Shown: piece after piece, positions 1 through 39,567 of the stretch
Layout: the number at the start of each line of letters is the position of its first letter
Numbering within the stretch: position 1 is the first letter of the stretch
The notes under the pieces: model-generated
Database searches by the model: none
What the model saw: the letters and a program-made list of their open reading frames with translations, nothing else
Told to the model about the DNA's origin: nothing
Origin: a virus
Strand: one strand, 5' to 3'
DNA: 39,567 nt
IMG/VR virus record: IMGVR_UViG_3300009104_002189
Coordinates: 1 to 39,567 of that record
Position numbers and translations under genes: made by a program

Positions 1-996
1 ACTCTAAATGAATCAGTATTAAAATCTGATCCACCAATATCTAAACACGGAACAGAATTAAATATGTTAGTAAAAGGTGTAGAACTACCTAAATATTCTA
101 TTGATACAGATACAGTTTTTGCGTATAATAAAAAAAGAAAAATTCAAAAAAAAATTCAATATGATCCTATAAGCATTGTATTCCATGATGATAATTATGG
201 TGTAACAACTGCTATGTGGGAATCATATTATAGATATTATTTTAAAGATGGTAATTATGGAGCTCTTGATAATGCAGGAAATCCTGACTCAGGTGTGCCT
301 AGACAATTTAATAGAACAGCAGGTGGCCCATATAATAGAGGAAATACATATTTGTCATCTGATCATAATAGATATAGATTTGGTTTAGATGCTGGATCTT
401 TTGATCCGTTCTTTCGTAGTATTCAAATTTATCAAATGGCTAGAAAAACATTTACTTGTTTTACAATAGTTAATCCTGTAATTTCTGGTTGGACGCATGA
501 TTCAATGCAAAATGAAGAAACTGGTCCAGTAACAAATCAAATGACTATAGAATATGAAACTGTATTTTATAGTAGAGGTAGAGTAGTTAAAGGTAGTGCA
601 CCTAAAGGATTTGCTTTAGAACACTATGATAAAACACCTAGTCCTAATTCTTTAAGTGGTGGAGGAACTACAAGTGTATTTGGTCAAGGAGGAATATTAA
701 GTGGATTATTTAATGATGGTTCAGGTCCTCATACATACATAGGTAGTCAATTAGGAGCTGGCGGCGGTAAAATGACTTTAGGGTCTATAATAAGAACTGC
801 CAACAGAATTAAAAATGCTAAAAATTTAACTAAAGGTGGATTAATACAAGAAGGTGTTAATATATTAACAGGAGCAATAGGTAAAATAGGCGGGACTTCA
901 GATTCTTCTTATGGTGTTGCTAATACTGTTATTGGTAGAACAGCTTCTAATGTTAGAGGTGGAGTAGTTAAAGCAATTAAAGGAATAAGCAAATAA
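1..996 (+). CDS. Tail-tube-like baseplate protein (T4 gp54/gp48 class), 5' end outside window
   Basis: The reading frame is open from base 1 with no stop before the first Met at 64, so the gene starts left of the window; 331 residues are visible. After about 22 residues comes LVKGVELPKYSIDT, then a polar beta-rich stretch with ISIVFHDDNYG and YYRYYFKDGN. I associate this pattern with the tail-tube fold shared by T4 gp19, gp48 and gp54 and with marine T4-like baseplate proteins. The last ~130 residues are rich in Gly, Ser and Thr and look like a flexible extension. gp54 and gp48 cap the baseplate hub and nucleate tube assembly. Downstream genes are head-completion and packaging genes, which fits a late structural operon. 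The next gene overlaps its stop by one base. The structural class is fairly secure; the choice between gp54 and gp48 is inferred from length and neighbourhood only. Confidence 0.6.
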   Translation, partial: TLNESVLKSDPPISKHGTELNMLVKGVELPKYSIDTDTVFAYNKKRKIQKKIQYDPISIVFHDDNYGVTTAMWESYYRYYFKDGNYGALDNAGNPDSGVPRQFNRTAGGPYNRGNTYLSSDHNRYRFGLDAGSFDPFFRSIQIYQMARKTFTCFTIVNPVISGWTHDSMQNEETGPVTNQMTIEYETVFYSRGRVVKGSAPKGFALEHYDKTPSPNSLSGGGTTSVFGQGGILSGLFNDGSGPHTYIGSQLGAGGGKMTLGSIIRTANRIKNAKNLTKGGLIQEGVNILTGAIGKIGGTSDSSYGVANTVIGRTASNVRGGVVKAIKGISK

Positions 997-1364
997 TGTC
1001 ACAAAATATACCAAGTACAACAGAAAATAATTCGGAAACAAATGTAAAAGAATTTTTTAATCAATTTTTTACAGAAACTATAACGTTTCCTAGTAGTCAA
1101 GTAGATGCAGTTGTTGGATTTTTCGAATCAAGAGGATTTGATAAAGTTGCTAGTATAAGCACAGCTACAATTTTATTACAACAAGCAAAATTAGATAATG
1201 TAAATGTATTTCAATTAATTGATACATTAAAAGGATTAAAATCAGCTAATTTAAGTTACATGGTAACTGAAGTATTAAATCATAATAGATCAAAAATTTC
1301 TTCTTTAGGTTATAAAATAACCGATTCAAATGAGGCCACTCAAAAAAGAAATATAGTGGTGTAG
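996..1364 (+). CDS. Conserved small protein of marine T4-like phages, unknown function
   Basis: A 122-residue protein whose start overlaps the preceding stop (TAATG), so translation is probably coupled. After a Ser/Asn/Thr-rich N-terminus (1-17) it becomes helical: NVKEFFNQFF, then FESRGFDKVASISTATILL, then a DNVNVFQLIDTLKGL segment. It ends in a polar tail. There is no signal peptide, membrane segment or catalytic motif. Similar proteins, with the FFES-RGF and QAKLDNVNVF elements, are known to me from cyanophage genomes just upstream of gene 4. Position between a baseplate gene and gp4 suggests a late virion or assembly role, but no activity is evident. Confidence 0.7.
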   Translation: MSQNIPSTTENNSETNVKEFFNQFFTETITFPSSQVDAVVGFFESRGFDKVASISTATILLQQAKLDNVNVFQLIDTLKGLKSANLSYMVTEVLNHNRSKISSLGYKITDSNEATQKRNIVV

Positions 1365-1367
1365 TCC

Positions 1368-1805
1368 ATGAAGCGTTATCTAAATGGCAAATTCACTCCT
1401 AAGAATCCTGGCAAATACATAGGTAATAGATCTCCTTTATATAGATCAAGTTGGGAATTCGCTTTCATGAGATTCTGTGATGAAAGTCCTAGTATTAGTA
1501 AATGGGCCAATGAAGCAATTAAAATTCCTTACAAACATCCTTTCACAGGAAAGTTTTCAATTTATGTTCCTGATTTCTTTATAGCATACACAGATAAAAA
1601 AGGAAAAAGCCACGCAGAAGTTATAGAAATTAAACCTGAAAATCAAACTAAAAAAGAAAGTATAGGTGAAAGTAGAACTAACAAAATACACTATGTAGTC
1701 AATCAAGCCAAATGGGGTTCCGCTATAGCATGGTGTAAAAACAAAGGTTTTAGATTTAGAGTTGTTAATGAAAAAGACCTTTTCCATACTGGAAGACGCG
1801 GATAA
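1368..1805 (+). CDS. 4: Head completion protein gp4 (TnsA/PD-(D/E)XK nuclease fold)
   Basis: A 145-residue homologue of T4 gp4 (150 aa), which acts late in head maturation on DNA-filled heads before tail joining. It shares the gp4 opening pattern: a basic N-terminus with KFTPKNPGKY, then YRSSWEFAFMRF (T4 has YRSNWEKFFFEW), and ISKWANEAIKIPY. The nuclease-like residues are E30, the PD at 68-69 (YVPDFF) and the E-x-K at 87-89 (EVIEIKPE), which match a PD-(D/E)XK/TnsA-type core. The C-terminal NQAKWGSAIAWCKNKGFRFRVV also parallels T4. It lies three bases after the previous gene and precedes the terminase genes. Family assignment is confident; nuclease activity is inferred from the motif. Confidence 0.9.
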   Translation: MKRYLNGKFTPKNPGKYIGNRSPLYRSSWEFAFMRFCDESPSISKWANEAIKIPYKHPFTGKFSIYVPDFFIAYTDKKGKSHAEVIEIKPENQTKKESIGESRTNKIHYVVNQAKWGSAIAWCKNKGFRFRVVNEKDLFHTGRRG

Positions 1806-1812
1806 TATTCTA

Positions 1813-1820
1813 AATAAATA
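1813..1820 (+). promoter_or_regulatory. T4-type late promoter before gp16
   Basis: AATAAATA, close to the T4 late consensus TATAAATA recognised by gp55-class sigma. With T4 spacing (+1 six bases past the box) transcription would begin near 1826, leaving a leader of about 10 nt before the gp16 ATG. No Shine-Dalgarno sequence is visible. An overlapping CTAAATAA at 1810 could serve equally. Confidence 0.55.
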
Positions 1821-1835
1821 TAGTAGCATATAATT

Positions 1836-2342
1836 ATGACCAAAAAATTAGAAGAATTACTAAACTTACCTGAATCTCAAGAAATAGTAGATGAAGAAAA
1901 AGCTAAAGAAGTTAAAGCTGACGTTAAAAAAGTAAAAATTGAAGACCACGAATCTACTAAAAGAGATATAGCAGAATTGGATAAAATAACAGCCGCTTTA
2001 CCTCAAGTAAAAGGATTAGGAGATATGTCTGATACAGAGGTAAATGATATTAGTTCCAAAGCCATTGACGCATATGAAGATTTAATGGACTTAGGTATGA
2101 ACGTAGAAAGCAGGTACTCTTCTAGAGTATTTGAAGTAGCTGGACAAATGCTTAAAACAGCCCTAGATGCCAGGGTAGCTAAAATAGATAAGAAGCTTAA
2201 AATGGTCGATTTACAGCTAAAGAAACAAAAGCAAGACTCTAAACAGGGTGTTGATGACACTACTAACATAGTACAGGGCGAAGGATACGTCATTACTGAC
2301 CGGAACAGTTTACTCGAGAAGTTGAAGAAACTGGCTAAATAA
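1836..2342 (+). CDS. 16: Terminase small subunit gp16
   Basis: A 168-residue protein of the length of T4 gp16 (164 aa), the small terminase that forms a ring, recognises DNA for packaging and stimulates gp17 ATPase. The N-terminus KKLEELLNLPES resembles the T4 'LLDI/LLNLP' opening. A long central helical region (about 85-140) has SRVFEVAGQMLKTALDAR and KIDKKLKMVDLQLKKQ, matching the coiled-coil oligomerisation core of gp16. The C-terminal tail has TNIVQGEGYVITDR followed by LLEKLKK, comparable to the T4 region that contacts gp17. It follows gp4 and a late promoter. Unlike T4, gp17 is not directly adjacent: two genes intervene. Confidence 0.85.
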   Translation: MTKKLEELLNLPESQEIVDEEKAKEVKADVKKVKIEDHESTKRDIAELDKITAALPQVKGLGDMSDTEVNDISSKAIDAYEDLMDLGMNVESRYSSRVFEVAGQMLKTALDARVAKIDKKLKMVDLQLKKQKQDSKQGVDDTTNIVQGEGYVITDRNSLLEKLKKLAK

Positions 2343-2893
2343 TGCATATGGACAAAAGTTTTAAAGAATATCTAGCTGAAAGTAAAAGAACTTACAATTT
2401 CAAAGTAGGTTTAGCAGGTATGTTAGCAGATGATACAGCTGACAAACTTGAATCAGCTATGCAGAAATATAGTGTAGTTAAAATGAGTAATGGCAAAAAA
2501 ACGCCTATTCAGAAAAAAGCATTAGATTTTCCTGCATTAGAAAATACAGAAGTTACATATTTTGATATTGAAGTTGAATATCCAACAACTACTTCTGTAC
2601 TTGAAGAATATTTAAAACATACATTAGGTTTAGCTGAAAATCATATAGTAGTTAGAAAACCTGGTGACCCTTTAGTTGCTCAACAAGAAGAGCCAAAAGA
2701 AGGTGACGGAAAAGCTAATTTAGAAAGTGAATATCCTAAAGCTGATCCTAAAGCACAAAAAACAGCAGGTACTTCTAGAGTAATGGAATTACTTAAAGAA
2801 TTAGAAAAAGTTAGAAAAGATAGAGAGGCTCCTGATGCCGCTAAAGATGTTAAAACTAATCCAGAAGGCGACAAAGGAATAATGGAGAGATAA
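2342..2893 (+). CDS. Conserved protein with N-terminus like a T4 capsid-targeting sequence
   Basis: A 183-residue protein; its ATG overlaps the gp16 stop (TAATG), with an alternative ATG at 2348. Residues 3-13 read MDKSFKEYLAE, strikingly like the capsid-targeting sequence of T4 internal proteins (MKTYQEFIAEA). It ends in L-x-E, the cleavage consensus of the gp21 prohead protease. Residues 17-110 form an alternating alpha/beta domain (YNFKVGLAGM, LESAMQKYSVVKM, EVTYFDIEVEYP, TTTSVLEEYLKHTLG), possibly ferredoxin-like. The C-terminal third is charged and low-complexity. I recall homologues at this site in marine T4-like phages. The capsid-internal role is inference. Confidence 0.7.
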   Translation: MHMDKSFKEYLAESKRTYNFKVGLAGMLADDTADKLESAMQKYSVVKMSNGKKTPIQKKALDFPALENTEVTYFDIEVEYPTTTSVLEEYLKHTLGLAENHIVVRKPGDPLVAQQEEPKEGDGKANLESEYPKADPKAQKTAGTSRVMELLKELEKVRKDREAPDAAKDVKTNPEGDKGIMER

Positions 2894-2894
2894 G

Positions 2895-3371
2895 ATGGAT
2901 ATTAGAGATTTTATAGGTAAAGTAGACAAGATTCAAAGCAAAGAAGAAAACAGAAAAGAAGCTAACAAAGAAACTTTAAAAGAAGCAGTTCAGTTTTCTA
3001 TGGTTGGTGACAATCTTGATGATATCCAAAACTTCTTACAAATTTTTAAAAATGCAGGAGTACAAGCACCAAAAATGGATGCCGCTACTACTACACAAGA
3101 CGTAGAAGATATATTACAACCTGATGCCGAAGCTACAGAAGAAACTAAAGATGAAGTACCTGGTAAAGCAAGTACTACACCTGACCCAGAAGTTAAAGAT
3201 ACTAACTTTATGACAAAGGATATAGCAGGCGGTATTAATAAAGCTAAAAAAACTTATCCTAAAGTGTCATCTGGTGACAATCCAATGGCTATGGAACAAG
3301 AAACTGTTGATTTTGTTGCAAAAGTTAAAGAAGATATAGCAAGTCAATACAAAGAATACAAAGCAAAGTAG
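2895..3371 (+). CDS. Acidic conserved protein between gp16 and gp17
   Basis: A 158-residue acidic protein one base after the previous gene, with a good ribosome site (GGAGAG) ahead of ATG. An N-terminal helix (DIRDFIGKVDKIQ) is followed by a charged stretch, then a conserved-looking SMVGDNLDDIQNFLQIFKNA (34-53), a Glu/Thr/Pro-rich linker (about 70-105) and a C-terminal helix ending in KEDIASQYKEYKAK. There is no membrane segment or enzyme motif. Its size, acidity and location in the packaging operon would suit a minor internal, scaffold-like or packaging accessory protein, but I do not recognise a characterised family. Confidence 0.65.
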   Translation: MDIRDFIGKVDKIQSKEENRKEANKETLKEAVQFSMVGDNLDDIQNFLQIFKNAGVQAPKMDAATTTQDVEDILQPDAEATEETKDEVPGKASTTPDPEVKDTNFMTKDIAGGINKAKKTYPKVSSGDNPMAMEQETVDFVAKVKEDIASQYKEYKAK

Positions 3372-3403
3372 TTTTCAAAACATTTTCCACCCCCCAGTTT
3401 ACT

Positions 3404-3411
3404 ACTAAATA
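3404..3411 (+). promoter_or_regulatory. T4-type late promoter directly before gp17
   Basis: ACTAAATA, a variant of the late box. With T4 spacing +1 falls at about 3417, the A of the gp17 start codon, so the message would be leaderless. Just upstream lies a C-rich patch (CCACCCCCC). No Shine-Dalgarno is present between box and ATG. Confidence 0.5.
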
Positions 3412-3416
3412 TTAGT

Positions 3417-5009
3417 ATGTCAATGAAAAGTTTAGATGGTGTACTAACCAAAAAAGCACACCTTAAGGAAAGATTTACAGAGGATCAACTAACAGATCTG
3501 ACTAAATGTACAAATCCAGATAATGGTTTTGAACATTTTGCTAAAAATTATTTTCATATCCAACATCCTGTACAGGGTAAATTATTATTCAAACCTTATG
3601 AATATCAATCTAGACTTTTAAACAGTTATCATAATTATAGATTTAATATTAATATGCTACCACGACAAAGTGGAAAAACTACTTCAGCGGCTTGTTATCT
3701 ATTATGGTATGCAATGTTTCATCCAGACCAAGTTGTATTAATTGCCGCACACAAATTTGCTGGTGCCCAAGAAATTATGCAACGTATTCGTTATGGATAT
3801 GAATTATGTCCTGATCATATTAGAGCAGGTGTAATAAACTATAATAAAGGTTCTATGGAATTTGAAAATGGAAGTAGAATAGTTAGCACAACAACTACTA
3901 CAAATACTGGAAGAGGTATGGCGATATCATTATTATATTGTGATGAGTTTGCTTTCGTAAATGCCGGTATTGCCAGAGAATTTTGGACTTCTATTTCTCC
4001 TACACTAGCAACAGGAGGTAAAGCAATAGTTACATCAACTCCTAATTCAGATGAAGATATGTTTGCAACTTTATGGAAACAATCTCAAGATAAATTTGAT
4101 GAACACGGTAATGAAGCAGAACTTGGATCAAATGGCTTTCATGGTTATACTTGTTTGTGGAACGAACATCCAGATCGAGATGAAGAATGGAAGCAGGCAG
4201 AATTAAGTAGAATAGGTGAAGAAAGATTTAGACGAGAATATGGTTGTGAGTTTTTAGTTTATGATGAAACTTTAATTAATAGTATTTTCTTATCAACGTT
4301 AGATGGAAAAGAACCTATAATGAATATGGGACAAACACGTTGGTATGAAAAAATTAATTCAGAAAGTATTTACGTAATAGCATTAGATCCTGCAATGGGT
4401 ACCGGTGGAGACAATGCCGCAATACAAGTTTATGAATTACCAAGTTACAAACAAGTAGGCGAATGGAAACATAATATGACTGGTATACCACAACAAGTTA
4501 GAATTCTAAAAGACATATCAACTTACATTAAAGATGAATCAGGAAATCCTAATGGTTCAAATATATATTGGAGTGTAGAAAATAATACAATAGGTGAGTC
4601 AGCATTATTAGTAATTCAAGACTTTGGTGAGGATTCTATACCCGGTATGTTTGTAAACGAACCTATTAGAAAAGGTCATATTAGAAAATTTAGAAAAGGT
4701 TTTAATACAACTCATAAAACTAAAATAAGTGCCTGTGCAAGATTAAAATCAATGATAGAAAGAAACAAAATGACAATTCATAGTAAACCTCTAATTAGTG
4801 AACTTAAATCATATGTGGCATCGGGTTCCTCTTATAGAGCTAAAACAGGTGAAAAAGATGACCTAGTTAGTGCATCTTTATTAGCTATGAGGATCATACA
4901 AGTATTAAAAGACTGGGATCCTAAAGTATATACGTCATTTAGCCAGGCAGATGAAGATACAACAGAAAGAGTTATACCACTACCAGTGTTCGCAAGTTAC
5001 ACAGGGTAG
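3417..5009 (+). CDS. 17: Terminase large subunit gp17
   Basis: The packaging motor ATPase and headful nuclease, 530 residues (T4 gp17 is 610 aa; the N-terminus is shorter here). The ATPase domain has Walker A LPRQSGKTT at 81-89 and Walker B SLLYCDEFAF with Asp-Glu at 176-177, followed by the coupling motif VTSTPN (205-210). The C-terminal RNase H-like nuclease has ALDPAMGTGGDNAA with D324, VENN with E388 and EKDDLVSAS with D481/D482, the counterparts of T4 D401, E458 and D542. It docks at the portal with gp16. A second ATG at 3423 is possible, but the late box at 3404-3411 fits 3417. All catalytic positions are present, so the gene should be functional. Confidence 0.97.
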   Translation: MSMKSLDGVLTKKAHLKERFTEDQLTDLTKCTNPDNGFEHFAKNYFHIQHPVQGKLLFKPYEYQSRLLNSYHNYRFNINMLPRQSGKTTSAACYLLWYAMFHPDQVVLIAAHKFAGAQEIMQRIRYGYELCPDHIRAGVINYNKGSMEFENGSRIVSTTTTTNTGRGMAISLLYCDEFAFVNAGIAREFWTSISPTLATGGKAIVTSTPNSDEDMFATLWKQSQDKFDEHGNEAELGSNGFHGYTCLWNEHPDRDEEWKQAELSRIGEERFRREYGCEFLVYDETLINSIFLSTLDGKEPIMNMGQTRWYEKINSESIYVIALDPAMGTGGDNAAIQVYELPSYKQVGEWKHNMTGIPQQVRILKDISTYIKDESGNPNGSNIYWSVENNTIGESALLVIQDFGEDSIPGMFVNEPIRKGHIRKFRKGFNTTHKTKISACARLKSMIERNKMTIHSKPLISELKSYVASGSSYRAKTGEKDDLVSASLLAMRIIQVLKDWDPKVYTSFSQADEDTTERVIPLPVFASYTG

Positions 5010-5016
5010 ATAAATA
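5009..5016 (+). promoter_or_regulatory. T4-type late promoter before the 692-aa gene
   Basis: GATAAATA, one mismatch from the T4 late consensus, beginning at the last base of the gp17 stop codon. Expected +1 is about 5022, three bases before the ATG at 5025, with no Shine-Dalgarno. Confidence 0.6.
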
Positions 5017-5024
5017 CAAGATAT

Positions 5025-7103
5025 ATGAACACAAGAGCAGTTGCAAACGATTTATTCGCTAAAATTAGGGGACGATTTCCAGCAGTCACTTTGGGTAATG
5101 ACGCAGGAGAAGTTACTAGTAATCCCGAAGAAGCACGGTATTTTGACTTCGATTTTCAAGAAGCTGGAAAGCAACTAGGAAAGGTAAGTATTAGTATAGA
5201 CGACAAAGATGGTCTAGTAGTACTACACAATACGGATTTTATAGAGGATGCCGATAGTGGAGTAAAGCATAAGTGGTTTGAATTTCTTAAAGAATTAAGA
5301 AATTTTGCTAAATCAAGAATGCTTAATTTTGATACAAGGGATATTACTAAAAGCAACCTTGAAAAACGAGACTATCAATATTTGAGTCAAACACGTCAAG
5401 ATGGCGAGGAAAAAAGAATGAGTGAATCTAATATATACGGAACTACAAAAACTAGTTTTCAACCTATTGGAAATGCACGTTTAGTTATTAAACACTCTGC
5501 TCCAATAGATATGTCTGTTGGTGCTAACAGATCTCGAAGAATAGAATCTTTATTCATAGAAAGTCCTAAAGGAGAAAGATTTAGATATCCTCTTAAACAT
5601 CTTAACGGTGCAAGAGCAATGGCTCAACATATTTCCAATGGCGGTGTTCCATATGATGATTTTGGAAAACATATAGCAGGATTAAGTGAAGAACTTTCAA
5701 AACTAAAACAATTTAAAACATATATTAATCGTTCAGCTGTGATGGCAGAAGGTCTTAAAAGTTATCTATCTATTGTAGATGAAAGAGTAGAAGAAATTAA
5801 AAGTACCTGCCAAAAATTACAAAGAAATTCATATTATTCAGAAGCAATTAAAGATTATAAAACAACAGAAGTTAAAGAAGTTCCTGAAGAAATTAAACAA
5901 AATTGGATAGATGAATTAACAATTAAAACTTTCAAAGAAGAATTAAAAGACGTATTTCCTTACATTTATAATTTAGTTTCAGAAAAAACAACAGCAAAAG
6001 AAGTTACACCAGAAGACTTTGATGAAGCAGGAGGCTTTCAAGGAGAAACAGAACCTCATATGCTTCAGTATGATTTAGCAGGTGACTTTGATCAAGAAAA
6101 TGGTGTATCGGACGAACACGCAAAAGAAATTGAAGCCAAATTAGCTGATGCTGGTATTACAGCAGAAGTTCATCCAGACGAAATGCGTTATCAAGGAATT
6201 CATATTCATACATTAGCATCTGCAGAAGAAGTAGAAAAAGTATTAGCTGGAATGATTGAACATATTGCTGACATAGAAGATTTTGAACAAGCATTGAATA
6301 CTATTGTAGGCGAAGCAGAAAATGGTTTATTTTCATCTGATCCTGAAGAAGCTAAACAATCTTTGACAAAATTAAATAATTTAATGGACAAACATTTCCC
6401 TGCAGGAGTAAATGGTGTTAATGGTTTAGAAAGTTTACAAGGTATTATCGACGATAAAGAATTAAACGATCAAATAGTGTCAATGGGTAAAGAAGATAGT
6501 GATGCTTGTATAAGAGGCACAATAATGAATTATATTAAAAGCAAAAGACCAGATTTAGCTCAAAGCATCAATGTAGGTGATATGAAACCAGAAGGCGAAA
6601 CATTTACTTGGGAAAATATTAAACCTTATGTGTCAATGTACAAAGGTGATGACGGAAAAACAGTTTATGATGTTTTAGACAAAGATAGTAAGTCTGTATT
6701 CCAATCAAATAAAGCCAAAGAAGCAATGGCATATTTGAAAAAGAATTTTGACGCATTAAGAAAAGGTGAAATGAAACCAGAAATGCCAGCAGGTTGGGAA
6801 GATGATTCCGGTAATGTTTCTATAATGAAAGGACCAGATGGCAAAATTAGTTTAGAACCAAAAGCTGAACCAGGTAAAGAAGAAGAACCAGAACTTGATG
6901 ATCCAAAAAATTTAGCTGAATTTATTAAAAGTCATTTTGATTATACAACTAACAATTTTCCAAAAGGTGAAACAGGTCTTTTAACAGCAGTTGAAAAAAG
7001 ATTTGGTGAAAAACACGTAAGAACTGCTGAAGCTATTATCCAAAAATTAATGACGGGCCAAGATAAGCAAATTAATAGAATAAAAAAATTGGCTGGCGTT
7101 TAA
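5025..7103 (+). CDS. Large conserved late protein (692 aa), probably virion-associated
   Basis: A 692-residue acidic, soluble protein with no signal peptide or membrane helix. The N-terminal ~230 residues are mixed alpha/beta (ISIDDKDGLVVLHNTDF, FEFLKELRNFAKSRML, RYPLKHLNGARAMAQHI). The middle (about 235-325) is helical. From about 330 it contains acidic segments with GGFQGETEPH and GLFSSDPEEAKQSL. Near the C-terminus are FIKSHFDYTTNNFPKGETG and HVRTAEAIIQKLMTG. I recognise the general type as a protein found next to gp17 in marine T4-like phages, but know no biochemical function. The strong late box suggests late expression and a structural or internal role. Alternatives such as a packaging accessory cannot be excluded. 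Confidence 0.7.
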   Translation: MNTRAVANDLFAKIRGRFPAVTLGNDAGEVTSNPEEARYFDFDFQEAGKQLGKVSISIDDKDGLVVLHNTDFIEDADSGVKHKWFEFLKELRNFAKSRMLNFDTRDITKSNLEKRDYQYLSQTRQDGEEKRMSESNIYGTTKTSFQPIGNARLVIKHSAPIDMSVGANRSRRIESLFIESPKGERFRYPLKHLNGARAMAQHISNGGVPYDDFGKHIAGLSEELSKLKQFKTYINRSAVMAEGLKSYLSIVDERVEEIKSTCQKLQRNSYYSEAIKDYKTTEVKEVPEEIKQNWIDELTIKTFKEELKDVFPYIYNLVSEKTTAKEVTPEDFDEAGGFQGETEPHMLQYDLAGDFDQENGVSDEHAKEIEAKLADAGITAEVHPDEMRYQGIHIHTLASAEEVEKVLAGMIEHIADIEDFEQALNTIVGEAENGLFSSDPEEAKQSLTKLNNLMDKHFPAGVNGVNGLESLQGIIDDKELNDQIVSMGKEDSDACIRGTIMNYIKSKRPDLAQSINVGDMKPEGETFTWENIKPYVSMYKGDDGKTVYDVLDKDSKSVFQSNKAKEAMAYLKKNFDALRKGEMKPEMPAGWEDDSGNVSIMKGPDGKISLEPKAEPGKEEEPELDDPKNLAEFIKSHFDYTTNNFPKGETGLLTAVEKRFGEKHVRTAEAIIQKLMTGQDKQINRIKKLAGV

Positions 7104-7130
7104 TCCTAAAATCATATCCAAAAAAAATAC

Positions 7131-7187
7131 TTGACTAAATATTAGAGTTAATATAGTATTGACATTATGTTTGTCTTGTGCTACATT
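7131..7187 (+). promoter_or_regulatory. Promoter region of gene 32 (sigma70-like plus overlapping late-like box)
   Basis: TTGACA at 7159-7164, a 17-bp spacer and TACATT at 7182-7187 form a good sigma70-type promoter; transcription would start near 7194. A second TTGACT (7131-7136) has TAGTAT 17 bp later. ACTAAATA at 7134-7141 matches the late-type box used elsewhere in the window. Unlike most genes here, gene 32 has a real leader with a strong Shine-Dalgarno AGGAGG at 7221-7226, eight bases before the ATG. This suits a protein needed in large amounts and, in T4, regulated translationally. Confidence 0.65.
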
Positions 7188-7234
7188 AACAATAAGGCAC
7201 AATTAACAAAGGCTAAAAATAGGAGGCTTATATT

Positions 7235-8182
7235 ATGGCAACATTAGCAGACATTCGTGCAAAACTTAAAGAACAAGAAGCACGACAAGGCGGCGGAAGC
7301 CGATCAGGCGGAGACAACGCCATTTTTCCATTTTGGAATCTGAAAGAAGGAGAGCAGGCAACTGTTCGTTTCTTGCCGGATGGAAATAAAGAAAACACTT
7401 TTTTCTGGAAGGAACGTTTAATGATTAAACTACCTTTCCAAGGCATAAAAAGTGAAACAGACTCTAAACCGGTACAGGTACAAGTTCCATGTATGGAAAT
7501 GTATGGAGAATCTTGTCCTATACTATCAGAAGTTAGAGGATGGTTTAAAGATCCCAAGTTAGAGGATATGGGAAGAAAATATTGGAAGAAAAGATCTTAT
7601 ATCTTTCAAGGTTTTGTTGGAACAAATCCTTTAAATGAGGAAACTACACCAGAAAATCCAATTAGAAGATTTATAATTGGACCACAAATTTTCCAAATTA
7701 TCAAAGGTGCATTAATGGACCCAGACATGGAAGATTTGCCAACGGATTCAGTAAACGGTGTTGATTTTAGAATAATCAAAACTAGCAAAGGTGGCTATGC
7801 AGATTATTCAACTTCGACTTGGTCAAGAAAATCAAGACCACTTTCTGAAGAAGAAAATAAAGCAGTTGAACAACATAGTTTGTGGAACTTGAGCGACTTT
7901 CTTCCAAAGAAACCATCTGAAGTAGACGTTAAAGTAATCAAAGAAATGTTTGAAGCATCTGTGGATGGCGAAGCATATGACCAAGAAAAATATGGTCAAT
8001 ACTTTAGACCAGCAGGTATTAGTGCAAGAACAGGTGATCCAGTAGCAACGCCAAAAGCGACTACACCAGAACCTAAAAAAAGTACGGTTCAGGAAACACC
8101 TAAGTCTAATGCTGATACTAATAAACAGAATAGTAAGGCTGAAGACATTTTAGCGATGATTAGAGCAAGACAACAAAAGTAA
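7235..8182 (+). CDS. 32: Single-stranded DNA-binding protein gp32
   Basis: A 315-residue homologue of T4 gp32 (301 aa), which coats ssDNA in replication, recombination and repair. The N-terminus MATLADIRAKLKEQEA is the cooperativity domain. The OB-fold core opens with AIFPFWNLKEGEQATVRFLP, and GRKYWKKRSYIFQGFV and STSTWSRKSRPLSEEE are typical of the marine T4-like form. T4 uses H64, C77, C87 and C90 to bind zinc; here only C86 and C94 remain, without a CxxC, so the zinc site seems incomplete. The C-terminus is a Thr/Lys/Asn linker ending in EDILAMIRARQQK rather than the strongly acidic T4 tail. It heads a recombination cluster with uvsX and uvsY. Confidence 0.95.
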   Translation: MATLADIRAKLKEQEARQGGGSRSGGDNAIFPFWNLKEGEQATVRFLPDGNKENTFFWKERLMIKLPFQGIKSETDSKPVQVQVPCMEMYGESCPILSEVRGWFKDPKLEDMGRKYWKKRSYIFQGFVGTNPLNEETTPENPIRRFIIGPQIFQIIKGALMDPDMEDLPTDSVNGVDFRIIKTSKGGYADYSTSTWSRKSRPLSEEENKAVEQHSLWNLSDFLPKKPSEVDVKVIKEMFEASVDGEAYDQEKYGQYFRPAGISARTGDPVATPKATTPEPKKSTVQETPKSNADTNKQNSKAEDILAMIRARQQK

Positions 8183-8191
8183 CTTAATTAA

Positions 8192-8218
8192 TATGGTGGG
8201 GGCTAGTTCCCCACTATA
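8192..8218 (+). terminator. Strong stem-loop after gene 32
   Basis: TATGGTGGGG, a 7-nt loop and CCCCACTATA form a 10-bp stem with one G-U pair, 10 bases after the gene 32 stop. It is not followed by a T-run, so it is not a classical Rho-independent terminator. It may be a partial terminator or a 3' stabilising or processing structure that separates abundant gene 32 mRNA from uvsX. The stem is clear; the function is inferred. Confidence 0.55.
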
Positions 8219-8226
8219 GAAATATT

Positions 8227-8325
8227 ATGAAAAGAGAAATTAAAAAAATAATAGACTGGATATTATATAAACAAATTCCTGCCTGGATATTGTTAGTAGT
8301 AATAATTATCTGGATCTTAATATAG
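8227..8325 (+). CDS. 32-aa putative single-pass membrane micro-protein
   Basis: ATG at 8227 opens 32 codons ending at TAG 8323-8325. The product has a basic amphipathic start (MKREIKKIIDWILYKQ) followed by a hydrophobic stretch PAWILLVVIIIWILI reaching the C-terminus, typical of a small one-helix membrane protein. It fills the gap between gene 32 and uvsX, and its stop lies eight bases before the uvsX ATG. No strong ribosome site is visible upstream. A chance frame is possible, but composition and position favour a real micro-gene. Confidence 0.45.
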   Translation: MKREIKKIIDWILYKQIPAWILLVVIIIWILI

Positions 8326-8333
8326 GATAAACA

Positions 8334-9398
8334 ATGGCAAATAAGGCATTCGACGCATCAAAATTCAGAAAAAATTTAACAAAAAGTATAACAGGATTAG
8401 GTATAGGATTTACAGATCCAACAGATTGGATAAGCACAGGTAATTATGCATTAAATTATCTAATATCAGGAGATTTCAATAAAGGTGTTCCATTAGGAAA
8501 AGTTACAGTATTAGCAGGTGAACCACAAGCAGGTAAATCTTATATAGCATCAGGTAATATTGTTAAAGCGGCACAAGATCAAGGAATTTTTGTAATTTTA
8601 ATAGATTCAGAAAATGCTTTAGATGAAAAATGGTTACAAGCACTTAACGTAGATACAGATGAGAAAAAACTTTTAAAATTAAGTTTATCTATGATAGATG
8701 ATGTAGCAAAAACTATATCAACATTTATGAAAGATTACAAAGAACAATATGCAGATAATAAAGTAGATGCACCAAAAATTTTATTTGTAGTTGATAGTTT
8801 AGGTATGTTATTAACACCAACTGATGTTGATCAATTTGAGAAAGGTGATATGAAAGGTGATTTAGGTAGAAAAGCAAAATCACTAACAGCACTTGTAAGA
8901 AATTGTGTTAATATGTTTGGTAGTTGGAATGTCGGACTTGTTGCAACAAATCATACTTACGCATCACAAGATATGTTTGACCCAGATGATAAAATATCAG
9001 GTGGACAAGGATTTGTATATGCATCAAGTATTGTAATTGCAATGAAAAAATTAAAGTTAAAAGAAGATGAAGATGGTAATAAAATAACAGATGTACGTGG
9101 TATTAGAGCATCTTGTAAAGTAATGAAAACAAGATTTGCTAAACCATTTGAAGCAGTACAAGTTAAAATTCCATATGATACAGGTATGGATCCTAACAGT
9201 GGATTAGTAGACTTATTTGAGAAAAAAGGTATTTTAGTCAAGTCGGGTAATAGATTAAAGTACGTCGGACCTGACGGAAAAGAGCACTTAGAGTATAGAA
9301 AAGCGTGGACCGGAGATAAATTAAAGATGTTAATGGATGATTTTGACCAAATGCAAGATAATCCAACAGCAAAAGAAATTGAAGAAGAAACGGAGTAA
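8334..9398 (+). CDS. uvsX: UvsX, RecA-like recombinase
   Basis: A 354-residue strand-exchange protein (T4 UvsX is 391 aa), forming presynaptic filaments on gp32-covered ssDNA with the help of UvsY. The ATPase core has VTVLAGEPQAGKSYIASG, with Walker A at 62-69, and ILFVVDSLGMLLTP as Walker B. GLVATNHTYASQDMFDPDD and KISGGQGFVYASSIVIAM match the RecA/UvsX L1-L2 region. The C-terminal tail is acidic (IEEETE). AGGA precedes the ATG by seven bases. It is followed after three bases by an acidic small gene and then uvsY, an arrangement I associate with marine T4-like phages. Confidence 0.97.
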   Translation: MANKAFDASKFRKNLTKSITGLGIGFTDPTDWISTGNYALNYLISGDFNKGVPLGKVTVLAGEPQAGKSYIASGNIVKAAQDQGIFVILIDSENALDEKWLQALNVDTDEKKLLKLSLSMIDDVAKTISTFMKDYKEQYADNKVDAPKILFVVDSLGMLLTPTDVDQFEKGDMKGDLGRKAKSLTALVRNCVNMFGSWNVGLVATNHTYASQDMFDPDDKISGGQGFVYASSIVIAMKKLKLKEDEDGNKITDVRGIRASCKVMKTRFAKPFEAVQVKIPYDTGMDPNSGLVDLFEKKGILVKSGNRLKYVGPDGKEHLEYRKAWTGDKLKMLMDDFDQMQDNPTAKEIEEETE

Positions 9399-9401
9399 AC
9401 T

Positions 9402-9635
9402 ATGCTTGATTCTAACAAAGTAATAGAGCTATGGCAGTTCTTTAAAGAATATCTAGATCAAAAACAAATAGAAGTAATTGCAGAAAAGTATGTTGATTTA
9501 TTAGCAGACTACGGAGTTCCAGACGAAGAATTACAAGATGCAATAGGTCATGACGATACATTAGATGATGCAATAAATTATTATTTAGATGTAGATAATG
9601 AGGATAAACACGACGACGAATTAGAGGATTATTAA
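9402..9635 (+). CDS. Small acidic protein between uvsX and uvsY
   Basis: A 77-residue, strongly acidic protein three bases after uvsX, with GGAG upstream. The first half is helical (VIELWQFFKEYLDQKQIEVIAEKYVDLLADYG). The second half is Asp/Glu-rich (DDTLDDAINYYLDVDNEDKHDDELEDY). It overlaps the next start by one base (TAATG). No known motif is seen. Its acidic tail and location suggest a partner of the recombination proteins or a DNA mimic, which is speculation. I recall similar small acidic proteins at this spot in cyanophages. Confidence 0.7.
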   Translation: MLDSNKVIELWQFFKEYLDQKQIEVIAEKYVDLLADYGVPDEELQDAIGHDDTLDDAINYYLDVDNEDKHDDELEDY

Positions 9636-10093
9636 TGTCAAATTGGTATACAATAATAGCAAGAGACGTTAGTAAAATACCAGAAGCAATCAAACATTTT
9701 GAAACTGAATTACAAAGTGCAAGATATGAAATAAAAATTAAAGGTAATGTTGAAAAACAATCAGCAGATTTACCTGGTGTAGTAGAAAATAGATTCCATC
9801 AATTACAAGAAATAGAAGCAATATTAGAATACTTAAACATAGAATTAAGAAGATTAAGAAGTAAATTTTTCAAAAAATATCTAGAAAATTATCAAAGAGC
9901 ATTGTCTAGTAGAGACGTAGAAAAATACGTAGATGGTGAACCAGACGTTGTAGATTACGAAAAAATTATTAATGAATTTGCGTTATTGCGTAATAAATGG
10001 TTAGCAGTGACCAAAGGATTAGACCAAAAGCAGTGGCAATTAACTAACATAGTTAAGTTAAGAGTTGCTGGTATGGAAGACGCAACCGTTTAA
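9635..10093 (+). CDS. uvsY: UvsY-like recombination mediator
   Basis: A 152-residue protein resembling T4 UvsY (137 aa), which loads UvsX onto gp32-coated ssDNA. The middle is helical and basic (EAILEYLNIELRRLRSKFF). Then LENYQRALSSRDVEKYVDGE aligns with the T4 YSGRGDGDEFSMDRYEKSE region, and a C-terminal WLAVTKGLDQKQWQLTNIVK followed by LRVAGME corresponds to the T4 SGALDAIKSRGFAIKHIQDM and MRAFEAG segment. Its location directly behind uvsX and an acidic gene supports the call. Primary similarity is weak, as usual for UvsY. Confidence 0.75.
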   Translation: MSNWYTIIARDVSKIPEAIKHFETELQSARYEIKIKGNVEKQSADLPGVVENRFHQLQEIEAILEYLNIELRRLRSKFFKKYLENYQRALSSRDVEKYVDGEPDVVDYEKIINEFALLRNKWLAVTKGLDQKQWQLTNIVKLRVAGMEDATV

Positions 10094-10116
10094 CACCTTC
10101 CACCAAACTCCCTCCA

Positions 10117-10124
10117 AATAAATA
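10117..10124 (+). promoter_or_regulatory. T4-type late promoter heading the glycan gene block
   Basis: AATAAATA preceded by a pyrimidine-rich patch (CTCCCTCC). Expected +1 near 10130 gives a 7-nt leader before the ATG at 10137, with no Shine-Dalgarno. It is the only promoter-like element seen in the 43-base gap after uvsY and implies that the glycan genes are expressed late. Confidence 0.55.
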
Positions 10125-10136
10125 TTAAAAATAACC

Positions 10137-10991
10137 ATGACTGATTTCAAATTACCAAAATTAGAAGGTGACGTTTGTTTAGGACAACACATAATATATT
10201 TTAGTTGTGATCCAAAATATTGGGAGAACCACGGAATATATTTGGTTAAAAGCACGGCACATTATAATCCTCATATATCTATTCACGTACATATTTTATT
10301 TAATAACAAAGAAGTTACCATTAATAAATTTATAGGCAGAAACAATAATATAACTTATTCATATGAATTTGTTACTGATAAGTTTTTAAAGACTTTAAAA
10401 TTATCTAGTAATGATTATTATAAAAAAAGAAGTCATACGTTACTCAATACAAATAGTGAAAAAATAATCAAACAAAAAATATATTTTGCTAGTGCAAGAT
10501 TTATTAGAATGAAAGAACTTTTTAGTGATTACCAATATGTATTACAATTAGATGCTGACGGACTTTGTCGTAAAAAATTTACTATAGATGACTTTGAAAA
10601 AATTACAAATTCACCATCAGCAATGAGAAAACCAAAAGATCCTAGTACATTAATTGCAAGTTGTATAACGCCTGGAACAGGAAAAGAAGGTTCTAAATTT
10701 AAAACTGATTTAGCAGAACAAATGACTAAAACTTTTGCAGGAGAAATTTATTGGTTTATAGATCAAGTTGTATTAAAAAAAGTTTTTAGTAAATTTAAAT
10801 TTGAATCTATTCCTTATCATTGGAATGCTTGGGGTTTTAAACCTGCAGATATATTCAGTACAGCAAAAGGTAAAAAGAAAAATAATTGGAGATACCTTGA
10901 TGTAAGAGCAAATTGGTTAGATGAAAAAGCAAGAAAAGAATATATTTTAAATTGTACAGAAGATAGAAAGAGAAATTTACTTAACAAATGA
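10137..10991 (+). CDS. GT-A-type glycosyltransferase-like protein
   Basis: A 284-residue cytoplasmic protein with the layout of a nucleotide-sugar-dependent GT-A glycosyltransferase. YVLQLDADGLC (135-144) carries a D-x-D metal/nucleotide motif (139-141) after a helix with QKIYFASARFIRMKELF, as in GT8-like enzymes. Downstream, GEIYWFIDQVVLKKVFSKF and YHWNAWGF resemble the acceptor-side regions of such proteins. No membrane segment. It is the first gene after the late promoter and overlaps the next gene by four bases. Acceptor and sugar are unknown; the assignment rests on the DxD context and the surrounding glycan genes. Confidence 0.65.
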   Translation: MTDFKLPKLEGDVCLGQHIIYFSCDPKYWENHGIYLVKSTAHYNPHISIHVHILFNNKEVTINKFIGRNNNITYSYEFVTDKFLKTLKLSSNDYYKKRSHTLLNTNSEKIIKQKIYFASARFIRMKELFSDYQYVLQLDADGLCRKKFTIDDFEKITNSPSAMRKPKDPSTLIASCITPGTGKEGSKFKTDLAEQMTKTFAGEIYWFIDQVVLKKVFSKFKFESIPYHWNAWGFKPADIFSTAKGKKKNNWRYLDVRANWLDEKARKEYILNCTEDRKRNLLNK

Positions 10992-11563
10992 AAATACAAG
11001 GTTACATAATTTATTTGCCTAATCATAAAAATAGTGTTGAATGGAGTAATGAAGCATTAAAATCTGGAGAAAAATATAATTGGAATTTACAATTATTTCC
11101 TGGCATAGATGGCAAAAAAGAAACTCTTAAATATTATGGTTTAACAATATATGAAAAAAATAAAAAATGCAAAAGATATATGTCTAGACCAGGCACAGCC
11201 GGTTGCTTTTTAAGTCAATTCCAATTATGGAACTATTGTTATCATACTAATAAAACTATAGCAATATTTGAACACGATGTAATTTTTAAAAAGCCTATGG
11301 CACAACAATATAAATTTAAAGATGTAATTAAATTAGAAGGATTTAATAAAGCAAAACCTGTCGCAGGACAATGGTGGGAAGGTGCAAGAGCATATCTAAT
11401 TAAACCAAAAGGTGCTAAAAAAATAATAGACTGGGTTAAACTTAATGGTGCTATGCCGGCAGACTGGATGTTAAATGATGGTATAGTAGATGTTAAGTTT
11501 GATACAAATAAAGCAGTAACATATAAACAAAGAAGATTTAGCTTTACAAAGGATTTAAAATGA
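10988..11563 (+). CDS. Family 25-like glycosyltransferase (LPS biosynthesis type)
   Basis: A 191-residue protein with GT25 hallmarks. It has an N-terminal GYIIYLPNHKNSVEWSNEAL, a central RPGTAGCFLSQFQLWNYCY corresponding to the 'G..GC..SH..lW' signature, and IAIFEHDVIF with the acidic motif EHDV at 95-98. GQWWEGARAYLIKPKGAKKI corresponds to the conserved 'G..aY.is...A..l' segment. GT25 enzymes typically add galactose or glucose to LPS core or to hydroxylated residues. ATGA overlap with genes on both sides indicates tight operon translation. A second GT25-like gene lies at 15427. Confidence 0.75.
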   Translation: MKIQGYIIYLPNHKNSVEWSNEALKSGEKYNWNLQLFPGIDGKKETLKYYGLTIYEKNKKCKRYMSRPGTAGCFLSQFQLWNYCYHTNKTIAIFEHDVIFKKPMAQQYKFKDVIKLEGFNKAKPVAGQWWEGARAYLIKPKGAKKIIDWVKLNGAMPADWMLNDGIVDVKFDTNKAVTYKQRRFSFTKDLK

Positions 11564-12339
11564 AACGATTAATTTTTCAAGTTGCTGTAGGTAAACAAAA
11601 TATATTATATGAAATTTGTATTAAAAGTGTAGCAAATTATTGTAAAAAATTTAATATAGATCATATTATATTAAGGGAACCTAAATTGAGAATTAGACCA
11701 GATTTAAATAGAACGGGTCGTAGTAAAGAAGCAGTTGAACGATTAGGTTACCTTCCTATATTTGAAAAAGAAAATGCATTTGAATATTTAAAACCATACG
11801 ATCAAGTATGTATAGTTGACAGTGACATATACATTAAAGATACTGCACCTAATGTATTTGATGAACTACCACAACAATATGATTTTGGTGGTGTTGTGGA
11901 AAGAGAAATGCCTTTAACAAAAAAATATTTTAACAAAATAAGAAAATATTCTAAAAATGCTTTTCAAAATTTAAAAGACGTTGAATGGGAATGGAACGAT
12001 AATGGAGCAAAATTTATTAATATGGGTTTAATGTTAATGAACAAAAGTATGTTAAAATATCTTAATAATGAAACACCAAAACAATTTCTAACACGTCCAG
12101 AGTTTAAAGACTTTGTTGATGGAGTAGGTTTTTATAAATGGTCAACGGATCAAATGTTATTAAATTGGTGGGTTAAAAAATCACAAATGAATACTAAATT
12201 TTTAGATTGGAAATGGAATGCTTTATATACAGCAGTACACGATTATAAATTAAAAGAAGCACACTTTGTACATTTCTTTTTAAAAGATTTATTACCTAAC
12301 AAAGGAAACGAAATAGAAAGATTATTAAAATTAATATGA
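11560..12339 (+). CDS. GT8-like glycosyltransferase
   Basis: A 259-residue GT-A-type transferase. The N-terminal LIFQVAVGKQNILYEICIKS resembles GT8 openings. VCIVDSDIYIKD holds D-x-D at 87-89. GAKFINMGLMLMNKSML is the GT8 'N.G.....' acceptor segment, and AHFVHFFL near the C-terminus matches the conserved 'H....K' region. WSTDQMLLNWW carries the 'DQ..L' motif. Soluble, no membrane segment. It overlaps the preceding gene by four bases and the following one by four. Retaining GT8 enzymes use UDP-glucose or UDP-galactose and related donors; the true substrate is unknown. Confidence 0.75.
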   Translation: MKRLIFQVAVGKQNILYEICIKSVANYCKKFNIDHIILREPKLRIRPDLNRTGRSKEAVERLGYLPIFEKENAFEYLKPYDQVCIVDSDIYIKDTAPNVFDELPQQYDFGGVVEREMPLTKKYFNKIRKYSKNAFQNLKDVEWEWNDNGAKFINMGLMLMNKSMLKYLNNETPKQFLTRPEFKDFVDGVGFYKWSTDQMLLNWWVKKSQMNTKFLDWKWNALYTAVHDYKLKEAHFVHFFLKDLLPNKGNEIERLLKLI

Positions 12340-13115
12340 TACACATAGTAAACAGAATAATGAGTACTAGAATTCCTAATCTACGTTATACAATGCCAGG
12401 ATTTGGTGATGCAATACATACAATTCTTTTAGCTTACTTGTACGGTAAAGCACATAACGATCAAGTCACAATGCATTTAGACAAAGACAAATACAATAAA
12501 GATAAACCAGGAACCCTTGCTCAATGTATTTCTTTGTTTCCAAAAAATAAAATTTTTGTAGAAGGTCACGACAAGTGGTTTAAAGGAGATAAAGAATTTG
12601 TAGATTATATTACACAACTAAAAGGAAAATGTATTGGACATTATTATAAAGATTTTCCTAATAGTCATAGAGTACAACAAGTAGTAGAACCTTTCTTTTG
12701 GGCTGACGATTATCTTAATGGCGGGTATCCATGTTTACCAGCAGATGATATGAGTCATGAAGTAAAAATACCTAAAAAATTTATAACTGTACAATGGGAC
12801 GCAGGTTCTAAAAACAGAATGCTATCTAGTCAACAAATTTCTGAAATACATGATTCTTTTAAAAAGAAAGGTTATGAAGTTCTTGTAGTTGGTGGACAAG
12901 CTCAAGGAAAATTAAGAAGATCATTAAAACATATAGGGTATGCAATGGCAAATGCAGACTTTCATGTAGGTGTAGATAGTGGCTATATGCATTTAGCTCA
13001 ACTATATTTTAAACCAGAAAACATCTACATATATACTAATAAAAAAGGAAAATGGGAACATCATTTATTAAGATTTCATAAAAACGGTTCCAAAGTTAAC
13101 GAAAAATTTGTATGA
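12336..13115 (+). CDS. GT9/heptosyltransferase-like glycosyltransferase (GT-B)
   Basis: A 259-residue protein with features of ADP-heptose:LPS heptosyltransferases (GT9). An N-terminal glycine-rich PGFGDAIHTILLAYLYGKA (21-39) matches 'G.GD.i...P'. ITVQWDAGSKNRMLSSQQI corresponds to the start of the donor-binding domain. EVLVVGGQAQ and DFHVGVDSGYMHLAQ (208-222) match the C-terminal 'vGvDtG..HLA' motif. It is shorter than cellular enzymes (about 320-350 aa). It overlaps its neighbours by four bases. Together with GT25- and GT8-like genes it suggests assembly of an LPS-core-like or virion glycan. Confidence 0.7.
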   Translation: MIHIVNRIMSTRIPNLRYTMPGFGDAIHTILLAYLYGKAHNDQVTMHLDKDKYNKDKPGTLAQCISLFPKNKIFVEGHDKWFKGDKEFVDYITQLKGKCIGHYYKDFPNSHRVQQVVEPFFWADDYLNGGYPCLPADDMSHEVKIPKKFITVQWDAGSKNRMLSSQQISEIHDSFKKKGYEVLVVGGQAQGKLRRSLKHIGYAMANADFHVGVDSGYMHLAQLYFKPENIYIYTNKKGKWEHHLLRFHKNGSKVNEKFV

Positions 13116-13612
13116 GTATAGACACAATAAATCATAATGGTAATTCTTTTTACAGATTACAAGCCGAAGGTTTTGCTTCAAAATTTGCATTTTCATTTGC
13201 AAAAGAACTTTGTAAAGGCGAAGGATTAGACATTGGTTGTCATAAAAAGGAATGGGCTTTACCTGGAGCTACACCTATAGATAAAATATTTGGTGACGAA
13301 TGGTATGCAGAAAATCTTCCAAACAAAAAATATGATTATATTTTTTCTTCACATTGTTTAGAACATTTAGATGATTGGGTAGGAGCATTAGATTATTGGA
13401 CTGAACATTTAAAAACAGGTGGAGTTATGTTTTTATATTTGCCTCATTATGAACAAACATATTGGCGACCTTGGAATAATAGAAAACATATTCATATACT
13501 AGATCCTAAATATTTAAGAGACTATTTCAAAGCAAGACCTTTTCATAACATATGTGTAACTGATGGATACGATTTAAATTATTCTTTTTACGCTATAGCG
13601 GAGAAAAAATAA
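13112..13612 (+). CDS. Class I SAM-dependent methyltransferase (type 11-like)
   Basis: A 166-residue Rossmann methyltransferase. GEGLDIGCHKKEWALPGATP is motif I, where SAM binds, although the usual GxGxG is altered to GCHKKE. PNKKYDYIFSSHCLEHLDDW is the conserved 'YD.I.....LEH..D' segment, and LKTGGVMFLYLPHYEQTYW is motif III. The same pattern appears in small methyltransferases found in polysaccharide clusters. It overlaps its upstream neighbour by four bases and the downstream ATG by one. Probably an O-methyltransferase acting on a sugar; substrate unknown. Confidence 0.8.
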   Translation: MSIDTINHNGNSFYRLQAEGFASKFAFSFAKELCKGEGLDIGCHKKEWALPGATPIDKIFGDEWYAENLPNKKYDYIFSSHCLEHLDDWVGALDYWTEHLKTGGVMFLYLPHYEQTYWRPWNNRKHIHILDPKYLRDYFKARPFHNICVTDGYDLNYSFYAIAEKK

Positions 13613-14184
13613 TGATGTTCGGTAAAAATCCAGGTACAGATAAAACCTGGATAAGAATTCCTAAAGATAGCATTGGTGCAGAATTAGGTGTATGGCGAGG
13701 AGATAGTTCTGTAAAATTTCTAAACAATGCAAAACACATACATTTAGTAGATAGTTGGAGTACTATACCATATGAAAACTCTGATGAATTTGGTAATTAT
13801 CAAGCCTATCTTGATAGATATTCTATACTTGTAAAGTCTAATAATCCAGAAGATTTTCAAAAATACTATGACAAAATTTATAATAGTGTTGTTGAAAGAT
13901 TTAAAAATAGTCCTGTAACAATTTATCGTATGTCAACTAAAGAATGGTTTGAAAGTTTTAAAGAAAAATTAGATTGGATATATGTAGACGCTAGTCATAG
14001 CTTTGAAGGTTGTTATTATGATTTAATTAATGCTGTAAAATTTATTAAGCCAGGAGGAACTTTATTTGGTGATGATTATGGAGATAAAAAACCAAATGTA
14101 AAAAAAGCCGTAGATAAGTTTATTGCTGATACAGGTTATGAATTTAATAATTTTCATTTAGATCAATTTGAGGTAAAGATATAA
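13612..14184 (+). CDS. SAM-dependent methyltransferase, TylF/MTase_24-like
   Basis: A 190-residue protein. GAELGVWRGDSSVKFL (about 22-37) is motif I, HIHLVDSWSTIP binds the SAM ribose side, and KLDWIYVDASHSFEGCYYDL has the 'D..HsyegvY.Dl' metal/substrate segment of macrocin-type and MTase_24 sugar O-methyltransferases. FIKPGGTLFGDDYGDKKPNV continues the fold with the 'GGD.Y' pattern. TAATG overlaps couple it to both neighbours. Family known for O-methylation of deoxysugars, consistent with a decorated glycan product; the exact position methylated is unknown. Confidence 0.85.
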   Translation: MMFGKNPGTDKTWIRIPKDSIGAELGVWRGDSSVKFLNNAKHIHLVDSWSTIPYENSDEFGNYQAYLDRYSILVKSNNPEDFQKYYDKIYNSVVERFKNSPVTIYRMSTKEWFESFKEKLDWIYVDASHSFEGCYYDLINAVKFIKPGGTLFGDDYGDKKPNVKKAVDKFIADTGYEFNNFHLDQFEVKI

Positions 14185-14729
14185 TGCACCCTACGTCAAT
14201 GGAAAATATGCGTTTAGCAAAAACAAAAATACCTGATCTAGGAAATAATATAACAATAGTAGATGTAGGTGGTAGAGGAACAAAACAAATACCTGTTAGA
14301 TCTTATCAAAAAGTTTTTAAAGACGTATACAAACATTATTACGTTGCTGACATCAATGAAGGTCCTGGTGTTACTCACATTATGCCAGAACAATACAAAT
14401 TACCATTTGCAGATAATTCAATAGATTTAGTAGTATCTGGGCAAACATTAGAACACGTAAGGAACCCTTTTAAAATGATGACTGAAATAAAAAGAATTAT
14501 AAAACCAAATAGATATATGATAATAATAGCACCAAGCACAGGACCAAATCATGATGATATAGATTGTTGGCGTTTCATGGCTAACAGTTTTGAATCAATA
14601 GCTCAGGAATGTAATATTAAATTTATTGAATCTTGGATAACAAATGATGCTGTTTGTGATAAAAAAAGTTATAGATTTGAAAGTAGACGAAATATTTGGT
14701 CAGATCATACATTCATAGGACAAAAATAA
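14184..14729 (+). CDS. Class I SAM-dependent methyltransferase
   Basis: A 181-residue protein with ITIVDVGGRGTKQIPV (motif I), HYYVADINEGPGVTHIM (acidic loop) and YKLPFADNSIDLVVSGQTLE followed by HV (motif II, 'LPF.d.s.D.v.s...leHv'). RIIKPNRYMIIIAPSTGPN follows. This is the canonical type-11 layout. The C-terminal half (DCWRFMANSFESIAQE) is typical of methyltransferases in surface-glycan clusters. It is the third of four consecutive methyltransferase genes here. No membrane segment; start overlaps the previous stop by one base. Confidence 0.85.
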   Translation: MHPTSMENMRLAKTKIPDLGNNITIVDVGGRGTKQIPVRSYQKVFKDVYKHYYVADINEGPGVTHIMPEQYKLPFADNSIDLVVSGQTLEHVRNPFKMMTEIKRIIKPNRYMIIIAPSTGPNHDDIDCWRFMANSFESIAQECNIKFIESWITNDAVCDKKSYRFESRRNIWSDHTFIGQK

Positions 14730-15430
14730 TGATAATGTCAAACAAAGATGCGGCGGAATGGCAAAAACAATTAGACAAATTACAAATGTCTACTTTAAAT
14801 GAATTGTTTTTAAAACATAAATGCCTTAAAGGTATAGACCTAAAATATGATGAAATTTATGAAGCTGACTTTAAAAAATTAAGAAATGAACCAATTAATA
14901 TATTAGAAATAGGTGTAGATCAAGGACGAAGTATAGCTGTTTGGTTAGATTATTTTCCTAATGCTAAAATTTATGCTATAGATATTTTTACAAGAATGCA
15001 TGAATCTCGTATTAAATCTCTTAAAGACAACAGAGTACAATATTTAAAAATAGACAGCACTCACCCAGATGTACACAATCAAGTTGCACAATGGAAAACT
15101 GAATTTGATATTGTAATAGATGATGGTAGACATACTCCCGAAGCAAATGCATTAACATTTAAAAGCATTGCTCCTTTTTTAAAACCAAATGGCATATATT
15201 ACATAGAAGATATTTGGCCTATAGATCAAATGACTAAACCAGATCTTAAAAATTTAGGATTTGATTTTAAAAAACAAATAGCTTGGGCTCAAAAATATCG
15301 TAAAAATGAATTTACAAAAGGGAAATGGACAATGTTTATTAATACTCTTAAAGGATATAAAATTGAAAAATTTGATCATAGAAAAAGATGTAAACTATTA
15401 GATAGTTACATTTATAAAATTACAAAATGA
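14729..15430 (+). CDS. SAM-dependent methyltransferase, mycinamicin/demethylmacrocin type
   Basis: Starts at 14729, overlapping the previous stop (TAATG); ATG 14735 is an alternative. The 233-residue protein has NILEIGVDQGRSIAVWLDYF (motif I), AKIYAIDIFTRM, and FDIVIDDGRHTPEANALTFK. The last carries the D-D-G-x-H segment that binds metal in MycE-like and demethylmacrocin O-methyltransferases. IAPFLKPNGIYYIEDIWPID matches the 'l.pGG.y.ieDl' element. Such enzymes O-methylate sugars. It overlaps the GT25-like gene downstream by four bases, and sits in a run of four methyltransferases. Confidence 0.85.
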   Translation: MIMSNKDAAEWQKQLDKLQMSTLNELFLKHKCLKGIDLKYDEIYEADFKKLRNEPINILEIGVDQGRSIAVWLDYFPNAKIYAIDIFTRMHESRIKSLKDNRVQYLKIDSTHPDVHNQVAQWKTEFDIVIDDGRHTPEANALTFKSIAPFLKPNGIYYIEDIWPIDQMTKPDLKNLGFDFKKQIAWAQKYRKNEFTKGKWTMFINTLKGYKIEKFDHRKRCKLLDSYIYKITK

Positions 15431-16095
15431 AAGCATTTATAATAACAATTTTAGATAATGAAAGTAGTATTGCCTACAGCAATAATGTTATTAAATCAAT
15501 AAAAGAAACAAATTCTGATTTAGAACCTATTGTTTATCCTGCTGTTACTCCTGCAACAATGTGGAAAATTGATTGGACATGGCCCTGGCACAAAAAGAAA
15601 ATTTGTGAAAAAACAAAATTATTATTAAAGCCGTACAAAACATATGATATGAATAAAAGAATTGCCGCGGCAGGAAGTCATTATAACTTATGGAAAAAAT
15701 GTGTTGAATTAAATGAACCAATAATAGTTTGTGAACACGATGCATACTTTACTAGAAAATTTACACCCTTTGATTTTGAAGGAGGTTGTTTAGGATTAAA
15801 TGATCCTGCAAAAGCTACACCAAAAGCAGAACTTTTCCATGAGACATTAAAAAATTTAGGAGAAGGAGTACACGATGCACCTTGGGTAATGAAGAAAGAA
15901 ATACCACAAGGAATGGCGGGCAATAGTACATTTATTATAAAACCTTGGGCCGCAAAAGAAATAATTAAAGCACAAGATGAAATTGGTTGGTGGCCAAATG
16001 ATGCCATAACTTGCAAACAACTTTTTCCATGGATTAAAGTTGTATATCCATACTACACTAGAGTACAAAACATCAAATCAACTACATCATTATAA
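15427..16095 (+). CDS. Second GT25-like glycosyltransferase
   Basis: A 222-residue protein with FIITILDNESSIAYSNNVIK at the N-terminus and RIAAAGSHYNLWKKCVELNE, the 'G.iGC..SH..lw' equivalent of family 25. PIIVCEHDAYFTRKF carries the E-H-D motif. GNSTFIIKPWAAKEI corresponds to the late 'aY.is..aA' segment. It is a divergent relative of the gene at 10988. It ends nine bases before a late-type promoter box, so it probably closes the first transcription segment of the glycan block. Confidence 0.65.
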   Translation: MKAFIITILDNESSIAYSNNVIKSIKETNSDLEPIVYPAVTPATMWKIDWTWPWHKKKICEKTKLLLKPYKTYDMNKRIAAAGSHYNLWKKCVELNEPIIVCEHDAYFTRKFTPFDFEGGCLGLNDPAKATPKAELFHETLKNLGEGVHDAPWVMKKEIPQGMAGNSTFIIKPWAAKEIIKAQDEIGWWPNDAITCKQLFPWIKVVYPYYTRVQNIKSTTSL

Positions 16096-16103
16096 AATTG
16101 GTT

Positions 16104-16111
16104 AATAAATA
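16104..16111 (+). promoter_or_regulatory. Internal T4-type late promoter of the glycan block
   Basis: AATAAATA within TTAATAAATATT in a 27-base gap. Expected +1 at about 16117 leaves a 6-nt leader before the epimerase ATG at 16123; no Shine-Dalgarno. Confidence 0.55.
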
Positions 16112-16122
16112 TTGGTAGTCCA

Positions 16123-16839
16123 ATGAAAATATTAATAACAGGTAATAAAGGTTTTATAGGTTCAGAACTTTCTAAAAGATTGGAAGAAAAAAATCATAAA
16201 ATTTTTGGTATAGACATTAAAGACGGAAAAAATATATTTACGGCAGAATTACCAGAAGTAGATTTAGTAATTCATTTAGCCGCTATAGGAGGAGTACGTG
16301 AATCAATGTCTGATCCTAAAAAATACTGGGATATGAACGTAGAAGGAACTAGAAAAATTTTAGAACATTATCAAAAAACAAGAGTGTTATATGCAGGTTC
16401 AAGTTCACAATATGAACCACATTTAAATCCATATGCCGCTACAAAAAATGTAATTGAATACATACCTCATCCTAATTCAGTATGTATGAGATTTCATACA
16501 GTTTATTCTAAAACACCTAGATTTAATATGTTCTTTGACAAATTATTAAATGGAAAATTAGAATATGTTACCAATCATAAAAGAGATTTTATTCATGTAG
16601 AAGATTTGTGTAGTGCAATATTATGTATTATAGACAATCCATTTTTTAAAGGACCTCTTGATATAGGCACTGGACAAAATATTAGAATAAGAGATATAGC
16701 ACCTAATTTACCTGTAAAAGAAATAACATTGGGAGAACGTGAAGAAACTTTAGCTGACCTTACTAAAATAAAATCTTTAGGATGGAAACCTAAATGGACA
16801 GTACAAAAATTTTTAAGCGAGGAGGGATTTGATTTATGA
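16123..16839 (+). CDS. NAD-dependent sugar-nucleotide epimerase/dehydratase (extended SDR)
   Basis: A 238-residue extended SDR. ILITGNKGFIGSEL has the dinucleotide-binding GxxGxxG (7-13). LVIHLAAIGGVRESM is the HxAA motif. YAGSSSQYEPHLNPYAATKN supplies the catalytic Ser region and Y104-x3-K108. RDFIHVEDLCSAI is the conserved 'RDFv.V.D....' segment, and GPLDIGTGQNIRIRDI follows. At 238 aa it is shorter than GalE-type enzymes (about 320-340), mainly in the C-terminal substrate domain. It probably interconverts nucleotide sugars for the neighbouring transferases. It overlaps the cupin gene by four bases. Confidence 0.85.
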   Translation: MKILITGNKGFIGSELSKRLEEKNHKIFGIDIKDGKNIFTAELPEVDLVIHLAAIGGVRESMSDPKKYWDMNVEGTRKILEHYQKTRVLYAGSSSQYEPHLNPYAATKNVIEYIPHPNSVCMRFHTVYSKTPRFNMFFDKLLNGKLEYVTNHKRDFIHVEDLCSAILCIIDNPFFKGPLDIGTGQNIRIRDIAPNLPVKEITLGEREETLADLTKIKSLGWKPKWTVQKFLSEEGFDL

Positions 16840-17207
16840 AGCAAGGAAAAATTTGGGGACAAACAGAATTAATACACGCAAATGGTGTATTAGAATTCCA
16901 TAGAATAGATTTTAAGAAAAATGTACAATGCTCTAAACATAAACACAAATATAAATGGAATGGCTTCTATGTTGTTTCAGGTAAGTTAATGGTAAAAGTT
17001 TGGAAAACTGACCAAGGATTAATAGATGAAACAATACTTAAAGCAGGAGATTGGACAAGAATTAAACCTGGAGAATATCATCAATTTATAGGATTACAAG
17101 ATGGTGTTGCTTTTGAATTATATTGGGCACAATTTGATCATGATGATATAGAAAGAGCAAACGCTGGTCAACGGGTTAATGAAGATATAGACAGAACAAA
17201 TGATTAA
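16836..17207 (+). CDS. Cupin-domain protein (mannose-6-phosphate isomerase-like)
   Basis: A 123-residue single cupin. The first motif includes SKHKHKYKWNGFYVVSGKL (H35, H37, then the Gly after the strand), and the second is GDWTRIKPGEYHQFIGL (P78-G79, H82). These are the metal-binding residues of the beta-barrel. The family includes sugar-phosphate isomerases and dTDP-sugar epimerases or isomerases, which fits its place between an epimerase and a glycosyltransferase. It overlaps its neighbours by four and eight bases. Substrate not determinable. Confidence 0.75.
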   Translation: MKQGKIWGQTELIHANGVLEFHRIDFKKNVQCSKHKHKYKWNGFYVVSGKLMVKVWKTDQGLIDETILKAGDWTRIKPGEYHQFIGLQDGVAFELYWAQFDHDDIERANAGQRVNEDIDRTND

Positions 17208-17877
17208 CATTTTTATAGGATATGATAGCAAAGAAACAGTAGCGTTCAATATACTATCGTATAGTATATTAAAAAATAGTACTAGACCTGTTGCTATTAC
17301 TCCAGTTAACTTACAAAATATAAAAGATAATTTTACTAGAGAACGAAGTAATATAGAATCTACAGAATTTAGTTTTAGTAGATTTATTGTTCCTCACTTA
17401 ATGAATTATAAAGGGTGGGCTTTGTTTATGGATTGTGATCAATTAATGTTAGCAGATGTGGCAGAGCTATGGAGATTAAGAGATGAAAGATATGCTGTAC
17501 AAGTATGCAAACACGATTATATACCAAGAGCTGATAAGAAATTTTTAGGACAAGTACAAACAAAATACGAAAAGAAAAATTGGTCAAGTTTTATGTTAAT
17601 GAATTGTGATAAGTGTACAGCACTAACACCTGACTATGTTAATACTGCTACAGGATTACAATTACACCAATTTAAATGGTTAGCAGATGAAAATCTAATA
17701 GGTGATTTGCCTTTAGAATGGAATTGGTTAGCTGGAGAATATCCACGAAAAGATAATGTTAAAAATGTACATTATACTGAAGGCGGACCTTGGTATGTAG
17801 ATTATTTGCAATCTGATTATGCAAATGAATGGCAACAATATTTTGACGAAGCCACTAAAAGGAATATGAACAAATAA
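17200..17877 (+). CDS. GT8-like glycosyltransferase
   Basis: A 225-residue GT-A protein. INIFIGYDSKETVAFNILSY is the typical opening of this phage/bacterial GT8-related group. FSRFIVPHLMNYKGWALFMD continues into CDQL, giving D-x-D at 78-80. NWSSFMLMNCDKCTALTPDY is the 'sS..l.N' segment and WNWLAGEYP followed by HYTEGGPWYVDY is the C-terminal 'W....g.......H.t.GgPw' element. These features are sharp enough for a confident family call. Donor and acceptor are unknown. It begins inside the end of the cupin gene. Confidence 0.85.
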   Translation: MINIFIGYDSKETVAFNILSYSILKNSTRPVAITPVNLQNIKDNFTRERSNIESTEFSFSRFIVPHLMNYKGWALFMDCDQLMLADVAELWRLRDERYAVQVCKHDYIPRADKKFLGQVQTKYEKKNWSSFMLMNCDKCTALTPDYVNTATGLQLHQFKWLADENLIGDLPLEWNWLAGEYPRKDNVKNVHYTEGGPWYVDYLQSDYANEWQQYFDEATKRNMNK

Positions 17878-17878
17878 T

Positions 17879-18703
17879 ATGAATAAATGGTATGCTGTAG
17901 ATCATGATGATGCAATCCTAAAAAATTGGATGGCAGGAATCAAACAAGTGACAGGTCATCCAGATCCTAGTGAATATGACCATTGGGATAATATTAAATT
18001 AACACCTACGACTAATTCTATATCTGTTAGAGGAATGACAAATCATAAAATTATTCACGAGTGTTGGAGAACTAAAAGACCTTTTTATTATGTTGATACA
18101 GGATACATAGGTAATAATCAAAAAAGAAAAGAATGGCATAGAGTAATTCGTAACAATGTACAACATCAAAAACTTGTAGATGTTCCTGCTAATAGGTTAG
18201 TATCACTACAACAATCTTTTCCAGAACTTAAATGGAAAGGTTGGAGAAAAGATGGTGGAGCAATATTACTTGTAACACCTAGTCCTAAACCTTGTAGATT
18301 TTATAATGTAGATAGAGATACATGGGTAGAAGACACTATTGCAACTTTAAAAAAATATACTGATAGAGAAATTATTGTTAGAGATAAAGTAGAAAGACGT
18401 AAAAGAGTTGGAGTAGGTCATATATTTTCTCAAATAAAAAATGACAACATTTATGCTTTAGTAACATATCAATCTATAGGAGCAATAGAAGGAATAATTG
18501 CAGGAGTTCCAGCATTTACAGGAGCACCTACAGCCGCTGATCCAGTTAGCAATCATGACCTAGCAAATATTGAAAATCCAAAGTATTCAGATGAAGAAGA
18601 AATTTGGAAATGGCAAAAATGGTTAGCGTACTGTCAATATACTTCTGGAGAATTATCAAACGGCAATGCATTAAGAATTTTACAAGAAATGGAGTTAGAA
18701 TAA
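17879..18703 (+). CDS. Glycan-cluster protein, paralogue 1 of 3 (possible GT-B-like)
   Basis: A 274-residue protein of a type I do not recognise. It shares a C-terminal plan with the genes at 18703 and 20486: a W-R-x strand start, a hydrophobic strand (GGAILLVTPSP), TYR-like 'KYTDREIIVRDK', a strand with YALVTYQSIGAIEGIIAGVP, then AFTGAPTAADPVSNHDLANI and a final helix with WLAYCQYTSGELSNG. The alternation and the late glycine/proline loop resemble the C-terminal Rossmann half of GT-B transferases or capsule-synthesis proteins. No membrane segment. Start is one base after the preceding stop. Function is inferred only from context. Confidence 0.6.
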   Translation: MNKWYAVDHDDAILKNWMAGIKQVTGHPDPSEYDHWDNIKLTPTTNSISVRGMTNHKIIHECWRTKRPFYYVDTGYIGNNQKRKEWHRVIRNNVQHQKLVDVPANRLVSLQQSFPELKWKGWRKDGGAILLVTPSPKPCRFYNVDRDTWVEDTIATLKKYTDREIIVRDKVERRKRVGVGHIFSQIKNDNIYALVTYQSIGAIEGIIAGVPAFTGAPTAADPVSNHDLANIENPKYSDEEEIWKWQKWLAYCQYTSGELSNGNALRILQEMELE

Positions 18704-19653
18704 TGAAAAGAGTAGTTGCATATATGAAAGTTATTCCACCAGGAAACAAAAGTCCACAAAAGCCTTTAATTATAAAAAATTTTATAGAAGGTGTTAACGC
18801 AAGTGGAGATCAAGGATTAGTTTCTAATGGTTGGTCAATTATAGATGCAGATGTATCTGTTATTCAAGGCTATGTACATAAAAATTCAAAACAAACACGT
18901 CATTTACTTTTAAGAAAAAATGTTCATGAAAATCAAATTAAAAAAGGAAAAAGATGTTTAATTGTTGACAGTAGTTTATTTTTATGGGCAGATCCTAAAC
19001 AAGAAAAAACATATTTAAGATATGGCTTTGACGGAATATTTCCTAATACAGCAGAATATTGTAATAAAGAACCAGACCCTAATAGATGGGAAATAATTAA
19101 AAAGAATCTTAATGTAGACCTTAAACCTTGGAGAACTACAAGTAGAGATGGCTTTATATTAATTTGTTGTCAGAGAGATGGTGGATGGAGTATGGAAGGT
19201 ATGCCTGTTATGAATTGGTTAAGAGACGTTATGACTAAAATTAGAACGTATACTGATAGACGTGTTAAGATTAGATTCCACCCAGGTGATAAAAATACAG
19301 CAAAACACCAAGCAATGATTAGAGAATGGATAAAAGCACGAAACGTACAATTCCAAGGAGTAGAAGTTAGTTGGTCAAAAGATATTAGAGATGAGTATGC
19401 AGGAGCATATGCAGTTGTTGGACATAATTCAAGTCCTACTGTATCTAGTGTAATTGAAGGAATACCTACTTTTATAACTGATCCTGAACGAGCTCAATCG
19501 GCTCCAGTAACACATCATTCATTTGCAGAAATAGAAAAACCTAGAGATTTTGATAGAGAATTATGGGTTCGACAAATGGCGCAAGTACATTGGACGTTAG
19601 ATGAATTAAAAGATGGTACTGCTTGGAAACATTTAAGAAAGTGGGTTAAATGA
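18703..19653 (+). CDS. Glycan-cluster protein, paralogue 2 of 3
   Basis: Start at 18703 overlaps the previous stop (TAATG); 316 residues. The N-terminal domain reads like a Rossmann unit (GLVSNGWSIIDADVSVIQGY, CLIVDSSLFLWADP). The C-terminal domain repeats the paralogue pattern: PWRTTSRDGFILICCQRDGG, TYTDRRVKIRFHPGDK, YAGAYAVVGHNSSPTVSSVI, EGIPTFITDPERAQSAPVTH and QVHWTLDELKDGTAW. The 'R-x-HPGDK' element occurs in place of the 'VRDK' of paralogue 1. It could be a GT-B glycosyltransferase or a polysaccharide-export-like protein. Overlaps the next gene by four bases. Confidence 0.6.
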   Translation: MKRVVAYMKVIPPGNKSPQKPLIIKNFIEGVNASGDQGLVSNGWSIIDADVSVIQGYVHKNSKQTRHLLLRKNVHENQIKKGKRCLIVDSSLFLWADPKQEKTYLRYGFDGIFPNTAEYCNKEPDPNRWEIIKKNLNVDLKPWRTTSRDGFILICCQRDGGWSMEGMPVMNWLRDVMTKIRTYTDRRVKIRFHPGDKNTAKHQAMIREWIKARNVQFQGVEVSWSKDIRDEYAGAYAVVGHNSSPTVSSVIEGIPTFITDPERAQSAPVTHHSFAEIEKPRDFDRELWVRQMAQVHWTLDELKDGTAWKHLRKWVK

Positions 19654-20489
19654 AAAACTACAAAGTAGTAACTACCTTTCATCAAAAAGGAATGGATTTG
19701 TATGGGCAAAGATTTATAGATTCTTTTAATAAAAATGTAGATAAAAGTATACGACTAGAAGTATTTGCAGAAAATTGTAATCCACAAGGAGATGAAAGAA
19801 CTACAATTCATAATAGTAACGTTATTACTAAACTAACAGCTTTTAAAAATAAATGGAAAGATGTTCCTAAAGCAAATGGTATATGTCCTTTTCCTGAAAA
19901 GCGTCCACGAGATCATCATAAAAAATTTAAATGGGACGCAATAAGATTTGCAAATAAAGTTTATTCTGTATTACATAGTGCAGAAGATGAAAACACAGAT
20001 TGGTTAATATGGATGGACGCTGATGTTGTTGTACATAGTCAATGGCCACTTCAAGACTTTACAAAATTATTTCCTGATACAAGATGGTTAACATTTGTTG
20101 GAAGAGGAAGAGGAGCTCAAACATGGCCCGAGTGTGGATTTTATGGAATGAATTTAAAACATCCTTCTTGTAAAAAGTTTTTAAAAGATTTTGAACGTGT
20201 ATATGAAGATGCTGAAAAAGGTATATTTTTATTATCTGAATGGCACGACTCATATGTGTTTGGACAGTTATTAAAAAGTGCAAGACTGCAAGATGCAGAT
20301 GTACTAGATTATAGCGAAAACATATACAATAGGACCGCAAAGACGGGCGGAGGCGGGCATCCTTTCATCAACTGCGTACTAGGTACCTGGCTAGATCATT
20401 TAAAAGGAGATTCTCGAAAACAAAAAGGAACTAGCCTAAAAACAGATTTAATGATAGGTCGTAATGAAGAATATTGGAAAAATATATGA
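19650..20489 (+). CDS. GT-A-type glycosyltransferase-like protein
   Basis: A 279-residue protein with VVTTFHQKGMDLYGQRFIDS at the start and TDWLIWMDADVVVHSQWPL containing D-x-D at 123-125. ECGFYGMNLKHPSCKKFL and LSEWHDSYVFGQLL (a 'W-D' acceptor motif) follow. I associate this arrangement with putative glycosyltransferases of marine phages and bacteria. The codons near 20330-20400 are unusually GC-rich (TGGHPFINC region) compared with the surroundings. It overlaps both neighbours by four bases and separates two of the three paralogues. Confidence 0.7.
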   Translation: MKNYKVVTTFHQKGMDLYGQRFIDSFNKNVDKSIRLEVFAENCNPQGDERTTIHNSNVITKLTAFKNKWKDVPKANGICPFPEKRPRDHHKKFKWDAIRFANKVYSVLHSAEDENTDWLIWMDADVVVHSQWPLQDFTKLFPDTRWLTFVGRGRGAQTWPECGFYGMNLKHPSCKKFLKDFERVYEDAEKGIFLLSEWHDSYVFGQLLKSARLQDADVLDYSENIYNRTAKTGGGGHPFINCVLGTWLDHLKGDSRKQKGTSLKTDLMIGRNEEYWKNI

Positions 20490-21325
20490 AATTTAGTGTG
20501 TTTACAGATTTTGGTTCTTTAAATAGTGTTCCAGTTTTTAATGCAGTAATAAAAGGTTTATTAAAATTAGAACATGAAGTAGTTGTAAACTCTTTGGATG
20601 CCGATGTGGCTGTTATATGGTCATTACTATGGCACGGAAGAATGGAACCTAATAAAAGAATATGGCAAGAATTTCATCGACAAAATAAAAAAGTATTAGT
20701 AATAGAAGTAGGAAATATTAAAAGAAATATTACTTGGAAAGTTGGCATTAATGGAATAAATCGAAAAGCCGACTTTGGTCAAATGGGTAATGGTCCTGAC
20801 AGAGCAAATAAATTTAATTTAAAATATAGTCCCTGGAGGACTGCAGGTGATCATATATTAATATGTTCTCAACATGACAAAAGTGAACAATGGAAAGATA
20901 TGCCACCATTAAATCAGTATTTGCATGAAACCATTGATAAAATTAGAGAACATTCAAAAAGAAAAATAATAATAAGAACTCATCCTAGATGTCCTGTACA
21001 ATTAAATTTAAAACACGAAAGTCAAGTAGGAATGCAAGTACCTAAACAAATTAAAGACAGTTATGATGACTTCGACTTTGATCTAACAAATTGTTGGGCA
21101 GTAGTTAGTGAAAGTAGTAACCCAGGTATTACAGCAGTTCTTAATGGAATACCTGCATTTGTAGGTAAAGACAGTCTTGCATATGACGTAGGAAATACTG
21201 ATTTCTCCCACATAGAAGACCCAAAAATGCCCGACAGGCAACAATGGCTCCAAGATTATGCATATACAGAGTGGACCACAGAAGAAATAGCGGAAGGATT
21301 ACCATTTTCTAGATTGACTTTTTGA
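20486..21325 (+). CDS. Glycan-cluster protein, paralogue 3 of 3
   Basis: Start at 20486 overlaps the previous stop (ATGA); 279 residues. N-terminal domain: VFTDFGSLNSVPVFNAVIKG, EVVVNSLDADVAVIWSLLWH, VLVIEVGNIKR. The shared C-terminal domain: PWRTAGDHILICSQHDKSEQ, KRKIIIRTHPRC, CWAVVSESSNPGITAVLNGI, PAFVGKDSLAYDVGNTDFSH and AYTEWTTEEIAEG. It is the last gene of the block. The -35 element of the next promoter lies inside its final codons. Likely the same activity class as paralogues 1 and 2 on a different glycan linkage; unproven. Confidence 0.6.
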   Translation: MKFSVFTDFGSLNSVPVFNAVIKGLLKLEHEVVVNSLDADVAVIWSLLWHGRMEPNKRIWQEFHRQNKKVLVIEVGNIKRNITWKVGINGINRKADFGQMGNGPDRANKFNLKYSPWRTAGDHILICSQHDKSEQWKDMPPLNQYLHETIDKIREHSKRKIIIRTHPRCPVQLNLKHESQVGMQVPKQIKDSYDDFDFDLTNCWAVVSESSNPGITAVLNGIPAFVGKDSLAYDVGNTDFSHIEDPKMPDRQQWLQDYAYTEWTTEEIAEGLPFSRLTF

Positions 21326-21342
21326 TAATACCAAAGTATAAT
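21314..21342 (+). promoter_or_regulatory. Near-consensus sigma70 promoter, start codon at expected +1
   Basis: TTGACT at 21314-21319, a 17-bp spacer and perfect TATAAT at 21337-21342. The ATG of the next gene begins at 21350, seven bases later, so the message would be leaderless or nearly so. AAGG (21345-21348) touches the ATG too closely to act as a normal Shine-Dalgarno. Confidence 0.8.
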
Positions 21343-21349
21343 ATAAGGT

Positions 21350-22633
21350 ATGCAAAAAATCTCAATAGAAGCTTGTTTGGAAATGATGGTAGGCTTGAGT
21401 GATAAGCCAGTTAATCCGCCATTTATTATACTAGATAAAGATAGAAAAATATTAACCGACATTGCCAAAAAAGTTTATAGAGGTACTGCTTTAACTGATA
21501 GACAGTACGCAACTGTAAAAAGAGTCCTTAGAACTAACTACTCTACACAATTTAAAAATAGAGATATTGATATCCATGCATCATCAAATATATTACGTAA
21601 ACCACTAAGACAAATAGATAGAAGTTCTTATATTAAAATTGGAAATTATAAAGAATTTGTTTACGATCCTTTTAGTTATTATGCATATCAACCAAACCAT
21701 AAAGTTCTTGTAATAAGATTTCCTTTTAATGTTATGTATAGTAAACTTATGGGGGAAGTTAGAAAATGTTTTCCTTTTTATAGAACTCATAAACAAAAGG
21801 ATAAAAACAAATATATTCTTCCTTATAATGAACGTTTAGCTCATAAAGTAGTAGATAAGTTTAAAGGCAAAATAGCAGATATCGATCCAACATTATTAGA
21901 GATTCATGAAAAGTGTGAATACTTTTATAATAATAAACAAGAATTTCTACCAGGAATTTATGATTTCAAAATTAAAAATTGTTTACCAAAAACGTCTGAA
22001 CACTATGTAAATAAGTTTGGGCAACCAAGTCCTAGTAACTTATTTTTATTTAAAGATAGAAGTGAATATTTGGGATTAAAATATTTTAGTGGACTACATT
22101 TAGAACACTCATTAGCCGATCAAGATGAGTTTACTAAAAGGCTTGTTAAACGTAAAGCATCTGTAGTTGTTGTTGAAAAGAAAAAATGGGAATTAAAACA
22201 AGTAATAAAAACAATGTTTGATTTAAAAAGAATTCCTTTATTGGTAGTATTACCAGTATTTCCAAAAAAAGATCCTGCTGAATCTTTGGAAGCATCACAT
22301 AAAATTTTTAAAAACTATGTAGACAATAAAGACATTTCGGTATTGTTTAGATTAGAAAACATGGAATCTGGTATTAAGTTTAACGAGTATGTTCGTGAAA
22401 ATGGACTTAATAATAAACTTGCAAATAATACAAAAATAGTGTACATTAATAATAAGAAGATTCCAAAACCTTTATTAAGATTTAATTGGGAACCGGAAGG
22501 CGTATTATGTCTTGATACTACAAGGAATTACAGCAAAGTAAATTCTTTTGAAGAAGAATTTGATTTAGTTGTTCAATATGCTACTGAAGAACATAGCCCT
22601 TGGAATCCATATTTTGTTATGGAAAATATATGA
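21350..22633 (+). CDS. Conserved protein upstream of uvsW, unknown function
   Basis: A 427-residue soluble protein with no family I can name. The N-terminal ~75 residues include ILTDIAKKVYRGTALTDRQY. The central part has YKEFVYDPFSYYAYQPNHKV and VLVIRFPFNV, with several Lys/Arg-rich segments. SVVVVEKKKWELKQVIKTMF and RIPLLVVLPVFPKKDPAESL look like alternating strands and helices of a Rossmann-like domain. It overlaps uvsW by four bases, so the two are translationally coupled and may cooperate in recombination or replication-fork processing. Its strong early-type promoter implies expression by host RNA polymerase. Confidence 0.65.
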   Translation: MQKISIEACLEMMVGLSDKPVNPPFIILDKDRKILTDIAKKVYRGTALTDRQYATVKRVLRTNYSTQFKNRDIDIHASSNILRKPLRQIDRSSYIKIGNYKEFVYDPFSYYAYQPNHKVLVIRFPFNVMYSKLMGEVRKCFPFYRTHKQKDKNKYILPYNERLAHKVVDKFKGKIADIDPTLLEIHEKCEYFYNNKQEFLPGIYDFKIKNCLPKTSEHYVNKFGQPSPSNLFLFKDRSEYLGLKYFSGLHLEHSLADQDEFTKRLVKRKASVVVVEKKKWELKQVIKTMFDLKRIPLLVVLPVFPKKDPAESLEASHKIFKNYVDNKDISVLFRLENMESGIKFNEYVRENGLNNKLANNTKIVYINNKKIPKPLLRFNWEPEGVLCLDTTRNYSKVNSFEEEFDLVVQYATEEHSPWNPYFVMENI

Positions 22634-24084
22634 GTTGTAAAATAGTAATCAACGACGAAGTCAATATAAAAATTGAAGGGCTACCTGTCGATGTACGAAG
22701 AAAAATAGCAAATAATTTAAAATGGGAAGTCCCTTATGCAAGATACTTGCCTCAATATAAATTAGGAAGATGGGATGGTAAGATAGGTTTCTTTGGTTTA
22801 GGTGGTAGCGGTTTTGTTAATCATTTAGATAAAATTTTAGAATTACTTAATAAGCAAGGCGTTGAAGTAGGTTCTATAGAAGATAACAGAAAGAAATATG
22901 ATTTAAAATTCCTACCTATAGATAAAAATTATTTTGGAAATAAAACGTGGCCCAAAGGTCATATTTGTGAAGGACAAAAAATTGTACTTCGTGATTATCA
23001 AGTAGATGTTGTTAATAATTTTATAAAACAACCTCAATCATTACAAGAAGTTGCCACAGGTGCAGGTAAAACAATTGTTACTGCTTGTTTATCTAGCTTA
23101 TGTGAAAGACTTGGAAGAACTGTTGTAATAGTACCTAATAAAAGTTTAGTTACACAAACAGAAGAAGATTATGTTAATGTAGGTCTTGATGTTGGTGTGT
23201 ACTTTGGTGACCGTAAAGAATTAAACAAAACTCATACTATTTGTACTTGGCAATCTTTAAATGTTTTAGATAAAAAAGCAAAAGCTGGACAATCTACATT
23301 ATCCTTAACTGAATTTTTAAGTGGTGTACAAACATTAATAATAGATGAAGTACACCAAGCAAAAGCAGATGTTTTAAAAAAATTACTAACACATCATTTA
23401 AAAAATTCTCCAGTAAGATGGGGATTAACAGGAACAATACCAAAAGAACAATTTGAATTTCAAAGTTTATTAGTTGCTATAGGTCCTGTTATTAATCAAA
23501 TATCTGCAAAAGAATTACAAGATAAAGGTATCTTATCTAAGTGTCACGTTAATATAGTACAACTAGTAGACACTTTAGTACATAGAACATATCAAGAAGA
23601 ATTAAGTTATTTGGTTACAACAAAAGATAGATTAACATACATAGCAAAATTAATAGGCAAAATAAAAGATACAGGCAATACACTAATATTAGTAGACAGA
23701 TTAAAGGCAGGAGAGAAATTAAAAGAATTAATTCCTAATAGTGTTTTTATTAAAGGCGAAACAAAATTACAAGAAAGAAAAGAACAATACGATGAAATTT
23801 CTAGTTCAGATAATAAAATAATAATTGCAACATATGGCGTTGCATCTATTGGAATTAATATTCCTAGAATATTTAATTTAGTATTAATAGAGGCAGGTAA
23901 ATCATTTATAAGGGTAATACAGTCAATAGGTCGTGGCATAAGAAAGGCAAAAGATAAAGACTTTGTTCAAATATGGGACATAACATCTACTTGTAAGTTT
24001 GCTAAAAGGCATCTTACACGAAGAAAGAAATTTTATAAAGAAGCTAACTATCCATTTACTGTAGAAAAAGTACAATGGAATTAG
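22630..24084 (+). CDS. uvsW: UvsW, SF2 DNA/RNA helicase
   Basis: Start chosen at 22630, where ATG overlaps the previous stop (ATGA); 484 residues (T4 UvsW is 503). The N-terminal UvsW-specific domain includes YLPQYKLGRWDGKIGFF. Motif Q/I: VLRDYQVDVVNNF then EVATGAGKTIV (Walker A 142-148). Motif II is LIIDEVHQAK with DEVH at 239-242, motif III RWGLTGTIPK, and motif VI FIRVIQSIGRGIRKAKDK. In T4 it unwinds branched DNA and R-loops and drives the switch from origin-dependent to recombination-dependent replication. All helicase motifs are intact. Confidence 0.96.
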   Translation: MSCKIVINDEVNIKIEGLPVDVRRKIANNLKWEVPYARYLPQYKLGRWDGKIGFFGLGGSGFVNHLDKILELLNKQGVEVGSIEDNRKKYDLKFLPIDKNYFGNKTWPKGHICEGQKIVLRDYQVDVVNNFIKQPQSLQEVATGAGKTIVTACLSSLCERLGRTVVIVPNKSLVTQTEEDYVNVGLDVGVYFGDRKELNKTHTICTWQSLNVLDKKAKAGQSTLSLTEFLSGVQTLIIDEVHQAKADVLKKLLTHHLKNSPVRWGLTGTIPKEQFEFQSLLVAIGPVINQISAKELQDKGILSKCHVNIVQLVDTLVHRTYQEELSYLVTTKDRLTYIAKLIGKIKDTGNTLILVDRLKAGEKLKELIPNSVFIKGETKLQERKEQYDEISSSDNKIIIATYGVASIGINIPRIFNLVLIEAGKSFIRVIQSIGRGIRKAKDKDFVQIWDITSTCKFAKRHLTRRKKFYKEANYPFTVEKVQWN

Positions 24085-24099
24085 CACAGAAAGAAAGAA

Positions 24100-24606
24100 A
24101 TGAGAATATTAACATTAGAAAACGAAACTTTTTTACTGAATAAATTACCAGAACACGTATCAGATGATATGTGTTTTTCGGTTTTAGATAATAGCAATCC
24201 TAAGGAACCCGATTTCTTTTTTATTCCTTTAATTTATATAGAAAGTTTTAGTAGTCCTGCTGTTGTTTTAGACATCGGAGGAAATGAATTAATAATGCCT
24301 TTAGATTGGAGTATAGGTGTAGGCGATAAAGAAGATAGTACTTCTGTAGAAGTTGTTCCTTTAACTAGTATTACGGATAGAGGTTTTCAAGCATTTTTGT
24401 TTAATCCTTTAAATGGATTTAAAGCAGAATTTATGGAAGTTAAAGTATTAAATTTTTATAATGATATTAAATGGTATTTCCCTAAAGTAAAAAATAATCA
24501 ATTAATATCTACGCCTATTACAACAGGTAAAGAACCTTTGTGTGCATTTTTTGTTAAAGATATATCAAGACAATGTGAAACTATTGAATATGGATTGTTA
24601 TTATAA
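24100..24606 (+). CDS. Conserved marine T4-like protein downstream of uvsW
   Basis: A 168-residue, beta-rich acidic protein. DFFFIPLIYIESFSSPAVVL, IMPLDWSIGVGDKED, TSITDRGFQAFLFNPLNGF and DIKWYFPKVKNNQL are segments I recognise from cyanophage proteins in the same place. No enzyme motif or membrane segment is visible. AGAAAGAAAG precedes the ATG. The conserved linkage to uvsW and small replication or transcription genes suggests a replication or transcription accessory, but its activity is unknown. Confidence 0.75.
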   Translation: MRILTLENETFLLNKLPEHVSDDMCFSVLDNSNPKEPDFFFIPLIYIESFSSPAVVLDIGGNELIMPLDWSIGVGDKEDSTSVEVVPLTSITDRGFQAFLFNPLNGFKAEFMEVKVLNFYNDIKWYFPKVKNNQLISTPITTGKEPLCAFFVKDISRQCETIEYGLLL

Positions 24607-24806
24607 TGGGTAGACATAGTAAACAAGAACCTCAAAGTAAAGGTATGAACATGGATGTTCAATACGAAAAAGGTAAGGCGTGGGACGGACAAAGTCGTCC
24701 ATCGGATGATGCATATAGGAAAGGATACAATGCTATTAACTGGAACAACAAAAAAAATGTCAAAAAGAAAAAGAGAAAACCTAAAAAAAATAAAAAGAAC
24801 TCTTAA
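24606..24806 (+). CDS. Small basic protein
   Basis: A 66-residue protein starting on the last base of the previous stop. The first half is polar (KQEPQSKGMNMDVQYEKG), with GRPS-like SRPSDDAYRKGYNAINW. The last 18 residues are almost entirely Lys/Asn/Arg, as expected for a nucleic-acid-binding tail. It overlaps the following gene by 50 bases in another frame. No family recognised. Confidence 0.55.
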   Translation: MGRHSKQEPQSKGMNMDVQYEKGKAWDGQSRPSDDAYRKGYNAINWNNKKNVKKKKRKPKKNKKNS

Positions 24807-25035
24807 AAACGGACTTATAATTAAAGCACCTGTGTTAAGAATACCAACAGGAAAAAGTAAGAAATTAACAGACGTTTGGTTAACACAAGATTACATACCA
24901 GAACTTTTAGATATAATTAAGAAGAAAAAATTGTCTTTAAAAAATATAAAAACAATGGACGAAGGTCATATTAAAATTACTTTTCATGATCCTAGACACG
25001 CAACATTATTTGGATTGCATTATGAAAAAATCTAG
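24757..25035 (+). CDS. Small basic hypothetical protein
   Basis: Start placed at 24757 (92 residues); an earlier ATG in frame at 24655 would lie wholly inside the preceding gene. The N-terminus is very basic (MSKRKRENLKKIKRTLKNG). It continues with IIKAPVLRIPTGKSKKL, DVWLTQDYIPELLDIIKKKK and a beta strand HIKITFHDPRHATLFGLH. It overlaps the next gene by 14 bases. No known motif; charge suggests nucleic-acid contact. Confidence 0.55.
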   Translation: MSKRKRENLKKIKRTLKNGLIIKAPVLRIPTGKSKKLTDVWLTQDYIPELLDIIKKKKLSLKNIKTMDEGHIKITFHDPRHATLFGLHYEKI

Positions 25036-25321
25036 AAAACTTACAAAAAAAGAAGTAGTAGCCAAAAAATTAGGAATAGAATATATTTACGAATCACCAG
25101 ATGGAGGAGAAACTGTATATCAACGAGAAGTAGGAAATTATACTGCCGAAAGACAAATGGTATCCAAAAGTGAGAAAGCATACATAGAAGAAGAGTTCAA
25201 AAGACGTCATCATTACATTACACCAGAGGCAGTTAAGCTATGTTGGAAACATAGGGGATTGCAAAAAGCCTGGGAAAAGTATATAATGTTATTGGAGTTA
25301 TATGGCCACAGTGAAGAATAA
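25022..25321 (+). CDS. Small conserved-looking protein, unknown
   Basis: Start at 25022 (99 residues), inside the end of the previous gene. A basic helix KKSRKLTKKEVVAKKLG leads into EYIYESPDGGETVYQREVG, then a helical C-terminal half (SEKAYIEEEFKRRHHYITPE, AVKLCWKHRGLQKAWEKYIM). No catalytic residues or metal-binding pattern stand out. It overlaps the next gene by 20 bases, as in the rest of this densely packed cluster. Confidence 0.6.
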   Translation: MKKSRKLTKKEVVAKKLGIEYIYESPDGGETVYQREVGNYTAERQMVSKSEKAYIEEEFKRRHHYITPEAVKLCWKHRGLQKAWEKYIMLLELYGHSEE

Positions 25322-25781
25322 ATTGCCGTTGAAGGATATCCTTGCGGCTATAGATATGAATGCCAAAAACATTTGGAATGAATTTTCTGATGATGAACAA
25401 AAGCAAGTAGGCTTTTATATATTGAATAGATATGCAAGTTCAGTAGTAGGTAAGAAAGAAGATAAAGAATTAACTATTCTAAAAACAAATGAATATTATA
25501 ATAAAAACTTTTTTACTTTATCTAGACATAAAAAATTATTATGGTATTTGTTATGTATGACTGCAAGTGAAAAGAAAAAAATAACATTTCATCCATGGAT
25601 AGGATATAAACATAAAGAATATGGTAGTAAATCAAAGGCAGTTAAGTTTTTAAAAAATTTATATCCTACTAAAAAAGAAGATGAAATAACATTATTGGCA
25701 ACAATAAATTCTGCTAGTGAATTAAAAACATTAGCACAAGACTTTGGTATGTCAAAAGAAGAGGTTAAAAAAGTACTATGA
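25302..25781 (+). CDS. 62: Probable sliding-clamp loader small subunit (gp62-like)
   Basis: A 159-residue protein. The pattern FYILNRYASS, then TNEYYNKNF, SRHKKLLWYLLCM and KKKITFHPWIGYK resembles the phage clamp-loader A (T4 gp62) core of 'NR.LS ... aN.mN ... y.fl.... KkRf..W'. The C-terminal part (LATINSASELKTLAQDFGMS then KEEVKKVL) also fits the small helical end of marine gp62 proteins. gp62 joins gp44 to load the gp45 clamp. Length is within range (T4 187 aa). Similarity is by pattern only, and genes 44 and 45 are not in the window, so an alternative identity remains possible. Confidence 0.5.
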   Translation: MATVKNKLPLKDILAAIDMNAKNIWNEFSDDEQKQVGFYILNRYASSVVGKKEDKELTILKTNEYYNKNFFTLSRHKKLLWYLLCMTASEKKKITFHPWIGYKHKEYGSKSKAVKFLKNLYPTKKEDEITLLATINSASELKTLAQDFGMSKEEVKKVL

Positions 25782-26461
25782 TAGAAAAGTTGCATTCTTG
25801 TAAACATTGTAACGCAAAGTTTACTAGAGAAAAAACTTTAGCTGTCCATATGTGCGAACAAAAAAGAAGATTTTTACAAAAGGATGAAAGGAGAGTTCAA
25901 TTAGGATATCAAACTTTTATTAGATTTTATCAATTGTGTCAAAAAATGGAAAAAGAAAAAACATACGAAGAATTTTGTAAGAGTCCATACTATACAGCAT
26001 TTGTTAAGTTTGGAAGTTTTTTGAGTAATGTTAAACCTTTATATCCACACAAATATATTGATTATGTTGTTACTAGTGGAGTAAAATTAGATCATTGGTG
26101 TAGAGAAGAATTATATGAAAAGTATTCTATAAATTTAATTTTAAAAGAAACAATGGAAACAGCAGTAGAACGTTCTATTAAATCTATGATGGATTGGGCA
26201 GAAGAAAAAGAAGCACCATGGCACGATTACTTTAAGTATGCAAGTTTGAATAGAGCTACACAAGATATTAGAGATGGAAAAATTTCACCATGGCTAGTAT
26301 TAAATTGTAAAACAGGTAAAGAAATGTTGAGTAAATTTAATGATGAACAATTGCAAATTATAAGTCGTATAATGGATCCTAGACATTGGGCAGTAAGATT
26401 TCAAAGAGTGCCAGCAGATGTAGAAATAGTAAAAAATATTACCAAGGAGGCAAATTTATAA
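25778..26461 (+). CDS. Conserved protein with N-terminal zinc finger
   Basis: A 227-residue protein with SCKHCNAKFTREKTLAVHMC, a C8-x2-C11-x12-H24-x-C26 zinc-finger-like motif followed by QKRR. The rest is helical with conserved-looking EEFCKSPYYTAFVKFGSFLS, YIDYVVTSGVKLDHWCREEL, SMMDWAEEKEAPWHDYF and WLVLNCKTGKEMLSKFNDEQ. I recall close relatives in cyanophages in the same neighbourhood. A DNA-binding role in replication or transcription is plausible. It overlaps the clamp-loader-like gene by four bases and the next gene by one. Confidence 0.75.
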   Translation: MIEKLHSCKHCNAKFTREKTLAVHMCEQKRRFLQKDERRVQLGYQTFIRFYQLCQKMEKEKTYEEFCKSPYYTAFVKFGSFLSNVKPLYPHKYIDYVVTSGVKLDHWCREELYEKYSINLILKETMETAVERSIKSMMDWAEEKEAPWHDYFKYASLNRATQDIRDGKISPWLVLNCKTGKEMLSKFNDEQLQIISRIMDPRHWAVRFQRVPADVEIVKNITKEANL

Positions 26462-26652
26462 TGACAACACATACTACTAAAACATATATTAAAGGAAAAT
26501 ATCGTATAAAAGAATATTATACTGATCAAAATTTATGGAAAGAAACAAAGACACTTATTAAAAAGAAAAAACAAAAACCTAAAAAAGAAAAACCTAATCC
26601 TTTTAAAGGACTAGGTAGAGGTAGCAGTAGCAGAGGACCTTGGAAAATATGA
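26461..26652 (+). CDS. Small basic protein
   Basis: A 63-residue protein with an AAGGAGG ribosome site upstream. The first part is TKTYIKGKYRIKEYYTDQNL, then a run of Lys (KTLIKKKKQKPKKEKP) and a Gly/Ser/Arg end (GLGRGSSSRGPWK). Low complexity and strong positive charge suggest RNA or DNA binding. It overlaps the next gene by four bases. An alternative upstream ATG at 26386 would lie inside the previous gene and is less likely. Confidence 0.55.
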   Translation: MTTHTTKTYIKGKYRIKEYYTDQNLWKETKTLIKKKKQKPKKEKPNPFKGLGRGSSSRGPWKI

Positions 26653-26945
26653 AAGATATAGAAATAAAAATAGAAACGTTTAAAAATAAAGATGTGGATT
26701 TTCTTGAAGTACAAAAATACGTTATTAATTTATTTGAGTCAGGACAAATAACTGTAGAAGGAAAAACTTGCGAAGACATTTCAGATTTATTGTATATGAA
26801 CATTGCAAGAAGATGGCAAAGTAGAGATATTGCTATTGAAATAACTGATGAAAGTAAATGTGGTTGTTCAATGTTGTATCCAAAGGATCCTAAAATTGTA
26901 TTAAATCCAAATCAAAGGAATATTATTGTTAGATGCCAGATATAG
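26649..26945 (+). CDS. Small hypothetical protein
   Basis: Start at 26649 overlaps the preceding stop (ATGA); 98 residues. EIKIETFKNKDVDFLEVQKY and VINLFESGQITVEGKTCEDI form helix-strand units. IARRWQSRDIAIEITDESKC is followed by GCSMLYPKDPKIVL with two Cys, and the C-terminal NPNQRNIIVRC ends the protein. Not enough for a metal site or family. It overlaps the DnaE-like gene by 13 bases. Confidence 0.6.
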   Translation: MKDIEIKIETFKNKDVDFLEVQKYVINLFESGQITVEGKTCEDISDLLYMNIARRWQSRDIAIEITDESKCGCSMLYPKDPKIVLNPNQRNIIVRCQI

Positions 26946-27511
26946 ATATAGACTTTGCAGATAGATCAATTTTACTAGATAAAATTAAACACAGAATTGC
27001 TAAATTAGATTCTGGGAAGAAACATAATACTGGAGTTTACTTTACAGAAGTACCTCACGATCCAGTAAACAATCTTTGTACACTTGATTATGAAAACGCA
27101 GAACAAAGAGGATATTTTAAAATAGATTGTTTGAACGTTAGCATTTATAAAGATATTAAAGATGAAAAACATCTTAATAAATTAATAAACACTGAACCAT
27201 TATGGGAATTATTAGAAGCAAAAGAATTTGTAGATCAAATTTTTCATATTAATGGACACGTAGAAATATTAAAAAAACTTAAACCAGTAAACATAGAACA
27301 ATTAGCGGCTGTATTGGCAATAATTAGACCAGCTAAAAGATATTTACTTAAAAAAACTTGGGATGAAATATTAAAAAATGTTTGGATTAAACCAACTGAT
27401 GGAAGTTACTTTTTTAAAAAATCCCACGCAACTTCATATGCAATGGCAGTAATTGTACATATGAATCTTTTATGCGAACAATTAAAAGGAAATAATGTCA
27501 AAAAGTCATAA
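26933..27511 (+). CDS. Stand-alone miniature DnaE-like (Pol III alpha core fragment) protein
   Basis: A 192-residue protein that carries several bacterial DnaE signatures in order in a compressed form. PDIDIDFADR (2-11) matches the palm motif PDxDxDF whose aspartates bind metal. RGYFKIDCLNVSIYKDI (59-75) matches the 'KfDlLGL..L' motif with the third Asp (D65). LKPVNIEQLAAVLAIIRPAK (116-135) matches 'l.P..feDlva..aLyRPGP', and FFKKSHATSYAMAVIVHMN (160-178) matches the 'FNKSHaaaYa..sy.t..L' fingers motif. The PHP, thumb and C-terminal clamp regions of true DnaE (about 1100 aa) are missing. I know of similar small proteins in cyanophages. Polymerase activity is unproven. Confidence 0.8.
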   Translation: MPDIDIDFADRSILLDKIKHRIAKLDSGKKHNTGVYFTEVPHDPVNNLCTLDYENAEQRGYFKIDCLNVSIYKDIKDEKHLNKLINTEPLWELLEAKEFVDQIFHINGHVEILKKLKPVNIEQLAAVLAIIRPAKRYLLKKTWDEILKNVWIKPTDGSYFFKKSHATSYAMAVIVHMNLLCEQLKGNNVKKS

Positions 27512-27785
27512 AAAAAGAAGTTTAGCTAAAACTCTTACATGGAGAATTATAGCAACTTCAGATACGTTTTTAATAAGTTGGATTATTACAGGTGCGGCAA
27601 CTTTAGCAGGTGCTATTGCAGGTATAGAAGTTGTAACGAAAATGTTTTTATATTACCTACACGAAAGAGGTTGGAATAAAATTAAATGGGCAAAGCAAGT
27701 TAATGAAGGACATACGACAATATTTCCTTACTATGATGCACCTGAACATAGTAAAATTCATAAAGAAGAAGCTAAAGAGGAATAA
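27495..27785 (+). CDS. DUF2061 family membrane protein
   Basis: A 96-residue protein with RSLAKTLTWRIIATSDTFLI, SWIITGAATLAGAIAGIEVV and TKMFLYYLHERGWNKIKW, the full DUF2061 pattern. Two hydrophobic segments (about 18-36 and 38-55) predict two membrane helices. The Lys/Arg-rich start and charged tail would be cytoplasmic. Function of the family is unknown; it occurs in bacteria and in marine phages. It overlaps the DnaE-like gene by 17 bases. Confidence 0.85.
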   Translation: MSKSHKKRSLAKTLTWRIIATSDTFLISWIITGAATLAGAIAGIEVVTKMFLYYLHERGWNKIKWAKQVNEGHTTIFPYYDAPEHSKIHKEEAKEE

Positions 27786-27788
27786 TAT

Positions 27789-27884
27789 ATGAAATGGTTA
27801 ACACACGCACCATTACAAAAAGCAGTAGTATACTTTTTTGTTTTTATTTTTATCTTTATTTTAATTTTAACTTTTGTTCTTTAG
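27789..27884 (+). CDS. 31-aa putative single-pass membrane micro-protein
   Basis: ATG at 27789, three bases after the DUF2061 stop; 31 codons to TAG at 27882-27884. The N-terminal MKWLTHAPLQKAVVY is followed by an uninterrupted Phe/Ile/Leu/Val stretch (FFVFIFIFILILTFVL). AGGAAT lies upstream. The 3' end overlaps the convergent minus-strand gene by 29 bases. Likely a small membrane protein, perhaps functioning with DUF2061. Confidence 0.5.
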   Translation: MKWLTHAPLQKAVVYFFVFIFIFILILTFVL

Positions 27885-28149
27885 AGTAACGTGGCCCATT
27901 TAAAATATTATTAAATCTAAATAAATGAGATTGCCAGTCTTTTATTGCTTTTCCAGAAAACAAATCCTCATCTTCTAGTCTTAAATCGCAATTAGGACAA
28001 CCTTTATTTTCCATTGTTTCTACCCAATAGGGTTCACGATATATTGGAAGATTTGCACCTGTATCTGTGCATCGTTCATGCCACCAGACAGTTCTACCAC
28101 TTATAGCATACCACACCTTTCTTGTCTCCTCGGTCCAGTTATACATCAC
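27856..28149 (-). CDS. Small protein with zinc-ribbon-like cysteines
   Basis: A 97-residue minus-strand protein. TEETRKVWYAISGRTVWWHE leads to RCTDTGANLPIYREPYWVET and KGCPNCDLRLEDED with a C-x-x-C pair, plus an earlier Cys. A helix near the end has KAIKDWQSHLFRFNNIL. A CPNC knuckle suggests a zinc site. The ATG at 28149 overlaps the stop of the next minus-strand gene upstream by four bases, so the two form a small operon opposed to their surroundings. Unknown function. Confidence 0.65.
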   Translation of the reverse strand: MMYNWTEETRKVWYAISGRTVWWHERCTDTGANLPIYREPYWVETMENKGCPNCDLRLEDEDLFSGKAIKDWQSHLFRFNNILNGPRYSKEQKLKLK

Positions 28150-28538
28150 TGATTGATTTTTTTGATTACTTCTTTAGGTTTTCTAACTAGTTGAACTGAT
28201 CTTCTTTTTGTTCTTTTTACAGCAAGATTGTTTAAATTTGTGACGTGACCCATTTTTACTGTAACATCTTTAGTATTCATTATCATTAAAATTTCCCTAT
28301 AATTTTGCATTTCTTTTCTTAAAAATATTCCAATAGGGATCATTCTATTAGACTCCCACCACCAGGTTTTACACAAGGCTACAAAATCAGCTTTCTGACT
28401 ATCGCCCTTTAAGTCCTGATAGATGTACATACTAGTGATTGCGTGGTCTTGATTGTTGATTACACCCACATATTCCTTACCTCCATACTCTACTACACTT
28501 ATGAAGGGAAAATCTTTCTCTATGTCTTCTTTTAGCAT
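28146..28538 (-). CDS. Conserved marine T4-like protein
   Basis: 130 residues from the ATG at 28538. An in-frame upstream ATG at 28592 would add 18 residues but overlap the divergent gene at 28587. I prefer 28538 because relatives that I recall start near this Met. Sequence: DFPFISVVEYGGKEYVGVIN, NQDHAITSMYIYQDLK, CKTWWWESNRMIPIGIFLRK, then NTKDVTVKMGHVTNLNNLAV and basic VKRTKRRSVQLVRKP. The WWWESNRMIPI block is a striking conserved signature. A late-type box on this strand at 28612-28605 would suit the 28592 start (leader ~7 nt), so the start is uncertain. Function unknown. Confidence 0.7.
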   Translation of the reverse strand: MLKEDIEKDFPFISVVEYGGKEYVGVINNQDHAITSMYIYQDLKGDSQKADFVALCKTWWWESNRMIPIGIFLRKEMQNYREILMIMNTKDVTVKMGHVTNLNNLAVKRTKRRSVQLVRKPKEVIKKINQ

Positions 28539-28548
28539 TCTTTTTTCT

Positions 28549-28556
28549 AATAAATA
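28549..28556 (+). promoter_or_regulatory. T4-type late promoter of virion gene 28587
   Basis: AATAAATA in CTAATAAATACG. Expected +1 about 28562 gives a 25-nt leader to the ATG at 28587. The element is inside the divergent intergenic region. Confidence 0.5.
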
Positions 28557-28586
28557 CGTTATATTGTTACTAATTGATGGTGTATT

Positions 28587-29372
28587 ATGCAACTTATACG
28601 AAGATATTTATTAAATAATAGAATAGTGCTTACTGCGAATTTGGCAGGGCAAGTTACGAGGTATAGATCCGTGTATCAAAGAAATATAAATGTTTACAGA
28701 AATATAGACAATGTTCTTCAGTTTGAAGTTAAAAATGCTGACGAAAAAGCTGTGAGTATCCTTAATACATACACACCTAAGTTTAAAATGTGGGATGAAA
28801 ACAATACATTAGTTGCTGAAAAAGATGGAACTATTATAGAAACATCTACTCCAAGCAAAGTAGGACAATTTACTATAACATTAACTGAAAACGATTTACT
28901 AAATCTTAAACAACAATATATGAGTTATAGTGTTTATTTGTATCATACAAATGATGCTAAGAACGTTTTAACTTATCCTAATTCACACTTCGGAAGTCAA
29001 GGAACAATATATCTTAATACTAGCAACTTTCCTGGACCTAAAGTATCGCATGAAGTTAAAACATTTATTCAAGATACAGCAGACAATACAATATATAATT
29101 CAGAAACAATTACAGCCGATCCGGCATTAAACGGAAATATAGCTTTACATACTGCGGCATATTATACTACAGATGCAGTTGGTACATTAACAGTACAAGG
29201 TACTTTAGATGCTCAGATAGGTGCAGGTACAAATTGGGCAGATATAAGCACAACCAATTTAACTTCTGGTGACACACTTCAATATGTTAATTTCAATGGC
29301 GTATATCAACACTTAAGATTCAGACACCAAATAACTGCTGGTACTATAGACAAAATATTAGTTCGAAACTAA
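28587..29372 (+). CDS. Virion structural protein (neck/fibre-like, marine T4-like)
   Basis: A 261-residue beta-rich protein of a type I know from cyanophages. It starts with RRYLLNNRIVLTANLAGQVT then RYRSVYQRNINVYRNIDNVL and QFEVKNADEKAV. ITLTENDLLNLKQQYMSYSV resembles a BppU-like N-terminal beta sandwich, and NSHFGSQGTIYLNTSNFPGP then links to a second domain. That domain ends in FNGVYQHLRFRHQITAGTID with IL at the C-terminus, a pattern of jelly-roll virion proteins. Expression from a late box supports a structural role such as a neck or fibre component. Exact virion position unknown. Confidence 0.7.
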   Translation: MQLIRRYLLNNRIVLTANLAGQVTRYRSVYQRNINVYRNIDNVLQFEVKNADEKAVSILNTYTPKFKMWDENNTLVAEKDGTIIETSTPSKVGQFTITLTENDLLNLKQQYMSYSVYLYHTNDAKNVLTYPNSHFGSQGTIYLNTSNFPGPKVSHEVKTFIQDTADNTIYNSETITADPALNGNIALHTAAYYTTDAVGTLTVQGTLDAQIGAGTNWADISTTNLTSGDTLQYVNFNGVYQHLRFRHQITAGTIDKILVRN

Positions 29373-29401
29373 TTGACTTTTCATTAAAATTATTTTATAA
29401 T
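29373..29401 (+). promoter_or_regulatory. Near-consensus sigma70 promoter of the primase gene
   Basis: TTGACT at 29373-29378, a 17-bp spacer and perfect TATAAT at 29396-29401. The primase ATG begins at 29408, six bases later, where +1 is expected. A leaderless mRNA is therefore predicted. No Shine-Dalgarno is possible within the gap. Confidence 0.8.
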
Positions 29402-29407
29402 GCATAT

Positions 29408-30391
29408 ATGAATATCGTATATGACGCATTATTAATTCACTTACCCCAAAAAAGAAAACAAACACCTAGCGGTTGGCTATCTTTTAACGCACCTTGTTGT
29501 CAACATATGGGCACAACTGCGGATACTAGACAACGAGGAGGTCTAATTGGTACCGTTGATGAAGGTGTAAGTTTCCATTGTTTTAACTGTGGTTTTACAG
29601 CAAGTTGGAGAATTGGTAGAAACTTATCATATAAAATGAAAAGGTTCATGAGATGGCTTAATATGCCAGATGAACAAATTACTAAATTAGCATTAGCAGT
29701 TCTACAAATCAAAACAGATACAGTAGGATATCAAGCAATAACACAATTACCAAAATTTAAAAATAAAGAGCTTCCGGAAGGAGCAAAACCATTACACGAA
29801 TGGACAGAACAGGACAAATATTTTTATAAAGTTTTAGAATATGTAGACAAAAGAAGTTTAAAGTTAGATGATTATGAATTTTATTGGTCTAATAATAGTG
29901 GCTACAGAGATAGGTTAATTATTCCTTTTTATTATCAATCACGTATAGTAGGGTATACTGCTAGAAGAGTTACTCACTCAGATAAAGTAAAATACCTATC
30001 TGAACAACAACCAGGCTACGTTTTTAACATAGATGGACAAGATGATGATAGAAAATATGTAATTGCAGTAGAAGGACCTATAGATGCAATTACTATAGAT
30101 AGTGTAGCACTATTAGGAAGTGAAATTAAAGACCAACAAGGAGTTTTATTAAACAGTTTAGGTAAGCACGTGATAGTGGTACCTGACAGAGATGAAGCTG
30201 GAGAAAAGTTAGTTCATGATGCTCTGAACTTGGGATGGAGCGTGAGTATGCCTGATTGGGATCATGATATTAAAGATATTTCTGACGCCGTTGGTAAATA
30301 CGGACGACTACATACTTTGTATGCAATCATAAAAAACGCACAGGAATCACAATTGAAGATAAAGTTAAGGATGAAAAAATGGTTTATATAA
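29408..30391 (+). CDS. 61: DNA primase gp61-like (zinc finger plus Toprim)
   Basis: A 327-residue primase that would make RNA primers with helicase gp41. The N-terminal zinc ribbon has PCCQHMG (C30/C31, H33) and FHCFNCGF (C58, C61). The RNA-polymerase-like basic region includes GYRDRLIIPFYYQSRIVGYT. Toprim residues are VIAVEGPIDAI (E222) and VVPDRDEAG (D260, D262). This set is complete. The C-terminus (KIKLRMKKWFI) is short and basic. It is transcribed from its own early-type promoter and followed by a small conserved gene, carbamoyltransferase and gp41. Confidence 0.93.
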   Translation: MNIVYDALLIHLPQKRKQTPSGWLSFNAPCCQHMGTTADTRQRGGLIGTVDEGVSFHCFNCGFTASWRIGRNLSYKMKRFMRWLNMPDEQITKLALAVLQIKTDTVGYQAITQLPKFKNKELPEGAKPLHEWTEQDKYFYKVLEYVDKRSLKLDDYEFYWSNNSGYRDRLIIPFYYQSRIVGYTARRVTHSDKVKYLSEQQPGYVFNIDGQDDDRKYVIAVEGPIDAITIDSVALLGSEIKDQQGVLLNSLGKHVIVVPDRDEAGEKLVHDALNLGWSVSMPDWDHDIKDISDAVGKYGRLHTLYAIIKNAQESQLKIKLRMKKWFI

Positions 30392-30501
30392 AAAAGTTCT
30401 TTTCGTTCTTATTTTCTCCTATAACTAAATTTCTAGAACACAGAAAGTACAAGAAGAAAGTTAAAGAACTACAGAAAAGAGATCCATTTATATACAAATA
30501 A
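30379..30501 (+). CDS. 40-aa conserved small protein
   Basis: ATG at 30379, inside the end of the primase gene, to TAA at 30499-30501. An amphipathic/hydrophobic start (YIKKFFSFLFSPITKFLEHR) is followed by KYKKKVKELQKRDPFIYK. The KELQKRDPFIY ending matches small proteins that I recall from cyanophage genomes near primase and helicase, so I regard it as a real gene. It may associate with the membrane via the Phe-rich helix. Function unknown. Confidence 0.65.
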   Translation: MVYIKKFFSFLFSPITKFLEHRKYKKKVKELQKRDPFIYK

Positions 30502-30504
30502 GAT

Positions 30505-31527
30505 ATGATAATATGGGGAATAACAGGTAATAGTCACGATGCAAGTTTATCCGTGATGAAGTGGAGTCCGAATGGTTTAACGGATCATTATAAACTTAAA
30601 CTGCTTTGGGCAGGACTGTCTAGAGACTTTAGTGGTAAACCAGGTGATCCAAGTTTAAGTGGCAAGATGTTAGCTTATGTTAGATCAAATCCTAGATGGG
30701 CTTTCCCGGCAAAAATTATTTGGTATGAAAAACCTTTTTTAAAAAGTTTACGACAGTTATGGGCAGGTCAAGGATTATTATTTCAAGAAAATAATATTAA
30801 GAAATATCTAGCTAAAGCAGGTATTCATAAAGTTCCAATCGAATATGCAAAACATCATCACAGTCATGCGGCTTACGGATATTTTACAGCACCTTTTATT
30901 GAAAGAAATGCCGCAATAGTTGTACTAGATAGTATAGGAGAATTTCAAACATTTACTATATGGCATGGTAAAAGACATCATTTAAAACAAGTATACTCAC
31001 AAAGATATCCTCATAGTGTTGGATTATTTTATAGTGCAATGACTCAACGAGTAGGATTTAAACCAAACGCAGAAGAATATAAAACAGAACAACTTGCTAA
31101 AAAAGGTAACTGGAGAGTTCACTATAGAAAATTTATGGAAGAATTAGTTGATACTAGAATGCCTTTTAGATTAAGAGAAAATTTACATCGGGGAGCTAAT
31201 TGGTGGAGACCTGAACTAACGTCAGAAGAAGATTTAGCCAATATAGCCGCAACTACTCAACATATTTTTGAATTGACTTTAGTTAGTATTAGTGGATGGT
31301 GCCAAACAAATATTAAAGCTGATAATGTAGTTTTTGTAGGTGGTTGTGCATTAAACAAAACTGCTATTAGTAAATTACAACATATATGGGATGACATTTG
31401 GATTCCACCAAATCCGGGTGATCCAGGCTCTTGTATTGGTTCTGTTCTAACAAGGTATCCAAAACACCTTGACTTTGATCCCGATGTATGGTACAATAAG
31501 GATAATGGAAAAATCAAGACAAAATAA
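30505..31527 (+). CDS. Compact carbamoyltransferase (NodU/CmcH N-terminal domain)
   Basis: A 340-residue protein of the carbamoyltransferase family. IWGITGNSHDASLSV is the N-terminal motif. EYAKHHHSHAAYGYFTAPF gives the metal/active-site His cluster ('dHH..HA'), and VLDSIGEFQTFTIWHGK the phosphate/nucleotide-loop region. VFVGGCALNKTAISKL and PNPGDPGSCIGSVL match 'GG.alN' and 'p..gD.G.aiG'. NodU and CmcH are about 500-600 aa with a C-terminal carbamoyl-adenylate domain, which appears absent or greatly reduced. Such enzymes carbamoylate sugars or antibiotics. I recall relatives in cyanophages near primase and helicase. It carries the helicase promoter in its last codons. Confidence 0.8.
   Translation: MIIWGITGNSHDASLSVMKWSPNGLTDHYKLKLLWAGLSRDFSGKPGDPSLSGKMLAYVRSNPRWAFPAKIIWYEKPFLKSLRQLWAGQGLLFQENNIKKYLAKAGIHKVPIEYAKHHHSHAAYGYFTAPFIERNAAIVVLDSIGEFQTFTIWHGKRHHLKQVYSQRYPHSVGLFYSAMTQRVGFKPNAEEYKTEQLAKKGNWRVHYRKFMEELVDTRMPFRLRENLHRGANWWRPELTSEEDLANIAATTQHIFELTLVSISGWCQTNIKADNVVFVGGCALNKTAISKLQHIWDDIWIPPNPGDPGSCIGSVLTRYPKHLDFDPDVWYNKDNGKIKTK
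31469..31497 (+). promoter_or_regulatory. Sigma70 promoter of helicase gp41, within the carbamoyltransferase 3' end
   Basis: TTGACT at 31469-31474, a 17-bp spacer and TACAAT at 31492-31497. The gp41 ATG at 31505 begins after seven bases, at the expected +1. It is the third element in the window with this architecture. AAGGAT lies just before the ATG, but too near for a normal leader. Confidence 0.75.
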
Positions 31528-32932
31528 AGAATACGGATACGATATTCAAAAAGTTTATCTAGAAATGATGCTAGGAAATGCAGAAGCATTTGTTAGATGT
31601 CAATCTATATTTGATCAGTCTTTATTTGATAGAAAATTACAAAGTGCGGCAGATTATCTTAACAAATATGTTGCTGAACATAATGCATTACCAACACCAG
31701 ATATGATTAATGCAAATTGTAAAACAGATTTAAAAGTACCTGAAGGACTTCATGAATCTCATTATGATTGGTTACTAGGAGACTTTGAAACATTTGTTAG
31801 ACATAAAAGTCTTGAAAGAGCTATATTAAAATCTGCAGATATGTTAGAAAAAGGTGACTATGGTCCAGTTGAAGACTTGGTTAAAAAGGCAGTCCAAATA
31901 GGACTACACAAAGATTTAGGTACAGATTATTTTAAAGATCCAAAAGAAAGATTAATGAAATTAAAAAATCAGGCTGGTCAAGTTAGTACAGGCTGGTCAA
32001 CATTAGATAGAAAACTATTTGGCGGATTTAATAAAGGAGAACTTAATATATTTGCAGGAGGATCAGGTGCAGGTAAATCTTTATTTCTTACAAATTTAGG
32101 TTGTAACTGGACATTAGCAGGATTGAATATTTTATATATTAGCTTTGAATTAAGTGAAGAATTAATATCAATGAGAATAGATAGTATGCTTACTGACATT
32201 CCAACAAAGAAAATTTTTAAAGAATTAGAAGGTGTTGAAATGAAAGTAAAAATACTTGGCAAGAAAGCTGGTAAATTCCAAATTAAATATTTGCCAAGTG
32301 GTAAAAATGCAAACGATATTAGATCATTTATTAAGGAATATGAAATTAAAACACAAAGCAAAGTAGATGTATTGCTAGTTGATTATTTAGATTTAATGAT
32401 GCCTATATCTAAAAAAGTATCTCCAAGTGATTTATTTGTTAAAGATAAGTTTGTATCAGAAGAATTAAGAAATTTATCAATGGAATTAGGAATTATATTT
32501 GTAACTGCATCACAATTGAACAGAGGTTCGGTTGAAGAAATAGAATTTGATCACTCACATATAGCAGGCGGTATTAGTAAAATACAAACTGCTGATAATG
32601 TATTTGGTATATTCACTAGTAGAGCAATGAGAGAACGTGGAAGATATCAAATACAATTAATGAAAACTAGATCATCTAGTGGTATTGGTAGTAAAATAGA
32701 TTTAGAATTTGATATAGATTCATTAAGAATTAGAGATTTAATTGAAGATGAAGACGCTCAAAAATATGATAAACGAGTAGGTCAAGTATATAATACATTA
32801 AAGAAAACATCACCAGACCAACCAGAAACAACAGCCGTTGATCCTAGTAAAGGTACTAGAATACCTCAAGCTAAAACAGAAGGCGATTCTACTAAATTGC
32901 GAGAGTTTTTATCTAATCTAGACAAAGAGTAA
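31505..32932 (+). CDS. 41: Replicative DNA helicase gp41
   Basis: Start placed at 31505, 475 residues, exactly the T4 gp41 size. This DnaB-like hexameric helicase works with primase gp61. The N-terminal domain (MEKSRQNKEYGYDIQKVYLE to about 150) precedes a RecA core: GGFNKGELNIFAGGSGAGKS with Walker A at 185-192 and KVDVLLVDYLDLMMPISKKV as Walker B. FVTASQLNRGSVEEIEFDHS and QLMKTRSSSGIG complete motif H3/H4. The start at 31469 would lie upstream of the promoter; the coupled promoter and the M-E-K-S-R start argue for 31505. Confidence 0.95.
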   Translation: MEKSRQNKEYGYDIQKVYLEMMLGNAEAFVRCQSIFDQSLFDRKLQSAADYLNKYVAEHNALPTPDMINANCKTDLKVPEGLHESHYDWLLGDFETFVRHKSLERAILKSADMLEKGDYGPVEDLVKKAVQIGLHKDLGTDYFKDPKERLMKLKNQAGQVSTGWSTLDRKLFGGFNKGELNIFAGGSGAGKSLFLTNLGCNWTLAGLNILYISFELSEELISMRIDSMLTDIPTKKIFKELEGVEMKVKILGKKAGKFQIKYLPSGKNANDIRSFIKEYEIKTQSKVDVLLVDYLDLMMPISKKVSPSDLFVKDKFVSEELRNLSMELGIIFVTASQLNRGSVEEIEFDHSHIAGGISKIQTADNVFGIFTSRAMRERGRYQIQLMKTRSSSGIGSKIDLEFDIDSLRIRDLIEDEDAQKYDKRVGQVYNTLKKTSPDQPETTAVDPSKGTRIPQAKTEGDSTKLREFLSNLDKE

Positions 32933-32934
32933 TA

Positions 32935-33423
32935 ATGAGATTATATAAAAACAAAAGATCCAATATACATAGGAATGGCTTGTCTGCCTCTACTAATATT
33001 AAAAAAGGTCAAAGAATTATCCAGTATAAAGGAAAGAAAATTAGTCACGATAAAGCAGAAACAGATCCAAAGTATGATAACGATAAAGAGATTTACTTGT
33101 TTAATTTAAACAAACAGTACGATCTTGATGGTGATTTTAAATTTAATACTGCTCGATTAATAAATCATTCCTGTAATCCTAACTGTGAAGTTTTTGATTA
33201 TAACAGACAATTATGGATTTTTGCTATAAAGAATATTAAAAAAGACGAAGAGTTAACTTATGATTATGGGTTTAGTTTTGATAAAACAGACTACAAACAA
33301 TACCCTTGTAAGTGTGGATCATCTAATTGCGTAGGTTATATTGTTCGAGAGGGATCAAGATGGCGAATAAGCCGCGAAGCGGTCGTCCGCCAGAAAGTAA
33401 GCAGTCGCGAAGCGACGCGGTAG
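32935..33423 (+). CDS. SET-domain protein lysine methyltransferase
   Basis: A 162-residue protein with a compact SET domain. It begins with SNIHRNGLSASTNIKKGQRI (SET-N), has FNTARLINHSCNPNCEVF (NHSCxPN at 77-83) and KDEELTYDYGFSF with Y109/Y111 of the catalytic 'ELTYDY'. A post-SET zinc cluster KQYPCKCGSSNCVGYI follows: C125, C127, C132 plus C80. All substrate/SAM signature residues are present, with no pre-SET. Family members methylate lysines on histones or other proteins. The last 20 residues are encoded by a GC-rich inverted-repeat region and may be a tail of little importance. It is two bases after gp41. Confidence 0.85.
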   Translation: MRLYKNKRSNIHRNGLSASTNIKKGQRIIQYKGKKISHDKAETDPKYDNDKEIYLFNLNKQYDLDGDFKFNTARLINHSCNPNCEVFDYNRQLWIFAIKNIKKDEELTYDYGFSFDKTDYKQYPCKCGSSNCVGYIVREGSRWRISREAVVRQKVSSREATR

Positions 33424-33482
33424 CATTCGGTAAACAGATTTTATATGATTTTTCTTTTGACGCCTGCACGTTTAACGTCTAA
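33360..33482 (+). CDS. Possible overlapping 40-aa AT-hook-like micro-protein
   Basis: A different frame inside the SET gene opens with a strong Shine-Dalgarno (GAGAGGG at 33347-33353, six bases before the ATG at 33360). It has 40 codons: MANKPRSGRPPESKQSRSDA, then VAFGKQILYDFSFDACTFNV. KPRSGRPPE resembles an AT-hook core (GRP flanked by basic residues). Its second half overlaps the convergent amidinotransferase gene. This is a candidate, not a certain gene. Confidence 0.4.
   Translation: MANKPRSGRPPESKQSRSDAVAFGKQILYDFSFDACTFNV
33372..33416. repeat. Two GCGAAGC mini-hairpins at a convergent gene junction
   Basis: CCGC-GAA-GCGG at 33372-33382 and GTCGC-GAA-GCGAC at 33404-33416. Each contains GCGAAGC, the heptamer known for forming an exceptionally stable DNA mini-hairpin with a sheared G-A loop. 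They lie in a conspicuous GC-rich patch at the end of the SET gene, next to the 3' end of the opposing minus-strand operon. They may act as transcription or replication-fork signals, or as terminators on either strand; no T-run is adjacent. Confidence 0.6.
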
Positions 33483-34505
33483 TGTACTACAATGTATTCC
33501 ACCATCCCAATACAAATAATGACGTTGCTCCACTACGTGGCAATCGATGTGCAAGGACTTTAGTTTTTCAAACAATTTAGGTATGTGTCTTGCAAACACA
33601 ATATTGTTTCTATCTAATATTAATACGTTTAAATCAAAGCAAACTTCTTGACTGTACCCTCTCCAATTCTCTAAATACTTGTCTAACCAAGCAACATCCA
33701 TTTTATCTCGTGCTTTAGCATAGTCTTGAATATACCTATCCATTTTTAATTCGGGCAAACAATCACTAACATCTATTAATTTTTTGTTATGCAAACACTT
33801 AGGCACCCAATCCATTCCAGCATGAATTACTGTTTCATCATCTATCATAATAAAGCCGTGGTCAATGTGTCCAAACTCTTTAACTCGTGTACCTTCGTTA
33901 CTAATAAATCTATATTCAGGTAGCTCACGCTTACACCACTCTAATCCAGTTTGACTTCCAGGACCTCGTGTATTAACAATAAATGCATCGCCCGCCTTAA
34001 ACATTGTAGCTGTATGCCACAACACTCTATCAGATAATTTGTCTACATACGTTCTATCACTCATAAACCATTCGTCTGTAGTATTCAAATCCATAAGCAT
34101 AGGGGCTGGTTGACTCATCCAACGATAGCCTTCACGGAATAATTTTTCAAATATTTCATAATAGCTAATAGCATCAAAGTATCTGTCTGTATAACTTGTA
34201 TAAGTTTGCATAATGTTTTTACCCATAACCATATACTGATCTCTTGGTACGATTGGTGCAATTGGTACATTTATGTTGAACTGTGGCATTTTTACAGCAT
34301 TATATTTGTAAACATTAGGACGATATACTTCAACACCCCCTTTTGTAAGAAAGGTTGATAATGCTTCTAAATCTTGTTTAGTTTCTTCTAGGATATGATT
34401 AAATTGTTTAATGTTGCCTTTAGTCAACAAATGATCCACGTCTCCAGGAGAGTACGTGTCTCCTACGATTACAGATTGTAATGGATCATATTCTGTGTAG
34501 ATCAT
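33441..34505 (-). CDS. Arginine:X amidinotransferase (AGAT/StrB pentein family)
   Basis: A 354-residue pentein enzyme that moves the amidino group of arginine to an amine acceptor. It aligns by eye with human glycine amidinotransferase: TATMFKAGDAFIVNTRGPGS with D173, EFGHIDHGFIMI with H213 and YWDGGIHCSTLDVKRAG with nucleophile C339, the counterparts of D254, H303 and C407. FDLNVLILDRNNIVFARHIP corresponds to the conserved 'NVL.ld...v......' strand. All three catalytic residues are present. It is the last gene of a seven-gene minus-strand operon and overlaps the 2OG oxygenase gene by four bases. The acceptor is unknown; glycine, lysine or an aminated sugar are possible. Confidence 0.88.
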   Translation of the reverse strand: MIYTEYDPLQSVIVGDTYSPGDVDHLLTKGNIKQFNHILEETKQDLEALSTFLTKGGVEVYRPNVYKYNAVKMPQFNINVPIAPIVPRDQYMVMGKNIMQTYTSYTDRYFDAISYYEIFEKLFREGYRWMSQPAPMLMDLNTTDEWFMSDRTYVDKLSDRVLWHTATMFKAGDAFIVNTRGPGSQTGLEWCKRELPEYRFISNEGTRVKEFGHIDHGFIMIDDETVIHAGMDWVPKCLHNKKLIDVSDCLPELKMDRYIQDYAKARDKMDVAWLDKYLENWRGYSQEVCFDLNVLILDRNNIVFARHIPKLFEKLKSLHIDCHVVEQRHYLYWDGGIHCSTLDVKRAGVKRKII

Positions 34506-35038
34506 AACATATATCCTTTGTTTATAAAAATTTGTATGCTGTGTCGCACAACATCTTTATTTGTAATTTGTGTTATTGCGTGGGGGAAGTCTTGTGGATT
34601 TAATATTAATCTGTTTGCTATAGGTTCTACAAACTCTCCTGTAGTACTAGTCCAACGATTTTTCCACATAAAGAATCCTCCATCGTTTGGATTCCATTCT
34701 GCATTCATAAAAAATGTAATGCCACAATAGTCTATGTTATCTGTTTTCCAATCTGATAAACGATCACAATGAAAATTTGAATAGTATGGAGCTCTTGTTA
34801 TATGATATCTTACATCAAAGTCTGCTTTGTCCCAATCTATTTTACAAAAGTCTTGTTCTTCTAATTCATTCATAAACATAGTTCTTGCTATACCTTCTAC
34901 ACGATATAACTTAACATTGTCTAATCCTTTATGATCTTCTTCATCACTAGGAAGCTCCATAGGAGCCTTTTCATTTTGTAATGCATCTACAAAGTTTTTA
35001 TAAACTTCTTCGCTTAAAAAGTTATCAACTATTTTCAT
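34502..35038 (-). CDS. Fe(II)/2-oxoglutarate-dependent dioxygenase (prolyl-hydroxylase-like)
   Basis: A 178-residue double-stranded beta-helix oxygenase. The facial triad is FHCDR (H90, D92) and PHAITQI (H153), and RHSIQIF supplies R165 for 2-oxoglutarate. CGITFFMNAEWNPNDGGFFM is the typical 'l..flN..w...dGG.l' of the P4H-like class, and PIANRLILNPQDFPHAI matches 'p...r.vlF....H'. It probably hydroxylates an amino acid or protein side chain. It overlaps the aminotransferase and amidinotransferase genes by four bases on each side, implying coordinated synthesis of the three. Confidence 0.9.
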   Translation of the reverse strand: MKIVDNFLSEEVYKNFVDALQNEKAPMELPSDEEDHKGLDNVKLYRVEGIARTMFMNELEEQDFCKIDWDKADFDVRYHITRAPYYSNFHCDRLSDWKTDNIDYCGITFFMNAEWNPNDGGFFMWKNRWTSTTGEFVEPIANRLILNPQDFPHAITQITNKDVVRHSIQIFINKGYML

Positions 35039-36129
35039 TTTAATTGCTCCTTTAAGATGTCAAAGTATTCATCTGTAGCATTAATTGGGATAACAAAAAA
35101 CTGTCTATCCTCTCCTCGTTTAATGTCAAAGATTAATCCAAAGTGTCCTACAATGTCATATCCAGCTTCTTTAAAAATATGAATTGCTCGTTCTTTTAAT
35201 GTAAAATGAAATTCAAATGGCATTTCTTCGTGCAACAAGTCTATGTATTTTAATGTACTTAAGATACCTGCTTGACTAAAATTGTATGTAAATCCATGTT
35301 CCCAATCAAAATTATCAGGGATCACTTCATCTATTCGTTGTCCATACATAGTAGCACTCAACGGAAAAAAGCCTGCTGTTATGGCTTTACCCATCGTGAA
35401 TATATCGGGCTTGACAGGCAATTTATACCATCCGACAAAACTGCCTGTCTTGCCTCCCCCTATAAAGATGTCATCAAGTATTAACACAACTCCTTGTTTT
35501 TGAAGTTGAGTTAACTTGTTCCAAAATTGTTCAGTGTTGGGTTGCAACGTCTGACTATAAGAACAAGTTTCTACAATGATACACATCACTTCGCTCCAAT
35601 CGATGCTGGAGATATCGAAGTCCTTTTTTAATTTGATGACTTGGTCATACGGTTTAAGCGTATAAAAAGGATCACCAAACAAACCGTCTCCCAGGTTGTA
35701 ATTTAAAAATGTACTACCGTGGTAACTGTTTTCAAAGCACACAATCTTTGTGCGTTTGTTTTGTCCTACAATTTTTTGATATGCTGAAGCTAATTTAATT
35801 GCTCCTTCGTTAGCGTCACTGCCACTTAATGCAAATATACTTTTATATCCACACATTTGAAACAGTTGATCCGCTAACATATAACTGGAATCATTCAAAT
35901 ATAAATTTTCGTTTCTTACAATACTTTCTGCTATTTCGGGTTTTATTTGCATATTTTTGTGGACGTAATCTAATATGTCTGGTCTATTAAACCCTAATAA
36001 AAAACAACCATAGTGCAACAAAGGATCAATAATTTTTTTATTATCTTTAATATAGCCGTATTGCCAATGCGGCTTGGCTACATTAGTTAATTGTTGTGGC
36101 CCGGGTATTAATCCTTTTAAATGTTTCAC
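35035..36129 (-). CDS. Class III (fold type I) PLP-dependent aminotransferase
   Basis: A 364-residue aminotransferase (usual length about 420-450 aa; loops are shortened). SIFALSGSDANEGAIKLASA is the 'SGSEANE.AiKlA' cofactor phosphate region, and FENSYHGSTF the 'nyYHG.T' motif. VVLILDDIFIGGGKTGSFVG gives D219 (LxxDE-type) and 'G.gRtG'. PDIFTMGKAITAGFFPLSA places the Schiff-base lysine at K248. The family includes ornithine, GABA and GSA aminotransferases. It could aminate a carbonyl to provide the amine acceptor for the adjacent amidinotransferase, as in streptidine-type pathways, though this link is inferred. No transmembrane segment. Confidence 0.9.
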   Translation of the reverse strand: MKHLKGLIPGPQQLTNVAKPHWQYGYIKDNKKIIDPLLHYGCFLLGFNRPDILDYVHKNMQIKPEIAESIVRNENLYLNDSSYMLADQLFQMCGYKSIFALSGSDANEGAIKLASAYQKIVGQNKRTKIVCFENSYHGSTFLNYNLGDGLFGDPFYTLKPYDQVIKLKKDFDISSIDWSEVMCIIVETCSYSQTLQPNTEQFWNKLTQLQKQGVVLILDDIFIGGGKTGSFVGWYKLPVKPDIFTMGKAITAGFFPLSATMYGQRIDEVIPDNFDWEHGFTYNFSQAGILSTLKYIDLLHEEMPFEFHFTLKERAIHIFKEAGYDIVGHFGLIFDIKRGEDRQFFVIPINATDEYFDILKEQLK

Positions 36130-36134
36130 TTATT

Positions 36135-36671
36135 CTATTCTATTCTTATTTCTATTTGGTCGTATGTTATATTGTTGTTTCCTTCAAATGCTTTTTTTGA
36201 TTCTAATTTTATGTCAATAGGTTGTTGTGCAATTATAGGATGAGCTAAATTTACTTGTTTAAAATCTCCTTTATGAAATTCTTTATCCAACATAGATACA
36301 TTATCATTAATTTGCAACTTAACATAATAATCTTCTATTAAATTTTCACTTCCTCCTACAAAGTTTTTTCTATCAAACATTGTATTAATAACATTAGTAG
36401 CTGGGTCAATTGTAAATTTAACAATAACCTTTTCATTACTAGCATTAAATTTTATATCATAGTCTAACACCAATTTACTTGGCGAATCATCTGACATTTC
36501 TACTTGTTTGCTTTCTGTAATTGGCAACAGTTCTTCTGCATCATTTATATTTTTGAATACAACATTGTTATTAAATGAAATATTCAAGTTGTTTTCGTAC
36601 CCGTGATCTGCCTTGGAAAAATATCTTTTTCCATCTTCTTTAGGGCACGTAAGTCTTATCGTTCTATTCAT
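36135..36671 (-). CDS. Beta-rich protein of the amidinotransferase operon, unknown
   Basis: A 178-residue acidic protein without a recognised domain. Alternating strands include LNISFNNNVVFKNI, LVLDYDIKFNASNEKVIVKF, YYVKLQINDNVSML and HPIIAQQPIDIKLESKK. Segment order KFTID...FDRKNF...YYVKLQINDN...D.E...G.F resembles the protein at 37388, suggesting distant paralogues. No Cys or His cluster, signal peptide or membrane segment. It could be a binding or scaffold subunit for the neighbouring enzymes or a virion component. It lies five bases upstream of the aminotransferase and overlaps the next oxygenase by eight bases. Confidence 0.65.
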   Translation of the reverse strand: MNRTIRLTCPKEDGKRYFSKADHGYENNLNISFNNNVVFKNINDAEELLPITESKQVEMSDDSPSKLVLDYDIKFNASNEKVIVKFTIDPATNVINTMFDRKNFVGGSENLIEDYYVKLQINDNVSMLDKEFHKGDFKQVNLAHPIIAQQPIDIKLESKKAFEGNNNITYDQIEIRIE

Positions 36672-37401
36672 ATACTACCTCCTTAAAAAGTTCTAGAGCT
36701 TCATTAAAACTTAAATGTTCTCCTGTATTATTTAATATTGTAAATGATAATGTCCACCTACTTTGACCAGCATCAGGGTTATATGTGTCATGCAATTGAC
36801 CTACGTTCATTAAACTAGGTTTATCTATAACTGCTTCATGTACTAAATCTAAATCTTCTTTATTAGCACTATAACACTTATAACAGTCTATATCAGGTAC
36901 GACACCAGCTTCTTCTAACCCTTTATTAACTTCTGTCGTATCATGTACAATTTCTTTCAACTTACTTTCATCTTTAACTCTCCACCATCGTGTAACACTA
37001 TTACTAGGACCCCAAGTAAAATTAATTTTACAAGCGTCTTTTATGTCTGGTTTAATTGTTGTATCATTATGCACTGGAATACTACCATTTGTTTTTGTAA
37101 AAAATCCTTCTACTACATTACTAACTTTTAAATTATATTTGCTTAACCAGTCTATAAAATCTTGTTGCACAACATCTTTACCCATATATGTTATAAAATT
37201 ATTTTCTAAATCTTTTTCAAACATTTTAGGTTTATTAAACACAACAGGTAATTTTAAATATCTATGATAAATGTTTTTTGCAATATTAATTCTTTTACCA
37301 TGTGATATCATATCCGGAGCGTAAATTACTTTCTCCCCAAAACCTGCTTCTCGATGTTTACGATAAGCCGCCATTCTTTCAAAATAATTATCTTCGCTCA
37401 T
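36664..37401 (-). CDS. Putative Fe(II)/2OG oxygenase-like protein
   Basis: A 245-residue protein. GSIPVHNDTTIKPDI gives an H-x-D (H111, D113). NVGQLHDTYNPDAGQSRWTL gives H204 and R215 with 'R-x-x-x-S-F', the arrangement of aspartyl/asparaginyl-hydroxylase-like beta-helix enzymes. The core also has CKINFTWGPSNSVTRWWRV. The N-terminal ~100 residues are helical and basic. The order H-x-D, H, R is as expected for Fe(II)/2OG binding. Whether it is active, and on what, is unknown. The gene overlaps its neighbours by 14 and 8 bases. Confidence 0.65.
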   Translation of the reverse strand: MSEDNYFERMAAYRKHREAGFGEKVIYAPDMISHGKRINIAKNIYHRYLKLPVVFNKPKMFEKDLENNFITYMGKDVVQQDFIDWLSKYNLKVSNVVEGFFTKTNGSIPVHNDTTIKPDIKDACKINFTWGPSNSVTRWWRVKDESKLKEIVHDTTEVNKGLEEAGVVPDIDCYKCYSANKEDLDLVHEAVIDKPSLMNVGQLHDTYNPDAGQSRWTLSFTILNNTGEHLSFNEALELFKEVVYE

Positions 37402-37978
37402 TTATTGTCCACTTAACTCCTTGTGTAAATGTAGAATTTTTATTTGTACTACCATAACCATATTCTTCTATTTCAAAAACTAAAGGAGTATTATTGTTCC
37501 ATTCAAAAACTTTAGTAGCTCTATAAAGTTGTCCTGCTTTTATTTCTTGATCAACAATAAGTTTTTCATTATTAAATTTAAAATGAAATTTTTCACAACC
37601 TATTCCAAACTTATCATTAAAAGAATTTAAATCATTTTCAGGTACATCACCTACGTCTAATGTAAAATTTATTTTCCATTTTCCATTAGATGATTGTAAT
37701 TGCATTAATGCAGAAAGTTCTATTTGTTCTTCGTCTTGTACCCAACGTTGTGTGTTTATTAAATTTAATATATTACTTTCTTTTATTTCTATATCTGCTG
37801 TTCTTTGTATTGATCCTTTATCCATTTGTTCTTTAGATAATTCTATAGTAGGCCAACACTCTACATCATTCCAATATGTAGATAATAAATCTTGTAAGGA
37901 TCCTTCCTCTATTAAAGGATTTTTAACATCATCCGATCTATGTATAGGCCAATAATCAAATTGTAATTGCTTTATCAT
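37388..37978 (-). CDS. Beta-rich protein of the amidinotransferase operon, unknown
   Basis: A 196-residue protein with an N-terminal IKQLQFDYWPIHRSDDVKNP, helical SLQDLLSTYWNDVECW, then strands WKINFTLDVGDVPENDLNSF, CEKFHFKFNNEKLIVDQEIK and PLVFEIEEYGYGSTNKNSTF. The strand-rich C-terminal half has the same order as the protein at 36135. No catalytic motif is evident. Close spacing (three bases after the first oxygenase, 14-base overlap with the next) places it in the same operon. It may be a partner or binding subunit. Confidence 0.6.
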   Translation of the reverse strand: MIKQLQFDYWPIHRSDDVKNPLIEEGSLQDLLSTYWNDVECWPTIELSKEQMDKGSIQRTADIEIKESNILNLINTQRWVQDEEQIELSALMQLQSSNGKWKINFTLDVGDVPENDLNSFNDKFGIGCEKFHFKFNNEKLIVDQEIKAGQLYRATKVFEWNNNTPLVFEIEEYGYGSTNKNSTFTQGVKWTINERR

Positions 37979-37981
37979 ATT

Positions 37982-38530
37982 TTAATAAAAATGATGATAT
38001 TTAATTCTTTCATCATCTATTTTTTCTCCTATAAAATGATATATGTATTTGATTTGTTTTCCAATATTAAATCCACAATGTTCTGCATCTATTTTATTCC
38101 ATTGATATACAGCACCTTGTTCTTCCATATGATAACAATCTTTTTCAACAATTAATGTACTACCCATACAAGGATTTGATATATGACAATGATATCTAAC
38201 AAAACTATCTTTTGGTTGATCGCCCAACACTTCATTTATTTCTTGATCATCAATATGAGGTGGAACACAATATCCTGTTTTCATTTCGCTAATCCAACAC
38301 ATAACAGGTTTGGCATTTAACCAATTGCCAAAATCTTTATTAACATTGCCAAAACCATCATGAAAGGTTTCAAAATCTATTATATTGGCAACATTCTTAA
38401 AGGCTGTTTCAATTTGTATTTTGTCTTTATAATCTGAAGGAGTTGACTCGTATTGACGTTTTACACCGTCAAGATTTTTGATTATCTGATTCCAATCGAC
38501 TTGGATAAATTTTCCAATATATTTCTTCAT
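37982..38530 (-). CDS. Fe(II)/2OG oxygenase-like protein, first gene of the late minus-strand operon
   Basis: Start chosen at 38530 (182 residues), 11 bases after a late box; an earlier in-frame ATG at 38572 would begin upstream of that box. CWISEMKTGYCVPPHIDDQE gives H92-x-D94, and IDAEHCGFNIGKQIKYIYHF gives H151 with a basic residue after it, as in aspartyl/asparaginyl hydroxylases and related beta-helix enzymes. VRYHCHISNPCMGSTLIVEK corresponds to the middle strands ('R.h..i..p......v'). It leads the operon and so is expressed first. Substrate unknown. Confidence 0.7.
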   Translation of the reverse strand: MKKYIGKFIQVDWNQIIKNLDGVKRQYESTPSDYKDKIQIETAFKNVANIIDFETFHDGFGNVNKDFGNWLNAKPVMCWISEMKTGYCVPPHIDDQEINEVLGDQPKDSFVRYHCHISNPCMGSTLIVEKDCYHMEEQGAVYQWNKIDAEHCGFNIGKQIKYIYHFIGEKIDDERIKYHHFY

Positions 38531-38541
38531 AGGGGTAAAAA

Positions 38542-38549
38542 TATTTATG
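38542..38549 (-). promoter_or_regulatory. T4-type late promoter of the minus-strand operon
   Basis: On the minus strand CATAAATA, one mismatch from TATAAATA. Expected +1 at about 38536 gives a leader of about six bases to the ATG at 38530, without a Shine-Dalgarno. It is the only promoter-like element seen upstream of the seven overlapping genes. Confidence 0.6.
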
Positions 38550-38662
38550 AAATGGTGTTTTTGAAATTGCAAGAACAGGCTGTATTTTGGTGGTGGTAGG
38601 CACGTATATTAATTTACAAACAAGACCCTTGTAGCGACGTCTGTGAGCTTATAAAGTGCTAA

Positions 38663-38701
38663 TATAATGGGCTTTAGAGTTTAATCTAATAACCCATTAT
38701 A
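38663..38701. other. Intergenic stem-loop, possible terminator or structured RNA
   Basis: TATAATGGG (38663-38671) pairs with CCCATTATA (38693-38701), nine perfect base pairs, and a nested TTAGA/TCTAA stem lies inside. It sits in the 216-base gap 38531-38746, in which I see no other gene, downstream of the 35-aa minus-strand gene. Neither strand has a T-run after it, so a Rho-independent terminator is not certain; an RNA processing or stability element is an alternative. Confidence 0.45.
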
Positions 38702-38746
38702 AAAGTTCTGTCTATTGTAGGATTTTGGTTTTGGAATATTTTTGGC

Positions 38747-38854
38747 TTAGAATATAGCCCACAGTATAATAACTGCAACAACGACAATTCCTATCTTCTG
38801 TACGTTACTTCCTTTAGTCCAAAGTCCTGTAACTTTACTAATCATATTATTCAT
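38747..38854 (-). CDS. 35-aa single-pass membrane micro-protein
   Basis: ATG at 38854 with an excellent Shine-Dalgarno AAGGAGA seven bases upstream and a late box (38889-38882) behind it; stop TAA at 38749-38747. The product is MNNMISKVTGLWTKGSNVQK followed by IGIVVVAVIILWAIF, one membrane helix with a positively charged N-terminal side. The combination of promoter, ribosome site and helix makes this micro-gene convincing. Function unknown; a late small membrane protein could act in lysis or envelope change. Confidence 0.65.
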   Translation of the reverse strand: MNNMISKVTGLWTKGSNVQKIGIVVVAVIILWAIF

Positions 38855-38881
38855 AATTGTCTCCTTGTCTTAATTAAACAA

Positions 38882-38889
38882 TATTTATC
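38882..38889 (-). promoter_or_regulatory. T4-type late promoter of the 35-aa membrane protein
   Basis: Minus-strand GATAAATA. Expected +1 about 38876 gives a 22-nt leader that includes the AAGGAGA ribosome site. Confidence 0.55.
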
Positions 38890-38907
38890 TAATTTTAGCA
38901 GTATACA

Positions 38908-39111
38908 TTAGGAACCGACTGATTGCCAAGGTAAAGGTTTGCCATTTTCATCGCATACCATTTCGCCCGTAGCCTCTATTACGGCACACATTTTCTTCTT
39001 TCCGCCAAAAGATACGAACAAACAAGGCTTAACTTTTTGGCCCTGATGCGTCCTAGGTAAGTGTTCCTGTTTTTCTGGTCCATAACGGGTATGAACTTTA
39101 GGACGGCCCAT
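38908..39111 (-). CDS. Small conserved-looking protein
   Basis: A 67-residue minus-strand protein: GRPKVHTRYGPEKQEHLPRT at the start, then KPCLFVSFGGKKKMCAVIEA, followed by TGEMVCDENGKPLPW. Three Cys (two in the middle, one in GEMVCDENG) could form part of a metal site. The N-terminal GRPK is basic, so nucleic-acid contact is possible. Its ATG is four bases after the next upstream minus-strand gene; they probably share a late promoter. I do not recognise a characterised family. Confidence 0.6.
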   Translation of the reverse strand: MGRPKVHTRYGPEKQEHLPRTHQGQKVKPCLFVSFGGKKKMCAVIEATGEMVCDENGKPLPWQSVGS

Positions 39112-39115
39112 GTCG

Positions 39116-39334
39116 CTACTTGCCTACTTTTTTACCTCTTCCTAAAGGAAGAACTTGAGTTAAAGAAGATTCAGTTCCTTTTTTACTTGTCCAGTATACA
39201 TTAACTTCTGGAGCTTTGGAACTAATTTGATAAGACTTCACAGCTTTTTTATAACCTAAAGCTTCAATTACTTTTGTATCCTCACCTTCGGGTAGGCTTG
39301 AATCTATAAAAGTGTATTTTCTCATTTTAGTCAT
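39116..39334 (-). CDS. Small late protein, unknown
   Basis: A 72-residue minus-strand protein. AAGGA six bases before the ATG at 39334 supports this start over the ATG at 39325. FIDSSLPEGEDTKVIEALGY, KKAVKSYQISSKAPEVNVYW and TSKKGTESSLTQVLPLGRGK are its main segments: a helix, beta strands and a basic Gly-rich end. No motif or membrane segment. A perfect TATAAATA late box lies upstream, so it is a late gene, perhaps a virion or assembly component. Confidence 0.6.
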   Translation of the reverse strand: MTKMRKYTFIDSSLPEGEDTKVIEALGYKKAVKSYQISSKAPEVNVYWTSKKGTESSLTQVLPLGRGKKVGK

Positions 39335-39364
39335 TTTATTCCTTGTTTATTGTGTTCACTTCGA

Positions 39365-39372
39365 TATTTATA
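39365..39372 (-). promoter_or_regulatory. Consensus T4 late promoter (minus strand)
   Basis: Minus-strand TATAAATA, exactly the T4 late consensus. Expected +1 at about 39359 leaves a 25-nt leader with AAGGA before the ATG at 39334. Only nine bases separate it from the divergent late box at 39382-39389. Confidence 0.75.
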
Positions 39373-39381
39373 TTTTGGTAC

Positions 39382-39389
39382 TATAAATA
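39382..39389 (+). promoter_or_regulatory. Consensus T4 late promoter (plus strand)
   Basis: TATAAATA on the plus strand. Expected +1 about 39395 is two bases before the ATG at 39397, so the message would be nearly leaderless. It is back to back with the minus-strand box. Confidence 0.75.
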
Positions 39390-39396
39390 GACTTAT

Positions 39397-39567
39397 ATGG
39401 AAACCTTATTTTTTACTGGAACACTTATAGCAACAACAATTCATCATGTTTTATGGACTATGCCTCCATCAGCTCAACAGCAGGCTAACGAAAAATACTG
39501 GGAGCAACAAGTAAAAATTTGGGCAAAACAACGTCAACAAGAACAAAAGTCTAAAGAACTCGCATAA
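39397..39567 (+). CDS. 56-aa small protein with N-terminal hydrophobic segment
   Basis: ATG at 39397 to TAA at 39565-39567, the last three bases of the window; complete at 56 residues. METLFFTGTLIATTIHHVLW is a hydrophobic helix suitable for a membrane anchor or signal anchor. It is followed by TMPPSAQQQANEKYWEQQVK and a Gln/Lys-rich helix (IWAKQRQQEQKSKELA). A perfect late box just upstream makes it a late gene. The architecture, one helix then a charged coiled segment, resembles small phage envelope or lysis-associated proteins, but nothing more can be said. Confidence 0.65.
   Translation: METLFFTGTLIATTIHHVLWTMPPSAQQQANEKYWEQQVKIWAKQRQQEQKSKELA

What the first reader, a model, noticed from the sequence alone, without database searches (positions are those of the whole stretch)
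33441..38549. Seven-gene late minus-strand operon pairing an amidinotransferase with an aminotransferase and 2OG oxygenases
Seen: seven closely spaced or overlapping minus-strand genes behind one late box (38542-38549), all antisense to the flanking replication genes. Established: the amidinotransferase has the D/H/C triad of AGAT-type enzymes (D173, H213, C339), the aminotransferase has its PLP lysine (K248), and the 34502 oxygenase has the H-x-D, H, R set. Inference: amination followed by amidination is the logic of streptidine-type pathways, so the phage may build a guanidino compound or attach one to a glycan, virion protein or DNA base, with hydroxylation steps. The three genes 33441/34502/35035 overlap by four bases each, so they are made together. 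Late expression points to the virion or envelope rather than early takeover.
Basis: partly seen in the sequence, partly recalled or inferred. Interest (0 to 1): 0.85.

Follow-up and report, generated by a model that had tools for sequence, protein, structure and literature searches.

The report
Phage operon that likely adds guanidine
Uncultured marine viruses of bacteria carry a late-type gene set whose enzymes look able to oxidise a molecule, turn the new spot into an amine and then into a positively charged guanidine group; the gene set is real and kept together across many viruses, but what it decorates is unknown.

Summary
Seven minus-strand genes (33441-38530) follow a late-type box (38542-38549). 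The amidinotransferase (AT) is placed firmly (profile E 9.8e-49 to HsvA, 7.6e-37 AGAT, 1.2e-35 StrB1, 7.1e-35 SxtG). The aminotransferase (PLP) is class III (Pfam 6.2e-34). Three genes, not one, carry a 2OG-Fe(II) oxygenase signature; one is backed by a predicted fold. The other two are small proteins, one modelled as a beta-sandwich.

The genes are co-inherited: in dereplicated viral contigs AT follows PLP on the same strand in 35 of 36 groups, and 37 of 39 AT groups hold an OG34- or OG36-type oxygenase in the fetched loci. The cassette looks accessory: AT-less helicase relatives exist, though that sample is capped and biased.

Best reading: an oxidise, aminate, amidinate cassette that builds a guanidinium on a scaffold late in infection. 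The scaffold is open. A glycan is favoured by glycosyltransferases and a carbamoyltransferase in the same window; a polyamine by SpeD decarboxylases near AT in 8 of 39 groups and by similarity to HsvA. Streptidine-pathway membership is not supported. Campylobacter phage clusters of radical SAM genes plus an amidinotransferase (2010) are the closest published parallel I found.

The parts
33441..34505 (-). amidinotransferase (AT), AGAT/StrB1/HsvA/SxtG type
   Evidence: phmmer and profile matches to solved amidinotransferases; R88 D89 D173 H213 D215 C339 identical in the window and its 15 marine contig relatives in alignment A1
34502..35038 (-). 2OG-Fe(II) oxygenase (OG34); overlaps AT by 4 bases
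   Evidence: PF13640 E 1.8e-4, below its curated cut-off; H90/D92/H153/R165 in 16 of 16
35035..36129 (-). class III PLP aminotransferase (PLP), GTG start; overlaps OG34 by 4 bases
   Evidence: PF00202 6.2e-34, over cut-off; K248, D219, D220 in 17 of 17
36135..36671 (-). beta-sandwich protein (B36), function unknown
   Evidence: AlphaFold2 pLDDT 93.8; Ig-, arrestin- and C2-like beta-sandwich matches, no clear family
36664..37401 (-). 2OG-Fe(II) oxygenase (OG36); close homologues lack about 40 N-terminal residues
   Evidence: model of the homologue L005:2971-3582 (95% identical), pLDDT 93.9; the 8 PDB matches at E 0.001 or better are 2OG or cupin enzymes, TM about 0.3-0.4; HxD...H...R in 27 of 27
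37388..37978 (-). small protein (B37), function unknown
   Evidence: 28 viral loci; an OG37-type gene lies upstream on the same strand, starting within about 1.8 kb, in 26; the other two begin within 630 bases of a contig end
37982..38530 (-). probable 2OG-Fe(II) oxygenase (OG37), first gene of the operon
   Evidence: H92/D94/H151 in 11 of 11; no 2OG family match in Pfam
38542..38549 (-). T4-type late promoter box CATAAATA
   Evidence: 9 of 10 ATAAATA sites of the window lie just before gene starts; identical box before the same gene in L005, L007, L041
10988..17877 (+). glycan-type genes in the same window (context, not part of the operon): two GT25, GT9- and GT8-like genes under cut-off, NAD epimerase, cupin, four methyltransferases
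   Evidence: 11560 in between gave no Pfam family
30505..31527 (+). NodU/Nol-type carbamoyltransferase between primase and helicase (context)
   Evidence: PF02543 2.1e-32; phrog_1601 1.4e-26

Best explanation
The operon is a biosynthetic cassette with a late-type promoter that installs a guanidinium group on a scaffold. Proposed order: one or more 2OG-Fe(II) oxygenases (37982, 36664, 34502) oxidise a carbon of the scaffold; the class III aminotransferase (35035) converts the resulting carbonyl to a primary amine; the amidinotransferase (33441) moves the amidino group of arginine onto that amine, releasing ornithine. Shown by sequence or model: enzyme classes, catalytic residues, late box, co-inheritance. 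Inferred: the order of steps, the coupling of amine to amidination, and that the product is attached to a glycan or a virion component. A phage-encoded glycan is the scaffold I think most likely (about one in three); polyamine and protein (for example the beta-sandwich 36135) come next.
For: AT placement and intact residues. PLP upstream of AT on the same strand within 800 bases in 35 of 36 dereplicated viral groups with at least 1.5 kb upstream; the exception, L095, is adjacent but inverted. An OG34- or OG36-type oxygenase in the fetched loci of 37 of 39 AT groups. AT and PLP distances correlate, r 0.838, 0 of 2000 permutations as high, 35 groups. The gene before AT (PLP or OG34) overlaps it by 4 or 28 bases in 30 of 39 groups. 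The OG36 model matches 2OG enzymes, among them KanJ, EvdO2, AviO1 and a lysine hydroxylase. Campylobacter phage clusters pair a putative amidinotransferase with five radical SAM genes, another way to functionalise C-H bonds (PMC2853527, passages). Glycan context: window genes and carbamoyltransferase; Synechococcus phage S-SCSM2R AT relative beside KdsA, KdsB, a glycosyltransferase and two 2OG genes; bacterial AT relative in L133 next to a polysaccharide deacetylase and near NeuB and UDP-GlcNAc 2-epimerase genes.
Against: Outside the window's clade, 14 records with AT hold GT25 in none and carbamoyltransferase in one, so AT-PLP does not need them. No glycosyltransferase lies inside the operon. 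PLP stands without AT in 13 of 49 groups, so PLP can serve another purpose. The aminotransferase has no invariant arginine, so its donor and acceptor are uncertain. No substrate has been shown for any of these proteins.
Confidence: 0.5

Rival explanations
1. Polyamine branch: the amidinotransferase guanidinylates a diamine or polyamine (agmatine-like product) to tune DNA packaging, translation or virion charge; SpeD-type decarboxylases make or pull on the same pool (ornithine or arginine).
For: Best solved relative of AT is HsvA, titled a polyamine amidinotransferase in a reference entry that I saw. A SpeD (PF02675, 1.7e-13 in L044) lies within two genes of AT in 8 of 39 AT groups; in four of them (L044, L047, L050, L055) the SpeD gene overlaps AT by 4 bases. 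The SpeD copies printed lack the proline that follows the tryptophan in the solved AdoMet decarboxylases; PMC10407285 says that a conserved proline marks true AdoMet decarboxylases (section 7; its position in the figure I could not see). Some marine phage SpeD are arginine or ornithine decarboxylases (PMC9992855, part of section 6).
Against: No SpeD in the window or in the 13 other records of its clade. By record SpeD is not enriched with AT: 7 of 28 records with AT in the fetched locus, 3 of 14 without. It leaves the conserved oxygenases unexplained.
Confidence: 0.2
2. Protein modification: the oxygenases hydroxylate a side chain of a virion protein, perhaps the small proteins encoded beside them, and PLP and AT convert it to an arginine-like group.
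For: Oxygenases are paired with small proteins (OG37-type gene upstream of B37 in 26 of 28 loci; OG36 next to B36 in several clades); late box; the OG36 model also matches protein hydroxylases NO66, MINA53 and PHD2; radical SAM and Trp halogenase-like genes near the cassette in some relatives.
Against: The clade of L043-L047, L050 and L055 has OG36-PLP-AT without B36. I know of no class III aminotransferase or AGAT-type enzyme that acts on proteins (recalled, not searched).
Confidence: 0.15
3. Host-takeover metabolism: PLP consumes the ornithine released by AT, or AT makes guanidinoacetate for a creatine-type route.
For: PLP is most like argD, bioA and omega-amino acid aminotransferases. A survey reports guanidinoacetate N-methyltransferase enriched 85.4-fold in ocean viruses (PMC11360552, passage).
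Against: No invariant arginine for a carboxylate; late-type box; fixed oxygenases. I did not search the loci for that methyltransferase.
Confidence: 0.1
4. DNA base hypermodification with an amino or guanidino group.
For: Such phage base modifications exist as a class (recalled). PHROGs labels the family matched by 13612 DNA methyltransferase (2.4e-14), though Pfam gives Methyltransf_24.
Against: No other base-modification enzyme was recognised among the window genes scanned, which were not all of them; late-type box of the operon.
Confidence: 0.05

Closest known systems
Campylobacter phages CP220 and CPt10, radical SAM plus amidinotransferase clusters (PMC2853527)
   Same: phage cluster joining a putative amidinotransferase to several enzymes that functionalise C-H bonds; the authors call it an interchangeable module
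   Different: radical SAM instead of 2OG oxygenases; no aminotransferase annotated in the 17 kb I saw of CP220; AT only 26-29% identical and N at the aligned H213
HsvA of the phevamine pathway (PDB 5wpi)
   Same: best-scoring solved amidinotransferase; same catalytic motif
   Different: substrate of the phage enzyme untested; the HsvA papers were not held
Streptomycin-type streptidine pathway (StrB1, PDB 1bwd)
   Same: amination then amidination logic; AT family
   Different: sugar aminotransferases there are DegT type (recalled); absent from the window's clade
Synechococcus phage S-SCSM2R glycine amidinotransferase locus (PQ898602)
   Same: AT relative next to two 2OG oxygenases in a marine phage
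   Different: sits with KdsA, KdsB and a glycosyltransferase; no aminotransferase among the 36 features shown; D89, D173 and H213 differ in the alignment, which is gapped there
Virus-encoded polyamine metabolism (PMC9992855)
   Same: SpeD-type decarboxylases in marine phages, as near AT in some relatives
   Different: the word amidinotransferase does not occur in its main text
Sponge oroidin genes (PMC12833800, passages)
   Same: amidinotransferase, decarboxylase and a likely halogenase together
   Different: animal alkaloid pathway with cytochromes P450; no 2OG oxygenase or aminotransferase in the passages I saw

Membership tests
AGAT/StrB-type amidinotransferases | sequence similarity over most of the chain to solved members | tested here: met
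   profile A1: HsvA 9.8e-49, AGAT 7.6e-37, StrB1 1.2e-35, SxtG 7.1e-35; the Pfam scan listed no family for this protein at E 1
AGAT/StrB-type amidinotransferases | catalytic Asp, His and Cys | tested here: met
   D173, H213, C339 in the window and its 15 marine contig relatives; pairing of D173 with the solved enzymes needs a one-residue gap (my reading)
AGAT/StrB-type amidinotransferases | amidino transfer from arginine | not testable with these tools
   needs an assay
class III aminotransferases | Pfam Aminotran_3 over cut-off and PLP lysine | tested here: met
   117.8 bits against 30.5; K248 in 17 of 17
class III aminotransferases | arginine that binds the donor carboxylate | tested here: inconclusive
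   no invariant Arg in A2; two columns with Arg in 36 and 40 of 49 groups; no structure
2OG-Fe(II) oxygenases | HxD...H metal triad and Arg | tested here: met
   OG34 16 of 16, OG36 27 of 27; OG37 triad 11 of 11, its Arg or Lys not settled
2OG-Fe(II) oxygenases | 2OG-oxygenase fold (OG36) | tested here: met
   model of a 95% identical homologue; Foldseek best MysH E 1.8e-4, TMq 0.36; VIA-align best Z 9.1, 122 residues, 3.0 A; modest values, but the leading rows are 2OG enzymes
streptidine-type pathway | DegT/EryC1 sugar aminotransferase (recalled as the type) | tested here: not met
   PF01041 in 5 of 42 records, none of them the window or the 13 others of its clade; records are fragments
phage SpeD polyamine modules | AdoMet_dc family protein in the locus | tested here: not met
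   none in the window record; near AT only in other clades
Campylobacter phage radical SAM-amidinotransferase modules | radical SAM genes in the cluster | tested here: not met
   no radical SAM family over cut-off among the seven genes (one sub-threshold glyco_rSAM_CFB row for AT at E 0.1, 11.6 bits against 400)
T4-type late genes | TATAAATA-type box just before the transcript | tested here: met
   CATAAATA at 38542-38549; 9 of 10 ATAAATA sites before starts. Expression itself not tested

The most novel reading that the evidence does not exclude
Marine T4-like phages make a guanidinium decoration on a late product (virion or surface glycan, or a virion protein) by an oxygen-dependent three-step cassette: 2OG oxygenase, class III aminotransferase, amidinotransferase. 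It is the aerobic counterpart of the radical SAM-amidinotransferase clusters of Campylobacter phages.
Probability: 0.25. Interest if true: 0.85.

Novelty: new variant of a known kind. Interest (0 to 1): 0.6.

Why it matters
If the cassette works as proposed, phages would join the organisms that build guanidino groups, possibly to give a virion or glycan a fixed positive charge or to hide it from host defences. It would give some of the many unexplained 2OG oxygenases of marine phages a testable downstream chemistry, and each step can be assayed with enzymes expressed from the sequence.

Tried and rejected
Streptidine-type membership: rejected for lack of DegT aminotransferases in the clade. 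Glycan reading as a strict rule: weakened, because GT25 and carbamoyltransferase do not follow AT outside the window's clade. SpeD as a constant partner: rejected (8 of 39 groups; by record 7 of 28 with AT and 3 of 14 without). Core gene of the helicase lineage: not supported. AT was found in 3 of 55 helicase loci with at least 1.5 kb downstream and in 1 of 22 with at least 5 kb.

B36 and B37 as one family: not shown (hhalign probability 13%); B36 with the protein in the same slot of L132: no support (0.2%). OG36 with OG37 by profile: no support (1.3%). B36 fold: common beta-sandwich matches; best VIA Z 11.1 is to a designed Ig dimer. Late box in relatives: ATAAATA near a start of the operon up to PLP in 17 of 31 groups, but equal-composition sevenmers average 9.5 and the next best has 16, so that test is weak; the window test is the strong one. 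OG36 had no match in the phage collection (tblastn, E 1e-3); AT matched 6 records there.

Rows left out before counts: L001, L002 (pieces of the window), L056, L057 and L133-L140 from the viral groups; AT pieces of 300 bases or less; in the 36-of-49 count PLP hits under 150 bits or 900 bases, which drops the remote PLP of L196-L201. One search returned 80 of 111 candidates. Groups are loci merged when they share sampled exact 400-mers (194 loci, 60 groups). The 42 records were my choice among the loci; the window's clade means G000-G012 and G014 (14 records). Only the neighbours in L133 were scanned with Pfam among the bacterial AT relatives; L136 and L137 were read by eye, the other five not.

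Literature: nine paper searches listed no paper that I recognised as describing this trio. Seen as passages only: PMC11360552, PMC8226683, PMC2853527, PMC6884629, PMC12833800, PMC13123061. PMC10407285: passages and section 7. PMC9992855: abstract, passages and part 1 of section 6.


Full report
What is there. The window is an IMG/VR virus record of 39,567 bases from an uncultured phage with T4-like genes; its terminase is closest, at 53%, to large Pseudomonas phages such as PA5oct. On the minus strand, seven genes run from 38530 to 33441 with overlaps or gaps of at most 14 bases. From 5' to 3': OG37, B37, OG36, B36, PLP, OG34, AT. They converge on a SET-domain gene and the DnaB-like helicase on the plus strand.

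Late box. CATAAATA lies 11 nt before the first ATG. In the window ATAAATA occurs ten times and nine lie within 40 nt upstream of a start in my list of 49 starts; all sevenmers of five A and two T pooled, those ten included, give 57 of 993. The same box precedes the same gene in L005, L007 and L041. In more distant relatives the box is often but not always seen and that test is weak (17 of 31 groups; next best sevenmer 16). Late expression is inferred, not measured.

Enzymes. AT: a profile search of solved structures finds HsvA, AGAT, StrB1 and SxtG at E 1e-34 or better, although the Pfam scan lists nothing for it. The catalytic residues are intact in the window and its 15 marine contig relatives; the Campylobacter phage relative has N at H213 and the Synechococcus phage relative differs at D89, D173 and H213. 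PLP: Aminotran_3 at 6.2e-34, lysine 248 and the neighbouring cofactor-site residues invariant in 17, no invariant arginine. Oxygenases: OG34 by signature and a Pfam match below cut-off; OG36 by signature in 27 of 27 and by a confident model of a 95% identical homologue whose leading structural matches are 2OG and cupin enzymes such as MysH, NO66, KanJ and EvdO2, with modest scores (E 1.8e-4, TM 0.36, Z 9.1); OG37 by an invariant HxD...H in 11. B36 is modelled with pLDDT 93.8 as a beta-sandwich. B37 has no model.

Co-inheritance. Scans of viral contigs with AT, PLP and OG36 gave 194 viral loci in 60 groups after merging loci that share exact 400-mers. AT follows PLP on the same strand in 35 of 36 groups with room to see it; L095 has the two adjacent but opposed. 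PLP has AT within 1.3 kb in 36 of 49. Of 39 AT groups, 37 have an OG34- or OG36-type gene in the fetched loci; the other two are a contig cut at AT (L039) and L116. AT and PLP distances correlate (Mantel r 0.838, 0 of 2000, 35 groups). The gene before AT overlaps it by 4 or 28 bases in 30 of 39 groups. OG37 and B37 form their own unit: an OG37-type gene lies upstream of B37 in 26 of 28 loci, and in some phages this unit faces the OG36-B36-PLP-OG34-AT operon from the other strand.

Clues to the scaffold. For a glycan: between 10988 and 17877 the window holds two GT25 genes, GT9- and GT8-like genes under cut-off, an NAD epimerase, a cupin and four methyltransferases, and a NodU-type carbamoyltransferase at 30505. 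In S-SCSM2R the AT relative sits with KdsA, KdsB, a glycosyltransferase and two 2OG genes. In a Giovannonibacteria genome (L133) the AT relative is beside a polysaccharide deacetylase and near NeuB and a UDP-GlcNAc 2-epimerase. But of 14 AT records outside the window's clade none has GT25 and one has a carbamoyltransferase. For a polyamine: HsvA is the best solved match, and SpeD-type decarboxylases lie within two genes of AT in 8 of 39 groups; the copies printed lack the proline after the tryptophan of the solved AdoMet decarboxylases. The window's clade has no SpeD in the 14 records searched. For a protein: oxygenases paired with small proteins, and the late box. I could not decide; my order is glycan, polyamine, protein.

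Mechanism. The constant genes are oxygenase, aminotransferase and amidinotransferase, often in that order. The simplest chemistry that uses all three is oxidation of a carbon, transamination to an amine, and amidination by arginine. The Campylobacter phages CP220 and CPt10 pair a putative amidinotransferase with five radical SAM genes in clusters that share function but little sequence (PMC2853527, passages), which looks like the same idea with another way to open C-H bonds. This parallel is inference.

Novelty. Amidinotransferase genes in viruses have been listed before (PMC2853527; a KEGG entry in a table of PMC8226683), and guanidinoacetate methyltransferase has been reported as enriched in ocean viruses (PMC11360552). 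My nine searches listed no paper that I recognised as describing the trio. I rate it a new variant of a known kind, a phage-carried modification cassette.

Noticed in passing
window 30505-31527; records G002, G008, G009: A short NodU-type carbamoyltransferase sits between primase and helicase; PF02543 is in all 14 records of the window's clade searched, and the three longest also hold an open frame of 603-617 aa with the family elsewhere.
   Followed up: partly
window 10988-17877 (genes without Pfam match continue to 21325): A run of plus-strand glycan-type genes with glycosyltransferases, an NAD epimerase and four methyltransferases in a phage genome.
   Followed up: partly
window 32935-33423: A SET-domain protein gene (PF00856 1.8e-23) convergent with the operon, found in 8 of the first 53 AT loci.
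   Followed up: no
L005:5208-6004: The OG34 slot holds an 87-aa piece at 90% identity to the window gene followed by a different 2OG-type gene at 25%, as if one oxygenase had replaced another in place.
   Followed up: no
L082:3025-5451: Four OG36-type oxygenase genes in tandem before B36, PLP, OG34 and AT.
   Followed up: no
L114:3354-4913; L112 and L118 loci: A Trp halogenase-like gene (PF04820 4.9e-93) upstream of the cassette, with SpeD and genes clustering with radical SAM families nearby.
   Followed up: partly
L050:6855-7652, L043:5544-6359: SpeD fused to a domain with a CPFA motif; the domain alone (L031:6732-7169) has no Pfam match and stands next to AT in other loci.
   Followed up: no
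window 34502-35038: The weakly matching PHROGs family phrog_274 is named DNA endonuclease V although the gene has a full 2OG signature; the label may mislead.
   Followed up: no
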